DNA from: Clostridia bacterium | GTDB taxonomy: Bacteria; Bacillota; Clostridia; Oscillospirales; Acutalibacteraceae | NCBI GenBank assembly: GCA_017502085.1 | Contig: JAFVVQ010000057.1 | Location: 1-64,000, forward strand | Direction: 5' to 3' | DNA: 64,000 nt | In this document: piece after piece, positions 1 through 64,000 of the stretch | Position numbering within the stretch: the first letter of the stretch is position 1 | How the letters are laid out: each line of letters starts with the position of its first letter | The notes under the pieces: model-generated | Told to the model about the DNA's origin: nothing | Seen by the model: only the letters and a program-made list of their open reading frames with translations | Databases searched by the model: none | Program-made: the position numbers and the translations under genes

Positions 1-70
1 CATTTCAATTGAATACGATTTTATTGGATTCATACCGCTGAACGAACTTATGCAAAAGAAAACGGCGTGA
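1..70 (+). CDS. C-terminal end of an unidentified protein (partial)
   Basis: Frame 2 of the plus strand is open from the window edge to a TGA at 68-70 and encodes about 22 residues ending in LNELMQKKTA. The stop falls inside a 9-bp hairpin, and a second hairpin with a T-tract follows at 138-166, which fits a real gene ending here. Too little is present to name the protein. It could also be a chance open frame. Confidence 0.35.
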   Translation, partial: ISIEYDFIGFIPLNELMQKKTA

Positions 71-84
71 CCGAAGTCACGCCG
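63..84 (-). terminator. Intrinsic terminator of the GH4 operon
   Basis: A perfect 9-bp stem (CGGCGTGAC/GTCACGCCG) with a 4-nt loop. Read on the minus strand it is followed by TTTTCTTTT, as expected at the end of the leftward operon that finishes with the GH4 gene. Confidence 0.7.
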
Positions 85-137
85 AACCTTGAAAATATTC
101 AATTTTCAGAAATTAAACAGAAACTGTTTTACGAACC

Positions 138-166
138 CCGCCCTAAAAAGGCGGAGCTTTTGTTTT
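138..166 (+). terminator. Possible rho-independent terminator (plus strand)
   Basis: A 5-bp CCGCC/GGCGG stem followed on the plus strand by AGCTTTTGTTTT. It would end the plus-strand gene entering from the left edge. Its T-tract overlaps the stop codon of the convergent GH4 gene. Confidence 0.45.
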
Positions 167-1454
167 AATTTTTGAAATACTGGGGAAGGAATTCCTTGTG
201 CGCTTCCTTGAGCTCGTTGAAGCAGTTGACGGTCTTTTCCCAATCGCCGACAAGGGGATGAACAAGCAGACCCTTGATTGCGTAATCGTCATCGCCTGTG
301 ATTGCGGCTTTGACCGCATACTTTTCGTATGTTTTGACAACTCTCATAAGACCGACGATATGGTCGTTGATTTTTTCTGTTACGGGTACGGGTGTTGCAC
401 CGTCGGAGCCGATAACAGCGGCAATTTCAACAATATCGTCGTCAGCCATAAAGGGCAGAGTGCCGTTGTTTTTGATGTTGACAACGTGAACGTCACGCTT
501 GTCATTTGCAAGAGAATCGATGAGCGATACTGCGGCAAGTGAATACTTGTGGCCGCCTCTCTTGTCGAGAAGTGCGGGCTTTGTGACGATTGTTTCGTCC
601 TTATACATTTCAAGAAGCTGCTCTTCGATATCCATACAAACCTGTGCTCTGGTCTGCTCGTCTTCTCTCTGATGCTGAAGCTTTGCTTCACGGCAGTAAT
701 AATACTGAAGGTATGAGGAGGGGATTGCCTGAATTGTTCTCAGGCAGTCGATTGAGAAACCGTCATCCTTGATGTTTGCCATAACTTTGGGTGAGAAGCC
801 GTTGTCGATGAGACCGGGAAGAAGTTCTTCACCGTTCTTCTTGACGGAAGTAATCCAGCTGAGGTGGTTGAGTCCGACGTAAGTGATGTCGCTGTCGAGA
901 CCGGTAATTTCCTTGATATCGTCAAGCATATCGATGGGCACGTTGCAAAGACCGATGTTCTTGACGTTTGTGTTGTTGAGGATGAACTCGGTGATGATAC
1001 CCGAGGGATTCGTGAAGTTGATGAGCCATGCATCGGGGCAGATCGCTTCGATGCGCTCGCAGATGTGTTTGATAACGGGGATTGTTCTCTGAGCTTTGAA
1101 GAAGCCGCCGATACCCGTTGTTTCCTGACCGATGAGGTTATATTTCTTGGGTATACTTTCGTCGAGATGACGGCAGGGAAGTTTGCCGACTCTGATCTGA
1201 GTCACAACGAAATCCGCACCCTGAAGGGCAGTGTCGAGGTCGTCTGTGAAAACAACCTCGCAGTCGCAGTTTGCGTTGTTGAGCATACGTACGCAAAGGT
1301 CGCCTACGATCGTTCTCTTTCTTTCGTCGATATCCATAAAGGAAATCTTCTTGAGCTTGAGGCTGTCCTTTGCCTTGAGGAAACCGTCAACGAGTTCGGG
1401 GCAATAAGTGCTGCCTGAGCCGATAACGGCAACGCTGATTTCTTTCATTGTCAA
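165..1454 (-). CDS. Glycoside hydrolase family 4 (6-phospho-beta-glucosidase type)
   Basis: A 429-residue GH4 enzyme, the usual length. GH4 enzymes are cytoplasmic and cleave phosphorylated or free glycosides by an NAD+-dependent oxidation-elimination mechanism with a divalent metal. Visible marks are the N-terminal Rossmann motif VIGSGSTYCPE, GQETTGIGG near residue 110, NPSG near 150, CNVP near 170 and NHLSW near 200. The Cys and His of the last two are the metal ligands in the family. The exact substrate (phospho-beta-glucoside, phospho-alpha-glucoside or galacturonide) cannot be read from sequence. It is the last gene of a leftward operon with a sugar kinase (9 bp upstream) and a GH109-like oxidoreductase, so it may act on a sugar phosphorylated by the kinase. 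Confidence 0.88.
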   Translation of the reverse strand: MTMKEISVAVIGSGSTYCPELVDGFLKAKDSLKLKKISFMDIDERKRTIVGDLCVRMLNNANCDCEVVFTDDLDTALQGADFVVTQIRVGKLPCRHLDESIPKKYNLIGQETTGIGGFFKAQRTIPVIKHICERIEAICPDAWLINFTNPSGIITEFILNNTNVKNIGLCNVPIDMLDDIKEITGLDSDITYVGLNHLSWITSVKKNGEELLPGLIDNGFSPKVMANIKDDGFSIDCLRTIQAIPSSYLQYYYCREAKLQHQREDEQTRAQVCMDIEEQLLEMYKDETIVTKPALLDKRGGHKYSLAAVSLIDSLANDKRDVHVVNIKNNGTLPFMADDDIVEIAAVIGSDGATPVPVTEKINDHIVGLMRVVKTYEKYAVKAAITGDDDYAIKGLLVHPLVGDWEKTVNCFNELKEAHKEFLPQYFKN

Positions 1455-1463
1455 TTACTCCCT

Positions 1464-2411
1464 TCAATTTGCATAATCCTGGAGAATCCAGTTGACACAG
1501 CCTGTTACGGGAGGCTGAGTAAGTTTGATGAACTTAAGCTTCTTGCCGCTGTTTTTTTCAGCTTTTTCAAGAAGCATATCAAGATAAGCTTTGTTATCAA
1601 GCTTGACGTTGATTGAGCCTGAAAGAACAACCTCAACCTCGCCGTCGCCGTAATTAAGCTCTCTTGAAAGCGCCGCAATAAGACGTGCACCTCTTTCAGC
1701 CATTCTCTCGCAGTATTCGAGTGCGGGTTTGTCACCCTGCTTTGCAGCTTCAAAGAAGAAGCCGACGAGAGGTCTGATATAATCGTCACCGTTTTCGCCC
1801 TCAATCTTTTCTATGAGACCGAGAAGCTCTTCACGGGAATTAAAGCCGAATTCCTTCATAACCATATCGGTGATGAGAGTCTTTTCAAGACCGAGGAAAA
1901 GTTCGTTGTAGACAAGCTCGAAAGCCTTGACAACGATATTTCCGCCGCCCGAGATATCACCCGAATAATCGCCGAGACCTGCAAGCATCATTCTCTTGCC
2001 CTCGGTGTCGATACCGTTGCAGCAAACGCCGGTGCCGCAGTTGTAACCGATTGCAGAGCCTGTTTCGGAGCCTGCTTTGACAACGATGAAGCCGTCGTTG
2101 AAAACCTCGAAATTCTCGAGACCTTTGTCACGGAGCATCTTGCACATAATATCATACTGATACTGATGGTCGATGCCTGCAAGACCCATAAGGGTGAAGC
2201 TGATTTTTGAAAGGTCGGTACCTGCTTTGCGGCAAAGCTCATTGAGACCGTCCCAGATAATCTGACTTGCGGCGGTGAAGCCGTCTTCGAGATTTTCGTG
2301 GTTGCTGCCCGGACCGGTTACGGTTTCAAGCATTTTCTTGTTTTCGTCAAAAAGGGCGAATGCGGTTTTTGTTCCGCCGCCGTCAACACCGATATAGTAT
2401 TTCATTTTCAA
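1464..2411 (-). CDS. BadF/BadG-type ATPase, N-acetylglucosamine kinase-like
   Basis: A 315-residue member of the ASKHA-fold BadF/BadG/BcrA/BcrD family. The phosphate-1 loop is at the N-terminus (GVDGGGTKTAFALFDE), a second loop (NCGTGVCCNGID) lies near residue 125, and an adenosine-type motif (VLSGSI) lies near 260. Members of this size are mostly cytoplasmic N-acetylglucosamine or related amino-sugar kinases. The absence of the Cys-rich activator features of dehydratase activators favours a sugar kinase. It sits between the GH109-like gene and GH4 with 9-13 bp gaps, so it probably phosphorylates the released sugar. The exact sugar is inferred only. Confidence 0.82.
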   Translation of the reverse strand: MKMKYYIGVDGGGTKTAFALFDENKKMLETVTGPGSNHENLEDGFTAASQIIWDGLNELCRKAGTDLSKISFTLMGLAGIDHQYQYDIMCKMLRDKGLENFEVFNDGFIVVKAGSETGSAIGYNCGTGVCCNGIDTEGKRMMLAGLGDYSGDISGGGNIVVKAFELVYNELFLGLEKTLITDMVMKEFGFNSREELLGLIEKIEGENGDDYIRPLVGFFFEAAKQGDKPALEYCERMAERGARLIAALSRELNYGDGEVEVVLSGSINVKLDNKAYLDMLLEKAEKNSGKKLKFIKLTQPPVTGCVNWILQDYAN

Positions 2412-2424
2412 TACCCCTTAAAGT

Positions 2425-3681
2425 TTATTTGTTTTCAAAAAAGTCTTCGCATACCTCGTCGAGGCAGAAGATTCCTCTGCGGTAAGGCTCACGGTCAATC
2501 CACATACCGCTTGTGAAATCGGGGAAGGGTACGGGTGCGCCACCGATCGCGATTGATGCTTCGGAAAGACAGGTGACAGCCATCCAGGTTGCTGCATCGT
2601 ATACGTCGATGGGAGGTTTGCTGTCAAGTCTGACGCTCTCCGCGAATGCACTCAGCACAAGATAGTCCATACCGCCGTGACCTTCGTGAACGCCGTCCTG
2701 CTGATATTTCTTCCAGAGAGGATGTTCGAACTGTTCGATGTAGTTATCGAAATCTTCGCCGGGATACATCCAGTTGCCGTCTTCGTGCTTTGTGAAGCCT
2801 TCGATGAAGAGAGTGTTGCCGTCTTCCATATAGATACCTTTTGTACCCTGAACCCTGTAGGCTCTGGAGTAATGTCTGGGAAGCGAGCAATCGTGAGTGA
2901 GGACGACGGTTTCACCGTTTGCACATTTGAGTACGGTGGTTACGACGTCGCCGCAATTGAAGTTATAGTTTGCAAGATCATAATCCTCGCCCTTGTTGGC
3001 TTTGATCCATTCATTGAGGCCTCTTGATTTTGTTGCAAAAGATGAAACAGCAATGTATCTGTTACCTCTGTTGATATCAAGAACTTTTGAAATGGGGCCG
3101 AGCTGATGGGTGGGATAAAGCTCGCCGTTTCTGTGCTGGAAGTTAAAAAGTCTGCCGTGACGGTTTTCTCTGCCGAGAGATATTTCATCTCTGAGATCGT
3201 GCTGATAACCGCCTTGCATATGTATGATTTCGCCGAAAAGACCCTGCTTGACCATATTATAGATAGCCATTTCTTTTCTGTCATAGCAGCAGTTTTCAAG
3301 AAGCATACAGAACTTTCCCGTTTCTTCGCTTGCACGGACCATCTGCCAGCATTCTTCAATACTTGCCGCACCGCCGACTTCCATCGCAACGTGTTTGCCT
3401 GCTCTCATTGCATCAATTGCGATTCGTGCGTGAGTGATCCATGTTGTTGCACAAAAAACTGCATCGAGGTCATCTCTTGCGAGAAGCTCTTTATAATCAA
3501 GATAAACGTCGGGAGTTGTGCCCGTCGCTTCTTCGACGATCTTTCTGCCGTTTTCGGCTCTGTCTTCATATTTGTCGCAGACTGCAGGTACTCTGACTCC
3601 GTCGCACTTGAGAAGTTCACGGAGCATTCCGCTGCCTCTGCCGCTGATGCCTATCATACCGATATTTACAAATTCTTTCAT
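2425..3681 (-). CDS. Gfo/Idh/MocA family protein, GH109-like
   Basis: A 418-residue NAD(P)-dependent Gfo/Idh/MocA protein. The ATG at 3681 is chosen because it follows GGAGGGG at good spacing; a longer in-frame extension has no ribosome site. The Rossmann motif GISGRGSG is near residue 8, EVGG near 100, and GELYPTHQLGP plus the segments GDVVTT and HDCSLPRHYSR resemble alpha-N-acetylgalactosaminidases of GH109, which use tightly bound NAD+. No signal peptide is seen, so it acts in the cytoplasm. First gene of the operon with the kinase and GH4. It may be a glycosidase or a sugar dehydrogenase; the GH109 resemblance is moderate. Confidence 0.8.
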   Translation of the reverse strand: MKEFVNIGMIGISGRGSGMLRELLKCDGVRVPAVCDKYEDRAENGRKIVEEATGTTPDVYLDYKELLARDDLDAVFCATTWITHARIAIDAMRAGKHVAMEVGGAASIEECWQMVRASEETGKFCMLLENCCYDRKEMAIYNMVKQGLFGEIIHMQGGYQHDLRDEISLGRENRHGRLFNFQHRNGELYPTHQLGPISKVLDINRGNRYIAVSSFATKSRGLNEWIKANKGEDYDLANYNFNCGDVVTTVLKCANGETVVLTHDCSLPRHYSRAYRVQGTKGIYMEDGNTLFIEGFTKHEDGNWMYPGEDFDNYIEQFEHPLWKKYQQDGVHEGHGGMDYLVLSAFAESVRLDSKPPIDVYDAATWMAVTCLSEASIAIGGAPVPFPDFTSGMWIDREPYRRGIFCLDEVCEDFFENK

Positions 3682-3707
3682 AATGTATCCCCTCCGGATA
3701 AAGGAAA

Positions 3708-3765
3708 ATGCGTACGCCCATATAAGCATACGCATCTATTATACCATTAATTTAAAAAAAGACAA
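3708..3765 (-). promoter_or_regulatory. Promoter of the GH109-like/kinase/GH4 operon with leader hairpin
   Basis: On the minus strand TTGTCT (3760-3765) and TATAAT (3738-3743) are 16 bp apart. Just after the start of transcription lies an inverted repeat ATGCGTA/TACGCAT (about 3708-3735) that could be an operator or a leader hairpin. Confidence 0.65.
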
Positions 3766-3769
3766 TTGT

Positions 3770-4303
3770 TTATTTGAAATATCTTTTAAAATATTTTCTC
3801 CATTTCAGCAGATAAACTGTAATAATCCTCGTCAGAGCGATATCGTAAGCAACAAAAGCCACACATCCCGCACCGAGAAGCATCGGCACGGCAACGGCAC
3901 CGAATTCATCGATTTCGTCAATAGCGATACCCATAACGAATATGAGGAAAAGGTATGCGGCAACCATAGTGACAACAAAGGTTACAACTTTGATTATCCA
4001 GCAGAGAGCAGTCGGCAACCTGTTTTCAAGCACGGCTTTGATTATCGGATAATACCCGAAAAATGCGATATACATCATCGCAACCTCTTTGTCGGGCACA
4101 AGCAGGAATGCGAGAATTCCGACGGCGGAGTAAACTCCGACAGCCCATTTTTTATCTATTTCGATAACGATGAAAACTATAAGTAAACCCGCAACCGCAG
4201 GCAACGCGTAGGTAAGGAACGGAATAATCGCAACCGATATCATCAGCACGAGCGACAGAGCGGAAACTATTCCTCCGATGGCACATTTTGAACTCTGTTT
4301 CAA
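3770..4303 (-). CDS. Small integral membrane protein, function unknown
   Basis: About 177 residues from a TTG start at 4303, chosen because AAAAGGTG lies 8 nt upstream; an upstream ATG in frame would overlap the J-protein gene. Five or so hydrophobic helices are visible (for example SALSLVLMISVAII near residue 14 and FVVTMVAAYLFLIFV near 120). I do not recognise a transport motif. It lies 14 bp after the J-like gene and is probably cotranscribed with it and the DUF5685 gene, so it may be the membrane partner of those two proteins. That role is inferred from position alone. Confidence 0.75.
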   Translation of the reverse strand: MKQSSKCAIGGIVSALSLVLMISVAIIPFLTYALPAVAGLLIVFIVIEIDKKWAVGVYSAVGILAFLLVPDKEVAMMYIAFFGYYPIIKAVLENRLPTALCWIIKVVTFVVTMVAAYLFLIFVMGIAIDEIDEFGAVAVPMLLGAGCVAFVAYDIALTRIITVYLLKWRKYFKRYFK

Positions 4304-4317
4304 TTTTAAAACACCTT

Positions 4318-4914
4318 TTAGCAACAGGGAATAAGATCGCCGCCCATACATTCACAGCAAGCATCGGCGCAAAGAAGGTCGCAACAACAGTCACATCCGT
4401 CACAGGTGTCGTTTCGGCGTCTGCGAGTGCTTCTGCGCTCCGTACGGTAGCCGCCGTTACGGCTGTTTATGACTTTGTTATAAGCCATCTTATACGTGTT
4501 GTTGGAAGGATCCATTCTGCTTGCGGCTGCGAAATTGTTTGCCGCTTCTTCAAGCCAGCCTCTCTTCTGCTGGACCGTCCCCTTGAGATAATACCATTGT
4601 GCATCACGGTTGTGTTCGGGAATGCCGTCGAGGATAATCTGTGCATCGTCAAGTCTGCCCGAATTGATTTTAGCCCTGATATCGGAATAATCTGAGCCGG
4701 GTGCGGTTGAATAAGCGGAATAATTGGTGTAACTGCCCGATGGCGGGGAATTCATAATGATATTGTCATATGCCTGATTGATTTCGTCCATCCTCTTTGC
4801 TGCAGAGGGACTCGGATCAGACTGATATTTTTGTGCAAGGAGTTTATAGGCTGCTTTGACCTGGTCGATCGAAGCACCGTCAGGTACTCCCAGAACGTCA
4901 TAAGGATTTCTCAT
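4318..4914 (-). CDS. J-domain-like protein with cysteine-rich tail
   Basis: A 198-residue protein. Residues 1-50 have the J-domain pattern (NPYDVLGVPDGAS, AAYKLLAQKY, INQAYDNI), but the HPD signature that activates DnaK is replaced by QSD (YQSDPS). Residues 85-150 look like a TPR-type repeat (AQWYYLKGTVQQKRGWLEEA). An Arg-rich stretch (RRSTRRRR) is followed by a tail with 11 cysteines in about 28 residues. Known J-like proteins without HPD do not stimulate Hsp70 ATPase, so this is probably a scaffold or metal-binding protein. Neighbours are the DUF5685 gene (10 bp upstream), itself Cys-rich, and a small membrane protein downstream. Confidence 0.8.
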   Translation of the reverse strand: MRNPYDVLGVPDGASIDQVKAAYKLLAQKYQSDPSPSAAKRMDEINQAYDNIIMNSPPSGSYTNYSAYSTAPGSDYSDIRAKINSGRLDDAQIILDGIPEHNRDAQWYYLKGTVQQKRGWLEEAANNFAAASRMDPSNNTYKMAYNKVINSRNGGYRTERRSTRRRRNDTCDGCDCCCDLLCADACCECMGGDLIPCC

Positions 4915-4923
4915 ATCAACACC

Positions 4924-5814
4924 TCATTCAACAACGTAATCTTTTTTCTTTTTTTGTGGCTTGTCATCGTATTTTTCAAGAACCTTTTCGGCACAGGCTG
5001 TTATGCCGTCAAGAAGTATGTTTTCGGTAATGTCATAAAATCTGTCTGTTTCAAGTGAATCAAATGCGTCGAGAACAGCACTCTGCGTGAGATTGAGCAT
5101 ACCCCGGATTTCGGAAGCGAATTCTTTTCTTTTCTGAGGAGAAGAAATATCCTTAGCTGAAAACGGGTTGAATCCGCCTTTTTTCAGATCATCCTCCAGA
5201 TCGTCGGCGGCATCGAGAATATAGACGAATCTGCCCGTCAGATATCCGATTGACTGCAGTGCTTCACGGTGCTTTTCAGGGGCGTTGAGGGCGAAAATTC
5301 TGCCCAGAGCTGATGCGGAGGGGTGCGCGGCTTCGTCAATTGAAGGAGAGGTTTTTGTTTCAGTCTCGGTCTGGAGCTTTATCGCTTCGGCAACCGCATT
5401 TTCCACGTCGGGAGCGAGCCTCGCCGCTTTACGGTGCATCAGCGCAATTGCGGGATAAATCAGTGCCGCCGCAAGTTTTGAGAAGAAGCCCTTATCGTGA
5501 AGATTATCCAGTATCTTATAATAAACCGTGATAATCACTGCGTGTGAACAGAAATCAAAAACATCCTTGCTGCCGCAAATCATACATTTTTTTGAGGGAT
5601 TATAGGGACATCTTTTGGGTGAAAAACTGCATCCCGTATCGGCACAGGCAAGACGGATAACACATGCAAGTGTAAAATCATAGCTGAGAAAAAGCTGCGC
5701 AAGGGGAGAATAATTTCTGCCGAGCGCACGGCAAAGCGAACAGTAGATTCCTCTGTAAAGCTCATAATCTTTTATTTTCATATCGGGCTTATAAGCCCTG
5801 ACATAACCCAGCAA
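4924..5814 (-). CDS. DUF5685 family protein
   Basis: A 296-residue protein matching what I know of DUF5685, found in many Clostridia and without assigned function. It begins with a TTG start six bases after GAGGT. The N-terminal part has paired cysteines (YCSLCRALG near residue 30) and a cluster SPKRCPYNPSKKCMICGSK near residues 65-85. The later part is helical and acidic (AADDLEDDLKKGGFNPF). The Cys pattern could bind Fe-S or zinc, and the helical part with the DDLEDD motif loosely recalls prenyl-chain enzymes; neither is proven. It heads the three-gene unit with the J-like and membrane proteins. Confidence 0.78.
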   Translation of the reverse strand: MLGYVRAYKPDMKIKDYELYRGIYCSLCRALGRNYSPLAQLFLSYDFTLACVIRLACADTGCSFSPKRCPYNPSKKCMICGSKDVFDFCSHAVIITVYYKILDNLHDKGFFSKLAAALIYPAIALMHRKAARLAPDVENAVAEAIKLQTETETKTSPSIDEAAHPSASALGRIFALNAPEKHREALQSIGYLTGRFVYILDAADDLEDDLKKGGFNPFSAKDISSPQKRKEFASEIRGMLNLTQSAVLDAFDSLETDRFYDITENILLDGITACAEKVLEKYDDKPQKKKKDYVVE

Positions 5815-5920
5815 ACCGAAACCTCATTTCTCTGAAAATCAGCAGAATATTCTCAATCAATCATATCATATATCATAATCACAGGAAATCGGTTAACATA
5901 TTGTAAACTTTACCGAATTA

Positions 5921-5948
5921 TTGCGTGGTTGCGCACTATCTATATAAT
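5921..5948 (+). promoter_or_regulatory. Possible promoter in the DUF5685-rpsO gap
   Basis: TTGCGT (5921-5926) and TATAAT (5943-5948) with a 16-bp spacer. It would start transcription inside the following hairpin element. The -35 box is weak, so this is tentative. Confidence 0.35.
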
Positions 5949-6039
5949 GGCGGTTGCCGTTTGTCAACCGGCTCCCCATGGGCATCTATGCCACCGCTGA
6001 CGGCAACCGCCTTGTTTTTTCGGAAGCGAAGTCGCTTCC
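5949..6039 (+). repeat. Nested inverted-repeat element with T-tract
   Basis: A perfect 12-bp inverted repeat (5949-5960 with 6000-6011) encloses a 39-nt loop that itself contains GGCAT/ATGCC, and is followed by TTGTTTTTT. Immediately after comes a second hairpin GGAAGCGA/TCGCTTCC (6022-6039). The 474-bp gap 5815-6288 between the divergent DUF5685 and rpsO genes otherwise holds only AT-rich sequence and the rpsO promoter and leader. It could be an attenuator, a small RNA or a mobile hairpin repeat. Confidence 0.55.
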
Positions 6040-6151
6040 TATTCCATACTATGCCGAAGAGCCGAATCGGTTTAGTTTAATTTGTTTAAAAATATTATTG
6101 CTTAAACCGCGAATTTCTATCATTCGGTGTGCAAAAATATTAAAAAAAGGC

Positions 6152-6180
6152 TTTACATCGTGGGAGCTTTGTGATATAAT
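6152..6180 (+). promoter_or_regulatory. rpsO promoter
   Basis: TTTACA (6152-6157) and a perfect TATAAT (6175-6180) separated by 17 bp, about 100 bp upstream of rpsO. Confidence 0.8.
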
Positions 6181-6186
6181 CTTTCT

Positions 6187-6288
6187 TGCACATGCCCGCT
6201 TCTCGGATTCCGGAGTAAGCCTTTTATGAGGAACTTCACCTGCCGATCTCTGGGGGCAGAGGCAAATATTTTAATGAGGTGAAAACAA
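6187..6288 (+). promoter_or_regulatory. rpsO leader, possible S15 autoregulatory RNA
   Basis: The roughly 100-nt untranslated leader contains two potential hairpins (CTCGGATTCCGGAG and CTGCC...GGCAG) just ahead of the ribosome site GAGGTG. Leaders of rpsO in other Bacillota bind S15 and repress their own translation. The match is by position and general structure only. Confidence 0.45.
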
Positions 6289-6552
6289 ATGACACAGGCA
6301 GAAAAGACCGCAATCATGCAGGAATATGCAACTCACGAGGGCGACACAGGTTCACCCGAAGTTCAGATCGCTGTTCTTACAAAGAGAATCAATGACCTTA
6401 CCGAGCATCTTAAGACTCACAAGAAGGACCATCACTCAAGAAGAGGCCTTCTTATGATGGTTGGTCACAGAAGAAACCTTCTTGCATATCTTCAGAAGAA
6501 GGATATTGAGCGTTACCGTTCAATCATCGCAAGACTCGGCATCCGTAAATAA
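6289..6552 (+). CDS. rpsO: 30S ribosomal protein S15
   Basis: 87 residues, the normal S15 length, preceded by GAGGTG. Typical S15 stretches are visible: [16 protein letters not shown] near residue 16, [15 protein letters not shown] near 40, and [10 protein letters not shown] near 60. It binds 16S rRNA and helps assemble the platform of the 30S subunit. It is followed by a terminator and then pnp, the conserved rpsO-pnp order of many bacteria. Confidence 0.98.
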
Positions 6553-6563
6553 TTTTCGCAAGA

Positions 6564-6603
6564 ACAAGCAGGCAGGATTCCTTTTTCCCGCCTGCTTTGT
6601 TGC
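6564..6603 (+). terminator. Terminator or attenuator between rpsO and pnp
   Basis: GCAGGC and GCCTGC form a stem with flanking pairs, followed by TTTGTTG. It separates rpsO from the pnp leader. Confidence 0.6.
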
Positions 6604-6655
6604 GTTAATTAAGGCGTTATTTCAGCATCAGTTACGGCACAAAAAAGCATCCTTT

Positions 6656-6749
6656 CAGGTGGCCGGATTAACGGTTTTAGCAGTGAATCGAGTTTCCGAA
6701 ACCGCATTTTTGTTCGGGAGTTGGATTTATTGCTAAGCCGGGCCGCCTG
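6656..6749 (+). promoter_or_regulatory. Structured 5' leader of pnp
   Basis: CAGGTGGCCGG (6656-6666) can pair with CCGGGCCGCCTG (6738-6749) with one bulge and one G-U pair, closing a domain that contains the hairpin CGGTTTT/GAAACCG (6672-6704). It ends 32 nt before the pnp start. In Escherichia coli the pnp leader is a processed hairpin used in autoregulation; a similar role here is inferred. Confidence 0.5.
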
Positions 6750-6781
6750 TGGAAATAAAAAATTACAGAGAGGTATTACAA

Positions 6782-8983
6782 ATGTTTTTTGAAGCTTTCA
6801 AAAAGTATGAAACCGAAATTGCCGGCAGACCTTTTGTTGTCGAAGTCGGTAAGATGGCTCAGCTTGCAGGCGGCGCCTGCCTTGTTCGCTACGGCGAAAC
6901 AAACGTACTTTGCACAGCTACAATGGCTGCAAAGCCCCGCGAAGGCGTAGATTTCTTCCCCCTTTCCGTTGACTACGAAGAGAAGCTCTATTCAGTTGGC
7001 CGTATCCCCGGCTCATTCCAGCGCCGTGAAGGTAAGGCAAGCGAAAAGGCTACACTCGCCTCCAGAGTTATCGACAGACCCATCCGTCCTCTTTTCCCCA
7101 AGGATATGAGAAACGACGTCGGCGTTGTTGCAACCGTTATGTCGGTTGACCCCGATTGCCAGCCCGAAATCACCGCTATGCTCGGTGTTTCAATCGCTAT
7201 TTCCATCTCTGAAATTCCGTGGGAAGGCCCCGTTTCGGGCGTTGTTGTAGGTCTTGTTGACGGAGAATATGTTATCAACCCCACTCTCGAGCAGAGAGCA
7301 AAGAGCGATATGTATGTCACAGTTGCTTCAACAAGCGACCTTGTTGCTATGATCGAAGCAGGTGCAAACGAAGTTTCCAACGACGATATGTATGACGGCA
7401 TTATGTTCGCTCATAAGGAAAACCAGAGAATCGTTGAATTCATCAACCGGATCAAGGCTGAATGCGGTAAAGAGAAGGTTGATTTCCCCTCAAACGATCC
7501 CGATCCCGAAATGTACGAAGCAATCAAGGATTTTGCAATCGAAGATATTCGCTTTGCTCTTGATACAGACGATAAGAGAGTCCGTGACGAGCGTCTCAAA
7601 CCCGTTTATGACAAGGTGCACGAGAAGTTTGACGAAATCTATCCCGAGATGGAAGTCAAGATTGAAGAATGCCTTTACAAAGTTCAGAAATACGTTGTAC
7701 GCCGTTGGCTTCTTGATGACGGCAAGCGTGTTGACGGCAGAGGCATCAATGAAATCCGTCCTCTTAACGCAGAGGTAGACCTTCTTGACAGAGTTCACGG
7801 CTCAGGTATGTTTACCAGAGGTCAGACTCAGGTTCTTTCAATCACAACCCTCGGTCCCATGAGTGATGCTCAGCTTCTTGACGGTCTCGATGAAGAAGAA
7901 TCCAAGAGATATATGCATCACTACAACTTCCCCTCATATTCGGTAGGCGAAACAAAGCCCTCAAGAGGCCCCGGCAGAAGAGAAATCGGTCACGGCGCAC
8001 TTGCAGAGCGTTCACTTATTCCCGTTCTTCCCTCAGTTGAAGAATTCCCCTATACCATCAGAGTTGTTTCCGAAGTTCTTTCATCAAACGGTTCAACTTC
8101 ACAGGGTTCGGTCTGCGGTTCAACACTTTCACTTATGGCAGCAGGCGTTCCCATCAAGGCTCCCGTTGCAGGTATTTCCTGCGGTCTTATCACAGAAGGC
8201 GACCGCTTCATGACTATGGTTGATATTCAGGGTCTTGAAGATTTCTTCGGCGATATGGACTTCAAGGTTGCAGGTACAAAGAAGGGTATCACATCCATCC
8301 AGATGGATCTCAAGGTACACGGTCTTACTCCCGCAATCATCAGAGAGGCTCTTGACAAGACTTACACAGCAAGATGCTATATCCTTGACGAAATTATGCT
8401 TCCTGTCATCTCTGAACCCAGAGCAGAACTTTCAAAGTGGGCTCCCAAGATGCTCACAACAAAGATTGATCCCGAAAAGATCGGTGACGTTATCGGTAAG
8501 CAGGGCAAGGTTATCCAGAAGATTTGCGCAGAATGCAACTGCAAGATTGACGTCAGCGAAGACGGCAGCATCTTTGTTTCTTCAACAGATATCGAGGATG
8601 CACGCAGAGCAATCTCAATTGTTGAAACAATCGCTAACGATCCCGAAGTCGGCGCAATCTATAAGGGTGTTGTTACCCGTCTCATGAGCTTTGGCGCATT
8701 TGTTGAAATCGCTCCCGGCAAGGAAGGTATGGTTCACATCAGCCAGCTCGACGTTAAGAGAACAGAGAAGGTTGAAGACGCTGTCACGGTTGGCGATGAG
8801 GTTATCGTCAAGGTTCTTCCCAAGGATGACCAGGGCAGACTCAACTTCTCACGCCGCGAGGCTCTCATTGAGGTTGAAGGTCTTGTACCCGAAAACACTG
8901 TGTCCGATGCTCCCAGAAGAGCTCCCAGAAGAGACTTTAGAGGCGAAAAGGGCGGCAGAAACGGTAAGAGAAACAACGACTGA
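6782..8983 (+). CDS. pnp: Polyribonucleotide nucleotidyltransferase (PNPase)
   Basis: 733 residues from the ATG at 6782, which follows GAGAGG; an in-frame upstream ATG at 6749 has no such site. PNPase degrades RNA 3' to 5' using phosphate. The two RNase PH domains are visible (GRPFVVEVGKMAQLAGG near residue 20 and RGQTQVLSITTLGP near 350), then a KH domain with GKQGKVIQKI near 575 and an S1 domain (GVVTRLMSFGAFVEI near 635) and a basic tail. Length and domain order are complete. It lies downstream of rpsO with its own structured leader and strong terminator. Confidence 0.98.
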   Translation: MFFEAFKKYETEIAGRPFVVEVGKMAQLAGGACLVRYGETNVLCTATMAAKPREGVDFFPLSVDYEEKLYSVGRIPGSFQRREGKASEKATLASRVIDRPIRPLFPKDMRNDVGVVATVMSVDPDCQPEITAMLGVSIAISISEIPWEGPVSGVVVGLVDGEYVINPTLEQRAKSDMYVTVASTSDLVAMIEAGANEVSNDDMYDGIMFAHKENQRIVEFINRIKAECGKEKVDFPSNDPDPEMYEAIKDFAIEDIRFALDTDDKRVRDERLKPVYDKVHEKFDEIYPEMEVKIEECLYKVQKYVVRRWLLDDGKRVDGRGINEIRPLNAEVDLLDRVHGSGMFTRGQTQVLSITTLGPMSDAQLLDGLDEEESKRYMHHYNFPSYSVGETKPSRGPGRREIGHGALAERSLIPVLPSVEEFPYTIRVVSEVLSSNGSTSQGSVCGSTLSLMAAGVPIKAPVAGISCGLITEGDRFMTMVDIQGLEDFFGDMDFKVAGTKKGITSIQMDLKVHGLTPAIIREALDKTYTARCYILDEIMLPVISEPRAELSKWAPKMLTTKIDPEKIGDVIGKQGKVIQKICAECNCKIDVSEDGSIFVSSTDIEDARRAISIVETIANDPEVGAIYKGVVTRLMSFGAFVEIAPGKEGMVHISQLDVKRTEKVEDAVTVGDEVIVKVLPKDDQGRLNFSRREALIEVEGLVPENTVSDAPRRAPRRDFRGEKGGRNGKRNND

Positions 8984-8993
8984 TTATAAAGAG

Positions 8994-9026
8994 AAGGCTT
9001 ACACATTTTTTGTGTAAGCCTTTTTT
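8994..9026 (+). terminator. pnp terminator
   Basis: A 12-bp stem AAGGCTTACACA/TGTGTAAGCCTT followed by a T run. Confidence 0.9.
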
Positions 9027-9027
9027 A

Positions 9028-9250
9028 GTGAAGAGTGAATAGTGAATAGTGAAGAACATTTTAAGTGAATAGTGAAGAGTGAAAAGTGAATAGTTAAGGA
9101 AGGGCTTCGCCCTTGCCCGATTTTAAGTGAAAAGCAATCTGAGTGAATAGTGAAGAGTTAAGGGTGGGCGCTGCCCACACCCGATTTTCAGTGAAAAGTA
9201 ATTTGAGTGAATAGTGAAGAGTTAAGGGTGAATTTTTTCTGCACCTGATT
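9028..9250. repeat. Tandem 57-64 bp repeats built on GTGAATAGTGAAGAG
   Basis: After the pnp terminator come short copies of GTGAATAGTGAAGAG and then three longer units at 9086-9142, 9143-9206 and 9207-9250 (the last truncated). Each unit has the order GTGAATAG(T), TTAAG, a GC-rich hairpin, CGATTTT, AGTGAAAAG. The hairpins differ (GGGCTTCGCCC in unit 1, GTGGGCGCTGCCCAC in unit 2) but both still pair. No gene is seen in the 313-bp gap 8984-9296. It looks like a non-coding, possibly mobile repeat rather than CRISPR. Confidence 0.75.
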
Positions 9251-9252
9251 AT

Positions 9253-9295
9253 AAAAACACCGCCGATGTACGGAAACAACGGCGGTGCTTTTTGT
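9253..9295 (-). terminator. Terminator of the ceramidase-like gene
   Basis: CACCGCC and GGCGGTG form a stem; read leftward it is followed by TTTTTATAAT. It lies directly after the stop codon of the minus-strand gene. Confidence 0.8.
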
Positions 9296-9296
9296 T

Positions 9297-10733
9297 TTAT
9301 CCGAAGTTTTTGACAACCTCTGCGAATGCATCGGCAATGGTTTTCTGTGCGTTTGCATCAAGAGCATTGGTTTCGTGGTAATGTCTGTTATCAAGACGGT
9401 CGCTTGTTGTGTTGAGATAGGGCTGTGTGGGATGAAGCACGAAATCATTGGGCGGTACAACGTAACCCGTCATATCGTTTGATACGCCGAAAACGATGAT
9501 TGAATGGTCACCCGCAATATCTGCAAGGGGAGTGGGGTTGATTTCGGGACCTTTGCCCGTGCCCGATTCTTCGGCGGAAAGGTAACTGCCGTAAACAGTG
9601 GGCATAAAGTTTTCACCGGGGAGAAGCAGAAGCTTCTGTCCGCCGACGGTCATATATGTAAGCTCAGACTGAATTGCAATGCCGATATCGGTTTTGTCGC
9701 TCGGATAAGCCTTGAAGCTCATAACGTTGCGCATTGCAAGGAGAGTAAGCACGTAGTTGCCGACGGGATAATAGAACGGTTGCTGAATGAATTTGATTTC
9801 GGGATTCAGCTCCGTATCAGAAATTCTCATTGCGGCATCGGCGATGGTTTCGCCCTGAAGCTGAATGTTGCGGACTCGGTCATCATCGTCGTATCTTGCC
9901 GCATCCATACCGCCGAGAGGTCCGATCGCATAAAGCACATCGGCACCGTTTTCCTTGGCTATTTTTTCACGAAGATAATAGGGGTATTCTGCGCTGAGAA
10001 GTCGGTTGTCGCCGCCGAGTGAGTTGGGATGAGCGGCGAAGTTGAGCATCCAGATTTCCTTTGATCCGTCATCGGGAGCAAAACGGAATCTTGCGAGAAT
10101 TTCGTGCTTATCAATGAATCGTCTGCCCGTTGCGAGACCGTCCTTGATTTCGATTCTGCCGTTATAAAGCTTACCTGCTTTTCTGTTTTTATAAGCTTCG
10201 ATTGCAACCTTGACTGCTTTTTCTTCAAGCATTGCCATATACTGAGCGTCTTTACCGTTTGAGGGGATGCTCACGAGGTTGGGCTTGCCCCAGTAACCGA
10301 CGGTATCAATACCCGAATGGCTGTGGGTACAGCTGAAGTTGATGAGCTTGCAGCCTTTGATTTCGGGCGAAGCGAGGATTTTTTCTCTGATTGAATTGAC
10401 TTCGATTCTTGTCAGACCGACGATATCAGCACCAATCCAGATGATGCCTTCGTCGTTGCCGCAGTCAAGCCATACTGCGCTGATATAGACGGGAGTGAGT
10501 ACACCCTCCATCTTGTGACCCGAGCCGTGACCCGCAATCCAGTAAATTTTGTCCTTATCTGAAAGATCGGGCATTATTTCTTCCCTTGCGAAGCCTGCGC
10601 GGAAACCGTTGCCCTTGATGACTGTGGGAGCTTTCTTTTCAATTTCGGGTGCGGGACCCTGCTTGGCAACTTTCTTGCCGAAATTCTTGGCGATACCTTT
10701 TATGCCTTTCATGGCGAGATCCATAATATCCAT
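9297..10733 (-). CDS. Neutral/alkaline ceramidase-like hydrolase
   Basis: 478 residues from the ATG at 10733, which follows AAAGGAGAGAG. The region from about residue 45 resembles the N-terminal catalytic domain of neutral/alkaline non-lysosomal ceramidases, zinc amidases that release the fatty acid from sphingolipids. Supporting motifs are FSCTHSHSGID near residue 135 (metal-ligand histidines in the family) and NFAAHPNSLGGDN near 240. The N-terminal 40 residues are basic and amphipathic with no clear signal peptide, and the C-terminal Ig-like domain of secreted ceramidases is absent. It may therefore act inside the cell or on another amide. Monocistronic, divergent from the GH130 gene. Confidence 0.75.
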   Translation of the reverse strand: MDIMDLAMKGIKGIAKNFGKKVAKQGPAPEIEKKAPTVIKGNGFRAGFAREEIMPDLSDKDKIYWIAGHGSGHKMEGVLTPVYISAVWLDCGNDEGIIWIGADIVGLTRIEVNSIREKILASPEIKGCKLINFSCTHSHSGIDTVGYWGKPNLVSIPSNGKDAQYMAMLEEKAVKVAIEAYKNRKAGKLYNGRIEIKDGLATGRRFIDKHEILARFRFAPDDGSKEIWMLNFAAHPNSLGGDNRLLSAEYPYYLREKIAKENGADVLYAIGPLGGMDAARYDDDDRVRNIQLQGETIADAAMRISDTELNPEIKFIQQPFYYPVGNYVLTLLAMRNVMSFKAYPSDKTDIGIAIQSELTYMTVGGQKLLLLPGENFMPTVYGSYLSAEESGTGKGPEINPTPLADIAGDHSIIVFGVSNDMTGYVVPPNDFVLHPTQPYLNTTSDRLDNRHYHETNALDANAQKTIADAFAEVVKNFG

Positions 10734-10765
10734 AAAACTCTCTCCTTTGTAATGATTACCGTTCA

Positions 10766-10794
10766 ATTATATACCTAAAAAGAATAACTTTCAA
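10766..10794 (-). promoter_or_regulatory. Promoter of the ceramidase-like gene
   Basis: Minus-strand TTGAAA (10789-10794) and TATAAT (10766-10771), 17 bp apart. Confidence 0.75.
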
Positions 10795-10810
10795 GAGTTA
10801 ATTGCAACAG

Positions 10811-10839
10811 TTGATTCGTGCAGAAAAATGTGATATTAT
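10811..10839 (+). promoter_or_regulatory. Promoter of the GH130 gene
   Basis: TTGATT (10811-10816) and TATTAT (10834-10839), 17 bp apart, back to back with the ceramidase-like promoter. Confidence 0.7.
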
Positions 10840-10885
10840 AATGATATATTTCGGATATTTCCGCATTTTGAGAAGGAGAAGTATT

Positions 10886-11836
10886 ATGGCTAAAATTATT
10901 GGTGAGTCGATTAAGAACATTCCGTGGCAGGATAAACCCGAGGGATACAGATATCCTGTTTGGCGTTACAGCGGCAATCCTATTATCACAAGAGATAACC
11001 TCTATATGGCGAACAGCATTTTCAACTCTGCGGTTGTACCTTTCGGTGACGGCTTTGCAGGTGTTTTCAGAGTTGACGTTATGAGCCGTGACCATACTCT
11101 TGTTGTCGGTTACAGTAAGGATGCAATCAACTGGGAGCTTGAAGAGAAGGTTATTTTCAGGGGCTATGACCCCAGACTCTGCCTCATCGACGGCAAATAT
11201 TATCTCTCATGGGTTAATCTTACCCCTCACGGCACGACAATCGGTATTGCATACACAACCGATTTCAAGGAGTGGACTCAGCTTGAGGATGCGTGTTACC
11301 CCGTTGCAAGAAACGGCGTACTTTTCCCCAGAAAGGTCAATGACGAATATCTGCTTCTTATCCGTCCCTGTGACAGAGGTCATACACCCTACGGTGATAT
11401 TTTCCTCAGCCACAGCAAGGACCTTACTTATTGGGGCAAACACAGATTTGTTATGAAACCCGAAAAGAACTGGGAGATGACGAAGGTCGGTGCGGGTCCC
11501 ACACCTATTGAGACCGATGAAGGATGGCTGATGTTCTATCACGGCGTACTCACAAGCTGCAACGGTTTCACCTATGCAATGGGTGCGGCTATCCTCGATA
11601 AGGATGAGCCGTGGAAGGTGCTTCACAGAGCTGATTGCTTCCTTCTTGCACCGCACGAGCTTTATGAATTTGTCGGCGACGTGCCCAACGTTGTTTTCCC
11701 CTGTGCCGCTCTTGCTGATGCGGATACGGGCAGAATCGCAATCTATTACGGTGCGGCTGACACGAGCGTTGCTCTTGCATTCACAACCGTTGACGAGACT
11801 ATCGATTTCATCAAGAAGAACGATCTTATCAAATAA
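10886..11836 (+). CDS. GH130 family beta-mannoside phosphorylase-like protein
   Basis: 316 residues from the ATG at 10886 (ribosome site AGAAGGAG). GH130 enzymes are five-bladed beta-propellers that split beta-1,4- or beta-1,2-mannosides with phosphate, giving mannose 1-phosphate, in the cytoplasm. Typical blades are visible: YRYPVWRYSGNPII near residue 21, NSIFNSAVVP near 43, GYDPRLCLIDGKYYLS near 100, GAGPTPIETDEGWLMFYHG near 205 and AAILDKDEPWKVL near 235. No signal peptide. Subfamily and linkage cannot be fixed by eye; mannooligosaccharide phosphorylases are the closest in feel. With GH92 further on it points to mannan or N-glycan use. Confidence 0.88.
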   Translation: MAKIIGESIKNIPWQDKPEGYRYPVWRYSGNPIITRDNLYMANSIFNSAVVPFGDGFAGVFRVDVMSRDHTLVVGYSKDAINWELEEKVIFRGYDPRLCLIDGKYYLSWVNLTPHGTTIGIAYTTDFKEWTQLEDACYPVARNGVLFPRKVNDEYLLLIRPCDRGHTPYGDIFLSHSKDLTYWGKHRFVMKPEKNWEMTKVGAGPTPIETDEGWLMFYHGVLTSCNGFTYAMGAAILDKDEPWKVLHRADCFLLAPHELYEFVGDVPNVVFPCAALADADTGRIAIYYGAADTSVALAFTTVDETIDFIKKNDLIK

Positions 11837-11851
11837 TTTCAATATAAACAG

Positions 11852-11886
11852 AAAGCACCGCAGCCTGATCCGACTGCGGTGCTTTT
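11852..11886. terminator. Bidirectional terminator between GH130 and GH16
   Basis: A 12-bp stem AAAGCACCGCAG/CTGCGGTGCTTT serves the two convergent genes. Confidence 0.85.
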
Positions 11887-11890
11887 GATA

Positions 11891-12808
11891 TTATTTCTGA
11901 TAGATTCTTACGTAGTCGATAACGTATTCGGAATGGTAGTTATCTTTATCGAGGGGAGCAAGTTTTTCAGCGTCGGGAACTTCGAGAGAAACTCTGATTT
12001 CTTCTTCAACCTGAGAAGTGCCGTTGCCGAAGGAAGTGCGGCGGGTTTCAACCCCGTTGACGTAGAAGATGTATTCATCCTCAGTCCATTCGAGACCGTA
12101 GGTATTGTATTCATCATAGATGTTTTTGCCCTTGAAGAAGCCGAGAATATATGACTGGAAGCCTTCCTGAACACCGTCAACACCTGCGCAGTGAATCGTC
12201 TGCGATACGGCATCTCTTGACATAGGATCGTCCCAGCAATTTGCTTCAAAGATATCAAGCTCTGCGCCGCCGACGCCGCCCTGTGAATACTGTGCCTCAT
12301 ACGGATGAGCTGCCTGAATCCAAAATGCACTCCAGAATCCGCCTCCGTCGTTGACCTTGCAGCGGATTTCATAATATCCCTGCTTATACCACTTGCGGAG
12401 AGCGAGGTCACCTGCATACCAGCCTGCGCCGAATTCGCCGTCTTCAAGATATTCGGCGGTGATAACGCAGTTGCCGTCCTTGACCTCAACCTGACTCGGT
12501 GCACGGTAACCGCCTCGGCGTACACCACTGTTGCAGTACTTCCAGGCTTCCGTATCAAGTTCGGTGCCGTCAAAATTATCTTCAAAAACGATGTTGTAGC
12601 CCGTAAGGTCAAGCTCCTGACCTCTCGGAGTCGTGGGCATATCGAAGATAGTCAGACCGAAAAGTTCGATGATTGCAAGGAAGGATGCGATTATTTTCTT
12701 GGGTGAAAAGGATGTAAAAATCTGTGTCAGATAATAAATCTGCTGTTCAACGCCCCAGATCTGTCGGGGAGCAAGTTTCAGTACCTCAGAAAGAAATGTT
12801 TCAAACAT
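11891..12808 (-). CDS. GH16 family beta-glucanase
   Basis: 305 residues. The family-16 signature ELDIFE is at 183-188, giving the nucleophile Glu183 and acid/base Glu188. The jelly-roll starts near residue 70 (NIVFEDNFDGTELD), with YEIRCKV and GFWSAFWIQ before the active site and YVIDYVRIYQK at the end, all typical of laminarinase/lichenase-like members. Residues 38-56 are hydrophobic (IIASFLAIIELFGLTIF), so the enzyme is probably membrane anchored with the catalytic domain outside, though the segment begins far from the N-terminus. Monocistronic under a strong promoter. Substrate (beta-1,3-, mixed-linkage glucan or other) is not decided. Confidence 0.9.
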   Translation of the reverse strand: MFETFLSEVLKLAPRQIWGVEQQIYYLTQIFTSFSPKKIIASFLAIIELFGLTIFDMPTTPRGQELDLTGYNIVFEDNFDGTELDTEAWKYCNSGVRRGGYRAPSQVEVKDGNCVITAEYLEDGEFGAGWYAGDLALRKWYKQGYYEIRCKVNDGGGFWSAFWIQAAHPYEAQYSQGGVGGAELDIFEANCWDDPMSRDAVSQTIHCAGVDGVQEGFQSYILGFFKGKNIYDEYNTYGLEWTEDEYIFYVNGVETRRTSFGNGTSQVEEEIRVSLEVPDAEKLAPLDKDNYHSEYVIDYVRIYQK

Positions 12809-12835
12809 TAACTCACCTCATAATTATTTTTTATC

Positions 12836-12864
12836 ATTATATCACAGGAGAATTATGGTGTCAA
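12836..12864 (-). promoter_or_regulatory. GH16 promoter
   Basis: Minus-strand TTGACA (12859-12864) and TATAAT (12836-12841) with a 17-bp spacer, a consensus vegetative promoter. Confidence 0.85.
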
Positions 12865-12882
12865 CATAACCGAAAAAGAGAC

Positions 12883-12913
12883 AAAAAAGGCTTTCACATT
12901 CCGTGAAAGCCTT
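12883..12913 (-). terminator. Terminator of the Na+ decarboxylase operon
   Basis: AAGGCTTTCAC/GTGAAAGCCTT stem followed on the minus strand by TTTTTTG, just after the last oadB gene. Confidence 0.85.
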
Positions 12914-12920
12914 GTGGTTT

Positions 12921-14102
12921 TTATGCGCCTCTGAACATCATCAGAAGGAAGCCTGCTGCAACGGCTGAACCGATAACGCCTGCAACGTTCGGACCCATAG
13001 CGTGCATGAGAAGGAAGTTTGTGGGGTTATACTTTCTGCCTTCAGTCTGTGCAACACGTGCTGCCATAGGTACTGCGGAAACACCCGCCGCACCGATGAG
13101 GGGATTGACCTTACCGCCCGTAACAAGATAGAGCACCTTGCCGAGAAGTACACCGCCTGCGGTTGAACACGCAAATGCTGTCAGACCGAGTGCGATGATG
13201 AGAAGAGTGGATTTGTTGAGGAATGCTTCACCGTTTGCGGTTGCACCGACTGTTACGCCGAGCATAATCGTAACGATATTTGTGAGCGCATTCTGTGCGG
13301 TGTCGCTGAGTCTTTCGGTAACTCCGCATTCCTTGAAGAGATTGCCGAGCATAAGGAAACCGATGAGCGATGCGCAGGAAGGAATGATGAATGCGCAGAT
13401 AACAGCAACAACAACGGGGAAGATGATTTTCTCTGTCTTGCTGACCTGACGAAGCTGCTTCATTTCAACCTTTCTTTCTTTTTCGGTTGTAAGGAGCTTC
13501 ATGATCGGGGGCTGAATGAGCGGGATGAGAGCCATATACGAATATGCCGCAACCGCGATGGGAGCAAGAAGATGGGGTGCGAGTTTGCCTGTGAGGAAGA
13601 TAGCTGTCGGACCGTCAGCGCCGCCGATGATACCGATTGAAGCTGCCTCTTCGGGGCTGAATCCGAGAAGGATTGCAAGAAGGAAGGCAACGTAAACGCC
13701 GACCTGAGCTGCAGCGCCGAGAAGAAGGCTGACGGGGTTTGCGAGGAGAGGACCGAAGTCGGTCATTGCACCGATGCCGAGGAAGATGAGACACGGGAAG
13801 ATAGAACTCTTGACACCCGCATAAATCAACCTGAGTACACCGGAATCATACCAGTGTGCGCCTTCGATAAGGTGAGTTTTATCCATAATACCGCTGGGGT
13901 CATCCATAAGACCCGCACCGGGAAGGTTTGCAAGAAGCATACCGAATGCGATGGGAACAAGAAGAAGGGGTTCGAACTTCTTGACAATTGCAAGATAAAG
14001 AAGAGCGAAGGAAACAACGAGCATAATGATTTCTTTATACGTAACGAGAGCGAAGCCTGAGCCTTCCCAGAGACCGAGAAGAACGTCTTTGACCATATCC
14101 AT
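12921..14102 (-). CDS. Na+-translocating decarboxylase beta subunit, second copy
   Basis: 393 residues with about nine membrane helices, a member of the OadB/GcdB/MmdB family. This subunit decarboxylates carboxybiotin and pumps Na+ outward. Family stretches visible: IGAMTDFGPLLANP, GIIGGADGPTAIFLTGKLAP near residue 155, AAYSYMALIPLIQPPIMKLLT, and NPLIGAAGVSAVPMAARVAQ near 330. Its start overlaps the stop of the gamma-subunit gene upstream (TAATG). It is the last gene of the operon and clearly diverged from the other beta subunit at 14695-15801, so the two may serve different carboxylation partners or conditions. Confidence 0.92.
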   Translation of the reverse strand: MDMVKDVLLGLWEGSGFALVTYKEIIMLVVSFALLYLAIVKKFEPLLLVPIAFGMLLANLPGAGLMDDPSGIMDKTHLIEGAHWYDSGVLRLIYAGVKSSIFPCLIFLGIGAMTDFGPLLANPVSLLLGAAAQVGVYVAFLLAILLGFSPEEAASIGIIGGADGPTAIFLTGKLAPHLLAPIAVAAYSYMALIPLIQPPIMKLLTTEKERKVEMKQLRQVSKTEKIIFPVVVAVICAFIIPSCASLIGFLMLGNLFKECGVTERLSDTAQNALTNIVTIMLGVTVGATANGEAFLNKSTLLIIALGLTAFACSTAGGVLLGKVLYLVTGGKVNPLIGAAGVSAVPMAARVAQTEGRKYNPTNFLLMHAMGPNVAGVIGSAVAAGFLLMMFRGA

Positions 14103-14440
14103 TATTTGTTGCCTCCTTTCTCATCGTTATCCATAAGTCTGATTGACTTGAAGCTGAGTTTTTCGAGCGGAATATCGCTCTTTTTCGATACGATTGCCAT
14201 AATAACAGCGGCGGTTTTTTCATCCGTGCCGATGAGCTCGACTTCTCTGTCGGTTACAACTGCGGCAGGAACGGGCTGCGGAGCTGCAGGTGCAGGAGTC
14301 TTTTTGGCAATCAGTTTTTCGATTGCTCTGATTACTTTTGAGAGAAGAATGATAAGCACAGCGATAATAGCAAGAATCATCATAACAACGCATATGCCGA
14401 TAACTGCGATTGTAAGAGCTTCCGTGATGGGCATTTTCAT
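14102..14440 (-). CDS. Decarboxylase gamma-subunit-like membrane protein, second copy
   Basis: 112 residues from the ATG at 14440, placed after AAAAGGAGGCGAAGAT. One N-terminal membrane helix (ALTIAVIGICVVMMILAI) is followed by an Ala/Pro linker and a C-terminal cytoplasmic segment (DEKTAAVIMAIVSKKSDIPLEKLSFKSI). The same C-terminal pattern occurs in the first gamma copy at 16211-16516. OadG holds the alpha and beta subunits together. It is translationally coupled to the second beta subunit, forming a gamma-beta pair. Confidence 0.82.
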   Translation of the reverse strand: MKMPITEALTIAVIGICVVMMILAIIAVLIILLSKVIRAIEKLIAKKTPAPAAPQPVPAAVVTDREVELIGTDEKTAAVIMAIVSKKSDIPLEKLSFKSIRLMDNDEKGGNK

Positions 14441-14490
14441 ATCTTCGCCTCCTTTTTTATTTTTATTAGTTTGTACGTTTTTTCTCAAAA

Positions 14491-14522
14491 TAAGGGCGCT
14501 TGGTCTGAATCAAACGCCCTTT
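14491..14522 (-). terminator. Internal hairpin in the decarboxylase operon
   Basis: A 10-bp stem (AGGGCGTTTG with CAAGCGCCCT, one G-U pair) followed leftward by TTATTTT. It lies between the 51-residue gene and the second gamma gene and could act as a partial terminator that lowers expression of the second gamma-beta pair. Confidence 0.5.
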
Positions 14523-14535
14523 CGTGAAATTTTAT

Positions 14536-14691
14536 TTATTTGTTGCCTTTGTCAGGAAGGCTGTTGAGTGCATTGACAACGGTAACGATAACTGCGGTAA
14601 CGATGAAGATACCGAGCATACCCTTGCCCATATAGGGGAGGGAGTTCAGAAGATACTCAACGTTGAATATGTTTGCAAAAAATTCAGGCAT
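14536..14691 (-). CDS. 51-residue membrane protein of the decarboxylase operon
   Basis: A small gene beginning MPEFFANIFNVEYLL and ending NSLPDKGNK. The start ATG lies 3 nt after the stop of the upstream beta subunit and is preceded by AGGAGG at ideal spacing, which strongly supports translation. A single membrane helix covers about residues 24-43 (GMLGIFIVTAVIVTVVNAL). It is too short for a catalytic role and is probably an accessory or assembly peptide of the Na+ pump. I do not recognise a named family. Confidence 0.75.
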   Translation of the reverse strand: MPEFFANIFNVEYLLNSLPYMGKGMLGIFIVTAVIVTVVNALNSLPDKGNK

Positions 14692-14694
14692 TGT

Positions 14695-15801
14695 TTAACC
14701 TCCTATTCCGCGGAAGAACGCAAGGATGAGACCGCCTGCGATAACTGATGCGACCTGACCCGAAACGTTGACACCGATTGAGTGCATGAGGAGGAAGTTC
14801 TGATTATCCTCTTCAAGACCGAGCTTATGGACAACTCTGGCTGACATGGGGAATGCGGAAATACCTGCGGCACCGATCATAGGATTGATCTTTTCCTTGA
14901 GGAAGAGGTTCATGATCTTTGCGAGCATAACGCCGCCGAAGGTGTCAACAACGAAAGCAACAAGACCAAGACCGAGGATGATGAACGTATCAACCTTGAG
15001 GAACTCATCTGCTTTCATCTGAGAAGCAATTGTGATGCCGAGGAAGATTGTGATGAGGTTTGCAAGAACCTTCTGTGCGGTTTCTGAAAGTGAGTTGAGA
15101 ACGCCGCATTCACGGATAAGGTTACCGAACATAAGGAAACCGATAAGTGCAACCGCATCGGGAGCAACAAGACCTACGATAGCAGTGATGATGATGGGGA
15201 AGAGAATCTTTGTTCTCTTTGAAACTGCTTTGCCCTTGTATACCATTCTGATTTTTCTTTCAGCCTTGGTTGTGCAGAGCTTGATGATGGGGGGCTGAAC
15301 GATGGGAACAAGTGCCATATAGGAATATGCGGCAACCATAATGGGTGCAAGATAGTTTGAATTGAGTTCCTGAGCAACGAAGATAGAGGTGGGACCGTCA
15401 GCCGCACCGATGATGGCGATTGAAGCTGCGTCATTGAGTTCGAAGCCGAAGAACGAAGCTGCGCAAAGAGTGAAGAAGATACCGAACTGAGCCGCAGCGC
15501 CGAAGAACATAAGCTTCGGGTTTGTGAGAAGAGGCTCAAAGTCAATCATCGCACCGATACCGATGAAAAGAATCAGCGGGAAGAGTTCGTGACCGGCAAT
15601 ACCGATATCGAAAAGATGCTCGATAACACTTGCTGCACCTGAAAGAGGCAGGTTGACAAGAATAGCACCGAAGCCCATGGGGAGAAGGAGGGTAGGCTCC
15701 ATCTCTTTTGCGATTGCGAGATAAATCAGCAGACCGCCGATAGCCCACATCGCAACCTGAGGCCAGGTTATCGCAAGCAGGGTTTCATATAAAACTTCCA
15801 T
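14695..15801 (-). CDS. oadB: Na+-translocating decarboxylase beta subunit, first copy
   Basis: 368 residues, multi-span membrane protein of the OadB family. Motifs: IGAMIDFEPLLTNPK near residue 80, AIIGAADGPTSIFVAQEL near 130, AAYSYMALVPIVQPPIIKLCT near 160, and NPMIGAAGISAFPMSARVV near 310. It completes decarboxylation of carboxybiotin on the carrier protein and exports Na+. GGAGG precedes the start. It follows the biotin carrier by 14 bp, giving the order alpha-gamma-carrier-beta of a complete pump. Confidence 0.93.
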   Translation of the reverse strand: MEVLYETLLAITWPQVAMWAIGGLLIYLAIAKEMEPTLLLPMGFGAILVNLPLSGAASVIEHLFDIGIAGHELFPLILFIGIGAMIDFEPLLTNPKLMFFGAAAQFGIFFTLCAASFFGFELNDAASIAIIGAADGPTSIFVAQELNSNYLAPIMVAAYSYMALVPIVQPPIIKLCTTKAERKIRMVYKGKAVSKRTKILFPIIITAIVGLVAPDAVALIGFLMFGNLIRECGVLNSLSETAQKVLANLITIFLGITIASQMKADEFLKVDTFIILGLGLVAFVVDTFGGVMLAKIMNLFLKEKINPMIGAAGISAFPMSARVVHKLGLEEDNQNFLLMHSIGVNVSGQVASVIAGGLILAFFRGIGG

Positions 15802-15815
15802 TTATAAACCTCCGA

Positions 15816-16205
15816 TTAAAGAACAACAAGAACTTCGTCGGTGTTTACTGTTGAGCCCTTTGAAACAAGAATCTGCTTTACAACACCGTCGCAGGGAGCA
15901 ACGATGTCGTTTTCCATTTTCATAGCTTCAAGAACGATGAGAACGTCGCCTGCCTTGACTGCTGAGCCAACGCCTACGTTAACGTTGAGGATTGCACCGG
16001 GCATGGGTGCAAGAACTTTTGTGCCGTCAGCTGCTGCAACGGGAGCTGCTGCGGGAGCGGGTGCTGCTGCGGGAGCAGGAGCTGCAACGGGTGCGGGAGC
16101 TGCAACGGGAGCTGCGACTGCATCGGAAACGTTTGTTACGACTGCTTCGCATTCGTTAACTTCTACTTCGTAATTTTTACCGTTAAGGGTTACAACGTAT
16201 TTCAT
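15816..16205 (-). CDS. Biotin carrier protein of the Na+ decarboxylase
   Basis: 129 residues. A short N-terminal part is followed by an Ala-Pro repeat linker (about residues 31-58) and a biotinyl domain with EAMKMEND, Lys96 being the biotinylated residue. The carrier shuttles CO2 from the alpha subunit to the beta subunit. In many OadA proteins this domain is fused to the carboxyltransferase; here it is a separate gene, as in glutaconyl-CoA and methylmalonyl-CoA decarboxylases. GGAGG lies upstream. Confidence 0.92.
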   Translation of the reverse strand: MKYVVTLNGKNYEVEVNECEAVVTNVSDAVAAPVAAPAPVAAPAPAAAPAPAAAPVAAADGTKVLAPMPGAILNVNVGVGSAVKAGDVLIVLEAMKMENDIVAPCDGVVKQILVSKGSTVNTDEVLVVL

Positions 16206-16210
16206 AATTA

Positions 16211-16516
16211 TTAATCCTCCATCAAACGAATTGATTTAAAGCTGAGTCTGTTGAGCGGAATGCCGCTTTTATAGCTGACAAGAGCCATAATGACTGCGGC
16301 GGTTTTTTCGTCTGTTTCAACGAGTTCAAGCTCGCCTGAACCGACAGTCGGATCTGCTGAAGCGGGCGCTGCTGCGGGAGCCTTCTTTTCTTCTGCGGGA
16401 GCGGCCTTTTCAGCCTTGCCGCTCTTGATTCTTGCATAGAGAGAGTAGAGTGCCGCTACAACGAAAATAACGGCGAGGGCAAACGCAGGAGTTTTAATGA
16501 ATTCCATAAAAGTCAT
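16211..16516 (-). CDS. Decarboxylase gamma-subunit-like membrane protein, first copy
   Basis: 101 residues with one N-terminal helix (PAFALAVIFVVAALYSLYA), a Lys/Ala/Pro linker and the C-terminal segment DEKTAAVIMALVSYKSGIPLNRL shared with the second copy. AAAGGAG precedes the ATG. By analogy to OadG it anchors the alpha subunit to the membrane complex. It lies between the alpha-subunit gene (12 bp) and the biotin carrier (5 bp). Confidence 0.82.
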   Translation of the reverse strand: MTFMEFIKTPAFALAVIFVVAALYSLYARIKSGKAEKAAPAEEKKAPAAAPASADPTVGSGELELVETDEKTAAVIMALVSYKSGIPLNRLSFKSIRLMED

Positions 16517-16528
16517 TGTAATTCTCCT

Positions 16529-17905
16529 TTATACCTCTCTGATTGAATATTTGAAGGTGTTTCTTTCTTTTTCATCACGCTTTGCAAAATATGCTTCTGC
16601 CTGCATGGGGAATGCGATATATGAAAGAACATCTTCGTCGCTCTTTGCCTTGCTGCCGAGCTCTGCCTTTGTTGCTGCAAAAGCGGGTTCGAGAGTATCT
16701 GCAAATCTGCCGGTGAAGGGTGCTTCGTCACCGAGAACGAGCTTCTGGAGATCTTCGCTTACCTTACCGGGAGCCTGACCGTATTCACCCTTGATATAGC
16801 TCTTGACTTCTTTGGAGATATTCTTGTATCTCTCGCCTGCAAGAACGTTTGCCGTTGCCTGAACACCGACCATCTGGCTCATGGGAGTAACAAGGGGAGG
16901 ATAGCCGAGGTCTTCACGGACTCTGGGAGTTTCGAGAAGAACTTCGTCAAGCTTGTCCAGCTTCTTCTGAGCAGTGAGCTGAGCAACAAGGTTTGAAAGC
17001 ATACCGCCGGGAATCTGATAGATGAGAGCATCTGTCTGGGTGCCCATAACAACGGGGTTGAGAAGACCGCTGTCGAGTGCCTTTGCTCTGATGGGCTTGA
17101 AGAAATCGTTGATTTCTTTGCAGATGTTTTCGTCAACGTCAACCTCGTAACCGTACTGCTTGAGAGTATAAACGAGAGTTTCGGTTGCGGGCTGTGAAGT
17201 ACCGCCTGAGAAGCAGGAGATAGCGGAGTCGATAACGTCTGCGCCTGCTTCAACGCACTTGAGGAGCGTCATAAAGCCGAGACCTGTTGTTGAGTGAGTG
17301 TGAACAACGATGGGAACTTTGACATTTTCTTTGAGAGCCTTGACGAGGTCGTAGCCCTCCTTGGGACTCATAATACCCGCCATATCCTTGATGCAGATTG
17401 ACTGAACGCCGAGAGCCTCGATTTCCTTAGTGAGCTTGACATAGCTTTCAAGGTTGTGGATGGGGCTGATTGTGTAGCAGATTGTACCGGATGCGTGAGC
17501 ACCGCATTTGAGTGTTTCGTCAACAGCAACTTCGATGTTGCGCACATCGTTGAGTGCATCGAAAATACGGATGATGTCGATGCCGTTTTCAACGCTCTTT
17601 CTGACGAACATACGGACAACGTCATCGGGATAATGCTTGTAGCCGAGGAGATTCTGACCTCTGAGAAGCATCTGGAGCTTTGTGTTGGGGCAAGCTGCCT
17701 TGATCTTGCGGAGTCTTTCCCACGGATCCTCGTTGAGGTAACGGAGGCAGGAGTCGAATGTTGCTCCGCCCCAGCACTCGAGTGAGTAGTAGCCTGCGGC
17801 ATCGAGTTTCTTGAGAACGGGCTCGAAATCCTCAAAGGGCATTCTTGTTGCGATGAGGGACTGGTTGGCATCTCTGAGTACGGTTTCGGTGAAATTAACT
17901 TTCAT
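16529..17905 (-). CDS. oadA: Decarboxylase alpha subunit, carboxyltransferase domain (OadA/PycB type)
   Basis: 458 residues. The carboxyltransferase TIM barrel shows FTETVLRDANQSLIATRM at the start, ECWGGATFD near residue 43, the active-site lysine motif CIKDMAGIM near 171 and the metal ligands HTHSTTG near 205. Such subunits move carboxyl from oxaloacetate to biotin. The protein stops after the helical tail and lacks a biotinyl domain, which is supplied by the separate carrier two genes on. The start has AAAGGA 11 nt upstream. It lies only 44 bp behind glyS with no visible terminator, so it may be cotranscribed with it. Confidence 0.92.
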   Translation of the reverse strand: MKVNFTETVLRDANQSLIATRMPFEDFEPVLKKLDAAGYYSLECWGGATFDSCLRYLNEDPWERLRKIKAACPNTKLQMLLRGQNLLGYKHYPDDVVRMFVRKSVENGIDIIRIFDALNDVRNIEVAVDETLKCGAHASGTICYTISPIHNLESYVKLTKEIEALGVQSICIKDMAGIMSPKEGYDLVKALKENVKVPIVVHTHSTTGLGFMTLLKCVEAGADVIDSAISCFSGGTSQPATETLVYTLKQYGYEVDVDENICKEINDFFKPIRAKALDSGLLNPVVMGTQTDALIYQIPGGMLSNLVAQLTAQKKLDKLDEVLLETPRVREDLGYPPLVTPMSQMVGVQATANVLAGERYKNISKEVKSYIKGEYGQAPGKVSEDLQKLVLGDEAPFTGRFADTLEPAFAATKAELGSKAKSDEDVLSYIAFPMQAEAYFAKRDEKERNTFKYSIREV

Positions 17906-17949
17906 TAAACTGGCAGTCCTTTCTTTATATTTGATTTTTTTAAACTGAA

Positions 17950-19332
17950 TCAGAATTCGATGCGTGAAGCGATATATTCTTCAAGAGCATCGATTGAAAT
18001 GCGTTCCTGCTGCATTGTGTCTCTGTCTCTGACGGTTACGCAGTTGTCTTCGAGAGAGTCAAAGTCAAAGGTGATGCAGAGAGGTGTACCGATTTCGTCT
18101 TCGCGGCGGTAACGCTTGCCGATTGAACCTGTTTCGTCAAAGTCAACCATAAACTTCTTCTGAAGCTTTTCGTAAACCTTGAGAGCATCCTCGGAGAGCT
18201 TCTTCGAAAGGGGAAGAACCGCTGCCTTGAAGGGTGCGATTGCAGGATTCAGGTGAAGAACAACTCTTGTATCGTTCTTTTCTGCATCGATGACTTCTTC
18301 GTCATATGCTTCACAGAGAAGAGCGAGAACCGTTCTGTCAAGACCGTAGGTCGATTCAATGATGAAGGGGATGAATTTCTCGTTTGTTTCGGGATCGAGA
18401 TAATCCATCTTCTGACCGCTGTATTCCTGGTGTCTTGTGAGGTCGAAGTTTGTTCTGTTGTGAGTGCCGTTGATTTCGCCCCAACCGAAGGGGAAGAGGA
18501 ATTCGATATCGCAGGCAGCCTTTGCGTAGTGAGCGAGCTTTTCGTGATCGTGGAAACGGAGGTTTTCAGCGGCGATGCCGAGATCCTGATAGAACTTCAT
18601 ACCGTATTCCTTGAAGTAATCGTAAAGATCGCTGTCTGTGCCCTCTTTGCAGAAGGTCTGGAACTCCATCTGCTCAAACTCGATTGTTCTGAAGGTGAAG
18701 TTACCGGGAGTGATTTCATTTCTGAAAGCCTTACCGATCTGACCGATGCTGAAGGGAAGCTTTGCTCTCATTGTTCTCTGAACGTTGAGATAGTTGACGT
18801 ATTCGCCCTGAGCATTTTCGGGGCGGAGATAGATGATGTTTTTGCTGTCATTAGTGACGCCTCTGAAGGTCTGGAACATCAGGTTGAATTCTCTGATGCC
18901 CGTGAAGTCGTGCTTGCCGCAGTGGGGGCAGGGGATTGAATGAGCTTTGATATACTCAAACATCTCTTCCTTTGTCATACCGTCTGCGTGTGCGTTGGGA
19001 TCGAAATCGTCGATGAGGTTATCTGCTCTGTGACGCTTCTTGCATTCCTTACAGTCGAGAAGAGGGTCGGAGAAGCTGGCAACGTGGCCGCTTGCTTCCC
19101 AAACTCTGGGATGCATCAGGATATCCGCATCAACCTCGTAACTGTTTTTGCGTTCCTGAATGAATCTCTTTCTCCAGGCATCCTTGACGTTGTTTTTCAT
19201 TCTTGCACCGAGGGGGCCGTAGTCCCACGTGTTGGCAAGACCGCCGTAGATTTCACTGCCTGCGAAGATGAAGCCTCTGCCCTTGCAAAGGGCGACGATT
19301 TTTTCCATTGTTTTATCCTGATTATTCATCAT
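17950..19332 (-). CDS. glyS: Glycine--tRNA ligase, eukaryal/archaeal-like homodimeric type
   Basis: About 460 residues, class II synthetase of the dimeric type. Motifs: DYGPLGARMKNNVKDAWR near residue 35, NLMFQTFRG near 145, YLRPENAQG near 165 (motif 2 region), FRNEITP and FRTIEFEQMEFQTF near 200-215, and ESTYGLDRTVLALL near 330 (motif 3). A CxxC/CxxC pair (CKECKKRH, CPHCGKHD) could bind zinc. The ATG at 19332 is chosen because GGGAG lies 8 nt upstream; the ATG at 19350 has no ribosome site. The leader is only about 30 nt, so there is no T-box. Confidence 0.95.
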   Translation of the reverse strand: MMNNQDKTMEKIVALCKGRGFIFAGSEIYGGLANTWDYGPLGARMKNNVKDAWRKRFIQERKNSYEVDADILMHPRVWEASGHVASFSDPLLDCKECKKRHRADNLIDDFDPNAHADGMTKEEMFEYIKAHSIPCPHCGKHDFTGIREFNLMFQTFRGVTNDSKNIIYLRPENAQGEYVNYLNVQRTMRAKLPFSIGQIGKAFRNEITPGNFTFRTIEFEQMEFQTFCKEGTDSDLYDYFKEYGMKFYQDLGIAAENLRFHDHEKLAHYAKAACDIEFLFPFGWGEINGTHNRTNFDLTRHQEYSGQKMDYLDPETNEKFIPFIIESTYGLDRTVLALLCEAYDEEVIDAEKNDTRVVLHLNPAIAPFKAAVLPLSKKLSEDALKVYEKLQKKFMVDFDETGSIGKRYRREDEIGTPLCITFDFDSLEDNCVTVRDRDTMQQERISIDALEEYIASRIEF

Positions 19333-19368
19333 ATCCAAAACTCCCGCCATTATAATAATTTTGATAAT

Positions 19369-19397
19369 ATATTACCTTAAATATACATTAAAGTCAA
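19369..19397 (-). promoter_or_regulatory. glyS promoter
   Basis: Minus-strand TTGACT (19392-19397) and TAATAT (19369-19374) spaced by 17 bp. It may also drive the decarboxylase operon. Confidence 0.7.
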
Positions 19398-19412
19398 TAA
19401 ACTAAAGACTAA

Positions 19413-19441
19413 AAAAAGACCGTGCAAAACGGTCTTTTTTG
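19413..19441 (-). terminator. Terminator after the zinc-ribbon membrane gene
   Basis: AAGACCG/CGGTCTT hairpin with A and T runs on both sides; it lies 44 bp beyond the stop of the minus-strand gene at 19485. Confidence 0.8.
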
Positions 19442-19484
19442 GTTATTTATACTTATTCGATATTTTTTGCCGATTAAAGTCGGA

Positions 19485-20105
19485 TTATTTGCGTTTTGCG
19501 GGCATAATTTCACGGATAAAAGTCGCAAGATAACTTGCATCGTTGTTGTTCAGACCGTATATTCTGTAAACCTTGCCCTTGGCGGTTACGGTCACCGTGG
19601 GGAGTCCTCCCGAGGCGGGTATACGGCAACGGAAGTCGGTTATATCGTCATAGAAAAACTCGAATCTTTCGGGAATTAACAGGAATTTCGGTCTGATGCC
19701 GTAAACACCGTGAACGTTGACACAGACAAAGCTTTTTTTGCAGGTGGAAAATATGACGATGCCGATAACAAAAACTGCAAGGAGAAGCAGACCGATCAGA
19801 ACGTTCTTTACAATAAATTCGTCGTGCTCTGCGCGGGGAGTCCACTCGTATCTTTTCGGCAGACTTGTCACAAAGAGATAGACGGCGATAATTCCGTACA
19901 TAAAGCAGGAGGCAAGTATGCCGTCGCCGAAGCTGCCGCATTCGAAGAATCTGATGTTATCGCCGAGAGGAGATGTTGAGGGTGATGAGGAATCTGACCT
20001 TTTTCTGTATCCGACGGCTGCCGCTTTCTTGCTGATATATTTTCCGCATTCGGGGCAGATTTCGTCGGATTTATTTATTCTGTTTCCGCAGTATTTACAT
20101 TTCAT
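19485..20105 (-). CDS. Zinc-ribbon membrane protein of unknown function
   Basis: 206 residues from the ATG at 20105, preceded by AGGAGG. An N-terminal zinc ribbon (MKCKYCGNR, ICPECGKYI) is followed by two membrane helices (ILASCFMYGIIAVYLFV near residue 67 and LIGLLLLAVFVIGIVIFST near 110). The C-terminal part (HGVYGIRPKF, FEFFYDDITDFRC) has the look of a bacterial PH-like domain. Proteins of this layout are common in Clostridia; no function is assigned. Monocistronic. Confidence 0.78.
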   Translation of the reverse strand: MKCKYCGNRINKSDEICPECGKYISKKAAAVGYRKRSDSSSPSTSPLGDNIRFFECGSFGDGILASCFMYGIIAVYLFVTSLPKRYEWTPRAEHDEFIVKNVLIGLLLLAVFVIGIVIFSTCKKSFVCVNVHGVYGIRPKFLLIPERFEFFYDDITDFRCRIPASGGLPTVTVTAKGKVYRIYGLNNNDASYLATFIREIMPAKRK

Positions 20106-20125
20106 AATTACCGCCTCCTGCTGAT

Positions 20126-20154
20126 ATGATATCACGTTATGAGATAAACGTCAA
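20126..20154 (-). promoter_or_regulatory. Promoter of the zinc-ribbon membrane gene
   Basis: Minus-strand TTGACG (20149-20154) and TATCAT (20126-20131), 17 bp apart. Confidence 0.7.
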
Positions 20155-20157
20155 TAT

Positions 20158-20190
20158 AAAAAGACCCGACAGCGGATAACTGTCGGGCTG
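20158..20190 (-). terminator. mgtE terminator
   Basis: GCCCGACAG/CTGTCGGGT stem followed leftward by CTTTTTATA. Confidence 0.85.
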
Positions 20191-20194
20191 AATT

Positions 20195-21550
20195 CTATAT
20201 AAGGAATGCTTTTGCGAGTGCAAAGTAGATTACGAGAGTGACGATGTCGACAAGTGTTGCAATCATCGGACCTGCCATAAGTGCGGGGTCGAGTTTGATG
20301 ATTTTTGCAAAAATCGGGAGCGAACAACCGATGAGCTTTGCAACGACGATTGCAATAAACATTGCCAGGGATACAACGAGGAAAACTTCAATCGTACCTT
20401 CGCTGAAGAAATACATCCTCACTATGTTTGCTGCGCCGAGAACAAGTCCGCAGACTGTGGCAACCCGCAATTCCTTGAGCACGATTTTGAAATAATCCTT
20501 GATTTCGATTTCGCCGACGGCAAGACCGCGGATAATCAGAGTAGAAACCTGGCTACCTGCGTTACCGCCCGTACCCATCAGCATAGGCATCGATGCGGTC
20601 AGGGCAACAAAGCCCGAAAGCAGAGTTTCATAGCCCTCGATGATCATACCAGTGAAGGTGCCTGAAACCATAAGGATGAGAAGCCAGAGGATTCTGTTTC
20701 TGGCAAGTTTGAACACACCCGTTTTGAGGTATTCGTCATCTGACGGGGTCATAGCCGCCATCTTTTCAAAGTCTTCGGTAACCTCTTCTTCGATAACGTC
20801 AACAACGTCGTCGATGGTGATGATGCCGACGAGTCTGTTTTCGTTGTCAACAACGGGTACACTCAGAAGGTCGTATTTACTTACGATATCGGCAACGTAT
20901 TCTCTGTCGTCAAGGGTGTTGACCGAAATGAACTGCGGCTCTTCCTCCATAATATCGCCGACGAGCGTTTCCTTGTCGCAGAGAAGAAGCGAAAGCAGGG
21001 GAATGCTGCCCAGAAGATGGCGGTGACTGTCGGTGCAGTAACAGGTGTAGACCGTTTCTTTGTCGACGCCCGTCTTTCTGATATGCTCGATTGCCTGGGC
21101 GGCGGTGAAGCTTGTGTGAAGCTGCACCATTTCAATTGTCATTATACTGCCCGCACTGTCCTCGGGGTATTTGAGGAAACGGTTGATAAGTTTGCGGGTT
21201 TCGGGGTCGGAGTGCGAAAGCACTCGTGTGACAACGTTTGCAGGGACTTCTTCAAGAAAGTCAACAACGTCATCAAGGAACATTTCGTCGAGCAGTCTCT
21301 CAAGCTCGGCGTCGTTAATCATTCGGACAAGCTCCTCCTGAGAGTCGCTTTCGAGGTAGGCGAAAACGTCTGCCGAAATATCCTTCGGCAATACCCGGAA
21401 AACGAAAAGTCTTTCCTTTGCCTCAAGTTCGTCCATCAGAAGGGCGGTATCAACTGCGTTCATCTCGGAAAAGAGCTCGCGCAGAGATGAAATTTCTCCG
21501 TTAGAAATAAGCTCGGGCACTTTTTCAACGAGCATCTCGAGTTCTTCCAT
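20195..21550 (-). CDS. mgtE: Magnesium transporter MgtE
   Basis: 451 residues from the ATG at 21550; AAAGGAG lies 11 nt upstream and is part of a hairpin. MgtE is a Mg2+-gated homodimeric channel. The N domain (residues 1-125, FLEEVPANVVTRVL), two CBS domains (VGDIMEEEPQFIS and VPVVDNENRLVGIITIDDVVDVI) and the pore domain of five helices are visible, including the pore sequence MPMLMGTGGNAGSQVSTLIIRGLA near residue 325 and the C-terminal LDPALMAGPMIATLVDIVTLVIYF. Complete length. It is transcribed alone behind a leader of about 220 nt. Confidence 0.96.
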   Translation of the reverse strand: MEELEMLVEKVPELISNGEISSLRELFSEMNAVDTALLMDELEAKERLFVFRVLPKDISADVFAYLESDSQEELVRMINDAELERLLDEMFLDDVVDFLEEVPANVVTRVLSHSDPETRKLINRFLKYPEDSAGSIMTIEMVQLHTSFTAAQAIEHIRKTGVDKETVYTCYCTDSHRHLLGSIPLLSLLLCDKETLVGDIMEEEPQFISVNTLDDREYVADIVSKYDLLSVPVVDNENRLVGIITIDDVVDVIEEEVTEDFEKMAAMTPSDDEYLKTGVFKLARNRILWLLILMVSGTFTGMIIEGYETLLSGFVALTASMPMLMGTGGNAGSQVSTLIIRGLAVGEIEIKDYFKIVLKELRVATVCGLVLGAANIVRMYFFSEGTIEVFLVVSLAMFIAIVVAKLIGCSLPIFAKIIKLDPALMAGPMIATLVDIVTLVIYFALAKAFLI

Positions 21551-21604
21551 AAAAAAAGCATCTCCTTTCATCGGTAATCAGAAATACCGGCGCAAAGGCG
21601 ATGC
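21551..21604 (-). promoter_or_regulatory. Terminator-like hairpin overlapping the mgtE ribosome site
   Basis: On the minus strand GCATCGCCTTT pairs with AAAGGAGATGC (10 of 11 pairs), enclosing an inner CGGTA/TACCG hairpin, and runs directly into seven Ts before the mgtE ATG. The right arm contains the ribosome site AAAGGAG. Such a form would stop transcription and hide the ribosome site at once, the usual output of a riboswitch. Confidence 0.7.
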
Positions 21605-21772
21605 AGTCAAAACAAAACAAGAGCGATACCGACGTTATGAAAAACGCGGCTCACTTCGGTGGCTGAAAGACAGCTCCGCCGTTGCGGCTGATTGAATTGA
21701 AAATCTACTTCGGGGGCTTGGTTTATCGGAACTGCCCAAAAAAATCACCACACTTAAAAAATTTTTTTGTAA
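21605..21772 (-). promoter_or_regulatory. mgtE 5' leader, candidate regulatory RNA
   Basis: About 165 nt of leader upstream of the terminator hairpin, with GC-rich segments that can pair (GCTG/CAGC and CGG/CCG near 21655-21685, CGATA/TATCG across the domain). I looked for the conserved M-box core found before mgtE in Bacillus and did not see it. The leader is a candidate Mg2+-responsive element of another kind. Confidence 0.5.
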
Positions 21773-21808
21773 CATCATAATGTTACACCCTTTGACGCCT
21801 CAAGTCAA
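21768..21808 (-). promoter_or_regulatory. mgtE promoter with overlapping palindromic operator
   Basis: Minus-strand TTGACT (21803-21808) and TAACAT (21780-21785), 17 bp apart. A perfect inverted repeat TGTAACAT-CATA-ATGTTACA (21768-21787) covers the -10 box, so a repressor bound there would block transcription. Confidence 0.6.
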
Positions 21809-21849
21809 GCAAATTTGCAAAATAATATGAAAAATAAATCTATTGTGTA

Positions 21850-21957
21850 AAAACGGAGAAAAACGGAGGTATATGCCCCGAATCGGGTGAAAACGGCTGA
21901 AAACGGGAGGAGATTTGCGTCAAATTTGAAAAATGAGTTCACAAAAATGAGTGAACT
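21850..21957 (+). promoter_or_regulatory. Phased AAAACGG repeats, palindrome and inverted repeat upstream of the terminase genes
   Basis: Four AAAACGG copies start at 21850, 21860, 21890 and 21900, so all lie on the same face of the helix. Between the two pairs is the palindrome CCCGAATCGGG (21877-21887). Thirty bases on is AGTTCAC/GTGAACT (21936-21957). No clear sigma-A promoter was found. The arrangement suits a protein-DNA complex, such as a packaging site for the small terminase or an operator. Confidence 0.55.
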
Positions 21958-22021
21958 AAACCCGTGTTTCAGACTATGGGTGAGAGGAGTTTTCAGTTTG
22001 CTCCCCGGAAAGGATGATTGT

Positions 22022-22504
22022 TTGAAAAAAAGTCTTACGGAAAAAGAGAAGCTGTTTTGCAGCTATTATGCGGGATTCGGCGATGCGAGAGGCTGCGCCG
22101 CAAGAGCAGGCTATTGCATTTCTCCTGCAAAAAGTGCTGAAAAGCTTCTTGCCAGAAGTGACATCAGAGCTGAAATCGAACGCCTCGAAAAAGAACGCAG
22201 ACCGTATTCTTCCCAGGCTGAAAAGGGACTGTACAGACTTGCATTCGGATCGGTTACGGATGCACTGAAACTGCTGCTTTGTGAGGAAACAATGAGCGCA
22301 GAGGAAATTGAAAAGCTGGATTTATTCAACGTTTCGGATATCAAGCGTCCGAAGGGCGGAGGTATGGAAATCAAGTTTTTTGACCGACTCAAGGCTCTTG
22401 AAAAACTCGCAACCCTCGGCGGCGGTGCGGAAAATACGGAAAGCAGTTTTATCAGGGCGCTTTCCGAAGGGGCAAGGCTTCTCTCGGAGGAGGAAGATAA
22501 TTGA
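22022..22504 (+). CDS. Phage terminase small subunit
   Basis: About 160 residues from a TTG start at 22022, with AAAGGA 7 nt upstream; the open frame extends 45 codons further but without a ribosome site. The protein opens KKSLTEKEKLFCSYY and continues AARAGYCISPAKSAEKLL, the helix-turn-helix pattern of terminase_2 small subunits. Small terminase binds the packaging site and loads the large subunit. The C-terminal part (FDRLKALEKLATLGG) fits oligomer/effector regions. It overlaps the large-subunit start by 4 bp. First gene of the head-packaging cassette. Confidence 0.88.
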   Translation: MKKSLTEKEKLFCSYYAGFGDARGCAARAGYCISPAKSAEKLLARSDIRAEIERLEKERRPYSSQAEKGLYRLAFGSVTDALKLLLCEETMSAEEIEKLDLFNVSDIKRPKGGGMEIKFFDRLKALEKLATLGGGAENTESSFIRALSEGARLLSEEEDN

Positions 22505-23775
22505 ATCCGTCAAACAAGAAATCCGCTTTCACTCCGTTTTCGCCAAAGCAAATGAAAGCGCTGTGCTGGTGGATGCCCGAAAGTCCCTTCAGCGGCTACG
22601 ATGCCGTTATCTGCGACGGTGCGGTGCGCTCGGGTAAAACGCTCTGCATGTCGGTTTCGTTTGTGACATGGGCGTTTTCGGTATTTTCCGATTCCTCCTT
22701 CGCTCTTTGCGGTAAAACCATCGCTTCCCTCCGCAGAAACGTTGTGACGGTTATTCTGCCCGTTCTGCGTGAACTCGGTTTCGAATGCAACGAAAAATAT
22801 TCGCGCAATCTTATTGAAATATCGCATTCGGGCAGAACTAACAGATTCTATCTTTTCGGCGGTAAGGATGAAGGGTCGGCGGCTCTGATTCAGGGCATGA
22901 CCCTTGCCGGCGTACTGCTCGACGAGGTGACGCTGATGCCCCGTTCCTTCGTCGAACAGGCACTCGCACGATGCTCTGTTGAAGGCTCGAAGCTATGGTT
23001 CAACTGTAATCCCGAACACCCTATGCACTGGTTTCATGAGGAATGGATAAAGAAAAAGGATGAAAAAAACTGCTTCTATCTCCATTTCACGATGAAGGAT
23101 AACCCGTCGCTCACACAGTCTATTATCCGCCGATACGAGAAACTCTATTCGGGTGCGTTCTATGAAAGATTCGTTCTCGGCAGATGGGTTGCGGCACAAG
23201 GCTGTGTCTACCCGATGTTTTCTCACGAAAAGCACGTCGAAGAGCCTCCCGACGTTATGGAGGAATTCTGCATCTCCTGTGATTACGGTACCGTCAATCC
23301 GTCATCCTTCGGCCTCTGGGGGAGAAACGGCAGAGTATGGTACAGAATCGACGAATACTATTTTGATTCAAGAGCAGAGGGTCGGCAGAAAACCGACAGC
23401 GAGCATTACGCCTCCCTTTGTGAGCTTGCAGACGGCAGAAAAATCGGATCGGTTATCGTTGACCCGTCAGCGGCAAGTTTCATCGAATGCATCAGGCGTG
23501 ACGGCAGATTCAGGGTGATTCCTGCGAAAAATGACGTCATAGACGGTATCCGCAGAGTTTCGGATTGCCTCAAGGACGGCACTCTGAAGTTTTCACCCCG
23601 TTGCAGGGACAGTATCAGGGAATTCGGGCTTTACCGTTGGGAAGAAAATTCCGCAAAGGATTCAGTCAGAAAAGAAAATGACCATGCCATGGATGATATC
23701 CGTTATTTTGTTTCGACGGTTGCTTCAGCCGTTGATGACGGCGGATTTTTCGCTTTGGCTACAACAAGAAGATAG
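22501..23775 (+). CDS. Phage terminase large subunit
   Basis: 424 residues, the usual size for PBSX-type large terminases, from a TTG start behind GGAGGAGG. The ATPase has Walker A GAVRSGKT (40-47) and Walker B VLLDE (138-142) with coupling motif NCNPEHP near 168. The RNase H-like nuclease keeps its acidic residues: Asp261 (CDYGTVNP), Asp321 (VIVDPSAAS) and Asp394/398 (NDHAMDDI). Both activities therefore look intact, so the protein could still cut DNA and pump it into a procapsid. Neighbours are small terminase and portal. Confidence 0.93.
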   Translation: MNPSNKKSAFTPFSPKQMKALCWWMPESPFSGYDAVICDGAVRSGKTLCMSVSFVTWAFSVFSDSSFALCGKTIASLRRNVVTVILPVLRELGFECNEKYSRNLIEISHSGRTNRFYLFGGKDEGSAALIQGMTLAGVLLDEVTLMPRSFVEQALARCSVEGSKLWFNCNPEHPMHWFHEEWIKKKDEKNCFYLHFTMKDNPSLTQSIIRRYEKLYSGAFYERFVLGRWVAAQGCVYPMFSHEKHVEEPPDVMEEFCISCDYGTVNPSSFGLWGRNGRVWYRIDEYYFDSRAEGRQKTDSEHYASLCELADGRKIGSVIVDPSAASFIECIRRDGRFRVIPAKNDVIDGIRRVSDCLKDGTLKFSPRCRDSIREFGLYRWEENSAKDSVRKENDHAMDDIRYFVSTVASAVDDGGFFALATTRR

Positions 23776-23790
23776 GAAAGGAGGAATCGG

Positions 23791-24936
23791 ATGGGCTTAT
23801 TCAAAAACAGAAAAAACGAAAGGGTTTCGATGCCCGTAACGCAGAATGCAAACCGCCATCCCTTCGGTATTATTGATGGATATGTGCCTCTCGGCGCACC
23901 CTGTATGAGACTTTATAAGGCGCTCCGCGAAGCAGTACCCGTTATCGATGCTGCGGTGTTCAAACTTGTACGTCTGACGGGTGGATTCCGAGTGAAATGC
24001 TCCGACGATGCGGCTCAGGCGGCAATTGATGAGTTTATGGAATCGGTGCCCGTCGGCGGTAACAGATACGGTATGGCGGCGTTTGTTTCGGCTTATTTCG
24101 AACAGCTTCTCACCTACGGCACTGCACTCGGCGAAATTGTTACCGATTCGGAGGGTATGCCCTGTGCACTTTTCAATGCTCCGCTTGAAGGGATTGAACT
24201 CAAAAGGGCACGAAACGGCTTCGATATCGAGGTTTTCGTGCGCAGAGGCGGTGAACTCAAAAAAGCTCCCAGACAGGATTTGTGTCTGCTGAGCGTACTC
24301 AATCCCGATGCGGGTGCACTGACAGGAAATTCGCTTCTCAAGGGTATGCCGTTTGTCAGCGGAATATTGCTGAAAATTTTCGAGAGCATCGGTGCAAACT
24401 GGGAGAGAGTCGGCAATCTGCGTTTCGCAGTGACTTATAATCCCCGGAACGACCCGATGGACAGAGCGTATGCCAAAGACAGGGCTTTGCAAGTGGCGAA
24501 AGAGTGGGGCGAGGCGATGCAGAGCGGTTCGCAGATCAAGGATTTCGTTGCGGTAGGCGACGTGCAGATAAAAGTCATCGGCGCGGATAATCAGATACTT
24601 GACAGTGACGTGCCCGTACGCCAGATGCTTGAGCAGATTGTCGCCAAAACGGGTCTGCCGCCCTTTATGCTCGGTCTTTCGTGGTCGAGCACGGAGCGTA
24701 TGAGCTCCCAGCAGGCAGACGTGCTCACAAGCGAACTTGAGGCGTACAGACGTATTCTGACCCCCGTCATCAGAAAAATCTGTATTGCGTATCTGCGAGG
24801 CAGGGGCTTCAGCTGCAATCCTGCCGTAATCTGGGATAACATAACCCTTCAGGATGAGGTCGAGCTCAGCAGAGCAAGGCTTTATAACGCTCAGGCAGAA
24901 AAGCTTGAGGCTGAAAATAAAAAGAGAGGTGAATGA
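23791..24936 (+). CDS. Phage portal protein
   Basis: 381 residues preceded by GGAAAGGAGG. The sequence has the portal pattern: alpha/beta body (PVIDAAVFKLVRLTGGF near residue 50), a long helical stem and FMLGLSWSSTERMSSQQADVL near 300, similar to HK97-type and related portals where this segment precedes the crown helix. It would form the ring through which DNA enters the head. Its stop overlaps the protease start (ATGA), showing translational coupling. Confidence 0.88.
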   Translation: MGLFKNRKNERVSMPVTQNANRHPFGIIDGYVPLGAPCMRLYKALREAVPVIDAAVFKLVRLTGGFRVKCSDDAAQAAIDEFMESVPVGGNRYGMAAFVSAYFEQLLTYGTALGEIVTDSEGMPCALFNAPLEGIELKRARNGFDIEVFVRRGGELKKAPRQDLCLLSVLNPDAGALTGNSLLKGMPFVSGILLKIFESIGANWERVGNLRFAVTYNPRNDPMDRAYAKDRALQVAKEWGEAMQSGSQIKDFVAVGDVQIKVIGADNQILDSDVPVRQMLEQIVAKTGLPPFMLGLSWSSTERMSSQQADVLTSELEAYRRILTPVIRKICIAYLRGRGFSCNPAVIWDNITLQDEVELSRARLYNAQAEKLEAENKKRGE

Positions 24937-25799
24937 CGATTAATACCGAAAAAAACGGCGTTGCATTGCCCGAGGAGGAACTTGAACTTATCGGGCAGTT
25001 TGCAACAAAAAAACTTTCAATGGATGAAATTTATATATTTTCGCTCATCCTCTGCGATAACGAAATCGACAGAGATAACGAAAAGTTTACAATTCCCGCA
25101 CTCAGGGAACTTGCAAAGCTTTACGTGGGAAAGACGGGTATTTTTGACCACAATATGAGCACAAAGGACCAGAATGCGAGAATTTATTCAACTGAATTTG
25201 TGACTGACGCAAGTCGCAAAACAACTGACGGTGAACCTTATTCATACGTCAAGGCAAAGGCTTATATGGTCAGAACAGAGAAGAATAAGGATCTCATTGC
25301 CGAAATTGAGGCAGGCATCAAGAAGGAAACGAGCGTCGGCTGCAGTGTGAAAAAAATCAGCTGCTCCGTTTGCGGCAAAAACATCAGGGAGGACGGCTGT
25401 ACTCATCGCAAGGGTAATACCTATGCAGGCAAGTATTGCTGCTATCTGCTTGAAGATCCCGCAGATGCGTATGAGTGGTCGTTTGTGGCAGTTCCCGCCC
25501 AGAAAAATGCAGGTGTCACAAAGGCATACAACCCTTCGGATGATGATAACAGTGCAGATATCTGGGCAGATGAATACAGAAACGAGCTTAAATCCGCTCT
25601 TATCAGGGATGCCGCAACGGTTATTCCCGAAATGAAAAGCCCCGTTCTTGAGGAAATCTGTGACGGGCTGAGCATCGGTAAGCTCAAGGCGATGCGTGAT
25701 GCATTCAGGCTCAAGGCGGAAAAGAATCTGCCTCTTGTCAGACAGCTTGACTGCGACAGCAACGCAGATGACGACTCGAATTCCGAGTATAAGATTTAA
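24933..25799 (+). CDS. Prohead protease with a cysteine-rich insertion
   Basis: 288 residues. The N-terminal two-thirds match the HK97-type (S78) prohead protease pattern: FDHNM with His73, KETSVGCSV with Ser134, and YEWSFVAVPAQ with Glu181, the equivalent of EVSLV..PAN. Between the Ser and Glu motifs lies an insertion with Cys144, Cys147, Cys156, His158 and Cys169/170, which could bind zinc. The protease removes scaffold and capsid N-termini during maturation. The helical C-terminus (about 215-275) may serve as a scaffold domain. Related proteins with the same insertion occur, to my knowledge, in clostridial prophages. Confidence 0.8.
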   Translation: MTINTEKNGVALPEEELELIGQFATKKLSMDEIYIFSLILCDNEIDRDNEKFTIPALRELAKLYVGKTGIFDHNMSTKDQNARIYSTEFVTDASRKTTDGEPYSYVKAKAYMVRTEKNKDLIAEIEAGIKKETSVGCSVKKISCSVCGKNIREDGCTHRKGNTYAGKYCCYLLEDPADAYEWSFVAVPAQKNAGVTKAYNPSDDDNSADIWADEYRNELKSALIRDAATVIPEMKSPVLEEICDGLSIGKLKAMRDAFRLKAEKNLPLVRQLDCDSNADDDSNSEYKI

Positions 25800-25811
25800 G
25801 GAGGAAAAAAT

Positions 25812-26147
25812 ATGTCAGTATCATTCGGCGGCTTTCACAACGAAACCGCAACATTCAGAACAGAAAACGAAATCACAAAGGGTACACCCGTCAAAATCAC
25901 TGCAAACGGTACCGTTTCAGCTTGCGCGGAGGGTGATTCTTTCTGCGGAATTCTTGCTAACGGCGACAGCGCTTATGCGGCTGTGCAGATTTACGGTGAG
26001 GTAACCGCAAAGTTCAGCGGCACCGCTCCTGCACTTGGCTACACAAAGCTTGCCGCCGGCAAAGACGGTGTCAAGAGCGGCTCAGGCAGAGAATATCTGG
26101 TCGTATCCGTTGATGAAACTGCAGGTACGGTTACATTTCTTATGTAA
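25812..26147 (+). CDS. Capsid cement/decoration-like protein
   Basis: 111 residues, Gly- and Ala-rich beta sequence (KGTPVKITANGTVSAC, VQIYGEVTAKFSG, LVVSVDETAGTVTFLM) placed between the prohead protease and major capsid genes, where head decoration or cement proteins of the DUF2190 type are found. AAGGAGG lies upstream. It probably binds the outside of the capsid. The identification rests on position, size and general composition, not on a signature motif. Confidence 0.65.
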   Translation: MSVSFGGFHNETATFRTENEITKGTPVKITANGTVSACAEGDSFCGILANGDSAYAAVQIYGEVTAKFSGTAPALGYTKLAAGKDGVKSGSGREYLVVSVDETAGTVTFLM

Positions 26148-26165
26148 GAAAGGAGAAGGAATATA

Positions 26166-27170
26166 ATGGCTGATTTTGATAATATTAAACTCGAAAAGGG
26201 GCTTTACGCCTCAGGCAATTTTACAAAGGCTCTCGAAAGCCTTGATCCCAGTGAAAACTATACAGGCACTTCCCTTGAGGGCCTCGATGCATACCAGCGT
26301 CAGCTCAAGCGTTTTGGCATCAAGGTAGGCGGTGCGGGCAGTGACGTTGTTGATAAGTTCTTCAAGACTTCCGACAGTGCGGTGCTTTTCCCCGAATATA
26401 TTTCAAGAGCTGTCAGACAGGGTCTTGAACAGGCTGATATTCTGCCCACGGTTGTTGCTTCAACAACTGTATTCGACGGCCTTGATTACCGTTCAATCAC
26501 ATCTCTCCCCACTGATGAGGAGAAGGAACTTAAAATCGTCAGCGAGGGTGCATTTATTCCCGAAACGAATATCCGCACAAAGGAAAACCTTGTCAAACTC
26601 CGCAAGAGGGGGCGCTCTTTGGTCGCTTCGTATGAAGCGATAAGATTCCAGCGCCTTGACCTCTTCACCGTAACACTCCGTCAGATCGGCGCATACATTG
26701 CGAGAACACTTCTCAAGGATGCGATCGAGGTTATTGAAAACGGTGACGGCAACGGCAATCCCGCTGAGGTTATGAGCTGTGCCGCCTCAGGCACTCTTTC
26801 ATACGGCGATCTCGTCGATTTCTGGAACAGCTTTGATCCTTATGAACTCAACACAATCATTGCGGAACCTGCCGTTATGGCGAAACTTCTCAAGATGGAA
26901 GAGTTCAGGGATGCTTCGGCGGGACTTAACTTCCACGGCAAGGGTAAGGAAATCACTCCTCTCGGCGCAAAGCTTCTCAAGTCAAATGCCGTCAACACGG
27001 GTACTCTCATCGGTCTCGACAAGACTGCTGCACTCGAAATGGTCAAGACGGGTGACATTATGACTGAATATGACAAGCTTATTGACCGTCAGCTTGAAAG
27101 GGCAGTCATCAGCTGCACTGCAGGCTTTGCCAAGATTTTTGACGGAGCATCAAAGGTGCTTTCCGTTTAA
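26166..27170 (+). CDS. Phage major capsid protein
   Basis: 334 residues with AAAGGAG upstream. It has the HK97-fold layout: helical N-terminal part, then the spine region, PLGAKLLKSNAVNTGTLIGLDKTAALEMV near residue 260, and a C-terminal beta strand segment (ERAVISCTAGFAKIFDG). The position after protease and cement genes fits. There is no long N-terminal delta domain, so scaffolding may come from the protease gene's C-terminal region. The intact frame and normal length indicate selection to keep it. Confidence 0.85.
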   Translation: MADFDNIKLEKGLYASGNFTKALESLDPSENYTGTSLEGLDAYQRQLKRFGIKVGGAGSDVVDKFFKTSDSAVLFPEYISRAVRQGLEQADILPTVVASTTVFDGLDYRSITSLPTDEEKELKIVSEGAFIPETNIRTKENLVKLRKRGRSLVASYEAIRFQRLDLFTVTLRQIGAYIARTLLKDAIEVIENGDGNGNPAEVMSCAASGTLSYGDLVDFWNSFDPYELNTIIAEPAVMAKLLKMEEFRDASAGLNFHGKGKEITPLGAKLLKSNAVNTGTLIGLDKTAALEMVKTGDIMTEYDKLIDRQLERAVISCTAGFAKIFDGASKVLSV

Positions 27171-27183
27171 GGGGATGAACTAT

Positions 27184-27549
27184 TTGATTGACTGCTGGAG
27201 AGTGCTCTCGGCACTGAGAGAATATTATTCCTACGGCGAAACGGATGCAGAGCTTATTCCGATCTGCGAATCAACCGCAAGAGAATTGACCGCAAGGGTC
27301 AAGCCGAATGCGGATTGCTCGGATATCAGGCTTATCAATGCCGCTGCAGCAATGGCTAATCACAGGCTCTGCGTCAAAAAACTGCATTCCGATGAGGGCG
27401 TGACCTCCTTTAAAGCGGGTGACGTGACGGTAAGTATTTCACCCGCTGCACTTGCGGAAAATGCGGAAAAAGAAAAAACACGTGCGATTATTGCGGCTCT
27501 TCCTCTGCTAAGGGATGAAGAATTCCTTTTCAGGCAGGTGAGCATATGA
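27184..27549 (+). CDS. Head-tail connector-like protein
   Basis: About 121 residues from a TTG at 27184, which has AAGGGG 9 nt upstream; the ATG at 27175 is an alternative but abuts that site. The mostly helical sequence (CWRVLSALREYYSY, LINAAAAMANHRLCVKKL) and its place directly after the capsid gene fit a gp6-like adaptor that docks under the portal. No sequence signature proves this. Its end overlaps the next start (ATGA). Confidence 0.68.
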   Translation: MIDCWRVLSALREYYSYGETDAELIPICESTARELTARVKPNADCSDIRLINAAAAMANHRLCVKKLHSDEGVTSFKAGDVTVSISPAALAENAEKEKTRAIIAALPLLRDEEFLFRQVSI

Positions 27550-27878
27550 AGCTGAAACGGATGTTTGAAAATTACGGCAGAGCTGTTTCACTCGTATCGA
27601 AAGACGGCGGCACAATAGCGGAAACAAGCGCTCTGATAAGTCCGTTGCGATATAAAAATAAGATGTACCTTTACGGAGTCAATACCGAAATCGGTTACAA
27701 TTCTCAGGGTCATTATCTTTATATCGGACCGCCTGAACCCGACCTTGCGAGCCTCGAAAACGGCGAATACGTGAAGTGTGGGGACGAAAAATACAGAATC
27801 GACAGGGCGGAGCGGGTATACAAGGGAAACGAAGTCTTCTATATCTGGGCAATAATCAGAGTGATAGTTGAAAATTAA
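27546..27878 (+). CDS. Head-closure-like small protein
   Basis: 110 residues starting within an ATGA overlap. The beta-rich sequence (YLYGVNTEIGYNSQGHYLYIGP, VFYIWAIIRVIVEN) and position after the adaptor suit a head-closure or stopper protein that seals the packed head. The segment CGDEKYRIDRAERVY resembles the pattern of proteins in this gene order. The assignment is positional. Confidence 0.6.
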   Translation: MKLKRMFENYGRAVSLVSKDGGTIAETSALISPLRYKNKMYLYGVNTEIGYNSQGHYLYIGPPEPDLASLENGEYVKCGDEKYRIDRAERVYKGNEVFYIWAIIRVIVEN

Positions 27879-27889
27879 GAGGTGAAAAT

Positions 27890-28732
27890 ATGAGCGCAAT
27901 CAGTTCAATGCCCGCTAACATTGTGGTGTGGCTCAAAGAAAGAGAAGAACTTAAATATATCAAATTCCTTACGGAATACCCCGCAATCAAAAAGGAAGTG
28001 CCGCTGCGAAACACAACCGTTGCAGTCGGAATAGACGGTATGACCATCGTTGATTCATTTGTCGAAAATGATGAAGGAGTGCTTGTTGAAAACGAAAATT
28101 GCAGACAGGTCAATATCAAACTGCGTTTTTCGATTCACGCGCCGTTTTCCTCGGGTGGTGCGGCTTGTCACGAGGCTTTCACCGATATCATCGATTGCCT
28201 GACTTTTGATTCTGCGCTTAACATCGATTCATCGGGCTGCGACAGCATTGTTTCTGACAGAGATACGGATGCATTTGTGCTTACGGCATGGGCGACGGTT
28301 ATTGCGTCACTCTGCCCTGCGGATGGCTCCTCTGTTGATTTGCCTTCTTTTTTGGGCAAGGAGCTGTTTTGTGCTTCGCACATCAAGGATGAGAGCATAC
28401 ATCTCACTGCAGAGCAGCAGATGTTTCTGGGAGAACCTGCCGTTGCGGGCTCATATATGGGCGGAGGCAGCGCACCGAATACGGTTAATGTCGGCTTCAG
28501 ACCGAGGCTGGTTCTGGTTACGGGATATAATCATCCTCCGCTCTATGTCAATTTTTCCGAGCAGAAATGCTATATTTACTGGGGAATGGCGTTTGAGGAC
28601 GGTAATTCATACGGAATCGAACTGACAGCAAATGGTTTCAAGGTGTTCAACAACAGTTCAACTCCCTCAAGAGGATGCTATCCGCTTCTCAATGAAATCG
28701 GCACACCGTATAAATACATAGCGTACAGATAA
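27890..28732 (+). CDS. Last gene of the capsid cassette: neck-like region joined to a fibre-knob-like region
   Basis: 280 residues with GAGGTG upstream. Residues 1-150 (VAVGIDGMTIVDSF, RQVNIKLRFSIHAPFSSG) have the alternating pattern of tail-terminator or neck proteins. A short link (LPSFLGKELFCASHIK) leads to residues 185-280: AGSYMGGGSAPNTVNVGFRPRLVLV, then a Gly-rich beta region ending PYKYIAYR. That form is common at the C-terminus of phage tail fibres and host-binding knobs. If correct, a host-binding domain is attached directly to the head vertex without a tail. The fusion reading is inference. It is the last gene before a terminator of the convergent operon. Confidence 0.6.
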   Translation: MSAISSMPANIVVWLKEREELKYIKFLTEYPAIKKEVPLRNTTVAVGIDGMTIVDSFVENDEGVLVENENCRQVNIKLRFSIHAPFSSGGAACHEAFTDIIDCLTFDSALNIDSSGCDSIVSDRDTDAFVLTAWATVIASLCPADGSSVDLPSFLGKELFCASHIKDESIHLTAEQQMFLGEPAVAGSYMGGGSAPNTVNVGFRPRLVLVTGYNHPPLYVNFSEQKCYIYWGMAFEDGNSYGIELTANGFKVFNNSSTPSRGCYPLLNEIGTPYKYIAYR

Positions 28733-28770
28733 AAAAAGGAGCAACCCGATTTTGTTATTCGGGTTGCTCC
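28731..28770 (-). terminator. Terminator between the capsid cassette and the nitroreductase operon
   Basis: GGAGCAACCCGA/TCGGGTTGCTCC, a 12-bp stem followed on the minus strand by a seven-T run. On the plus strand the T-tract is poor, so it mainly serves the minus-strand operon. Confidence 0.88.
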
Positions 28771-28784
28771 GGTTTCTTATAATA

Positions 28785-29483
28785 TTATGCGAAATCCGTA
28801 ATCTTTCTGCCGCTGCCGAGCTCAAAATGGTATTCCGCAATTCCGAGGTCGATTTTGTTGCAGGAAAAAGTACCGTTGACGGTTGTGATAACTTTTTCGG
28901 GTGTATATTTAAAGAAGACGGGTTGTTTGTTTCTTGCCGAGGGAGCCTTGACCGCACAGTCAACGCCTTTTTTGAACCATTCGGGTGCCGTATCGTAGTC
29001 TGCGCTCATTTCGCGGGAAGATTTTCTTTTGGTTTTGATGATTCCCGAAAGAAGTTTTTCCTTGAAATTCTCGGTTTCTTTTATTTCTCCGACGGAAATT
29101 ACGCAGGCGAGAGCTTCGCCTTCGGCAAGGGCGTCAGCAATGGAGGTCTTGTCGTAACTGCCCGCAACCCAGCAAGTGCCGAGTCCTAGCCTTGTTGCTT
29201 CAAGCACAAGTTCTTCACCGTAAAATCCTGCTTTTTCGTGCATTTTCGGATCATCCGTCCTGCCCGCAAGCAGAAAATAACTCTTTACACCGCTGAACAT
29301 TCCGTAGCTTTTGATGAGACCGAAACATTCTTCGCCGTTTTCGGCAAGTTCGATGCGAAGACCCGAACGGGAGCAGAGACTGTCGATTACTGTCTGCAAC
29401 GCAACCTTTTTATCCGGGCTGATAGGTTCTGGAATATAGGCTCTTCTTGAAATTCTGATGTCGGAAGCTTCAAGCAGGGTCAT
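28785..29483 (-). CDS. Nitroreductase family protein
   Basis: 232 residues of the FMN-dependent nitroreductase family, in the form with a long N-terminal half. The start RISRRAYIPEPIS fits the first FMN-binding motif, and GFYGEELVLEATRLGLGTCWVAG near residue 85 is the typical central helix; VKAPSARNKQP near 178 contacts flavin. Such enzymes reduce nitro compounds, quinones or other electron acceptors with NAD(P)H. It lies 2 bp behind the deacetylase gene and is the last gene of a four-gene operon. Physiological substrate unknown. Confidence 0.85.
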   Translation of the reverse strand: MTLLEASDIRISRRAYIPEPISPDKKVALQTVIDSLCSRSGLRIELAENGEECFGLIKSYGMFSGVKSYFLLAGRTDDPKMHEKAGFYGEELVLEATRLGLGTCWVAGSYDKTSIADALAEGEALACVISVGEIKETENFKEKLLSGIIKTKRKSSREMSADYDTAPEWFKKGVDCAVKAPSARNKQPVFFKYTPEKVITTVNGTFSCNKIDLGIAEYHFELGSGRKITDFA

Positions 29484-29485
29484 TT

Positions 29486-30385
29486 TTATTTCCTCATTTC
29501 GGCAAGGTCACGGTAGTTGATGAGCTTGATGCCGTGAGCCTCGATATGCTGTCTTGTTGCGGGGTCCTTGAGAAGCTCGTATTCCCAGACTCTGCGTTCC
29601 CAGCAGCCCGATGCTCCCTTGAGGTCGTCGGTGGGGTAGGAGGGATGCATATAGGTTTCAGTGATTCCTTCGGGCATACTTGCATAGAGATCGTAAACAT
29701 ATTCCTTGAAATTCTTGTAGCTTTCAGTCTGAGGTTCGTTCCATTCGTTGGGGATAAGATGGTCGGGAACTGCCACGCCGAGCTGACGGATGAAGCCGAC
29801 AAGCTGACCGAGCATACCGTGAATCATTTCTTTGTCGATATTGATATCGAGCATTGTATTGGAAAGCTGAGCATCGGAGAAGGATGCGGGAAAACGGAAA
29901 GGCAGACCGTATTCTGCGGCGGTCTGAAGAGTCATCTGAAGAAGTTCGAATCTGCCGGTCTCGATGCCGTAGAGTGAACCCATATGGTTATCAAGATGAG
30001 AGGGGTTTGTCAGACCGAGGATTCTGCAGCGCTCAATCTGTGCCTTGATTTCAGCTCTTGCTTCTTCGAGGTCAACGTTCTTTTCAACCTGATCGCTTTC
30101 GTGCCACATAAAGCCTTCTTCGTCACGCAGAGAAGCGGTATTTGAGGCGTTGACGGGTGCCCAGCGGTAGTTTGACCATTCGCTTGTGAGGGTGAGGTGA
30201 ACGCCGATTGCATACTGCGGATTTTCTGCGGCAAATTTGCAGGCTTCGGGTGCCCAGGCACAGGGGGCCATAATTGTTGCGGATGTAAGAGCGCTCTTGG
30301 GATCCTTGAAAAGGTCAGCGACGGCGAGGTTAGCGCCTCTGCACATACCGAAATCGTCTGCATTGATGATGAGATATCTGTCCAT
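29486..30385 (-). CDS. ChbG/YdjC-type carbohydrate deacetylase
   Basis: 299 residues. The family removes the N-acetyl group from amino-sugar oligosaccharides using a divalent metal. Motifs: LIINADDFGMCRGAN at residue 4 (metal-binding Asp pair), GVHLTLTSEW near 62, and SHLDNHMGSLYG near 128 with metal-ligand histidines. The length fits. No signal peptide, so it acts on imported sugars. It is cotranscribed with a GH92 mannosidase, which suggests work on N-acetylated host glycans such as N-glycan cores; this is inferred. Confidence 0.87.
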   Translation of the reverse strand: MDRYLIINADDFGMCRGANLAVADLFKDPKSALTSATIMAPCAWAPEACKFAAENPQYAIGVHLTLTSEWSNYRWAPVNASNTASLRDEEGFMWHESDQVEKNVDLEEARAEIKAQIERCRILGLTNPSHLDNHMGSLYGIETGRFELLQMTLQTAAEYGLPFRFPASFSDAQLSNTMLDINIDKEMIHGMLGQLVGFIRQLGVAVPDHLIPNEWNEPQTESYKNFKEYVYDLYASMPEGITETYMHPSYPTDDLKGASGCWERRVWEYELLKDPATRQHIEAHGIKLINYRDLAEMRK

Positions 30386-30412
30386 ATTTTTTCCTCTTTT
30401 CTGTCTTTAAAA

Positions 30413-32458
30413 TTATATGAGGTCTTTATACTCAATGATATTGCCTTCGAATTTGTCGGCATCGATCTCCTTGTTGCCGATGAATGCTCTGATAACCTGC
30501 TTTTTGCCCTTGACGTATTCGGGTTTGCCCGGGCAGAAGGGATAGAACCCGAGAACACCGAAAATGTACCAGATGGCGGTTGTGCCGTTATCCTCATCGC
30601 CGGGGAAACCGTCATTTTCAAACGAGAAGGCTTCCTTACAGAGTCTTTCAACCCAGTATGCACTCTTTTCAACGCAACCGAGAGCGGAGTAGATGTAGGG
30701 AATGTGGAAGCTGGGCTGGTTTGAAATTGCGCACTGACCGAAATCGATTGCGGCGAGTTCGGTGATTTCGTGGATTTCACAGTCATATCCACGGATGAGA
30801 TAATCGGGCTCGGTAGCAAAAAGCTCATCGATTTTTGCAATCAGCTTATCCTTGCCGCCGTAAAGCTCCGCAAGACCCTCAATATCGTGAGGCACTGCAA
30901 ATGAATTCTGCCATGCACTGCCCTCAGTGTAATCTCTGCCCCACATAATGGGTGAGAAATCGGGACGGAAATTACCTTTCTTATCTTTGGGTCTCATGAA
31001 GCCTGTTTCCGGGTCGAAGATGTTTTTGTAATAGGTTGCACGTTTGCGGTATTCTGCTTCGATTTTATTTTCACCGAGGAGTTTTGCAATCTCGGCAATA
31101 CACCAGTCGCCGTATGCGGCATCGAGCGTAAGATTGACTGATTCCTTTTGTTCATCGTAGGGTACGTAACCGTATTTGCAGTAGCTTTCCGCACCGTTTC
31201 TGCCGAATCTGCTCTGCGGAGGATTGGTGACGGAATGCTTTATCATACCCTCAAGGGCAACGCGCATTGTTGCTTCGTCGATGAATCCCTTGACCGCACC
31301 GTCTGCAATAACGGCGTCAACGAGTGTGCTGGGCATACAACCGCATTCACCGATTGAAAGCCATCTGGGAAGCCAACCGCTTTCTTTGTATTCATTGATG
31401 AAGGCGGTGAGCATTTCACGGAGCTCATCCTTGGCAACGAGAGCGTAGAAGGGATAAACCGTTCTGTAGGTATCCCAAAAACCGTTGTCGGTGTATCTCA
31501 CACCGCCGTAGGTCTTGCCGTCGTGGGGGCAATAGTGGATTGCATTGCCGTTTTTATCGTATTCATAGCATTTGTGGGGATAGAGGAACGCTCTGTACAT
31601 ACACGAATAGAAGGTGCGAAGCTGTTTTTCGTCAGAGGCTTCGATTCTGATTCTTGAGAGGTATTCCTCCCAGATGCTTTCGGCATCTGCCTTGACAACG
31701 GCGAAATCCTTGCCGTTAAGTTCGGATTCGAGGTTATAAACCGCTTGTTCAAAGCTGATATATGAAATTGCGAGTTTGATTTCGGTAACTTTATTTTTAA
31801 GGCAGATGTGAATACCTGCATTTTTGCCTCTTGTTTTTTTGCCGCTTCTGAAATTATTCTTACTGCTGATGAGTGTTTCCGATGCTTCGACGGAATCTTC
31901 GGGGAATTTTACAACAAGGTAGGTTCTGAAGTTGACCGCCTCGCCGCTCATATGCATATCGGTTGATGCATAGAGGGTGTTTGTTTTTTCGTCAAAACGG
32001 TAGGCATAATTACCTGTGACAGGAAGCACGGAAAGGAAATTCTTGCCTTCGTCGGAGAAACTGATGAGCGCCGAAGCACCTCTGTCGGTGGGAGCGAGTT
32101 CAAAGTCGCATCTTGAACGAAGAAAACGCGTTTTGAGATAATAGGGGGAGAGAACGGCCTCCTCGGGTCTGAAACCTGACCAACGTTCTTCGCCCATACC
32201 GCCCATTACGTCATTCTGCGGGATGAAGACGAATGCGCCGTAATCGGCGATCCACGGAGAAGGCTGATGTGTCAGACGGATACCCTCGAGGCTTCGGCTG
32301 TCGGGGTGATAATACCAACGGATACTGTGTTCCTCGGTCTGCGGGGCGAAAGCCGCCATGCCGAATGGCCTCTGCACAAGCGGAAGAGTGTTGCCGTTGG
32401 AATATCTGTGGGTAGATTTGCTGCCTTGCTTTGTGTTGACAAGTTCACAGTATTTCAT
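30413..32458 (-). CDS. GH92 family alpha-mannosidase-like protein
   Basis: 681 residues. GH92 enzymes are Ca2+-dependent exo-acting alpha-mannosidases (mostly alpha-1,2 and alpha-1,3) of host and yeast glycans. Family stretches: NGFWDTYRTVYPFYAL near residue 350, YTEGSAWQNSFAVPHDI near 520, NQPSFHIPYIYSALG near 580, and DGFPGDEDNGTTAIWYIFGVLGFYP near 625. The C-terminal beta sheet is somewhat short compared with Bacteroides enzymes. No N-terminal signal peptide is visible, so it may act on imported oligosaccharides. It follows the FliB-family gene by 2 bp. Confidence 0.9.
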   Translation of the reverse strand: MKYCELVNTKQGSKSTHRYSNGNTLPLVQRPFGMAAFAPQTEEHSIRWYYHPDSRSLEGIRLTHQPSPWIADYGAFVFIPQNDVMGGMGEERWSGFRPEEAVLSPYYLKTRFLRSRCDFELAPTDRGASALISFSDEGKNFLSVLPVTGNYAYRFDEKTNTLYASTDMHMSGEAVNFRTYLVVKFPEDSVEASETLISSKNNFRSGKKTRGKNAGIHICLKNKVTEIKLAISYISFEQAVYNLESELNGKDFAVVKADAESIWEEYLSRIRIEASDEKQLRTFYSCMYRAFLYPHKCYEYDKNGNAIHYCPHDGKTYGGVRYTDNGFWDTYRTVYPFYALVAKDELREMLTAFINEYKESGWLPRWLSIGECGCMPSTLVDAVIADGAVKGFIDEATMRVALEGMIKHSVTNPPQSRFGRNGAESYCKYGYVPYDEQKESVNLTLDAAYGDWCIAEIAKLLGENKIEAEYRKRATYYKNIFDPETGFMRPKDKKGNFRPDFSPIMWGRDYTEGSAWQNSFAVPHDIEGLAELYGGKDKLIAKIDELFATEPDYLIRGYDCEIHEITELAAIDFGQCAISNQPSFHIPYIYSALGCVEKSAYWVERLCKEAFSFENDGFPGDEDNGTTAIWYIFGVLGFYPFCPGKPEYVKGKKQVIRAFIGNKEIDADKFEGNIIEYKDLI

Positions 32459-32460
32459 AT

Positions 32461-33564
32461 TTATTTCTCCTTATGCGGTATAAAATTACTGCTGAGAATA
32501 TTGATGATGTTATCTGAGTCGAAATGTCGGCTCTTTTTTATTTTGAGGAAAACGGCATCCATATTTTCGGCTGAATGCTCAATTTCCTTGGAGAAGGTAC
32601 GCATAGCTTCTATGCGACAGTCCCTGTCGGACGGATCTGTCTGTGCCGAGCCGAGAAGAAGGCACATAATGACTGAAAATATTACAAATTTTGCTTTTGA
32701 AATCAGGTTGCCGTCGAAGACTGCGGTCATAAAATAACGGAATAAAAAATAAACCGCAAGATGTTCGGCTTCCCATTCGTTTTCGGAAAGGATTTTCAGA
32801 TAATCTTTATTATCGGTGAGTGTGTTGTTTTTTGCCGAATCAAGCGAAAATCTCCAATCGGGATCAAGCTTTTCGAGACTGTCAAGCAAATCAAACCATC
32901 CTTTGACGGTCCTGTTTGCCTGAACTTCCGACGGCGAGGGGAGAATAAACGATTCCCTTTCGGTACACGGATTATGACAATCCCCCGTTCTGATGCTTTT
33001 CTGGATTCTTTCACAGCAACGCAGAAAGGCCGCAAGTCTTTCGGGGACGGAATAATTTCTGTTCTGAAGGATATTTATCGCCGTATTTTGCGCACGGAAA
33101 AGAGTAATATAAAGAGACGGGTCTATGTTGTTGGGCTGAATCGGGACATCCTCGTCAACAGTTTCGAATTCAATCGGTTCGGAAGATGCGAAAATCAGTC
33201 TTGCCGCTTCGGGGCAGGAGAGCGAGATTCCCGTTTCTTTTCTCGAACCGAGATCGGTCACGTGGCGGGGGAACTGTTTGCACGTGTTGCAGAGTGCAGT
33301 TTCGCCAATCTCCGAATATATTTCACAGAGATTGCTCTCAAGCAGAAACGGACAGCGGCTTGTTTCCGAAACAAAAACCGTATCGCCGTCACTGTCAACC
33401 GACATATGGCTGCGGAGTTTCTCACCGATTCTGCCGCCGACGTGCATATATTTTTCTTTGCTTTCGCAGTCGACAACGATTGCCCAGCCTGCGCAGCAGG
33501 TGTCGGGGCATTTGTCGGCAATGCATTTGAAATTTTTGTAATATACGGGAAAAGTGTTCTTCAC
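32461..33564 (-). CDS. FliB family protein (flagellin lysine N-methylase-like)
   Basis: 367 residues from a GTG start at 33564, five bases after GGGAGGG; an upstream ATG at 33594 has no ribosome site. The N-terminus carries the family's cysteine cluster (FKCIADKCPDTCCAGW, Cys14/19/23/24), followed by CPFLLESNLCEIYSEIGETALCNTCKQFPR near residue 75-105 and SCPEAARLI near 120. FliB methylates lysines of flagellin in enteric bacteria and is reported to hold an Fe-S cluster. No flagellar gene is near; instead it leads an operon with GH92, a deacetylase and nitroreductase, so its target may be another protein. Confidence 0.82.
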   Translation of the reverse strand: MKNTFPVYYKNFKCIADKCPDTCCAGWAIVVDCESKEKYMHVGGRIGEKLRSHMSVDSDGDTVFVSETSRCPFLLESNLCEIYSEIGETALCNTCKQFPRHVTDLGSRKETGISLSCPEAARLIFASSEPIEFETVDEDVPIQPNNIDPSLYITLFRAQNTAINILQNRNYSVPERLAAFLRCCERIQKSIRTGDCHNPCTERESFILPSPSEVQANRTVKGWFDLLDSLEKLDPDWRFSLDSAKNNTLTDNKDYLKILSENEWEAEHLAVYFLFRYFMTAVFDGNLISKAKFVIFSVIMCLLLGSAQTDPSDRDCRIEAMRTFSKEIEHSAENMDAVFLKIKKSRHFDSDNIINILSSNFIPHKEK

Positions 33565-33599
33565 AATAACCCTCCCATCCGCAATCATATCCAAAATAA

Positions 33600-33628
33600 A
33601 ATATAAAACAAAACGGGTATAAAGTCAA
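33600..33628 (-). promoter_or_regulatory. Promoter of the fliB-like/GH92 operon
   Basis: Minus-strand TTGACT (33623-33628) and TATATT (33600-33605), 17 bp apart. Confidence 0.65.
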
Positions 33629-33630
33629 TA

Positions 33631-33658
33631 AAAAAGAGTCGGGTTTCGCCGACTCTTT
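33631..33658 (-). terminator. Terminator of the PASTA pseudokinase gene
   Basis: AAAGAGTCGG/CCGACTCTTT stem followed leftward by TTTTTTATT, directly after the stop at 33670. Confidence 0.85.
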
Positions 33659-33669
33659 GAATATTGCGA

Positions 33670-35466
33670 TTAAAATGTTTCCTCTGCAGAGGGGAATTCA
33701 GGCACGGGATATTCCTCGGTGGTTTCAGCTTCGGTGGTGGGAACTTCATAGATAAAATTACCGTTTGCATCTGTTACTTTTTCACCGGAAACATCGGTTA
33801 CGGGATTGCCTTCGGGGATGAACACACGGAGAGTGACCTCGGTACCTTTGGCGTAATCCTTGTTTGCCTGCAAGCCGATTGCAACAACCTTTTCGGCGTT
33901 GCTGTTATCGTATCCGCTGTGTATTTCAAGCTTCTTGCATATGAAACCGATTTCCGTCAGGCGCTTTTCTGCCTCTTCATAAGTCATACCGATGAGGTTA
34001 TCGGGCAGAGTAATCATCTCAACACCGTCGCTGATAGTGAAGACGATTTCAGTGCCTGCGGCATATTCACCGGGAGCGAGGCTTTGAACGACGATCATAC
34101 CCTTGCTGTATTCGTCACTGTATGCGTAATTCTTTGTAACCTTGAGTTTCTTGATGTTGGGGAAATTCTCAACCTCATAGAAGTTTCTGCCGACGTAACT
34201 GTCAATGCTGATCATTGCGGTTTCGGTCTGACCCGTGCCGCCGTTGTTGTTGGGCTTATCTGTGGCGATGAGGAATACCGTCAGACAGAGAATACCGACA
34301 ACGAAGGTGATTGCGGCGCTCAGAAGCATCAGAGGAATGCTGCTCAGTTGTTTTTTACCGTTTTTATTTTTCATAACTTTCTTTTTTTTGTTTTTTTCAC
34401 CGTTATCCCACGGATTCTGATCGTCAGGAACGGGAGTGGGTGTGACTTTCGGAACTTTTGCGGGTGTGACGTTGCGCTGATGCTGATCGCTGACTGCGGT
34501 TGCAACGGGTGATGCCGAAAGTTCTGCACGAAGCTGCTCAACGGTTCTTGTTCTGTCTTCGGGGAGAATCTGAAGTGCATTGATAAGACCGTTGATAACA
34601 TATGCGGGAAGCTGTTCGGCAAATTTACCGGGAACCATCAGTCTGTCATTGGACATTCTTTCGGTGGCGGTGATGGGGTCGCTTCCGATAAGCGTTCTGT
34701 AAAGAACAGCGGCAAAAGCGTAAACGTCTGTCCATGTGCCCTGTTGGCTTTCCAGGCCGTATTGCTCATATGCCGCATAACCGTCATAGAGTTTGCTGGT
34801 CAGGTCACTGCGTGCGCTTCTTGCGGCACCCGTGCAGAACCCCGTGATTTTGATTTTGCCGTCGATACCGATAACCAGGGTTGAGGGCGAAATGCCTCTG
34901 TGGATAATAGCTGATTGATGCAGTGTGCCGATTGCCGAAAGAACAGGCATAAGTAACTGTCTCGCTCTTTCCCAGGTAATGTATCCGGTGTTGCTTCTGA
35001 GAAGAAAATCGCGCAGAGTGATACCTTCAAAATGATCGTAGATTGCGTAGGAAGTGCCGTAATCCTCGACAACGTCGGTGACGCTGATGAGGGCGGAGTG
35101 CCCCTTAAATCGGGCAAGTTTTCTCCATAGTTCTTCAAAGCTTCTGCGAAGGTCGTTGAAAATGCTTTCGTGACCTCTCATTATCTGGAGAGTAAGATTT
35201 GATGATGAACGGATGGTGAAATTATCAGGAATGAATTCACGGATTTTGATTGCCTTCTTTTCAACAAGATCCCAGCCGATGTATGTTGCACCCTCGCCGT
35301 TATATTCGAGCATCTTGCCGACCATATAGCGGTTGGCAATTACCGTTCTGACGGGGAGATAGGGAGTGATCTGGGTTGAGTCGGCATAGTATCCGCAATG
35401 AGGACACTTTTTGGCATCGCCGATTTCACGCATACAGCTCATGCACAGATTATCTGAACTGATCAT
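33670..35466 (-). CDS. Membrane PASTA protein with a kinase fold lacking catalytic residues
   Basis: 598 residues from the ATG at 35466, which follows AAGGAG; the frame extends further but without a ribosome site. Residues 8-24 form a zinc ribbon (CMSC, CPHC). A kinase domain spans about 45-315: Lys74 of the VAIK motif is present (KAIKIREF), but the catalytic loop reads HRGISPST (HRD Asp replaced by Gly191) and the DFG region reads ITGFC (Asp replaced by Thr208). A membrane helix follows at about 379-401 and then two PASTA repeats, ending in an acidic Thr/Glu-rich tail. PASTA domains sense cell-wall fragments. It is divergent from the glycogen operon. Confidence 0.88.
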   Translation of the reverse strand: MISSDNLCMSCMREIGDAKKCPHCGYYADSTQITPYLPVRTVIANRYMVGKMLEYNGEGATYIGWDLVEKKAIKIREFIPDNFTIRSSSNLTLQIMRGHESIFNDLRRSFEELWRKLARFKGHSALISVTDVVEDYGTSYAIYDHFEGITLRDFLLRSNTGYITWERARQLLMPVLSAIGTLHQSAIIHRGISPSTLVIGIDGKIKITGFCTGAARSARSDLTSKLYDGYAAYEQYGLESQQGTWTDVYAFAAVLYRTLIGSDPITATERMSNDRLMVPGKFAEQLPAYVINGLINALQILPEDRTRTVEQLRAELSASPVATAVSDQHQRNVTPAKVPKVTPTPVPDDQNPWDNGEKNKKKKVMKNKNGKKQLSSIPLMLLSAAITFVVGILCLTVFLIATDKPNNNGGTGQTETAMISIDSYVGRNFYEVENFPNIKKLKVTKNYAYSDEYSKGMIVVQSLAPGEYAAGTEIVFTISDGVEMITLPDNLIGMTYEEAEKRLTEIGFICKKLEIHSGYDNSNAEKVVAIGLQANKDYAKGTEVTLRVFIPEGNPVTDVSGEKVTDANGNFIYEVPTTEAETTEEYPVPEFPSAEETF

Positions 35467-35506
35467 ATGATTTCTCCTTGCTTTCAAAATGCAATAAATC
35501 ATTGTA

Positions 35507-35535
35507 ATAATATCAAATATCGGCATTTTTGTCAA
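35507..35535 (-). promoter_or_regulatory. Promoter of the PASTA pseudokinase gene
   Basis: Minus-strand TTGACA (35530-35535) and TATTAT (35507-35512), 17 bp apart. Confidence 0.75.
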
Positions 35536-35620
35536 TGAAGATGACATTTTTGTAATCTTTATTGTCAATTTGCTTAATAATAAGGTTATTATTTTGTAAC
35601 TATTATTATTTAAGACATAC

Positions 35621-35649
35621 TTGCAAAGAAATGTATTAATTGTTATAAT
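35621..35649 (+). promoter_or_regulatory. Glycogen operon promoter
   Basis: TTGCAA (35621-35626) and TATAAT (35644-35649), 17 bp apart, 33 bp before glgB. Confidence 0.8.
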
Positions 35650-35681
35650 TATATCAAGTATAAAAGGCGGAGGTCTGCGCT

Positions 35682-37589
35682 ATGACGAGAAAAACAAAAA
35701 ACAGCGTTAAAGACAATAATATTCCGATCTATCTTTTTCACGAAGGCACCAACGCCAAGGCATATGAATTCCTCGGCGCGCACCCCTGTGACGAGGGCTG
35801 GGTTTTCAGAGTATGGGCACCCAACGCAAAGTCGGTGTACGTCGGTGGCGATTTCAACGGCTGGGAATATTCCCGCAACCCGATGCAAAAAATCAGCGTT
35901 GGCATATGGGAGTGCTGTATCAAAAGCGCAAACAGATTCGATTCATATAAATATTGGATTGAAACTGCAGACGGCAGAGGATTTTATAAGAGCGATCCCT
36001 TTGCATTTCATACGGAGACAAGACCTCTGACGGCATCCAAAATCTATGGCATTCACGGTTATGAATGGACCGATAAAAAATGGATGGCAAAGCGGAAGAA
36101 AACCGAGGTTTATTCTTCGCCTGTCAATATCTATGAGGTGCACGCAGGTTCGTGGCAGGCGTATGACGACGGCAACCCTCTTCCCTACAGAGAACTTGCC
36201 GACAGACTCGTTGCCTATGTCAAGGAGATGAATTACACCCATATCGAGCTTCTTCCGATAACGGAGCATCCGTTTGACGGCTCGTGGGGATATCAGGTTA
36301 CAGGCTATTTCGCGCCGACCTCAAGATTCGGCACACCCGAGGATTTTGCATATTTTGTCGATAAGGCTCACAGCGAGGGTATCGGCGTTATTCTCGACTG
36401 GGTACCTGCCCATTTCCCGAAGGATGCTTTTGCTCTTTATGAGTTTGACGGCGGACCGTGTTACGAATATTCCGATATAAGAAAAGGCGAACACCTTCAG
36501 TGGGGCACAAAGGTTTTTGACTACGGCAAACCCGAGGTCCAGAGCTTCCTCGTTTCGAGCGCAATGTTCTGGATTGAAAAGTTCCATATCGACGGCTTGC
36601 GTGTTGATGCGGTTGCGTCGATGCTCTATCTCGATTACGGCAGAGACGAAGGCGGATGGGTCAGAAATTCCTACGGCGGTGTCGAGCATCTCGAAGCGGT
36701 GGCTTTTCTCAAAAAGCTCAACGAATCCGTTTTCAGAGAATACGGTGACGTTATGATGCTTGCGGAAGAAAGCACGATGTGGCCCGGTGTTTCCAAACCG
36801 ACATATTCGGGCGGTCTCGGATTCAATTTCAAGTGGAATATGGGCTGGATGAACGACTGCCTGAGATATTTCGCGCTTGACCCGATTTACAGAAAATTCA
36901 ACCACAGTCAGTTGGTTTATACTTTTTCATATGCACTTGCAGAGAATTACGTGCTTCCTATTTCGCACGATGAGGTTGTTCACGGCAAATGTTCACTCAT
37001 CAACAAGATGCCGGGAAGTTATGAAGAAAAGTTTGCGGGTGTACGCTCATTCCTCGGCTTTATGATGTCCTATCCGGGCAAGAAACTTCTCTTTATGGGA
37101 AGCGAATTCGGTCAGTTCATCGAATGGAATTATAAACAGCCGCTTGACTGGTTGTTGCTTGAGTATGATTCTCACAGGCAGCTTAAACATTATGCTGCCG
37201 AGCTTAACAAATTCTATCTTGACAATGCTCCCTTCTGGGAAGGCGACTTTGAACCTGACGGCTTCGGTTGGATAATCGGTGACGACGGCAGCAATTCGGT
37301 TTTATCATATATTCGCAGAGACAAGTCGGGCAACGAAATCATCAGTGTGTGCAACTTTACGGGTGTCACACGTAACGGATACAGAATCGGCGTTCCGAAG
37401 CAGGGTACCTACAGGGTTGTTTTCAGCTCCGCGAAACCCGAGTTCGGAGGCAGAAACGAAAGCACCGTCGGTTCGGTCAAGGCAAAGAAAATCCCGATGC
37501 ACGGTTACGAATACAGCATTGAACTTGATGTAGAAGGTTTCAGCTGTATGTATATAAAAAACACTTCAAGGAAAAAAGAGTCCAAATAA
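35682..37589 (+). CDS. glgB: 1,4-alpha-glucan branching enzyme
   Basis: 635 residues, GH13 branching enzyme that makes alpha-1,6 branches in glycogen. A CBM48 region comes first (FRVWAPNAKSVYVGGDFNGW near residue 42), then the catalytic barrel with YEVHAGSW near 151, ILDWVPAHFPKD near 237, GLRVDAV with nucleophile Asp309, MLAEEST with Glu362, and SHDEVVHGK near 427. The start follows GGCGGAGG. It leads the operon glgB-glgC-glgD-membrane protein-glgA. A 35-residue N-terminal lead precedes the CBM48. Confidence 0.96.
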   Translation: MTRKTKNSVKDNNIPIYLFHEGTNAKAYEFLGAHPCDEGWVFRVWAPNAKSVYVGGDFNGWEYSRNPMQKISVGIWECCIKSANRFDSYKYWIETADGRGFYKSDPFAFHTETRPLTASKIYGIHGYEWTDKKWMAKRKKTEVYSSPVNIYEVHAGSWQAYDDGNPLPYRELADRLVAYVKEMNYTHIELLPITEHPFDGSWGYQVTGYFAPTSRFGTPEDFAYFVDKAHSEGIGVILDWVPAHFPKDAFALYEFDGGPCYEYSDIRKGEHLQWGTKVFDYGKPEVQSFLVSSAMFWIEKFHIDGLRVDAVASMLYLDYGRDEGGWVRNSYGGVEHLEAVAFLKKLNESVFREYGDVMMLAEESTMWPGVSKPTYSGGLGFNFKWNMGWMNDCLRYFALDPIYRKFNHSQLVYTFSYALAENYVLPISHDEVVHGKCSLINKMPGSYEEKFAGVRSFLGFMMSYPGKKLLFMGSEFGQFIEWNYKQPLDWLLLEYDSHRQLKHYAAELNKFYLDNAPFWEGDFEPDGFGWIIGDDGSNSVLSYIRRDKSGNEIISVCNFTGVTRNGYRIGVPKQGTYRVVFSSAKPEFGGRNESTVGSVKAKKIPMHGYEYSIELDVEGFSCMYIKNTSRKKESK

Positions 37590-37607
37590 TAAAAGGAGGG
37601 ACCCCAA

Positions 37608-38822
37608 ATGGCAATGAAACCCGAATGCATAGCTATGCTTCTTGCGGGCGGTCAGGGCAGCCGCCTGGGCATTCTTACAAAGCAAATCGCAAAGCCTGCC
37701 GTGCCCTACGGCGGCAAATACCGAATTATCGACTTTCCTCTTTCAAACTGTGTTAACTCCGGTATTTATACCGTAGGCGTTCTGACACAGTATCAGCCCC
37801 TCGAGCTTAACGATTATATCGGTAACGGACAGCCCTGGGATCTTGACAGAGAAAACGGCGGCGTTCACGTTCTTTCGCCCTATCAGCAGATAAAGGGTAC
37901 AGAATGGTATAAAGGTACGGCAAACGCAATCTATCAGAACATCAACTTCATCGAGAGATATGACCCCGAATACGTGCTCATCCTTTCGGGTGACCATATC
38001 TACAAGATGGATTATTCCAAGATGATTGATTACCATAAGGAAAAGAATGCGGACTGCACAATTGCAATGCTTGAAGTTCCGTGGGACGAAGCAAGCCGTT
38101 TCGGTCTTATGATAGTCAACGATGACGGCTCGATCAGTGAGTTTGAAGAGAAACCGAAGAATCCCAGAAGCAACAAGGCTTCAATGGGTGTTTACGTTTT
38201 CAACTGGAAGAAACTCCGCCAGTACCTCATTGACGATGAGGCAAAGGAAGGTTCGAGCAATGACTTCGGTCACGATCTCATCCCCGCAATGCATGAAAAC
38301 GGTGAGAGAATGTTCGCATATCAGTTCGACGGCTATTGGAAAGACGTCGGAACAATCAACAGCCTCTGGGATGCAAACCTCGACCTTCTCAATCCCAAGG
38401 TTGACCTCAATCTCGATGACGATACCTGGAAGATTTATTCCAGATCGCCCGCTGCACCGCCTCATTACATCGGTCAGAATGCAGAAATTGAGTCCTCAAT
38501 GATCACCGAGGGCTGCGACATAGAAGGCAAGATCGATTTCTCCGTTCTTTTTGCAAACGTTACCGTTGAAGAGGGCGCAGAGGTCAAATATTCAATCGTT
38601 ATGCCCGGCACCGTAGTCAAAAAAGGTGCTGTTGTTCAGTATTCAATAGTTGCTGAAAATGCGGTTATTGAAGAAGGTGCGGTTGTCGGCGAAAGCCCCG
38701 AAAATATGGCTGACGTCAACGACTGGGGCGTTGCGGTTATCGGCAACGGTGTAACAATCGGCAAGGGTGCAAAGGTTGCTCCCAAGGCTATGGTGGACGA
38801 AGATATGGGAGGTGCTGAATAA
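37608..38822 (+). CDS. glgC: Glucose-1-phosphate adenylyltransferase
   Basis: 404 residues. It makes ADP-glucose from ATP and glucose 1-phosphate. Nucleotidyltransferase motifs: [14 protein letters not shown] near residue 11, [24 protein letters not shown] near 28, GTANAIYQN near 103, [11 protein letters not shown] near 125 and [16 protein letters not shown] near 245; the left-handed helix repeats follow ([15 protein letters not shown]). AAAGGAGGG lies upstream. The stop overlaps the glgD start (TAATG), which fits equal production of the two subunits. Confidence 0.97.
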
Positions 38823-39928
38823 TGGCTGCAAAAAACGTTCTCGGTATTATTTTTTCAAATGCATACGATGAGGTGATGCCTGAGCTTACCTCTTTGCGTA
38901 CTATGGGCTCGGTACCTTTCGCAGGCCGCTACCGTCTTATCGATTTCCAGCTTTCCAATATGGTCAATGCGGGTATCCCTCAGGTGGGTGTTATCACAAA
39001 AGGTAACTACCGTTCGCTTATGGATCACGTCGGCAACGGCAAACCCTGGGATCTTTCAAGAAAAAGAGGCGGTATGACGATTCTTCCTCCTTTCAACACA
39101 CCCGAAACAGGTATGTTCAAGGGCAAGGCTGATTCTCTTTTCGGCTCAATCACATATATCAGTGATTCCAACAAGGATTACGTTCTTCTTGCGGATTGCA
39201 ACGTAATTTGCAACATTGATTACGACAACCTCGTGAAGGCTCATATTGCAAAGAATGCCGACATCACAATCGCATATGCATACGGTATTCCGCCGGCAAC
39301 AAGCTCCGCAAGTGAGTTTGTTATGGATGAAAACGGCAGAATCACCGACGACAGATATGTCGACTGCTACAGCAGTGAGGTTAACTATTCACTCAAGATT
39401 ATGGTTATCGGCAGAACGCTGCTTGAACGCCTTCTCTACGAGGCACACAGCGCAAGAGTCGATGATTTTGAAACTATTATCAGAAAGAATCTTTCTTTCC
39501 TTGCTGTTTACGGTTATGAGGTCAAGGGCTTTGTAAGAACGCTCGAATCTCTCCGCAGTTATTACGAGATAAGCATGGAACTGCTTAAACCCGAAAACAG
39601 AAAGGCACTCTTTGCCAGCCCTGTCTATACAAAGGTCAGAGATCAGTTCCCCGCAGTTTACGGCATCAGTGCAAAGGTTAAGAATTCACTTATTGCTGAC
39701 GGCTGCAAGATTGACGGTGAGGTTGAAAACTGCATCCTTTTCAGAGGTGTAACCGTTGCCAAGGGTGCAAAGCTGAAGAACTGTATCGTTATGCAGGATT
39801 CATATATCGGTGACAACGCCGAAATCGAATGCGTTATTGCCGATAAATCCGTTGTAGTCAAGCCCAACAAGAAGCTCTGCGGTGCTTCGAACTATCCTAT
39901 CTACGTAGGTAAGGGCATTGTTATCTGA
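38822..39928 (+). CDS. glgD: GlgD, regulatory/second subunit of ADP-glucose pyrophosphorylase
   Basis: 368 residues, homologous to GlgC but with degraded catalytic loop: the GGQGSRL glycine loop is replaced by IIFSNAYDEVMPEL, while RYRLIDFQLSNMVNAGI and the C-terminal hexapeptide repeats (IADGCKIDGEVENCILF) remain. In Bacillota GlgD pairs with GlgC and raises its activity, and the missing loop agrees with that non-catalytic role. The start overlaps the stop of glgC. Confidence 0.95.
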   Translation: MAAKNVLGIIFSNAYDEVMPELTSLRTMGSVPFAGRYRLIDFQLSNMVNAGIPQVGVITKGNYRSLMDHVGNGKPWDLSRKRGGMTILPPFNTPETGMFKGKADSLFGSITYISDSNKDYVLLADCNVICNIDYDNLVKAHIAKNADITIAYAYGIPPATSSASEFVMDENGRITDDRYVDCYSSEVNYSLKIMVIGRTLLERLLYEAHSARVDDFETIIRKNLSFLAVYGYEVKGFVRTLESLRSYYEISMELLKPENRKALFASPVYTKVRDQFPAVYGISAKVKNSLIADGCKIDGEVENCILFRGVTVAKGAKLKNCIVMQDSYIGDNAEIECVIADKSVVVKPNKKLCGASNYPIYVGKGIVI

Positions 39929-39967
39929 TTTATTGTCATCCCCAAAGAAAGCGTGAGTATATAAACT

Positions 39968-40876
39968 ATGTCTACCAAATTCTCCACAAAAGATATTATC
40001 ACGGGTCTCGTTGTTCTTCTTGCTCTGCTGATGGTTGTTGCGGTTCTGCTTGCAACGGGCGTTATCGGAAACAAGAAGGATGAAACGCAGCCGACGGTTG
40101 TTGAAACAGCTATTATAAAAGTCAGCGAAACGAATGAGTGGGGTGATATCACCTTCTATACGATGGTATCCGAATATATCAGACCCGGTGTATCGTCTGA
40201 CCATACCTACAAAAGAACAACGGCGGCGAAAACGGAATCACCGTTTGCAGAGGTTGACAGCTACGTTTATGTTACTGACGAGAACGGTAGCCCCGTTTAC
40301 GGCGACGACGGAAAACCTGTCACCGAGGTTGTGAAGGTTACCGTTGATAAAAACAGCATTACTACCGAAGAACCCGTACCGCCCGAAACGGTATTTCAGC
40401 AGGTGACCGATGAAAACGGAGCACCCGTGTTTGACGAAAACGGTCAGCCTGTCACGGAGTCGGTAACCGTTGAAGTAACCGTGCCGCCCACAACCGACAG
40501 ATGGGCGGAGGAATCAAGATCCGATAACGGATTCCTTCCTGATATTGAAATTCAGGTCGGCAGAGACGATAAGCTTGCATCCGTTATCGTCGAGCAGATA
40601 AACAGCGACCGATACGATATCGGCGGCAGAGAGCCTCTTGCGGCGGAGCTTAACGGTGTTGCAAGACAGGACAGTACGTTCAGCACGATGCCGGGCTACG
40701 GCGACAGAGTTTCCGGAAGAGGAATGACATTCGTCACCACCTACGGCGGTTCTCAGCTTTATGCCGATATAGCAAAGGCTCTGAGCGGAAAGATTCACAG
40801 CGATACGGCAACGAAGATCGGTGTCGGTGTTTCGAAAGCCGGCGGCAAATATTATACTACGGTCATCATAGAATGA
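39968..40876 (+). CDS. Membrane-anchored protein with degenerate CAP-like C-terminus
   Basis: 302 residues in the glycogen operon. An N-terminal membrane helix (ITGLVVLLALLMVVAVLLATGV, about 11-32) points the rest outward. Two similar linker repeats follow (VTDENGSPVYGDDGKPVTE near 100 and VTDENGAPVFDENGQPVTE near 145), rich in Pro, Thr and acidic residues. The last 100 residues (ASVIVEQINSDRYDIGGREPL ... KIGVGVSKAGGKYYTTVII) follow the outline of a CAP/SCP domain, but its His residues are not evident. Why it lies between glgD and glgA is unknown. It overlaps no neighbour and ends just before the glgA ribosome site. Confidence 0.75.
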   Translation: MSTKFSTKDIITGLVVLLALLMVVAVLLATGVIGNKKDETQPTVVETAIIKVSETNEWGDITFYTMVSEYIRPGVSSDHTYKRTTAAKTESPFAEVDSYVYVTDENGSPVYGDDGKPVTEVVKVTVDKNSITTEEPVPPETVFQQVTDENGAPVFDENGQPVTESVTVEVTVPPTTDRWAEESRSDNGFLPDIEIQVGRDDKLASVIVEQINSDRYDIGGREPLAAELNGVARQDSTFSTMPGYGDRVSGRGMTFVTTYGGSQLYADIAKALSGKIHSDTATKIGVGVSKAGGKYYTTVIIE

Positions 40877-40896
40877 TCATGAAAGGTAGTGAAAAT

Positions 40897-42321
40897 ATGA
40901 AGATATTATATGCAGCGAGCGAAGCCCTGCCTTTTGCGGCGAGCGGCGGCCTTGCGGATGTTGCGGGTTCACTCCCTCAGGCTCTCAAAAGACGCAGAGT
41001 TGATTGCAGAGTTGTTATGCCTCTTTACGGCACAATCAAGGAAGAACTTCGTTCATCAATGAAATTTATCACAAGTATTATGGTGCCCGTTTCATGGCGC
41101 AGACAGTATTGCGGTGTGTTTGAAGCAAAAGCGGGCGGCGTAACTTATTACCTCATCGACAACGAATATTATTTCAAAAGAAACACGCTTTACGGTCATT
41201 ACGATGACGGTGAACGCTATGCTTTCTTCTCAAGAGCGGTTCTTGAAATTCTGCCTCATATCGGCTTCAAGCCCGACATTATTCATTGCAATGACTGGCA
41301 GACGTCACTTGTTCCCGTTTATTACACAACGCTTTACGGCGCAAGAGAAGGATATACGGGTATCAAGACAATTGTGACCATCCATAACATTCAGTATCAG
41401 GGCAAGTACGGCAAGGAGATTCTCGGTGACGTTTTCGGTCTCGGAGAGGAATCGCTTTCTCTTGTTGAATTTGGTGACTGCGTTAATCTTATGAAAGGTG
41501 CAATCGAATGTGCCAATAAGGTGACTACGGTCAGCAACACCTATGCCTGCGAGATTCTTGACCCTTGGTTCAGCCATGGTCTTGATCCTATTCTCAAGGA
41601 CAGAAGCTATAAGCTCAGCGGTATTCTCAACGGCATTGATACCAAGAACTATGACCCCGAAACCGACAGGGATATTTTCTTCAACTATTCGGCAAAGGAA
41701 CCCGGAAATAAGGCGAAGAATAAGGCGGCACTTCAAGAGCTTCTCGGGTTGCCTGTCAATGCGGATGCTCCCGTTATCGGTATCGTTTCAAGACTTGTAT
41801 CCCACAAGGGCTTTGACCTTATCAAGCGAGTAATGTGGGAAGTTCTCGAAACAACTGACACTCAGCTTGCAGTCCTCGGCTCGGGTGACTGGGAATATGA
41901 ATCCTTCTTCAAGGAACTTGCGGCAGCCTTCCCCGAAAAGGTTGGTCTGCGCATCGGTTTTGTTCCCGATATGGCAAGAAAAATCTATGCAGGTGCAGAT
42001 ATCTTCCTGATGCCCTCAAAGAGTGAGCCTTGCGGTCTTTCTCAGATGGTTGCATTGCGCTACGGAACGGTGCCGATCGTCAGAGAAACGGGCGGTCTGA
42101 AGGATACAATTACCGACAGCGGTGACGGTAAGGGCAACGGATTCACTTTCAAGACATACGATGCCCACGATATGCTTGACGCTGTCAGGAGAGCACTTGC
42201 CGCTTATGCGGATAAGAAACTCTGGAACAAACTTGTTATCAGAGCACTCAAGTGTGACAACAGCTGGGGCAAATCGGCAAGAGAATATATTGCTCTCTAT
42301 GAGGACCTTCTCGCAGAGTGA
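40897..42321 (+). CDS. glgA: Glycogen synthase (ADP-glucose)
   Basis: 474 residues from the ATG at 40897 (AAAGG upstream). A GT5 enzyme that extends glycogen from ADP-glucose. The N-terminal loop reads AASGGLADVAGSLP (usually KTGGLADV), HCNDWQTSLVP near residue 136, TIHNIQYQGKYG near 163, ILNGIDTKNYDP near 245, VSRLVSHKGFDL near 298 and the nucleotide-binding end motif PSKSEPCGLSQMVALRYGTVPIVRETGGL near 375. Full length. It closes the glycogen operon, and a terminator follows. Confidence 0.96.
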   Translation: MKILYAASEALPFAASGGLADVAGSLPQALKRRRVDCRVVMPLYGTIKEELRSSMKFITSIMVPVSWRRQYCGVFEAKAGGVTYYLIDNEYYFKRNTLYGHYDDGERYAFFSRAVLEILPHIGFKPDIIHCNDWQTSLVPVYYTTLYGAREGYTGIKTIVTIHNIQYQGKYGKEILGDVFGLGEESLSLVEFGDCVNLMKGAIECANKVTTVSNTYACEILDPWFSHGLDPILKDRSYKLSGILNGIDTKNYDPETDRDIFFNYSAKEPGNKAKNKAALQELLGLPVNADAPVIGIVSRLVSHKGFDLIKRVMWEVLETTDTQLAVLGSGDWEYESFFKELAAAFPEKVGLRIGFVPDMARKIYAGADIFLMPSKSEPCGLSQMVALRYGTVPIVRETGGLKDTITDSGDGKGNGFTFKTYDAHDMLDAVRRALAAYADKKLWNKLVIRALKCDNSWGKSAREYIALYEDLLAE

Positions 42322-42343
42322 TTCTGCGGTTGACGAAAAACAA

Positions 42344-42380
42344 AAGCCGTCGGGAAACCGACGGCTCTTGAACGTTTTTT
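42344..42380. terminator. Terminator between glgA and the HTH regulator
   Basis: AGCCGTCGG/CCGACGGCT stem with a GAAA loop. It is followed by TTTTGTTTTT on the minus strand and, after a few bases, by a T run on the plus strand, so it probably serves both convergent genes. Confidence 0.8.
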
Positions 42381-42387
42381 ACATATG

Positions 42388-43035
42388 TTATCTTAAGAAT
42401 TCGGACGGCAACGGAGGAGTCTTTTTTGTGCAGTCTCTTACGACGAAATCCTCGGCGATGGAGACGAGTGTACTGATAGCCACGGGAATTTCCGCATCGG
42501 GAAGCGGGTTCTTGTTTTTAGAGGGATTGCAAAGAGCTTCTGCAGCGCTATCAATGATTGACAGATACATATCCGTTGCACAGACCTGATTATCGAAAAA
42601 TGCTCTGCCTGCCCAGTTTTTCGGCAGATTACCTGCCGATGCCTGTATAAGAATCAGCTTATAAATTTCGATTGCAATCAGGTTATCTATTCTGACACTT
42701 CCGTACGTGTTGTTCTTTCTCATATAATCGCTCAGAAGAATACCGGCTTTGACAAAGGTACTCAGCGAGGGTGTGGTGTCATTCTTTTCGTTTTCAGCAA
42801 GATCCTCGAGACCTCCGCGATAGTTTCTTGAGGTTGTTCTGCCGAGAAGATAGTCACAGGTTACGCCGTAAAAATCGGCAACTTTAATAAGGAAACTGTG
42901 ACCGCATTCTCTGATGCCTTTTTCATAGTGCGAAAGCAATGCCTGAGAAATTCCAAGCTGAGCGGCGGCTTCCTTCTGGCTGAGACCGCGTTCTTTTCTC
43001 AGCCCGTAAAGTATAACAGGAAAAGTATTATCCAT
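42388..43035 (-). CDS. Helix-turn-helix transcriptional regulator (Xre/Cro type)
   Basis: 215 residues from the ATG at 43035, preceded by GGGGG at 8 nt. The N-terminal domain (ILYGLRKERGLSQKEAAAQLGISQALLSHYEKGIRECG) is a clear Xre-type HTH ending in FYGVTCDYLLGRT. The remaining 140 residues are helical and acidic and may sense a ligand or bind a partner. Conserved proteins of this shape occur in Clostridia next to unrelated genes. It is divergent from the histidine-phosphatase-like gene and repeats in the shared gap may be its operator. Confidence 0.85.
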   Translation of the reverse strand: MDNTFPVILYGLRKERGLSQKEAAAQLGISQALLSHYEKGIRECGHSFLIKVADFYGVTCDYLLGRTTSRNYRGGLEDLAENEKNDTTPSLSTFVKAGILLSDYMRKNNTYGSVRIDNLIAIEIYKLILIQASAGNLPKNWAGRAFFDNQVCATDMYLSIIDSAAEALCNPSKNKNPLPDAEIPVAISTLVSIAEDFVVRDCTKKTPPLPSEFLR

Positions 43036-43069
43036 AATTTCAACCCCCATAATCAGTGGTATAAATATT

Positions 43070-43113
43070 ATATACAGAATTATACTGTTTGTATATCGGT
43101 AAAATATACAGAA
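43070..43113. promoter_or_regulatory. Repeated ATATACAGAA motifs in the divergent control region
   Basis: ATATACAGAA occurs at 43070-43079 and again at 43104-43113, with an inverted relative CTGTTTGTATAT at 43085-43096. The sites lie between the divergent HTH regulator and phosphatase-like genes and overlap TATAAT-like boxes, so they are candidate operators of the HTH protein. Confidence 0.5.
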
Positions 43114-43138
43114 ATCCCTTTGCTTTTTTGGAGGAAAA

Positions 43139-43771
43139 ATGAAATCCTACACTATTCATTTTATCAGAAACGCTCTCACTGACGAAAACCTTGAGGGCAG
43201 ATACATCGGCCATACTGACGTTGAAATCAGTCAGGAAGGTTGCGACCAGCTTGTCGAAATGAAAAAGGAGCTGGTTTTTCCGCCTGTTGATGCGGTTTTC
43301 ACAAGTCCGCTGAAAAGATGTGTCAAAACGGCTGAAATTCTTTATCCCGACAATAAGCCCATCGTTATCGACGGGTTGATTGAATACAACTTCGGTGAGT
43401 TTGAAAATAAAACCGCTGAGGAACTTGAAAAAAACGAATATTTTCCCCGCTGGCTTGCGGGTGAGAAGGGTGTTGCACCGCCCTACGGTGAGAGTAATGA
43501 AGATTTTGCGAAAAGAGTATGCGAAACCTTTGAGAAAATTGCAGAGGGTCTGATGAAAACAGGCACAACAAACACTGCAATCGTCACTCACGGCGGCGTA
43601 ATTATGACAATTCTCGCATCCTACGGCATTCCCGAATACCCGATGCATGAGTGGCTTACCCCCAACGGCTGCGGATTCACTGTCAAGGTGAATCCCTCTC
43701 TCTGGATGAGAGCGAAGAAGTTTGAGGTTTTCAGCGAATTTCCCTATGAAAGAGAAGAATTACCTGATTAA
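43139..43771 (+). CDS. Histidine-phosphatase-like protein without the nucleophile histidine
   Basis: 210 residues of the phosphoglycerate-mutase-like superfamily, with TGGAGG upstream. The first motif, normally (L/I)RHGxT, reads FIRNALT: the phospho-accepting His is Asn11 and the Gly is Ala12. Other active-site residues remain: Arg10, Arg60 (SPLKRCVKTAEIL), Glu82 (IEYNFGEF) and His151 (VTHGG). Without the nucleophile normal phosphatase activity is not expected; it may bind a phospho-ligand or use another mechanism. It lies 24 bp upstream of the GH35 gene and is probably cotranscribed. Confidence 0.85.
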   Translation: MKSYTIHFIRNALTDENLEGRYIGHTDVEISQEGCDQLVEMKKELVFPPVDAVFTSPLKRCVKTAEILYPDNKPIVIDGLIEYNFGEFENKTAEELEKNEYFPRWLAGEKGVAPPYGESNEDFAKRVCETFEKIAEGLMKTGTTNTAIVTHGGVIMTILASYGIPEYPMHEWLTPNGCGFTVKVNPSLWMRAKKFEVFSEFPYEREELPD

Positions 43772-43795
43772 AACGTTGTCATTGAGGTGTGAAAA

Positions 43796-45544
43796 ATGAA
43801 AAAGTTCAGCATAGAAAAAGACGGTTTTTACCTTAACGGCGAGCCTTTCAGGGTGATTGCGGGCGCAATCCATTATTTCAGAGTACCCGCCGAATACTGG
43901 CGAGACAGACTCATCAAGCTCAAGGCCTGCGGCTTCAACACGGTTGAAACCTACGTAGCCTGGAATCTCCACGAAATGCAGGAGGGTGTTTTCGATTATT
44001 CCGATATGCTCGATATCGAGAAATTCCTTGATATTGCGGCTGAACTCGGTCTTTATGCAATCGTCAGACCCGGCCCGTATATCTGTTCCGAATGGGATTT
44101 CGGCGGTTTGCCCTGGTGGCTGCTGAAAAACAGTGACATCCGTCTGCGCTGTATGGATGAGAATTATATTGTGGCGGTCGACCGCTTTTTCGACGATTTT
44201 ATTCCACGAATCGCAAAGCATCAGATTACTGAGGGCGGCAACGTTATTCTCATTCAGGTTGAGAATGAATACGGTAGCTACGGTGACGACAGTGAATATA
44301 TCCGCTATCTCGCAAAGGGTCTTGCTGACAGAGGTATCAACGTGCCTCTCTTCACATCCGACGGTGCAGAGTACCAGATGCTTACGGGCGGAACCGTGCC
44401 CGAAATCCACAAGACCGCAAACTTCGGCTCGAGAGCGGAGGAACAGTTTGCCCGTCTGAGAGAGTATCAGCCTGACGGACCGCTTATGTGCACCGAATTC
44501 TGGAACGGCTGGTTTGACCATTGGACAGAAGCCCATCACAGCCGTGACCCTGAAGATGCCGCAAAGGCACTTGACGAAATTCTTGCATCTGGTGGCAGCG
44601 TTTCGGCGTATATGTTCCACGGCGGAACGAATTTCGGCTATATGAACGGCGCAAACTGCTATGATTTCTATGAGCCGACGGTTTCAAGTTATGATGATGA
44701 TGCTCCCGTCAACGAGTACGGTGATCCGACAGAAAAATATTTCAGAATGCGTGACGTGATCGCAAAATATGCTCCGATTCCCGGAATTGAACTTCCCGCA
44801 CCCGTCAAGAGAATGAACTACGGAGAGGTTAAGTTTACGCAGTCGGCAAAGCTTTTCGACGTGCTTGATTCACTCAGCACTCCCGTTGAAAGCGTAGCTC
44901 CGATGACTATGGAGAAACTTGGTCAGGGCTACGGCTACGTGCTCTATAAGACGCTCGTCAGAGGTCCCCGTGAGGAGCAGAATGTCAGACTTCAGGATGT
45001 GCATGACAGAGGTTACGTCTATCTTGACGGCAAATTTGTCGGCATTCAGTACAGAAACGATACAAAACCGATGACGAGAGTTGCGATTCCTGCTCAGGGA
45101 GCGGAACTCGCAGTGCTTGTTGAGAATATGGGCAGAGTCAATTACGGCGCAAATCTCAGAGACTGCAAGGGTATCACCAAGGGCATCGGCTTCGGCAACA
45201 ACTTCATTTACCATTGGCAGAATTATACTCTTCCCTTTGATGATATTTCAAAAGTGCCGTTCACTGATGGCGTTGAGGCTTTTGACGGCACACCCGTACT
45301 CCTTAAAGGCGAATTTGAGGTTGCTGAAAAGTGCGACACCTTCGTGAAGCTTCCGACTTTCAAGAAAGGCATTATTATCGTCAACGGCAAGGTGCTCTCA
45401 AGACATTGGGAGGTTGGTCCGCAAAGATCGGCATATCTTCCTGCGCCTTTCCTCAGAGAAGGCAAAAACGAAATCGTTGTTTTTGAAACAGAGGGATATG
45501 AGAATCCCGTCGCTCTGCTTGACAGTGAGCCTGATATCGGATAA
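43796..45544 (+). CDS. GH35 family beta-galactosidase
   Basis: 582 residues, a full GH35 enzyme without signal peptide. The barrel shows IAGAIHYFRVPAEYW near residue 21, VAWNLHEMQEGVFDY near 54, RPGPYICSEWDFGGLPWWLL near 91, the acid/base Glu158 in VENEYG and the nucleophile Glu234 in CTEFWNGW. C-terminal jelly-roll domains follow (VYLDGKFVGIQYR, GRVNYGANL). GH35 enzymes release terminal beta-galactose, in gut bacteria often from mucin or plant galactans. Cytoplasmic location implies that substrates are imported. Confidence 0.95.
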   Translation: MKKFSIEKDGFYLNGEPFRVIAGAIHYFRVPAEYWRDRLIKLKACGFNTVETYVAWNLHEMQEGVFDYSDMLDIEKFLDIAAELGLYAIVRPGPYICSEWDFGGLPWWLLKNSDIRLRCMDENYIVAVDRFFDDFIPRIAKHQITEGGNVILIQVENEYGSYGDDSEYIRYLAKGLADRGINVPLFTSDGAEYQMLTGGTVPEIHKTANFGSRAEEQFARLREYQPDGPLMCTEFWNGWFDHWTEAHHSRDPEDAAKALDEILASGGSVSAYMFHGGTNFGYMNGANCYDFYEPTVSSYDDDAPVNEYGDPTEKYFRMRDVIAKYAPIPGIELPAPVKRMNYGEVKFTQSAKLFDVLDSLSTPVESVAPMTMEKLGQGYGYVLYKTLVRGPREEQNVRLQDVHDRGYVYLDGKFVGIQYRNDTKPMTRVAIPAQGAELAVLVENMGRVNYGANLRDCKGITKGIGFGNNFIYHWQNYTLPFDDISKVPFTDGVEAFDGTPVLLKGEFEVAEKCDTFVKLPTFKKGIIIVNGKVLSRHWEVGPQRSAYLPAPFLREGKNEIVVFETEGYENPVALLDSEPDIG

Positions 45545-45566
45545 TCTTACATATCTTATATAAAAG

Positions 45567-45602
45567 GCAAAAGACCGCAGGATAACACCTGCGGTCTTTT
45601 GC
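45567..45602. terminator. Terminator after GH35
   Basis: A 15-bp perfect stem (GCAAAAGACCGCAGG/CCTGCGGTCTTTTGC). The A and T runs in the stem allow action in either direction. Confidence 0.85.
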
Positions 45603-45637
45603 TTCATCCTTCTATAATTCTGTGCTGCCTGAGCAGC

Positions 45638-45671
45638 AAAAAGCGGATTGCGCCGTTAAACGCAATCCGCC
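45638..45671 (-). terminator. Second terminator behind the glycine riboswitch
   Basis: GCGGATTGCG/CGCAATCCGC stem with a T run on the minus strand, 38 nt past the riboswitch. Confidence 0.8.
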
Positions 45672-45704
45672 AAAAAAACACCTTCTGCCCGAAAAAACGG
45701 GGTG
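45672..45704 (-). terminator. Terminator hairpin adjoining the glycine riboswitch
   Basis: On the minus strand CACC...GGTG enclosing CCCG/CGGG is followed by seven Ts. It lies 5 nt after the second aptamer, the place of a riboswitch expression platform. Confidence 0.7.
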
Positions 45705-45708
45705 AAAT

Positions 45709-45874
45709 CTTTGTCCTTTTGCCTGAGAGATTAACGCTTTTGCGCTTTGCACCTTCGGCACTCAATTCAATGAGCTTCTCCAAAGTTCTGTCAGCTTGCA
45801 GTCCTCATCCGTTGCGGACACCTGAGAGTGTTACTCCTTCGGTCGTATTCGTGGGTGTGATACATTTCCTGCAA
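45709..45874 (-). ncRNA. Tandem glycine riboswitch without a downstream gene
   Basis: The minus strand carries two gcvT-type aptamers. The distal aptamer (45709-45785) is canonical: CTTTGGAGA, GCCGAAGGTGCAA, TCTCTCAGGCAAAAGGAC, closed by CTTTG/CAAAG. The proximal aptamer (45796-45874) has CCGAAGGAGTAA, ACTCTCAGG and GAGGACTGCAA with a TTGCAG/CTGCAA closing stem, but its opening strand GGAAATGT has two changes that weaken the pairing with ACACTCTC. Two terminators follow and the next gene (GH35) is convergent, so no coding region follows in sense. The 402-bp gap 45545-45946 holds nothing else. Confidence 0.88.
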
Positions 45875-45902
45875 ACATCGTTCAGAATATTTATTTTTTA
45901 TA

Positions 45903-45931
45903 ATTATATCACAGAATTATCCGTAATGCAA
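45903..45931 (-). promoter_or_regulatory. Promoter of the glycine riboswitch transcript
   Basis: Minus-strand TTGCAT (45926-45931) and TATAAT (45903-45908), 17 bp apart. It starts a transcript about 20 nt before the first aptamer, downstream of the rubrerythrin-fusion gene. Confidence 0.75.
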
Positions 45932-45946
45932 CAGTTAATTCAAAGA

Positions 45947-47260
45947 TTAATAATTTTCAGCATGGAGTTCGAAATATGCCTTGGGATGGTCGCAGACGGG
46001 ACATACCTCGGGAGCTTTTGTGCCGACAACGATGTGACCGCAGTTACGGCATTCCCAGACCTTTACTTCGCTCTTTTCGAATACCTGAGCAGTTTCAACG
46101 TTATGAAGAAGTGCACGGTAACGTTCTTCGTGGGTCTTTTCAATAGCTGCTACTGCACGGAATTTCTCTGCGAGATCGTGGAAGCCTTCTGCATCGGCTG
46201 TTTCGGCAAAGCCTGCATACATATCAGTCCATTCATAGTTTTCACCGTTTGCAGCTTCAACGAGATTTTCAGCTGTGTTGCCGATACCGCCGAGTTCCTT
46301 GAACCACATCTTTGCGTGTTCCTTCTCGTTGTCAGCGGTCTTGAGGAAGAGGGCTGCAATCTGCTCAAAGCCTTCCTTCTTTGCCTTGGATGCGAAATAG
46401 GTGTATTTGTTTCTTGCCATTGATTCGCCTGCGAAAGCTGCTTCGAGGTTCTTTTCGGTCTGTGTGCCTGCGTATTTTGATGCCTTTTCTTCGGCGATAA
46501 TCTCAAGCTTATCGCCGCTTACGCCGCACTTGGGGCAAACCGCAACCGCACCCTTGGGTGCTTCAAAAACTTCACCGCAAACCTTGCATCTGTACTTAAT
46601 CATGTTAGTTTCCTCCTTGATGGAATCATTTTTATTTTCAGGGTTTTTGCTTTCAATTTCAATCGGCTCAAAGTCCGATGCGGGGTGCTTGCAGATAGGA
46701 CAAACGAAATCCTCGGGAAGAGAATCGCCTTCATAAACGTAACCGCAGATTTTGCATACGTACCCTTTTTTCTTCTGAGCCTGAGGCTTCGGTTTGATGT
46801 TGGCGTGATAGTAGGCATATGTGACGCTTTCGTCTTTGCCAAGAGTTTCGGCATCGGTAACGCCGCATATGAACATTCCGTGGGTCTCGAGATCAAGATA
46901 CTGCTCAACCTTAAGGGAAATATATGCGTTGACGTTTTCATCAAGAACCGCAAGTCCGTTTGAAGAGCGTCGGACCTGGACACCTTCAAATTTGTTGCAA
47001 TCCTTACCGCTTCTGAATCCGTAATTCTGAAAAACGGAGAAGGGAGTGCCTTCAGTCAGGCAGTTGACGTTCATGATTCCCGATTTGAGAATGGTATCGT
47101 GCGAATAGTTTGATTTGTTGATAGCAACGGCGACACGGACGGGTGTGCTTGTGAGTTGCATAACCGTGTTGCAGATGAAGCCGTTATCCTTTGTGCCGTC
47201 GTTCGAGGTTACAACGTAAAGTCCGTAACCGATTTTGAAGAGGGCGGTCATATCCGGCAT
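45947..47260 (-). CDS. Flavin reductase-rubredoxin-rubrerythrin fusion protein
   Basis: 437 residues from the ATG at 47260 (GAAAGGAG upstream). Residues 1-155 are a flavin reductase-like domain as in high-molecular-weight rubredoxin. Residues 165-200 are rubredoxin (Cys169/172/187/190). After a polar linker comes a reverse-rubrerythrin-type protein: a rubredoxin-like knuckle (Cys225/228/242/245), a ferritin-like di-iron domain (about 260-395, with [31 protein letters not shown]) and a C-terminal rubredoxin (Cys404/407/420/423). It would pass electrons from NAD(P)H via flavin to peroxide or O2. An internal ribosome site lies at Met220. Confidence 0.92.
46601..46618 (-). promoter_or_regulatory. 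Internal ribosome site and start within the rubrerythrin fusion
   Basis: AAGGAGG, eight bases and an in-frame ATG lie at the junction between the flavin reductase-rubredoxin half and the rubrerythrin half. Translation from here would give a normal-size rubrerythrin of 218 residues (45947-46603). Confidence 0.65.
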
Positions 47261-47300
47261 ATGCATTCTCCTTTCGCTTAACAATAATCAGTATGCCACA

Positions 47301-47350
47301 ATTATAATCCAAAATTCACCGTTTGTCAACACAATAACGATAATCATTAT
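47301..47350 (-). promoter_or_regulatory. Promoter with PerR-like box upstream of the rubrerythrin fusion
   Basis: Minus-strand TTGACA (47324-47329) and TATAAT (47301-47306) with 17-bp spacing. Just upstream is ATAATCATTAT (47340-47350), the core of the PerR/Fur box TTATAATnATTATAA, which fits peroxide-controlled expression. Confidence 0.7.
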
Positions 47351-47404
47351 TGATATTATGAGAAATTTTTAAAATAATTTTATATTTTGGTATCACCGAA
47401 AATG

Positions 47405-47448
47405 CAAAAGTGACTTGCAAAGGCGAATTCCCTGTGCAAGTCACTTGT
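47405..47448 (-). terminator. gdhA terminator
   Basis: A 12-bp stem AAGTGACTTGCA/TGCAAGTCACTT; leftward it is followed by TTGCATTTTC, a weak T-tract. Confidence 0.65.
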
Positions 47449-47485
47449 TCATTCAGTATCTGTCAGTTTTCGTTTGCTGAGAAAA

Positions 47486-48829
47486 TCAGATGAGACCCTG
47501 AGCCATCATAGCATCAGCAACCTTGATGAAGCCTGCAATGTTTGCGCCTGCAACAAGGTCGTAGCCGAGACCGTACTGTTCTGCAGCAAAAGCGGAGTTA
47601 TCGTGGATATCCTTCATAATCTGCTTGAGCTTTGCATCAACTTCTTCTGCACTCCAGCTGTATCTCATTGAGTTCTGGCTCATTTCAAGAGCTGAAACAG
47701 CAACACCGCCTGCGTTGACTGCCTTTGAGGGGGCAACTGCCTTGCAGTTTGCTTTGAGGTAAGCGAGAGCATCGTTTGTAGTGGGCATATTTGCAACTTC
47801 GATGTAGTAGGGAACGCCGTTTGCAACAAGCTTTTCAGCCTGAGCCATATCGATTTCGTTCTGAGTTGCGCAAGGCATTGCGACGTCAACTTTAACGCCC
47901 CAGGGTTTTTCACCGGGGAAGAACTGAGCACCGAATTTGTCAGCATAGTCCTGAACCTTGTCTCTGCCTGATGCTCTCATTTCGAGCATATAGTCAATCT
48001 TCTCGGGGGTGTTGATACCGTCTTCGTCATAAACATAGCCATCGGGACCGGAGATTGTTACAACCTTACCGCCGAGTTCAGTGATTTTCTTAACTGCACC
48101 CCAGGCAACGTTACCGAAGCCTGAAATTGCGAAGGTCTTGCCATTGATTTCTTCGTCGAAATGCTTGAGCATTTCAACTGCATAATATGTAGCACCGAAG
48201 CCTGTTGCCTCGGGTCTGATGAGCGAACCGCCGTAGGGGATACCCTTGCCTGTGAGAACACCGTTTTCGAAAGTGCCCTTGATGCGCTTGTACTGACCGT
48301 AGAGGTAGCCGATTTCTCTGCCGCCTACGCCGATGTCGCCTGCGGGAACGTCGATGTCGGGACCGATGTGTCTGTAAAGTTCTGTCATAAATGCCTGGCA
48401 GAAACGCATGATTTCAGCATCACTCTTACCTCTGGGGTCAAAGTCGGAGCCGCCCTTTGCACCGCCGATGGGGAGACCGGTAAGGCTGTTCTTAAAGGTC
48501 TGTTCAAAGCCAAGGAACTTCATAATGCCTGTGTAAACTGAGGGATGGAAACGAAGACCGCCCTTGTAAGGACCGATAGCGCCGTTGAACTGAACTCTGT
48601 AGCCTCTGTTAACGTTGACTTTGCCTTCATCGTCAACCCATGTAACTCTGAAAGAAATCTGTCTTTCGGGCTCAACGATTCTCTCAAGGAGAGAAAACTT
48701 TTCGTATTCAGGATGCTGCTCGATAACGGGTTCAAGTGATTCAAGAACCTCTGTTACGGTCTGCACGAACTCAGGTTCTGTTGCATTTTTTCTTGCAACT
48801 TCTTCGATAACTCTTTTAACGTAGCTCAT
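47486..48829 (-). CDS. gdhA: Glutamate dehydrogenase, NADP-type
   Basis: 447 residues from the ATG at 48829 (GAAGGAG 9 nt upstream), the normal length of hexameric NADP-dependent enzymes. It interconverts 2-oxoglutarate plus ammonia and glutamate. Motifs: GGLRFHPSVY near residue 90, LTGLPIGGAKGGSDFDP near 118 with the catalytic lysines, AGDIGVGGREIGYLYGQYKR near 170, and FAISGFGNVAWGAV near 237. Cofactor preference is by family resemblance. It is transcribed alone from a promoter with a leader of about 140 nt. Confidence 0.96.
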   Translation of the reverse strand: MSYVKRVIEEVARKNATEPEFVQTVTEVLESLEPVIEQHPEYEKFSLLERIVEPERQISFRVTWVDDEGKVNVNRGYRVQFNGAIGPYKGGLRFHPSVYTGIMKFLGFEQTFKNSLTGLPIGGAKGGSDFDPRGKSDAEIMRFCQAFMTELYRHIGPDIDVPAGDIGVGGREIGYLYGQYKRIKGTFENGVLTGKGIPYGGSLIRPEATGFGATYYAVEMLKHFDEEINGKTFAISGFGNVAWGAVKKITELGGKVVTISGPDGYVYDEDGINTPEKIDYMLEMRASGRDKVQDYADKFGAQFFPGEKPWGVKVDVAMPCATQNEIDMAQAEKLVANGVPYYIEVANMPTTNDALAYLKANCKAVAPSKAVNAGGVAVSALEMSQNSMRYSWSAEEVDAKLKQIMKDIHDNSAFAAEQYGLGYDLVAGANIAGFIKVADAMMAQGLI

Positions 48830-48974
48830 AAAAATATACTCCTTCTGTGCCGCAATAACGGGAACGCTTTTGCGCTCAGGCAAAGCGGAAAATTTACAAA
48901 ATATTTATGCGTTCGGACAAATTAATATGCCGTTATGCCATATCAAAACGGATATATCAGCTGAATTGTACACT

Positions 48975-49003
48975 ATTTTAAACCATTAAAGCGAAAAATG
49001 CAA
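48975..49003 (-). promoter_or_regulatory. gdhA promoter
   Basis: Minus-strand TTGCAT (48998-49003) and TAAAAT (48975-48980), 17 bp apart. In the 403-bp gap 48830-49232 I see this promoter, an untranslated leader with a short GCGC-type hairpin, AT-rich sequence and the ferredoxin terminator, and no gene. Confidence 0.65.
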
Positions 49004-49182
49004 CCCCCAAGACTGAAAATTTCATTTCTGATTGAATTTTTAGCAAAAAGCAATAATAAACAAGCGGAATTGAAACTGAATTTTCAAAAAATTTCATAAA
49101 AGACAGCGCTTCGAAATGACAGTTTATTATATAATAATGTATATACAAAAGCTGCAAAACAAAAAAACCACCTTGATAAAAC

Positions 49183-49212
49183 AAAAAACCCACCCCTGAG
49201 GGATGGGTTTTA
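49183..49212 (-). terminator. Ferredoxin gene terminator
   Basis: AACCCATCCC/GGGGTGGGTT stem with a TCA loop followed leftward by TTTTTTG. Confidence 0.85.
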
Positions 49213-49232
49213 ATTGCATTTCAGCCGATTGA

Positions 49233-49403
49233 TTATTCAGCCTTGGGTGCCTCAACGGGGCAAGCATCAGCGCAAGCGCCGCATTCGATGCAAGCGTCAG
49301 CGTCGATAACATACTTGCCGTCGCCTTCTGAAATAGCCTCAACGGGGCATTCAGCTGCGCAAGCGCCGCAGGAAATGCAGTTGTCATCAATAATGTATGC
49401 CAT
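49233..49403 (-). CDS. 2[4Fe-4S] ferredoxin
   Basis: 56 residues from the ATG at 49403, with AAGGAGG upstream. Two classical cluster motifs are present, CISCGACAAECP at 9-20 and CIECGACADACP at 38-49, each with CxxCxxCxxxC(P). It is a clostridial-type ferredoxin, a soluble low-potential electron carrier for pyruvate:ferredoxin oxidoreductase, hydrogenase and similar enzymes. Monocistronic with strong signals, so probably abundant. Confidence 0.95.
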   Translation of the reverse strand: MAYIIDDNCISCGACAAECPVEAISEGDGKYVIDADACIECGACADACPVEAPKAE

Positions 49404-49437
49404 TGGTGTCATCCTCCTTATTAATAAGTTCAAGATA

Positions 49438-49465
49438 ATTGTAACACATTATTTTAAAAAAGCAA
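49438..49465 (-). promoter_or_regulatory. Ferredoxin promoter
   Basis: Minus-strand TTGCTT (49460-49465) and TACAAT (49438-49443), 16 bp apart. The -35 box lies in the terminator stem of the upstream operon. Confidence 0.55.
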
Positions 49466-49475
49466 GAGCTTTTTT
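49456..49475 (-). terminator. Terminator of the ricT operon
   Basis: AAAAAAGC/GCTTTTTT with a four-base loop directly after ricT; a short, AT-rich stem ending in Ts. Confidence 0.55.
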
Positions 49476-49483
49476 ATGAAAAA

Positions 49484-50350
49484 TCAGTCTTCAATGTCTT
49501 TTAATGCTTCGATTTCAGCCTTGTCGATCTTGATCTTTGAATCACGGAGGGTTTTGACGTCTTTGCGGTTAAAGGATTTGGGGGCGGCATCAGGATTGCT
49601 CTTGAGTTTAACCTTGAGATTGCCTGTAAGAAGGCTCGTTTCAGTGACAATGCCGGTGCCGTCGGCGGTTTCGACGAGTGCGCCCGGTTTGGGAGTGATT
49701 TTGAGAAGATGCTCGTATGCATTCTGCTCATATTTGAGGCAGCACATCAGTCTGCCGCAAGCACCGCTGATTTTTGTGGGGTTGAGGGAAAGCCCTTGTT
49801 CTTTAGCCATTTTGATGGTGACGTTATGGAATTCACCAAGGAAGCTGTCACAGCAGAAAGGTCTTCCGCAGATACCGAGACCGCCAATCATCTTGGCTTC
49901 GTCACGTACGCCGATCTGACGAAGTTCGATTCTTGTTCTGAAAACACCTGCAAGGTCCTTGACAAGATCTCTGAAATCGATTCTTCCGTCAGCGGTGAAG
50001 TAGAAAAGAATTTTGCCGCCATCAAAAGTATATGCAACGTCAACGAGCTTCATGTCGAGACCGTGTGCCATAATCTTTTTCTGGCATATCTCAAAAGCAT
50101 CTTTTTCCTTTGCTTTGTTTTCTGTAACTCTTTCGATATCCTCCTCGGTTGCAATTCGGATGAGTTTTTTGAGGGGTTTTACAATTTCTTCGTCGCTGAT
50201 TTCACGATTTTCCATCGCAATTTCGCCGCATTCAATGCCGCGTACGGTTTCAACGATAACTTTTTCTCCTTTTTTGAGGGTCAGACCGTCGGGGTCAAAA
50301 TAATATACCTTGCCAGCTTCTTTAAAGCGGACACCGATAACTGTTGCCAT
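49484..50350 (-). CDS. ricT: PSP1-domain protein RicT (YaaT)
   Basis: 288 residues of the PSP1 family. In Bacillus subtilis RicT (YaaT) forms an Fe-S complex with RicA and RicF that affects RNase Y-dependent RNA processing and sporulation. Marks: GVRFKEAGKVYYFDP at the start, RIELRQIGVRDEAKMIGGLGICGRPFCC near 140-165 and GACGRLMCCLKYEQ near 196. The CxxxxxCC-type cysteines are the cluster ligands in the family. It follows holB by 18 bp, the conserved holB-yaaT order. Confidence 0.93.
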   Translation of the reverse strand: MATVIGVRFKEAGKVYYFDPDGLTLKKGEKVIVETVRGIECGEIAMENREISDEEIVKPLKKLIRIATEEDIERVTENKAKEKDAFEICQKKIMAHGLDMKLVDVAYTFDGGKILFYFTADGRIDFRDLVKDLAGVFRTRIELRQIGVRDEAKMIGGLGICGRPFCCDSFLGEFHNVTIKMAKEQGLSLNPTKISGACGRLMCCLKYEQNAYEHLLKITPKPGALVETADGTGIVTETSLLTGNLKVKLKSNPDAAPKSFNRKDVKTLRDSKIKIDKAEIEALKDIED

Positions 50351-50368
50351 ATGAAAACCTCCGTAAAT

Positions 50369-51256
50369 TTATTGTGAAACGGCTTTGCGCAACGTGGTGC
50401 AAAGCGCGGTAAGCATCAGATTGTGGTTGGCATTCATTCGCAATGAAGCCATAAGTTTGTCGCAGGCATCAATGAGGTCGGGGAGTGCACGTCGGCTGAG
50501 TTTGCCTGCAAGCTCAGCGGGAAGAGTACCGAATTCGGTATCTCCGTCGGAAGCACCGTATTTTTCGCGCAGTGCGGCGGCAAAGATTTCTTGAATAACG
50601 GGCAGGGATGCTTTGAGAAGTTTTGCATCCTTTTCGAAAACGGCAGCAGCCTTGACCAATTCGAAATCGTCGATTGAAGTGACCGCTTTTGCTACCGCAC
50701 TTGCCGCTTCAACCGCGGCAGCACGGATTTCGTCATCCGCATCATTACGTGCTTCACCAATGGTGAATACGGTCGCTCTTGAAAGTACTGTCGGGAGAAA
50801 GCCTGATTTCGTTGAGCAGAGCATAATGAAATTAACGTATGACGGCGGCTCTTCGAGAATTTTCAGAATTGCATTCTGACCTTCGTTGCCCATAGTGTGT
50901 GCATTTTCGAGTATGAAAACCTTTTTATCGGCTTCATTGGGGATGATATATGCGTTGTTGCGTATGTCTCTGACCGCATCAACCTTGAATGCTCTGGGTT
51001 TATCCTCTGCGGTGTAAAACGGAATATCCGCGTGGGAATCGGCGGCTGCTTTTTTGCAGTGGGAGCAGATTCCGCAAGGCGCATTTGCTTTACTTTCGGA
51101 GCAAACGAGAGCGGCGGCAATTTTTTTTGCAAGATCAAGTCTTTCTGAAGGATTGCCGCCTTCAAGAATTACGGCGTGCGGAAATCTTCCCGAGGCAAGC
51201 ATAGCCATGAGAGTCTTTTCAAGGGGATTATTAACATCAAAAGCGGTAATTTTCAT
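50369..51256 (-). CDS. holB: DNA polymerase III subunit delta'
   Basis: 295 residues of the clamp-loader delta' type. The N-terminal AAA+ domain includes HAVILEGG at residue 28, zinc-binding cysteines (CSESKANAPCGICSHCK near 55), IPNEADKKVFILENAHTMGNEGQNAILKILEEPP near 100-130 (family hallmark) and LCSTKSGFLPTVLSRA near 142. The phosphate loop is modified, as usual in delta'. It overlaps the QueG-like gene by 4 bp and precedes ricT. Confidence 0.93.
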   Translation of the reverse strand: MKITAFDVNNPLEKTLMAMLASGRFPHAVILEGGNPSERLDLAKKIAAALVCSESKANAPCGICSHCKKAAADSHADIPFYTAEDKPRAFKVDAVRDIRNNAYIIPNEADKKVFILENAHTMGNEGQNAILKILEEPPSYVNFIMLCSTKSGFLPTVLSRATVFTIGEARNDADDEIRAAAVEAASAVAKAVTSIDDFELVKAAAVFEKDAKLLKASLPVIQEIFAAALREKYGASDGDTEFGTLPAELAGKLSRRALPDLIDACDKLMASLRMNANHNLMLTALCTTLRKAVSQ

Positions 51257-52032
51257 AAGTTGTTCTCCTTGAAAACCGAGAGATTGCGGTCAATGACTTT
51301 TCTGCCCCTCCAGGCATATGCTCTGCCGACAAGATCGGTGTTTTCAGTCAGCAGGGGGATGGGGGCGGAAAGAAATTCTTCTATCGTTGTTGCGGCGGCG
51401 TTTTTATTCATCGGGCAGATATCCTGACAGATATCACAGCCCCAGACGCAACCGCATTCTTTCATAAGCGCCTTTTCTTTTTCGGAAAGTTCACCTTTTT
51501 TCTGAGTGATTGCAGAGAGGCATTTTTCCGTGTCAACTCCGTTTCCTATCGCACGGGAGGGACACGCCGAAATGCATTTGCCGCAGCCGATACATTCAGA
51601 TACAGCAGAATCATGAGCGTCAAGCTCAAGGTTGGTGACGATTTCTCCGATAAAGACGTAGGAACCGTATTTTTCGGTTATGATGAGCGAGTTTTTGCCG
51701 AGAACTCCGAGTCCGGATGCGAGCGCAGCAGAGACCTCGGGTATCGGTGAATTATCAGCAAAAGGCACGAATCTGTTTGACGGATAAAGGTCTGCAAGTC
51801 CGGAACAAGCGTTTTGCAGACGTTTAACCGCAACGTCGTGATAGTCGGTCACAACGGCATATTTTGATACGTTGGAATTTTTGTACTCCTTTTCGGGGAG
51901 CAGATAAGGAAAGCAAGCAACGATAATGCTTCTGGGATTTTCGGGCAGTCTGCCCTTGGCTCTGCAATCAATGAGCCTGTCCGAAACGCTGTCAAAACTG
52001 CAGATGCCCCACAGAGGCGAAACGGAGTCCAT
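51253..52032 (-). CDS. QueG-like double [4Fe-4S] cluster protein
   Basis: 259 residues resembling epoxyqueuosine reductase QueG but shorter than its usual 310-380. It keeps the cobalamin-type region (YAVVTDYHDVAVKRL near residue 58), GLGVLGKNSLIIT near 108, and two 4Fe-4S motifs, CIGCGKCISACPSRAI near 145 and CGCVWGCDICQDICP near 190. QueG makes the last step of tRNA queuosine synthesis. The truncated C-terminus lacks HEAT repeats, as in many clostridial members. The ATG at 52032 has no close ribosome site (GAGGTGG is about 24 nt away), so the true start may be a non-ATG codon upstream. Confidence 0.8.
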   Translation of the reverse strand: MDSVSPLWGICSFDSVSDRLIDCRAKGRLPENPRSIIVACFPYLLPEKEYKNSNVSKYAVVTDYHDVAVKRLQNACSGLADLYPSNRFVPFADNSPIPEVSAALASGLGVLGKNSLIITEKYGSYVFIGEIVTNLELDAHDSAVSECIGCGKCISACPSRAIGNGVDTEKCLSAITQKKGELSEKEKALMKECGCVWGCDICQDICPMNKNAAATTIEEFLSAPIPLLTENTDLVGRAYAWRGRKVIDRNLSVFKENNL

Positions 52033-52074
52033 TATTTTTTTGATATCCGTAATACCACCTCGTTTGTCGGGGAT

Positions 52075-53016
52075 TTAAGCCATCTGTGAAACGGCAATCA
52101 TAACGGGCATAGTCAGAATCGAAAGGAAACTGACAACCGCAACCGTTTGAGAAGCGAGACCCGTATCTCTGCCGTATTTTGCGGCGAAAAGAGCGGTGTT
52201 GCTGGCGCTCGGTGCACTTGCGGGCACCATAACGGAACCGAGAAGAACTCCGCCGATTCCGAAAAGCTTGAAAAGAAGCAATAATATTACGGGCGTTACG
52301 ATGAGTTTGATGATCGCAACGCATCCGATACGCCATTCTCGGAATATTGTTTTAAAGCTTGTGTTTGCAATATATGTGCCGAAAATCAGCATCGCAAGGG
52401 GACTGTTAAGACTTGCAACGTATCCGATGGGTGCAGAAATCATATTCGGCATATTGACGTCGAGAAGAAAAAGCGGCATTCCGATTGCAACGGAAAGAAT
52501 ACCCGGATTGAGAAGCAGCTTTTTAATATCGAATTTCTGTTTTTCTTCCATACCCTTTGTCATAACGTAGATGCCATGGGTGAAACTGAAAATCTGGAAT
52601 GAAATAACAACCGCTGAGCAATAGAAAACACCCTCATCACCGAAAAGCGCTTGTGAAAGCGGCAGACCCATATAACCGCAATTGCCGTAACAACTTGCGT
52701 ATTTGAAGATTGCCGCTTTACCCTTATCGGGGCAACGGTTGAAAATCAGCGGAGCCGTAACAACCGCAAGTCCGTGAAGAAGGAATCCGCATCCGAGAGC
52801 GAGAAAAAGACCCTTGATGGTTTCGCGGTTGTATTCGAGGTTGAGAAAACTCTGAATAATAACGGCGGGAGTAACAATATAAAAAAGCAGGTCGGTGCAT
52901 TTTTTTGCGGTTTTCTCGGGGAAAAAACCGACCTTGTCGGCAACAAAACCGACTGCGGCGATCAGATAAAGAATTATAACCTGCTCACCGGCAAGAAGCA
53001 TATTTTTCAGAAACAT
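52075..53016 (-). CDS. AEC family transporter (auxin efflux carrier-like permease)
   Basis: 313 residues with about ten membrane helices and AGAGG upstream. AEC proteins move malate, other carboxylates or hydrophobic compounds. Characteristic parts: LLFYIVTPAVIIQSFLN near residue 45, the helix break CYGNCGYMGLPLSQALFGDEG near 110 and VPASAPSASNTALFAAKYGRD near 265. Substrate unknown. It sits 3 bp behind a membrane-protein gene and is part of the long run from citrate synthase to ricT. Confidence 0.87.
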   Translation of the reverse strand: MFLKNMLLAGEQVIILYLIAAVGFVADKVGFFPEKTAKKCTDLLFYIVTPAVIIQSFLNLEYNRETIKGLFLALGCGFLLHGLAVVTAPLIFNRCPDKGKAAIFKYASCYGNCGYMGLPLSQALFGDEGVFYCSAVVISFQIFSFTHGIYVMTKGMEEKQKFDIKKLLLNPGILSVAIGMPLFLLDVNMPNMISAPIGYVASLNSPLAMLIFGTYIANTSFKTIFREWRIGCVAIIKLIVTPVILLLLFKLFGIGGVLLGSVMVPASAPSASNTALFAAKYGRDTGLASQTVAVVSFLSILTMPVMIAVSQMA

Positions 53017-53019
53017 ATG

Positions 53020-53949
53020 TTATTCCTCTGTGATTTCTTCGGCGGAAGCTTCAACGGTTTCATTTTCTTCGGGTATTGTTGCGGCTTCGGGCGATCTGAC
53101 GGTAACCTTTGTCAGCACCGCCGCAATAATAAAGAGAGCAACGGCGAGGTCTGAAAATTCAATGATCGATTCAGAGTAAATGATGTCTGCGCTTCCTAAA
53201 ATTGAGAGAATGATTCTCGGTACGGAGCAGAGCAGAGCCATCAGTGCGGCGGGCAGACCGTAGGCCGCAATCTTCCATTCGCAATCCTTTTCGTTGACCC
53301 TGGAGTTGCACTGTGCAAATGCCATAAAGAACATAATCATCAGCATCAGCATCAGCATTTCGAAAAGAAGTTCGGAAACACGTACGTAGCTGATTGTTCT
53401 CATAAAACGGGCAACCATACGAAGAATGCTCCAGAAAACGGGGATAACAGAGAGAATTCTGTATTCTGTTCCCGAGGTTTTGCCTGTGAGATAACCGATG
53501 CAGAGAATCACGAAGAAGAGTGCTGCAATAAGCGAAACCGCCATCTGAAGAAGAATGACATAATATGATGTGCGTTCGGGAGAGATGTCGTTATAAAAGT
53601 TGTTTGTCTTGAATGTGCCGATAACCTCAAGACAGGAGTATGCATCGATAATCATGCCTGCGGCAACGAGTCCCGAGCAGATACCGAGAACGGGATTCTT
53701 TTTGCTTTCGGTGTTGAAGTCAAGTTCTTTGCGTTTCATAAATCCGATGAGCATAATGCCGATAAATGAAGCGATTATGATACCGTACAGGAGGTAAATG
53801 CTCCAATGATTTTCGGTGAAAAATCCCGTGCCGGGTTCAAGCACCTCACCGACATATTGATAGATTCTCAGCGGCAGAGCAAGGATGAGTGCCGCAAGAA
53901 AAATCAGATTTCCGATACCGAAGCCGGAGTTAAGAATTTTATTTTTCAT
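53020..53949 (-). CDS. Polytopic membrane protein, function unknown
   Basis: 309 residues with about eight membrane helices (FGIGNLIFLAALILALPLRIYQY near 10, IYLLYGIIIASFIGIMLIGFM near 52, LLFEMLMLMLMIMFFMAFA near 195) and an acidic C-terminal tail (EENETVEASAEEITEE). I recognise no transport or enzyme motif. Proteins of this sort are found in Clostridia without assigned function. The start lies 2 bp behind citrate synthase, so the two are cotranscribed. Confidence 0.72.
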   Translation of the reverse strand: MKNKILNSGFGIGNLIFLAALILALPLRIYQYVGEVLEPGTGFFTENHWSIYLLYGIIIASFIGIMLIGFMKRKELDFNTESKKNPVLGICSGLVAAGMIIDAYSCLEVIGTFKTNNFYNDISPERTSYYVILLQMAVSLIAALFFVILCIGYLTGKTSGTEYRILSVIPVFWSILRMVARFMRTISYVRVSELLFEMLMLMLMIMFFMAFAQCNSRVNEKDCEWKIAAYGLPAALMALLCSVPRIILSILGSADIIYSESIIEFSDLAVALFIIAAVLTKVTVRSPEAATIPEENETVEASAEEITEE

Positions 53950-53951
53950 TT

Positions 53952-55316
53952 TTATCGCTCCTCGATAGGGGTATATTTATGGATAATGTTTGTGTTTTTG
54001 TAAGCGGGACGGATGATTCTGCCGCCGGTGAGAAGCTCTTCGATTCTGTGAGCAGACCAACCTGCAACTCTTGCTGCGGTGAAAATGGGAGTGAAGAGGT
54101 CGGCGGGGATATCAAGCATCTTGTAAACAAGACCCGAATAGAGGTCGACGTTTGCGCAGATTGCTTTTGATGAGCCCTTCATTTCGGCGAAAATTTCGGG
54201 AGTGAGTTTCTCGATGAGGCTGAGAAGAATGAATTCATCCTCGTGTTTGGTGTTGAGTGCGAATTCTTCTGCCTTTGAACGGAGAATTTTTGCTCTCGGG
54301 TCGGAGAGTGTGTAGACTGCGTGACCCATACCATAAACGAGACCTGAGCCGTCGCCTGCTTCTTTGCGGATGATTTTGCGCAGGAAATCGGCAACCTGAC
54401 CTTCATTCGTGATATCTGAAACGTTTTCGCAGAACTGGTTGACCATTTCGGTAACCTTGATATTTGCGCCGCCGTGCTTGGGACCTTTGAGGGCTCCGAC
54501 GCTTGCCGCAATCGAAGCATAGGTGTCGGTGCCGCTTGAGGTAAGAACTCTTGTTGCGAATGTGGAGTTGTTACCGCCGCCGTGCTCTGCGTGGACCATC
54601 AGACAGGTGTCAAGAAGTTTCGCTTCCTTATCGGTAAAGGTTTTGTTTGCTCGGATTGAGTGGAGAATCATCTCCGCCGTTTTGTGCTCAGGCTTTATCT
54701 GATGCAGATACATACTCTTATGATAATAATGTCTGCGCTTGACCTGGTATGAATAAACCATAATCGAAGGAATCTGAGCAATTATGTTTATGCACTGACG
54801 AAGAACGTTTTCGAGCGAGGTGTCGTCAGGAGTATTGTCATATGAATACAGAGCAAGAACCGAACGGGAAATCTTGTTCATAATGTTGGGCGAGGGAGCT
54901 TTCATAATCATATCTTCGATGAAATCTTCGGGAAGCTCACGGCACTGAGCAAGCATATCGCAGAAGTTATCGAGCTGATCTTTTGTGGGTAATGAACCGA
55001 AAAGAAGAAGCCATACAACCTCTTCAAAGCCGAAGCGGTTTTCGGCGATAGCGTTGTTTACGAGTTCGCTCATATCGTAGCCTCTGAATAAAAGTCGACC
55101 TTCGCAGGGAATTCTTTCACCGTCGTCAATGAGGTAACCGCCGACGGAGCAGACTCTTGAAATGCCTGCCATAACGCCGGTGCCGTCGGAATTTCTCAGA
55201 CCTCTTTTGACGTTGAAACGGTCAAAATCGGCGGGATCGATGTGGTTATATTTGCGAATCTCTTCGCATAAACTTCTGATGTTTGAATCAGAAACCTTTG
55301 AATCTGTTGTGGACAT
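53952..55316 (-). CDS. Citrate synthase
   Basis: 454 residues from the ATG at 55316, chosen because AGAGAGG lies upstream and the promoter would start the message only about 14 nt before the other ATG at 55358. It condenses acetyl-CoA and oxaloacetate. Motifs: LLFRGYDMSEL near residue 75, LMVHAEHGGGNNSTFATRVLTSSGTD near 240 (His of the active site), GALKGPKHGGAN near 275, and VYGMGHAVYTLSDPRAKIL near 325. The form with a long N-terminus is common in Clostridia. It supplies 2-oxoglutarate for glutamate synthesis. Confidence 0.94.
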   Translation of the reverse strand: MSTTDSKVSDSNIRSLCEEIRKYNHIDPADFDRFNVKRGLRNSDGTGVMAGISRVCSVGGYLIDDGERIPCEGRLLFRGYDMSELVNNAIAENRFGFEEVVWLLLFGSLPTKDQLDNFCDMLAQCRELPEDFIEDMIMKAPSPNIMNKISRSVLALYSYDNTPDDTSLENVLRQCINIIAQIPSIMVYSYQVKRRHYYHKSMYLHQIKPEHKTAEMILHSIRANKTFTDKEAKLLDTCLMVHAEHGGGNNSTFATRVLTSSGTDTYASIAASVGALKGPKHGGANIKVTEMVNQFCENVSDITNEGQVADFLRKIIRKEAGDGSGLVYGMGHAVYTLSDPRAKILRSKAEEFALNTKHEDEFILLSLIEKLTPEIFAEMKGSSKAICANVDLYSGLVYKMLDIPADLFTPIFTAARVAGWSAHRIEELLTGGRIIRPAYKNTNIIHKYTPIEER

Positions 55317-55378
55317 AACCGGGGAAGCCTCTCTTTCACAATGGTACTGGTATTCCATTATATTTTATAATTAGAGTT

Positions 55379-55408
55379 ATTATACACCCGCGCGGTAATA
55401 AAAGTCAA
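55379..55408 (-). promoter_or_regulatory. Citrate synthase operon promoter
   Basis: Minus-strand TTGACT (55403-55408) and TATAAT (55379-55384), 18 bp apart. With no clear terminator inside, it may serve the genes down to ricT. Confidence 0.75.
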
Positions 55409-55433
55409 GCACTTAAAAGGAGGTAGGACGAAG

Positions 55434-56372
55434 TTGAAAAAATATGCACTAATAGCTATTCTTCTGCTTGTTTCGATGGCTCTGTGTCCGCTTGCGGCAA
55501 TGGGGTCACGGGGTGATGAAAAAAAGGAACAGGCTCTGCCCGTCATTTCGCAGGATATTATCGGTCAGACGGAGTATATCACTGTTATGTCATCGGCAAC
55601 AGGCGGTATGCAGAAAATCGGAATGCGGGAATATCTCATAGGATGCGTTGCAGCGGAGATGCCGCCGAATTATCATCCCGAGGCACTCAAGGCTCAGGCA
55701 ATTGCCAGTTACAGTTATGCAAAACGGCTTTCGGAGAAGGGGGCAGAATTCATCAGCGACAGCCCGATGACTCATCAGGGATATGTCAGCAGACAAATGA
55801 GAATCAAAAACTGGGGAGATGATTTTGAGAAAAACGAGAATAAAATCTCCGAGGCGGTGGATTCTGTTTCGGGACTTCGTCTGACTTATGGCGGCGAAAC
55901 CGCACTTGCGGTCTATCATTCAATCAGTTCAGGCAGAACAAGGTCAGCAGAGAGTATGTGGGGCGAGGATATCCCTTATCTCAGAAGTGTTGTGAGTGAC
56001 GGAGACAGACTTTCACCCGATTTTGCCGATGAAAAAAGCTGCACCGCCACCGAACTTTCCGAAAAACTCGGTGTTGAAATTGAAGGTGACCCGACGGAAT
56101 GGGTGAGCGAAATTGAAAAAGAAGATGGCTATGTCAAAAGCGCGGTTATCTGCGGCAAAAAATTTGACGGCACCGAAATCAGGAATTCTCTCGCTCTCAG
56201 AAGCGAAAGTTTCGAGGTTGAATGTGGCGGAAATTCGGTTACCTTCATTTGCGAGGGGCACGGTCACGGTGTAGGGATGAGTCAGTACGGTGCGGATTAT
56301 ATGGCACGGCAGGGAAGTGCATATACCGAAATCCTTGCGCATTATTATCCCGACACAGAAATTACGGCATAA
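55434..56372 (+). CDS. spoIID: SpoIID/LytB domain protein
   Basis: 312 residues from a TTG start with GGAGG 10 nt upstream. SpoIID is a membrane-anchored lytic transglycosylase needed for engulfment in spore formation. The N-terminal anchor (KYALIAILLLVSMALCPLAAMG) is followed by the SpoIID region: MREYLIGCVAAEMPPNYHPEALKAQAIASYSYA near residue 65 (catalytic Glu in AAEMP), YHSISSGRTRSAESMWGEDIPYLRSV near 160, and the C-terminal GHGHGVGMSQYGADYMA. The gene supports a spore-forming ancestry, though SpoIID-like proteins also occur in non-sporulators. Confidence 0.9.
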   Translation: MKKYALIAILLLVSMALCPLAAMGSRGDEKKEQALPVISQDIIGQTEYITVMSSATGGMQKIGMREYLIGCVAAEMPPNYHPEALKAQAIASYSYAKRLSEKGAEFISDSPMTHQGYVSRQMRIKNWGDDFEKNENKISEAVDSVSGLRLTYGGETALAVYHSISSGRTRSAESMWGEDIPYLRSVVSDGDRLSPDFADEKSCTATELSEKLGVEIEGDPTEWVSEIEKEDGYVKSAVICGKKFDGTEIRNSLALRSESFEVECGGNSVTFICEGHGHGVGMSQYGADYMARQGSAYTEILAHYYPDTEITA

Positions 56373-56376
56373 AGAA

Positions 56377-56405
56377 AACGGGTACGTTCAGCACGTACCC
56401 GTTGT
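56377..56405. terminator. Bidirectional terminator between spoIID and the zinc-ribbon gene
   Basis: An 11-bp stem AACGGGTACGT/ACGTACCCGTT with a 5-nt loop, T-rich on both sides, between convergent genes. Confidence 0.85.
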
Positions 56406-56421
56406 TTGTTCTGTTGATTGA

Positions 56422-57195
56422 TTAAACGTTTGCTTCTTCTTTTTCTGTTTCTTCGGATTCAGCCTTTGCATCGGATTTTTCATCAACTGCGGGAAGCTCA
56501 ACCTTCTGGAGTGAGACGCAGAGGTTGATGATTGCAGATATGAGAAAAAGTGCCGCAGAAACGTAAACACCCCAGGAAGGTCCGCTCTGCCAGGCCGCGG
56601 CAAGCGAGCCGCCTGCAACAAGCTCTGAAAACTTTGCAAAAGTGAACGAACTTGCAAGCATCATACAACTTGCAACAAGGTTTGTGACGAAAAGCCCCTT
56701 GCTGTTGAACTTTTTGAAGTTGAGCAACAGAAAAGCGAGGCTTACGAGAAGCGAAAGTACACTGAGCACAACGAGAATAATAGTTGCAGTGAGCATTTTG
56801 AGGGAGTCGCCGACAATGGCGGAATTCATTCCTTTGAAAACGCCCATAATATCAACACCGCCGATGATTTCCATAACAATTGTTATTGCGTTGAGCGTGA
56901 ATTTCTTGCTGAAGAAGGGGAACGAAACCGCAAGTGTGCCGAGGGGAAGCAAGAATGAGAACAGAGGAAGAACGCTTACGGGGATTCTTGCGATTCTCAG
57001 CTTTGTGCCGACAAACGAATATTTGAAGCGATTGAGTGTTTCGCGGAGCTTTGCAAAAGCAATTTCTGCTTCAATTGCATCCTGCTCAAGACGGTTTTCC
57101 CAGTCATAGTTTGCGATGTTGACACCGCATTTGGGACACTCCGCTTTGATGTTCCAGATATGGAGTTTGACGCCGCATTTGGGACATTTGGCCAT
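56422..57195 (-). CDS. Zinc-ribbon protein with four membrane helices
   Basis: 257 residues. Two CPKCGV knuckles at the N-terminus (MAKCPKCGVKLHIWNIKAECPKCGV in two parts) form a zinc ribbon. Membrane helices follow (VSVLPLFSFLLPLGTLAVSF near 75, ATIILVVLSVLSLLVSLAFLLL near 137, YVSAALFLISAIINLCVSL near 212), and the tail is highly acidic. Function unknown; such proteins may sense or chaperone membrane components. Monocistronic. Confidence 0.77.
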   Translation of the reverse strand: MAKCPKCGVKLHIWNIKAECPKCGVNIANYDWENRLEQDAIEAEIAFAKLRETLNRFKYSFVGTKLRIARIPVSVLPLFSFLLPLGTLAVSFPFFSKKFTLNAITIVMEIIGGVDIMGVFKGMNSAIVGDSLKMLTATIILVVLSVLSLLVSLAFLLLNFKKFNSKGLFVTNLVASCMMLASSFTFAKFSELVAGGSLAAAWQSGPSWGVYVSAALFLISAIINLCVSLQKVELPAVDEKSDAKAESEETEKEEANV

Positions 57196-57247
57196 ATTAT
57201 CACCTTTTTATCCGAAAGTTTTTTCCCGAAAGAGAAATATCTAGTTC

Positions 57248-57276
57248 ATTTTATACTGAAAACACGTAAGTGTCAA
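57248..57276 (-). promoter_or_regulatory. Promoter of the zinc-ribbon membrane gene at 56422
   Basis: Minus-strand TTGACA (57271-57276) and TAAAAT (57248-57253), 17 bp apart. Confidence 0.75.
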
Positions 57277-57291
57277 GAAATATTTAGCTTA

Positions 57292-57981
57292 TTATTTCTG
57301 ACCGTAGTATGCGTTTGCACCGTGCTTTCTGAAATAATGCTTATGTTGAATATGTTCGTTTGCGGGCTGAGCATCCATCGTTTTGCTCAGGTATGCCATC
57401 TTCGCAACTTCTTCAAGAATTGCGGAATTCTTGGCTGCGTCGAAGCCGTCTTTTCCCCAGGTGAAAGGTCCGTGAGAGCGGACAAGCACTGCGGGTACGG
57501 CATTATAATCAATGCCTCTCGATTCAAAGCATTCGGCGATGACCTTGCCTGTATTCAGCTCGTAGTCGCCCTCGATTTCCTCCTTGGTGAGGTCTCTCGT
57601 ACAGGGAATACTGCCGAAAGCGAAGTCGGCATGGGTTGTGCCGTATGCGGGAATATCCGATGCCGCCTGAGCAAAGGAAACCGCAAAGGTTGAATGCGTG
57701 TGTGCAACGCCGCCGATTTCGGGGAAACGGCGGTAAAGCTCAAGGTGAGTCGGTGTGTCGGAGGAAGGATTGAGTCTGCCTTCGACTTTTTCGCCGTCAA
57801 GATTCATAACGACCATATCGTCAGCCGTCAGTTTTGAGTAGTCAACGCCCGAGGGCTTGATAACAACGAGTCCGCTTTCACGGTCGATTGCCGAAACGTT
57901 GCCCCAGGTGAAGAGCACAAGGTTATATTCAACGAGCTTCAGATTGGCTTCGTATACCTGCTGTTTGAGTTGTTCGAGCAT
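57292..57981 (-). CDS. araD: L-ribulose-5-phosphate 4-epimerase
   Basis: 229 residues, the expected size. It converts L-ribulose 5-phosphate to D-xylulose 5-phosphate, the last step of arabinose entry to the pentose phosphate pathway. Zinc-ligand and active-site motifs are visible: [11 protein letters not shown] near residue 25, [10 protein letters not shown] near 42, [17 protein letters not shown] near 90, [11 protein letters not shown] near 115 and [14 protein letters not shown] near 165. It follows the DUF4364 and sugar-symporter genes in one operon, which points to pentose use. Confidence 0.94.
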
Positions 57982-57994
57982 AATTATACCTCTT

Positions 57995-58567
57995 TCAGAT
58001 AAATAATGACGTTATAACGGTTGAATAAACCCTTGAAGGCTCTTTGAGAAAGTTATGCTTGAGCAGCTGAGCCTGTTCAAGGTCGGCTGCATAGACGGTC
58101 AGCGACATAAGGATACTTTCCTTATGCTTTACCTTGAACGTGACGTTGAAACCGTTGGATGCGGGTTCGATTTCAACGGTGTTTTCGCCTTCACGCTTTT
58201 CCATAAGCTGAAGATTGATGGCATCTGCGAGTGCAGTTTCCTTGACTGTACGGGGAACATCGTCGGAGAGCTCTGCGACCGAAAGTTTGCCTTTCGGAGT
58301 GATATAGAGTTTGTTTTCGGATTCTGTGAGATTTCCGTTTGCGAGAAGCTCGTCAAGAGCCTGAGTCGCCTCAAAATAGTTTGCCAGGCCGTGAACCTGA
58401 AGTGCCTCAAGAAGCATATCGGCTGTAATCGCTTCCTTGAGTCTGCCTGCGATGAATGTTATGAGAACTTTTATCTGAGTTGTGTTGCGCAGTCCTCCCG
58501 GTTCAATACCTGCGGAGAACGCGTCGAATTCGTTGTTTTCTTCAAAAGGAATTAATGATTTATCCAT
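57995..58567 (-). CDS. DUF4364 family protein (PadR-like winged helix)
   Basis: 190 residues from the ATG at 58567, behind GGGAGGG; the longer frame lacks a ribosome site. The N-terminal 100 residues ([60 protein letters not shown]) form a PadR-like winged helix. The C-terminal half is a beta domain ([19 protein letters not shown]). DUF4364 proteins are common in Clostridia and thought to be regulators. The gene overlaps the end of the symporter gene by 8 bp, suggesting coupled translation. Confidence 0.84.
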
Positions 58568-59936
58568 TTTTGCCCTCCCTGCGTTCGTTGAGCTCGCTGA
58601 CAATTTTTTCCTTCTTTTTTCCGGTAAAATCGTTAAAGAACATCGGAACGGCGCAAAGCGCAAGGCTGATTGCGGGAAGGAGAGTTACCATGAAAAACAT
58701 TCCCTTGAAAACAGGCTCGGGCTGGTCGAGAACAGGAACGTCGTTGACGGGCTGAACGAAATGTACTGCTTCAAGAACGAAACTTGTAATAAGAGTTGAG
58801 ATGCCTGCGGTGAGTTTGCTGATGAACGTCTGCGAAGCAAAGCAGATACCCTCGGAACGTCTGCCTGTTTTCCATTCGAGGTAATCGACGCTGTCGGCAA
58901 CCATTGCATAAGTGATAACGTTGAAAATGCCGAGAGGCAGACCGGCAACCGCAAGAATTGCAAGGAATACGTAGAAGTTTGAATAGCCGATAAAATACAT
59001 CACAACGTGAATAAAAGCACCGAAAAGTGCTGAAGAAATATAGATAGCCTTAAGCGACATCTTTTTGCGGAGAACGGGCATAAGCACCATTGCAACCATC
59101 ATACCCGCACCGATTGCAACCGTCATAGCGGTCTGCACGGTGCCTTTGGGGATAACGCCCGAATTTTTGATGAGATATGTTGCAAGATAGCTTCCCGAAG
59201 TCTGAGCCATAAGCATTGCCGATCCGAGTATACTTGCGACGATAAGAAGAAGAAGAGGTTTGTTTTTGACGTAGGCAGAAACTATTTCGCCTGCAGTAAC
59301 CTTTTCTTTTTCTTCAACGACTCTTTCTTTTGTGCCGAAGAAGGCAAGAAGCGAGATCATCGAGCCGAAAACTGCAAAAATGAGACCGCTTACAAAATAA
59401 CCTTTTGTGTTGCCGAGACTGTTGCGGAGAACGGGAACGAGCAATGTGGGAACAATACCGCCGATTGTGCTGAAAATTCTGGCGGTTGAAATGAATCGGT
59501 TTCTCTCATTTTCAAGAGGTGAAACAACTGCACTCAGACCCCAGAAGGGAACGTCCTGAATCGTGAAACAGATTCCCCAGAGGATGTATGTAACTGCCGC
59601 ATAAGCGAGTCTGCCGCCGTAACCGAGGTCGGGTACGTAGAAAAGAGCGGCTGTTGAAATCATAATGAGGAACGGTGAAAAAAGAAGATAGGGACGGAGT
59701 TTGCCGAATTTGGTTTTTGTTTTGTCGGCAATGATTCCCATTACCGGGTCGTTGGCTGCGTCAAAAATTCTTGCCGCAACGATGATGGCACCTGCATGAA
59801 CGGGACGAAGATTCATAGCGTCTGTATAAAAAATCAGCAGGAATGTTGACATCAGGGTATAAATCATACTTCTGCCGAAAGCAGAAAATGAGAATGAAAG
59901 AGTTTCGCTTGTTTTCAGATACTTCTTTTCGTTCAT
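58560..59936 (-). CDS. GPH family sugar:cation symporter (MFS)
   Basis: 458 residues with 12 membrane helices. The glycoside-pentoside-hexuronide family signature is present: NDPVMGIIADKTKTKFGKLRPYLL near residue 57, and PFWGLSAVVSPLENERNRFISTARIFSTIGG near 128. Members import melibiose, xylosides, glucuronides and similar sugars with H+ or Na+. The family's later motif (YAMVADSVDYLEWKTGRRSEGICFA near 345) is also typical. In an operon with araD, arabinose- or xylose-containing oligosaccharides are plausible, but the substrate is not shown. Confidence 0.9.
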   Translation of the reverse strand: MNEKKYLKTSETLSFSFSAFGRSMIYTLMSTFLLIFYTDAMNLRPVHAGAIIVAARIFDAANDPVMGIIADKTKTKFGKLRPYLLFSPFLIMISTAALFYVPDLGYGGRLAYAAVTYILWGICFTIQDVPFWGLSAVVSPLENERNRFISTARIFSTIGGIVPTLLVPVLRNSLGNTKGYFVSGLIFAVFGSMISLLAFFGTKERVVEEKEKVTAGEIVSAYVKNKPLLLLIVASILGSAMLMAQTSGSYLATYLIKNSGVIPKGTVQTAMTVAIGAGMMVAMVLMPVLRKKMSLKAIYISSALFGAFIHVVMYFIGYSNFYVFLAILAVAGLPLGIFNVITYAMVADSVDYLEWKTGRRSEGICFASQTFISKLTAGISTLITSFVLEAVHFVQPVNDVPVLDQPEPVFKGMFFMVTLLPAISLALCAVPMFFNDFTGKKKEKIVSELNERREGKNG

Positions 59937-60463
59937 TTTGTTCTCCTTCTTCCTTTGATATCTTTTCTCTTGTTTCTGTTGGGATTGATGGGTTTGCCGT
60001 ATCTGCCTCTGTTAAGATAGTCGGCAGTCAGGAAGCGGTCTTTTGTTGCCCACAGACCGCAGAGATTTGACCAACCTTCGCAGTAAAGCCAATAATATGA
60101 AATGTCTTTTTCTTTTCTCATCTTTACGAAAACGGGCAGACTGCACCAGATAAGCGAAGGCAATGCAATCACAAGAAGCCAGAGAGGTCCGAGAATCATT
60201 GTCTGCACGGTGTGACCGTATTCGTGAATTTTGATATCGTGCAGACTGTCGCCCGTTCTTTTTGCATTGATGAAAATAAACATACCGAGCGAAATGCCGC
60301 CGAAATTCTTTTTGTCAATATAGGTTATGAGTGCGTTGTGATACCACTCGCTCTTTGCGCCCTGCGACTTGTAGACTGCAAGCATACAGAGACCGATGAT
60401 ATTCTGCAGAAGACCGTATGTAAATTGCCATAAATAAAAAAGAACCGATTTTAATGTTTTCAA
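59933..60463 (-). CDS. Membrane protein with a HEYGH metallopeptidase-like motif
   Basis: About 176 residues from a TTG at 60463, behind GGCGGTG; a longer TTG start at 60481 is possible. It has N-terminal and central membrane helices (SVLFYLWQFTYGLLQNIIGL; MILGPLWLLVIALPSLIWCSL) with KIHEYGHTVQ between them, an HExxH zinc-binding pattern. A second region YYWLYCEGWSNLCGLWAT could give a third ligand (Glu). Short membrane proteins with this motif exist in gut bacteria without a known role. It overlaps the symporter gene by 4 bp, heading the operon. Confidence 0.72.
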   Translation of the reverse strand: MKTLKSVLFYLWQFTYGLLQNIIGLCMLAVYKSQGAKSEWYHNALITYIDKKNFGGISLGMFIFINAKRTGDSLHDIKIHEYGHTVQTMILGPLWLLVIALPSLIWCSLPVFVKMRKEKDISYYWLYCEGWSNLCGLWATKDRFLTADYLNRGRYGKPINPNRNKRKDIKGRRRTK

Positions 60464-60493
60464 AAAAACACCGCCCCACAAAGTTATTAATAT

Positions 60494-60522
60494 ATAATAA
60501 CATAATTTTACCGTTTGTGCAA
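60494..60522 (-). promoter_or_regulatory. Promoter of the symporter/araD operon
   Basis: Minus-strand TTGCAC (60517-60522) and TATTAT (60494-60499), 17 bp apart. Confidence 0.7.
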
Positions 60523-60562
60523 CGGTACGCAGAAGAAAAAAAGGTTAAAATAAAAATAATAC

Positions 60563-60591
60563 TTGTCAAAACGGGAGATGTATGCGATAAT
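60563..60591 (+). promoter_or_regulatory. Promoter of the NSS transporter gene
   Basis: TTGTCA (60563-60568) and GATAAT (60586-60591), 17 bp apart, back to back with the symporter operon promoter. Confidence 0.65.
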
Positions 60592-60635
60592 ATTAACTTG
60601 TTCGATGAAAATTAAATTAATAAGGAGAGTTTTCT

Positions 60636-61991
60636 ATGACAGAAAAAAGAAGCAGCTTTACGGGCAAAATCGGTTTTGTCCTTGCGGCTGCGGGCTCTGC
60701 CGTAGGTCTTGGTAACATCTGGCGTTTCCCTTATCTTGCGGCTAAATACGGCGGCGGTATTTTCCTGCTTGTCTACCTCATTCTTGCGGTAACATTCGGT
60801 TTTGCGCTTATGTGCGCTGAAATCGCCATCGGCAGAAAAACAGGTCAGAGCGCGATCAATGCTTTCAAGACTCTGGACAAGCGTTTCGGTTTTCTCGGAG
60901 TTGTTGCGGCAATCATCCCTGCAATCATTCTGCCATATTATTCCGTTATCGGCGGATGGGTTTCAAAATACCTTTTTGCGTTTGTCAGCGGTGATGCGGC
61001 GGCTTCAGCGGCGGACAGCTATTTTACGGATTTTATTTCGAAACCGTTTGAGCCCATAGGATGGTTTCTCATATTTATCGGTCTGACAGCCTTGGTTGTT
61101 CTTTTTGGTGTCGAAAAGGGTATTGAAAAGGTCAGCAAGGTTATGATGCCCGTTCTCGTTGTGCTCACAATCGGTATTGCAGTTTATTCTGTAACGATTG
61201 ACGGCGCAATGGAGGGCGTGAAGTATTACCTGATGCCCGATTTCAGCAGATTCTCGGCAACAACCGTTCTTGCTGCAATGGGTCAGCTTTTCTATTCGAT
61301 GTCACTTGCTATGGGCATTATGATTACTTACGGCTCATATATGAAGAAGGAAGTTTCGATTGAAAAATCCGTTCATCAGATTGAGATTTTTGATACGGGA
61401 ATCGCATTTCTTGCAGGTCTTATGATTATCCCTGCAGTCTTTGCTTTTTCCGGCGGAGACGAGGCGGCTCTCGGTAAGGGTCCCAGCCTTATGTTTATCA
61501 CGCTTCCCAAGGTGTTCAACAGTATGCCCGCAGGTACGGTTATCGGCGTTGTGTTCTTCCTTCTGGTTCTTTTTGCGGCACTCACCTCGTCGATTTCTCT
61601 TATGGAAACCGTTGTTTCAATCGTCAGAGACAAGCTTGGTTGGGGCAGAAAGACTGCCTGCATCCTGGTTTTTGTATTCTGCATTATGCTCGGAATTCCG
61701 TCGTCACTCGGTTTCGGTGTATGGGATTTCATTACCGTTGCAGGTCTCTCAATCCTCGATATGTTTGACTTCGTCAGCAACAGTGTGCTTATGCCGATCG
61801 TTGCGTTCCTCACCTGTATTTTTATCGGTTACGTCATCAAACCCAAGGCAATTATCGAAGAAATTGAAATTGGTGCACCCTTCAAGGCAAAGACTCTTTT
61901 CACTGTTATTATCAAGTACGTTGCACCCGTCTGCATTATTCTTATTCTCATTTCATCAATTCTCGACGTGCTCGGTATTGCAAAAATTTAA
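60636..61991 (+). CDS. Sodium-dependent transporter, NSS (SNF) family
   Basis: 451 residues, about 11-12 helices, with AAGGAGAG upstream. NSS proteins import amino acids or related compounds with Na+. The Na+ and substrate site of helix 1 is clear (GSAVGLGNIWRFPYLAAKYGGGIFLLVYL from residue 19), as are FYSMSLAMGIMITYGSY near 227 (helix 6) and AALTSSISLMETVVSIVRD near 312 (helix 8). The 11-helix length is typical of bacterial members such as the tyrosine transporter. Substrate unknown. The Na+ gradient could come from the decarboxylase pump in this window. Confidence 0.93.
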   Translation: MTEKRSSFTGKIGFVLAAAGSAVGLGNIWRFPYLAAKYGGGIFLLVYLILAVTFGFALMCAEIAIGRKTGQSAINAFKTLDKRFGFLGVVAAIIPAIILPYYSVIGGWVSKYLFAFVSGDAAASAADSYFTDFISKPFEPIGWFLIFIGLTALVVLFGVEKGIEKVSKVMMPVLVVLTIGIAVYSVTIDGAMEGVKYYLMPDFSRFSATTVLAAMGQLFYSMSLAMGIMITYGSYMKKEVSIEKSVHQIEIFDTGIAFLAGLMIIPAVFAFSGGDEAALGKGPSLMFITLPKVFNSMPAGTVIGVVFFLLVLFAALTSSISLMETVVSIVRDKLGWGRKTACILVFVFCIMLGIPSSLGFGVWDFITVAGLSILDMFDFVSNSVLMPIVAFLTCIFIGYVIKPKAIIEEIEIGAPFKAKTLFTVIIKYVAPVCIILILISSILDVLGIAKI

Positions 61992-62000
61992 CAGGAATCA

Positions 62001-62036
62001 CGGGCTGTCTTTATCGCAAGACAGCCCGTTTTTTAT
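62001..62036 (+). terminator. Terminator of the NSS transporter gene
   Basis: CGGGCTGTC/GACAGCCCG stem followed by TTTTTT. It overlaps the end of the convergent DegV gene by 4 bp. Confidence 0.9.
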
Positions 62037-62872
62037 GCAATGATATGAATGCCGAAAGCTCTCGGTGCACTGTGAATGCTGATGATACTTCCGTTTTCGG
62101 CAGTGATGATTTTTTCAAATCCCGCGTTGCGGAGTTTTTCGGCAGCAAAATCAAGTTCGGTTTTGCTGATTCCCGAATGATAAATGAATGCGGCGGATTT
62201 GTCGGCAGAAGGAAATTTTTCAAGAATACTTTCGGTATATTTTACTCTTGCCGCATCGGATTTGCCCTTGAATTTTTCAAGGATTTCGATTCTGCCGTCA
62301 ACCATACCCGCACAGGGCCTTATCGAAAAAAGATTTGCACCCAGAGCGCTTACTGCAGAGCATCTGCCTCCGAGACGGAGAAATTCAACGCTCTCAAGCA
62401 GATAAGATACTCGTGTTTTCGGTATCAGTTTTTCGGTTTCAGCGCAGATATCGTCAGCGGAAAGACCTTTGTCACGCATTGCGCAACTTTTCAGCGCAAG
62501 TAATCCTATGCCGCCTCCGAGATTTTTTGTGTCGATAACGTGGACACCGTTGAACTGATTTGCGGCAATGACGGCGTTTCGGTGAGTCGATGAGAGCAGA
62601 GAGCAGAATGAAAGATGAATAACATCTGCTCCGTCCGAAGTAAATGCCGAAAAATATTCTGCATATTCATTAGGTGAAACAGCAGAAGTTTTCGGAATTT
62701 TGCCTGTTTTTTCAACATATTCAAATACGCCTTTTCCGTTAATGTCAATGCCGTCACGGAGTTCTTTCCGATCTGCTATAACGTACATCGGCATAATTTC
62801 AATACCGTTTTCTCCGGCAAAATTTTTCGGCAGATCGGCGGCGCTGTCAACGCTTATAATAATCTTCTTCAA
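62033..62872 (-). CDS. DegV family fatty-acid-binding protein
   Basis: 279 residues from a TTG start 7 nt after GGAGGG. DegV (FakB-like) proteins bind one fatty acid and hand it to the kinase FakA. Marks: IIISVDSAADLPKNF at the start, TSAVSPNEYAEYF near 62, IHLSFCSLLSSTHRNAVIAA near 85, VIDTKNLGGGIGLLALKS near 110 and SVEFLRLGGRCSAVSALGANLFSIRPCAGMVDGRI near 162. Length is normal. It lies behind the lipase gene, only the terminator hairpin separating them, which suits handling of released fatty acids. Confidence 0.9.
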   Translation of the reverse strand: MKKIIISVDSAADLPKNFAGENGIEIMPMYVIADRKELRDGIDINGKGVFEYVEKTGKIPKTSAVSPNEYAEYFSAFTSDGADVIHLSFCSLLSSTHRNAVIAANQFNGVHVIDTKNLGGGIGLLALKSCAMRDKGLSADDICAETEKLIPKTRVSYLLESVEFLRLGGRCSAVSALGANLFSIRPCAGMVDGRIEILEKFKGKSDAARVKYTESILEKFPSADKSAAFIYHSGISKTELDFAAEKLRNAGFEKIITAENGSIISIHSAPRAFGIHIIA

Positions 62873-62876
62873 AAAA

Positions 62877-62912
62877 ATCCCTCCGCAGTTAGTTTAACCG
62901 CAGAGGGATATA
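62877..62912 (-). terminator. Lipase terminator whose arm contains the degV-like ribosome site
   Basis: On the minus strand ATCCCTCTGCGGTTA pairs with TAACTGCGGAGGGAT (one mismatch) and is followed by seven Ts. The right arm holds GGAGGG, the ribosome site for the DegV TTG start. Confidence 0.8.
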
Positions 62913-62915
62913 TTA

Positions 62916-64000
62916 TTATCTTTTCAGAGTATCGATGAATTCAAAGAGTTCGACGTAGAATGCGGGAGTTTTCTGCGATGCGCCGGAGTCAAACGGTGCA
63001 AGACCGATAACCGTTCCGTGGTGACCTGTGCGGGTTTCTGAAATGTTCCATATGCCCTTTTCGATGTTTTTCGGATCAACCTTACGAACGTCGGAATTGA
63101 GGTAATTGCCCTCTTCATCGTTGGGCTTCTGCGCAGAAACAACGCTGACAAGACCGTCGTTTTCCTGCCACGTTTCGTCGATGACGATTCCGCCGTTGGT
63201 TGTGCCTGTGTATGTTCCCATACCAAGAGCGGGTGCCTGAAGAACAACCAGCATATCAAGGGTCGGAATCTGACCGTTGTTGAGGTTGGTTTTTCTTGTT
63301 GCACTGTAAGCGAATGAGAAATAATATACGCTGTCAACCGTTTCGATTTTGTTGTTGAGTGCCGCCGCACCGTCGGGTGAGAGGTCGTAGGCGGCGTGAT
63401 CGTTACCCGAAGCGATAACTTTATCAATCGAACTGCGCAGAGAATTTCCTCCCGATGAACTGATTCCGAAATGATCGAGCATCAGATCGTATGTGCCGCT
63501 GGCAGGTTCAGTCAGATTGTTTGCCAGCATACAGAATGATATGAGCAAATCGGTTGTGCTGACAATATCGGGCTGAGAAAGAATATCATCCATATTGAGG
63601 AATGCCGAAACGAATCCGAGGAGTTTACTGCCCGAAGTGATTTTACCGATGCTTGAAAGCAACGAGCCTGAATTATTGATGATTTCAGTGAGTGATGAGC
63701 CGTTATGCGGAGCGCAAAGAGTTGTCACACTGTATACCCAGTCGCCTTTTCCGCCTTCAAAAAGCGGAGAAACTTCGTTGCCCGAAATTTCTTTTTCTGC
63801 TTCGCTTCCGTATTCGAGGAGCGAGGTGAGAAGTCTGATTGTCGCACCGCCGAAGCTGTGACCGACAAGGTTGATCCGCTGAAGCTGACCGCCGTTGATT
63901 TTCTGACCCCAGTTTTCAATGAGCGGTTCGGAATAAGTTCTGCCGAAGCGCTGATGGTTATGCTCTTTTGAGTGAGCTTCACCGTAGTCTACCTGAGTGC
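62916..64000 (-). CDS. Family I.5-like triacylglycerol lipase (partial, N-terminus beyond the window)
   Basis: The frame is open from the stop at 62916 to the window edge (361 codons), so the N-terminus is missing. The segment DYGEAHSKEHNHQRFGRTY followed by the nucleophile elbow GHSFGG (63846-63863) and SPLFEGGKGDWVYSVTTLCAPHNGSS matches thermophilic Bacillus/Staphylococcus-type family I.5 lipases. Later NDGLVSV and TGHHGTVIG probably carry the catalytic Asp and His. These enzymes are secreted alpha/beta hydrolases that need Zn2+/Ca2+. A signal peptide cannot be checked here. The downstream DegV gene could use the fatty acids. Confidence 0.88.
   Translation of the reverse strand, partial: TQVDYGEAHSKEHNHQRFGRTYSEPLIENWGQKINGGQLQRINLVGHSFGGATIRLLTSLLEYGSEAEKEISGNEVSPLFEGGKGDWVYSVTTLCAPHNGSSLTEIINNSGSLLSSIGKITSGSKLLGFVSAFLNMDDILSQPDIVSTTDLLISFCMLANNLTEPASGTYDLMLDHFGISSSGGNSLRSSIDKVIASGNDHAAYDLSPDGAAALNNKIETVDSVYYFSFAYSATRKTNLNNGQIPTLDMLVVLQAPALGMGTYTGTTNGGIVIDETWQENDGLVSVVSAQKPNDEEGNYLNSDVRKVDPKNIEKGIWNISETRTGHHGTVIGLAPFDSGASQKTPAFYVELFEFIDTLKR

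Follow-up and report, generated by a model that had tools for sequence, protein, structure and literature searches.

A nine-gene phage-head cluster of gut Oscillospirales is probably a tailless particle of the gene transfer agent kind, with a candidate receptor-binding tip on its neck

The window, by which we mean the whole 64,000-nucleotide stretch of Clostridia DNA analysed here, carries a cassette of phage-derived head and DNA-packaging genes that probably specifies a particle of the gene transfer agent (GTA) kind, domesticated, transmitted vertically and reduced to a tailless form. The original prediction had proposed a domesticated particle of one of several sorts, and its GTA-like option is supported by the recurrence of the cluster, its low dN/dS and the stop-free capsid matches in related genomes. 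A more specific version, which we advance tentatively and somewhat short of conviction, is that the nine genes make up a GTA needing no tail, that the baseplate was lost and the tip of a fibre fused to the tail terminator in one event, that the neck itself recognises cells, and that the family, long forms included, inherited across several gut Oscillospirales families, may explain part of the GTA-like DNA packaging in human faecal particles.

Organization of the cassette and its surroundings

The ORFs and their Pfam and PHROGs matches confirm the arrangement initially described, in which nine genes for the head and for packaging, all intact, are flanked by mgtE on one side and a nitroreductase gene on the other (Table 1). 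All nine ORFs are open and lie on the forward strand at about 22,022–28,732; neighbouring genes either overlap slightly or are separated by no more than 18 bases. The GC content per kb is 0.46–0.52 in the cassette against 0.42–0.52 over the window, peaking in the kb at 24,001. The start of TerS is most likely the TTG at 22,022 rather than 21,887, because the former aligns with the ATG of relatives, and gene 7 probably starts at the ATG at 27,175. Gene 4, whose family phrog_16951 is without an assigned function in PHROGs, is a probable HK97-type head maturation protease, judging from its position and motif. Genes 7–9 gave no useful family match in Pfam or PHROGs; gene 7 keeps its place in 67 of the 110 loci that were clustered (duplicates counted), and a Foldseek search with the gene 8 model returned nothing at E 0.001 or better, its weak matches being to stoppers and necks (RcGTA 6tba_3A, E 0.041; SPP1 connector 7z4w_1, E 0.13). 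An encapsulin or other DNA-free shell does not fit the conserved TerS, TerL and portal.

Table 1. Features of the cassette and its flanks (window coordinates)
Feature	Position	Strand	Evidence or remark
mgtE, Mg2+ transporter; upstream flank, outside the element	20195..21571	-	PF01769 3e-38
Four direct repeats of AAAACGG upstream of TerS (21850, 21860, 21890, 21900)	21850..21906	+	
TerS, small terminase	22022..22504	+	PF03592 5.6e-13; ORF runs from 21887
TerL, large terminase	22501..23775	+	PF03237 4.6e-15; phrog_2 4.1e-45
Portal protein	23791..24936	+	phrog_30703 1.7e-134
Gene 4, putative head maturation protease	24933..25799	+	phrog_16951 2.8e-98
Gene 5, small head (decoration-like) protein	25812..26147	+	phrog_4588 1.1e-24, virion structural protein
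Major capsid protein	26166..27170	+	PF25209 1.2e-15; phrog_3922 6e-97
Gene 7, putative head-tail adaptor (by position)	27175..27549	+	
Gene 8, head-tail stopper-like	27546..27878	+	AF2 model, pLDDT 84
Gene 9 N-terminal domain (residues 1-141), tail terminator	27890..28312	+	
Gene 9 C-terminal domain (residues 171-280), fibre tip, putatively receptor-binding	28400..28732	+	
Nitroreductase; downstream flank, outside the element	28785..29483	-	PF14512 2e-53

Neither the nitroreductase nor any of the 10 scanned flanking proteins matches a phage family. Integrase, replication and repressor families are absent both from the cassette (Pfam, PHROGs) and from the scanned flanking proteins, and the same two libraries detected no tail, baseplate or cell-wall-cutting family in the cassette. 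The mgtE cluster is present at 25 of the 110 loci (duplicates counted). Upstream of TerS, at least one copy of AAAACGG occurs in 15 of 15 close loci and in 4 of 17 more distant ones (raw counts), with pairs at 10-bp spacing in nine of the 15 close loci; these repeats are possibly a site for a regulator. A GAAC-N4-GTTC motif is absent from the 32 upstream regions examined, and no Rfam family was detected at 19,000–30,000. Elsewhere in the same genome, contig C17 carries an ordinary-looking prophage with an HK97-type capsid and an 815-aa ORF of tape-measure size.

Phyletic distribution, inheritance and selection

A comparison of related genomes shows that the block recurs across sister species. 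The capsid gene is present in the source genome and in 28 of 36 genomes of the same genus, with one match in each and zero stop codons, and 25 of the 29 loci from that genus hold the full nine-gene set, the remaining four being interrupted by contig ends. In a wider draw, related clusters are seen in several families of the order, and two of the 71 positive genomes have two capsid matches; the genome set consists mostly of metagenome assemblies. The distances of eight cassette genes (all but gene 5) correlate with those of the host gene GlyRS (Spearman 0.69–0.81; 0 of 2000 permutations reached each value; 19–20 of 21 genomes tried). The element is thus inherited vertically with its host as a single chromosomal copy. 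It is also dispensable, given that eight of the 36 same-genus genomes, including one listed as 100% complete (G007), are without a capsid match. G007 and G009, both sister genomes, retain a scar in which TerS is joined to the final part of gene 9, and this marks the two ends of the unit. Two capsid fragments in a further genome, G429, were taken for decay, a reading rejected as the fragments sit at contig ends.

The broken frames of a decayed prophage are, as originally claimed, absent: the frames are open and each of the nine genes has a low dN/dS, within 0.016–0.31 (NG86, up to 13 near pairs, in many of which dS is close to saturation), pointing to purifying selection. The values are 0.03–0.13 for TerL, 0.03–0.12 for the portal, 0.016–0.26 for the capsid and 0.07–0.16 for gene 9 (10 pairs), with the highest, 0.31, in gene 5. 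Between the window and locus L052, dS of the capsid gene (0.79) is close to that of mgtE (0.77), and five other cassette genes lie at 1.06–2.08. The retention of ATPase and nuclease residues noted for TerL extends to its relatives, with D141, E142, D261, D321 and D398 (Walker B and nuclease aspartates) kept in all 118 of the TerLs that aligned over 330 residues, out of 123 found. Such conservation of the DNA-packaging motor makes an immunity or secretion device, another option of the original prediction, unlikely.

Long-form relatives and the terminator-fibre fusion

In many of the related clusters, which are longer, the neck genes are followed by a Mu/P2-like baseplate module and a short fibre. 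These long forms (e.g. L186, L189, L078 and L129, from Oscillospirales) share the head and packaging genes with the window, and one of them, L078, adjoins mgtE as the window cluster does. Most loci read have the gene order of the window, while six instead show the order TerL-Dec-capsid-portal-protease. The extension comprises LysM, gpD-like, gp45, gp25, gpJ and gp48 genes, and in some loci a separate short fibre gene; Pfam matches for ten of the proteins were to LysM, Phage_Mu_Gp45, Sheath_initiator, Baseplate_J and Phage_Mu_Gp48, those to Phage_Mu_Gp45 and Sheath_initiator falling under the curated cut-offs. No integrase, sheath, tube or tape measure was recognised among the ORFs of six long-form loci or the Pfam matches of the ten proteins. 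Adjacent tail, integrase and lysis genes in close relatives had been proposed as the mark of a recent prophage remnant; baseplate genes do lie directly downstream in more distant relatives, whereas an integrase was not seen in the loci read. By rule, 58 of 210 loci (duplicates included) were labelled short, 90 long and 62 other, labels that depend on how far contigs extend and on the choice of loci for likeness to the window.

For the lack of a baseplate in the window's clade the evidence is a single gpJ-type model, built from long forms, which finds the long form in G502 at 3.1e-104. With this model, gpJ is absent from the source genome, from 23 of 23 same-genus genomes searched, and from four of five other fused-clade genomes searched (five of six with the same-genus G035); in G570, of the fused clade, it gives a distant match (1.8e-21).

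Gene 9 combines two parts that are separate in the long forms. A neck model matches its residues 1–156 (3.6e-22) and a long-form fibre model residues 144–280 (3e-21), with zero cross-matches between the two sets. The N-terminal half resembles tail terminators in fold, RcGTA chains included, in VIA-align comparisons that mainly cover residues 1–147 and barely probe the binding-domain fold; by sequence, gene 9 has no confident match in the PDB (best E 0.029). The C-terminal domain, modelled at a pLDDT of at least 88 in most blocks, is the tip of a tail fibre since lost and would serve in receptor binding. The protein earlier labelled "neck/knob protein" is, on the evidence of the two models, a tail terminator joined to a fibre tip. 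The fibre half changes much faster than the N-terminal half, with identities of 49–92% vs 85–97% in 14 near pairs. In a midpoint-rooted FastTree phylogeny, in which 19 of 108 rows are without a form label, a single clade of 43 rows (support 98) takes in 41 of the 42 loci labelled fused; the exception, L191, had been so labelled by gene length and was rejected, the fibre domain being absent. The tree, taken together with the missing N-terminus of the fibre, suggests that the change was from the long to the fused form.

Comparison with known systems

Our literature search, whose scope left bioRxiv preprints outside, recovered a single report that bears directly on such clusters, that of FpGTA from Faecalibacterium (Borodovich et al., Nat Commun 2026, PMC12946183). 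According to that report, FpGTA is found in 12 of the 12 Faecalibacterium genomes examined there and is, by its authors' account, the first GTA of the human gut microbiome; its operon I has ten ORFs, including TerS, TerL, portal, scaffold and capsid, and its particles are about 40 nm across, show no identifiable tails, contain 8.4–8.9 kb DNA and yielded capsid and portal by mass spectrometry (PMC12946183). By description it is the nearest published system. Both are host-kept TerS/TerL/portal/capsid clusters of gut bacteria, the FpGTA hosts belonging to Ruminococcaceae. Compared likewise by description, the window's genus differs in having nine genes, no gpJ-type gene that could be found, and the terminator-fibre fusion.

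The likeness to the baseplates of contractile phages of the Mu/P2 type is confined to the module of the long forms and is absent from the window. RcGTA of Rhodobacter capsulatus has a tail, a baseplate and fibres. The window cluster is without a tail, baseplate or separate fibres and carries its binding domain on the terminator, unlike RcGTA, which it resembles in being a domesticated phage cluster and in the fold matches to gene 8 (weak) and the gene 9 N-terminal domain (6tba). Capsid-forming satellites (cfPICIs) supply head and packaging genes themselves, have integrase and replication genes as well, and take their tails from elsewhere. The window cluster similarly encodes its own head and packaging genes, but integrase, regulatory and replication families are absent from the cassette and the 10 flanking proteins scanned.

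Alternative explanations and a proposed mechanism

The particle might be made and filled with host DNA and yet deliver none, serving as a decoy, in bacteriocin-like killing or in DNA disposal by lysis. The lack of recognisable tail, baseplate and cell-wall-cutting families in the cassette is consistent with this, and the FpGTA authors do not commit themselves on delivery and raise a PBSX-like role (PMC12946183). We nevertheless consider it unlikely, if worth keeping in view, given that the motor and portal are conserved and that the binding domain diversifies, as expected of cell recognition. Tailocin- or PBSX-type killing particles, to our knowledge, require a tail; none is present here, which argues against a killing role in particular. 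It is distinctly improbable that the particle is not truly tailless and receives its tail or baseplate in trans. A precedent exists in the two-operon FpGTA, whose second operon encodes a baseplate, tail fibre, RBP, holin and endolysin and lies about 125 kb away in one strain, as given in the same report (PMC12946183), and the distant gpJ match in G570 points the same way. Against it stand the otherwise negative gpJ searches in the source genome, its congeners and the fused clade, and the position of the fibre tip, which is now on the terminator, the head-proximal end of the tail in tailed phages.

A capsid-forming satellite of the cfPICI kind, hijacking the tails of a helper phage, had also been put forward. 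The head-only gene set does resemble a satellite head cassette and a siphophage-type prophage is present in the same genome; however, we regard this reading as very improbable because the cassette and scanned flanking proteins hold no integrase or replication gene, nor any match to a regulator or primase family, because the element is a single copy that tracks its host, and because a fibre-type domain closes the neck. Least credible of all is that a prophage was stranded here recently. Such an origin would fit genes that derive from a phage but come with neither integrase nor lysis functions, and the loss of the cluster in some sister genomes that keep a scar, but the open frames, low dN/dS, occurrence in several families of the order and the same neighbour in many species do not fit it. 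Unless sampling was misleading in every case, the stop-free capsid matches, the spread over families, the distances that follow the host gene and the low dN/dS refute it.

For the reading that we prefer, a domesticated tailless particle of the GTA kind, the following mechanism may be envisaged. The TerS/TerL motor would fill a small capsid with pieces of the host chromosome, and the terminator ring would close the neck and display several receptor-binding domains directly, so that the particle, we propose, could dock on related cells without a tail. Release would occur by cell lysis, using genes encoded elsewhere.

Implications

We know of GTAs from few lineages only. The present clusters add a broad family with a readable history, in which a head-plus-baseplate form stands beside a baseplate-less clade that appears to bear its tip on the neck, and this makes testable how few parts suffice for recognising a cell and, perhaps, for delivering DNA to it. 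Public virus collections contain such clusters too, and there they can readily be taken for phages: in IMG/VR, 402 stretches encode a relative of the capsid, and among the 80 kept, 46 are labelled long form and five short form. For human faecal particles with GTA-like packaging, four assemblies were searched in the FpGTA study, and only for one of them is an operon named as a strong candidate (PMC12946183). If our reading is true, clusters of this family may account for part of such DNA packaging in the human gut.

Organization and genomic context of the cassette

The nearest named relatives of the genome carrying the window (66 contigs, 2.63 Mb, 84.5% complete) bear the titles Clostridia or Oscillospiraceae, and most of them were assembled from metagenomes of ruminants and of a horse. 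The original prediction of nine intact genes beside mgtE agrees with the nine open reading frames and the housekeeping genes on either side, and the GC content of the cassette is not distinct from that of its surroundings. Gene 9 is a fusion of a tail terminator with the tip of a tail fibre. The AAAACGG repeats are present in close relatives and mostly missing from deeper ones, and possibly represent an operator of the cluster. The same genome also contains an ordinary siphophage-type prophage, with an HK97-type capsid and an 815-aa ORF of tape-measure size, which provides a natural contrast to the cassette for expression and decay.

Location and organization of the cassette and other features
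Feature	Sequence	Coordinates	Organization
AAAACGG repeats	window	21850-21906	four copies in 10-bp spaced pairs, upstream of TerS
Upstream flank	window		mgtE
Cassette	window	22,022-28,732	one direction: TerS, TerL, portal, protease-like, small head protein, major capsid, genes 7, 8, 9
Downstream flank	window		nitroreductase, YdjC, GH92
Prophage (L062)	contig C17, window's genome (G000)	8000-27900	siphophage-type
Extra capsid gene	L210 (IMGVR_UViG_3300032038_000365)	10001-10978	intact
Putative reduced form	L177, L179, L182		TerS-TerL-portal-protease-capsid-gene 7, then (L177) 257-aa protein, then putative gpD-like protein

Distribution, descent and selection

A single, stop-free capsid match per genome was recovered from the window's own genome and 28 of 36 genomes of its genus; in the same draw, only 1 of 23 genomes of the order outside the genus had a capsid match. 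The block to be sought in related genomes is complete in 25 of the 29 same-genus loci (own included), the remaining four being cut by contig ends. A wider draw of 394 genomes of the order yielded 71 with the capsid, 35 of them among the 43 members of the family. Two of the 71 show two matches; in one (G429) these are fragments on contigs C15 and C29, each of which ends no more than 57 residues into a capsid gene. The two genes are near-identical, as though the genome had two copies. Class-wide, 12 of 393 genomes had matches, nine within the order (own included) and three, more distant, outside it. The latter loci share with the window the capsid, small head protein and protease alone at the model threshold used, and two of them have ORFs of ~1,770 residues, a tape-measure size.

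Between genomes, eight of the cassette genes diverge in step with glycyl-tRNA synthetase (Spearman 0.69-0.81 for pairwise distances, reached in 0 of 2000 permutations; 19-20 of 21 genomes, one lacking a full synthetase being left out). The dN/dS values proposed as a check are low in all nine genes (0.016-0.31, NG86, up to 13 near pairs, with synonymous distances near saturation in many), compared with 0.013-0.055 for mgtE. Between the window and locus L052, the synonymous distance of the capsid (0.79) equals that of mgtE (0.77), with five other cassette genes higher (1.06-2.08). Together with the open frames and the stop-free capsids of sister genomes, these values bear out the view that the cassette is not a prophage remnant. 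The terminase residues reported as intact are likewise conserved: D141, E142, D261, D321 and D398 in 118/118 and Walker A in 117/118 aligned TerLs (>330 residues, from 123 found). A storage or secretion shell would have no need of such a motor, and the secretion device once proposed is therefore disfavoured.

Capsid searches gave no match in two sister genomes, G009 and G007 (the latter given as 100% complete), and in both a short ORF fuses part of TerS with the end of gene 9, so that the cluster can be lost. We read the gene beside this scar as HPr; in six other loci the same HPr-like gene comes after gene 9. The scar and the shared neighbour show that the unit spans TerS to gene 9.

Long, reduced and rearranged forms

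Gene clustering across 110 loci revealed, in part of the relatives, recurrent plus-strand genes downstream of the head cluster, matching LysM, Mu Gp45, gp25-like sheath initiator, Baseplate_J (1.4e-48) and Mu Gp48 in Pfam, the Gp45 and sheath initiator matches being below cut-off. We read a further protein, without a Pfam match, as gpD-like, and some of these clusters include a short fibre gene. This long form occupies one gene run in L184-L189, from genomes of the same and another family; that of L078 adjoins mgtE, as the short cluster does in the window. The long and short forms are kin. No sheath, tube, tape measure or integrase was recognized among the ORFs of six long-form loci. The model for gpJ, the Baseplate_J-type protein, recovered the long form in G502 (3.1e-104) and had no match in the window's genome or in 23/23 same-genus genomes searched; by this search the genus lacks the baseplate module. 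Within the genus, the originally noted absence of tail genes stands as far as gpJ is concerned; some more distant relatives do have baseplate genes next to the head cluster, with no integrase recognized in the loci read.

Seven loci (L077, L079, L081, L082, L089, L098, L032) retain the neck gene but have neither fibre nor baseplate gene within 10 kb. A gpJ search of seven neck-only genomes gave no match in any of them. On weak model matches or position, L177, L179 and L182 seem to form a separate eight-gene reduced form ending in a gpD-like protein; in our reading, the 257-aa protein of L177 seems to join terminator-like and tube-like parts. Tail reduction may have occurred more than once. Six clusters (L108, L113, L114, L119, L124, L133), four of them titled Oscillospiraceae, have the rearranged order TerL-Dec-capsid-portal-protease.

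Related capsids in virus records

Besides a TerL, portal and capsid of its own (phrog_9, 12, 10), the phage contig L210 (34.5 kb) encodes, near replication and helicase genes, an extra capsid of the cassette type with 67% identity to that of the window; such a phage may borrow from, or interfere with, the particle. Cassette-type capsids also occur in five records that come from human faecal samples and carry the label Bacteriophage sp.: MT835508.1 (L032), MT835952, MT836604, MT835769 and MT838993. The first of these is clearly a piece of bacterial chromosome (RpoA, SecY, Rnf-type and ABC transporters), with a gene order like that of the Ruminococcus MAG locus L098. The records may stem from a virus-like-particle study from Mexico (PMC8361208).

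Functional interpretation

The earlier idea of a domesticated particle is upheld by gene set, intactness, selection, descent, kinship with the long forms and the gene 9 fusion; its function is deduced from genes, which make a gene-transfer-agent-like role probable. Such a particle would package random host DNA into the capsid, bind receptors through domains on the neck and be released by cell lysis. Borodovich et al. 2026 (PMC12946183) describe FpGTA, the gene transfer agent of Faecalibacterium, as ~40-nm particles with no identifiable tails, holding 8.4-8.9 kb DNA. Its genes lie in two operons far apart, one for the head and one for baseplate, fibre and lysis. Compared by description, and from genes on our side, the window's genus differs in yielding no match to the gpJ model in the genomes searched. 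The same study describes packaging of the gene-transfer-agent kind in further members of the Ruminococcaceae, Oscillospiraceae and Christensenellaceae, with a strong candidate operon named in 1 of the 4 assemblies its authors searched; the clusters found here would be candidates for some of the remaining packagers.
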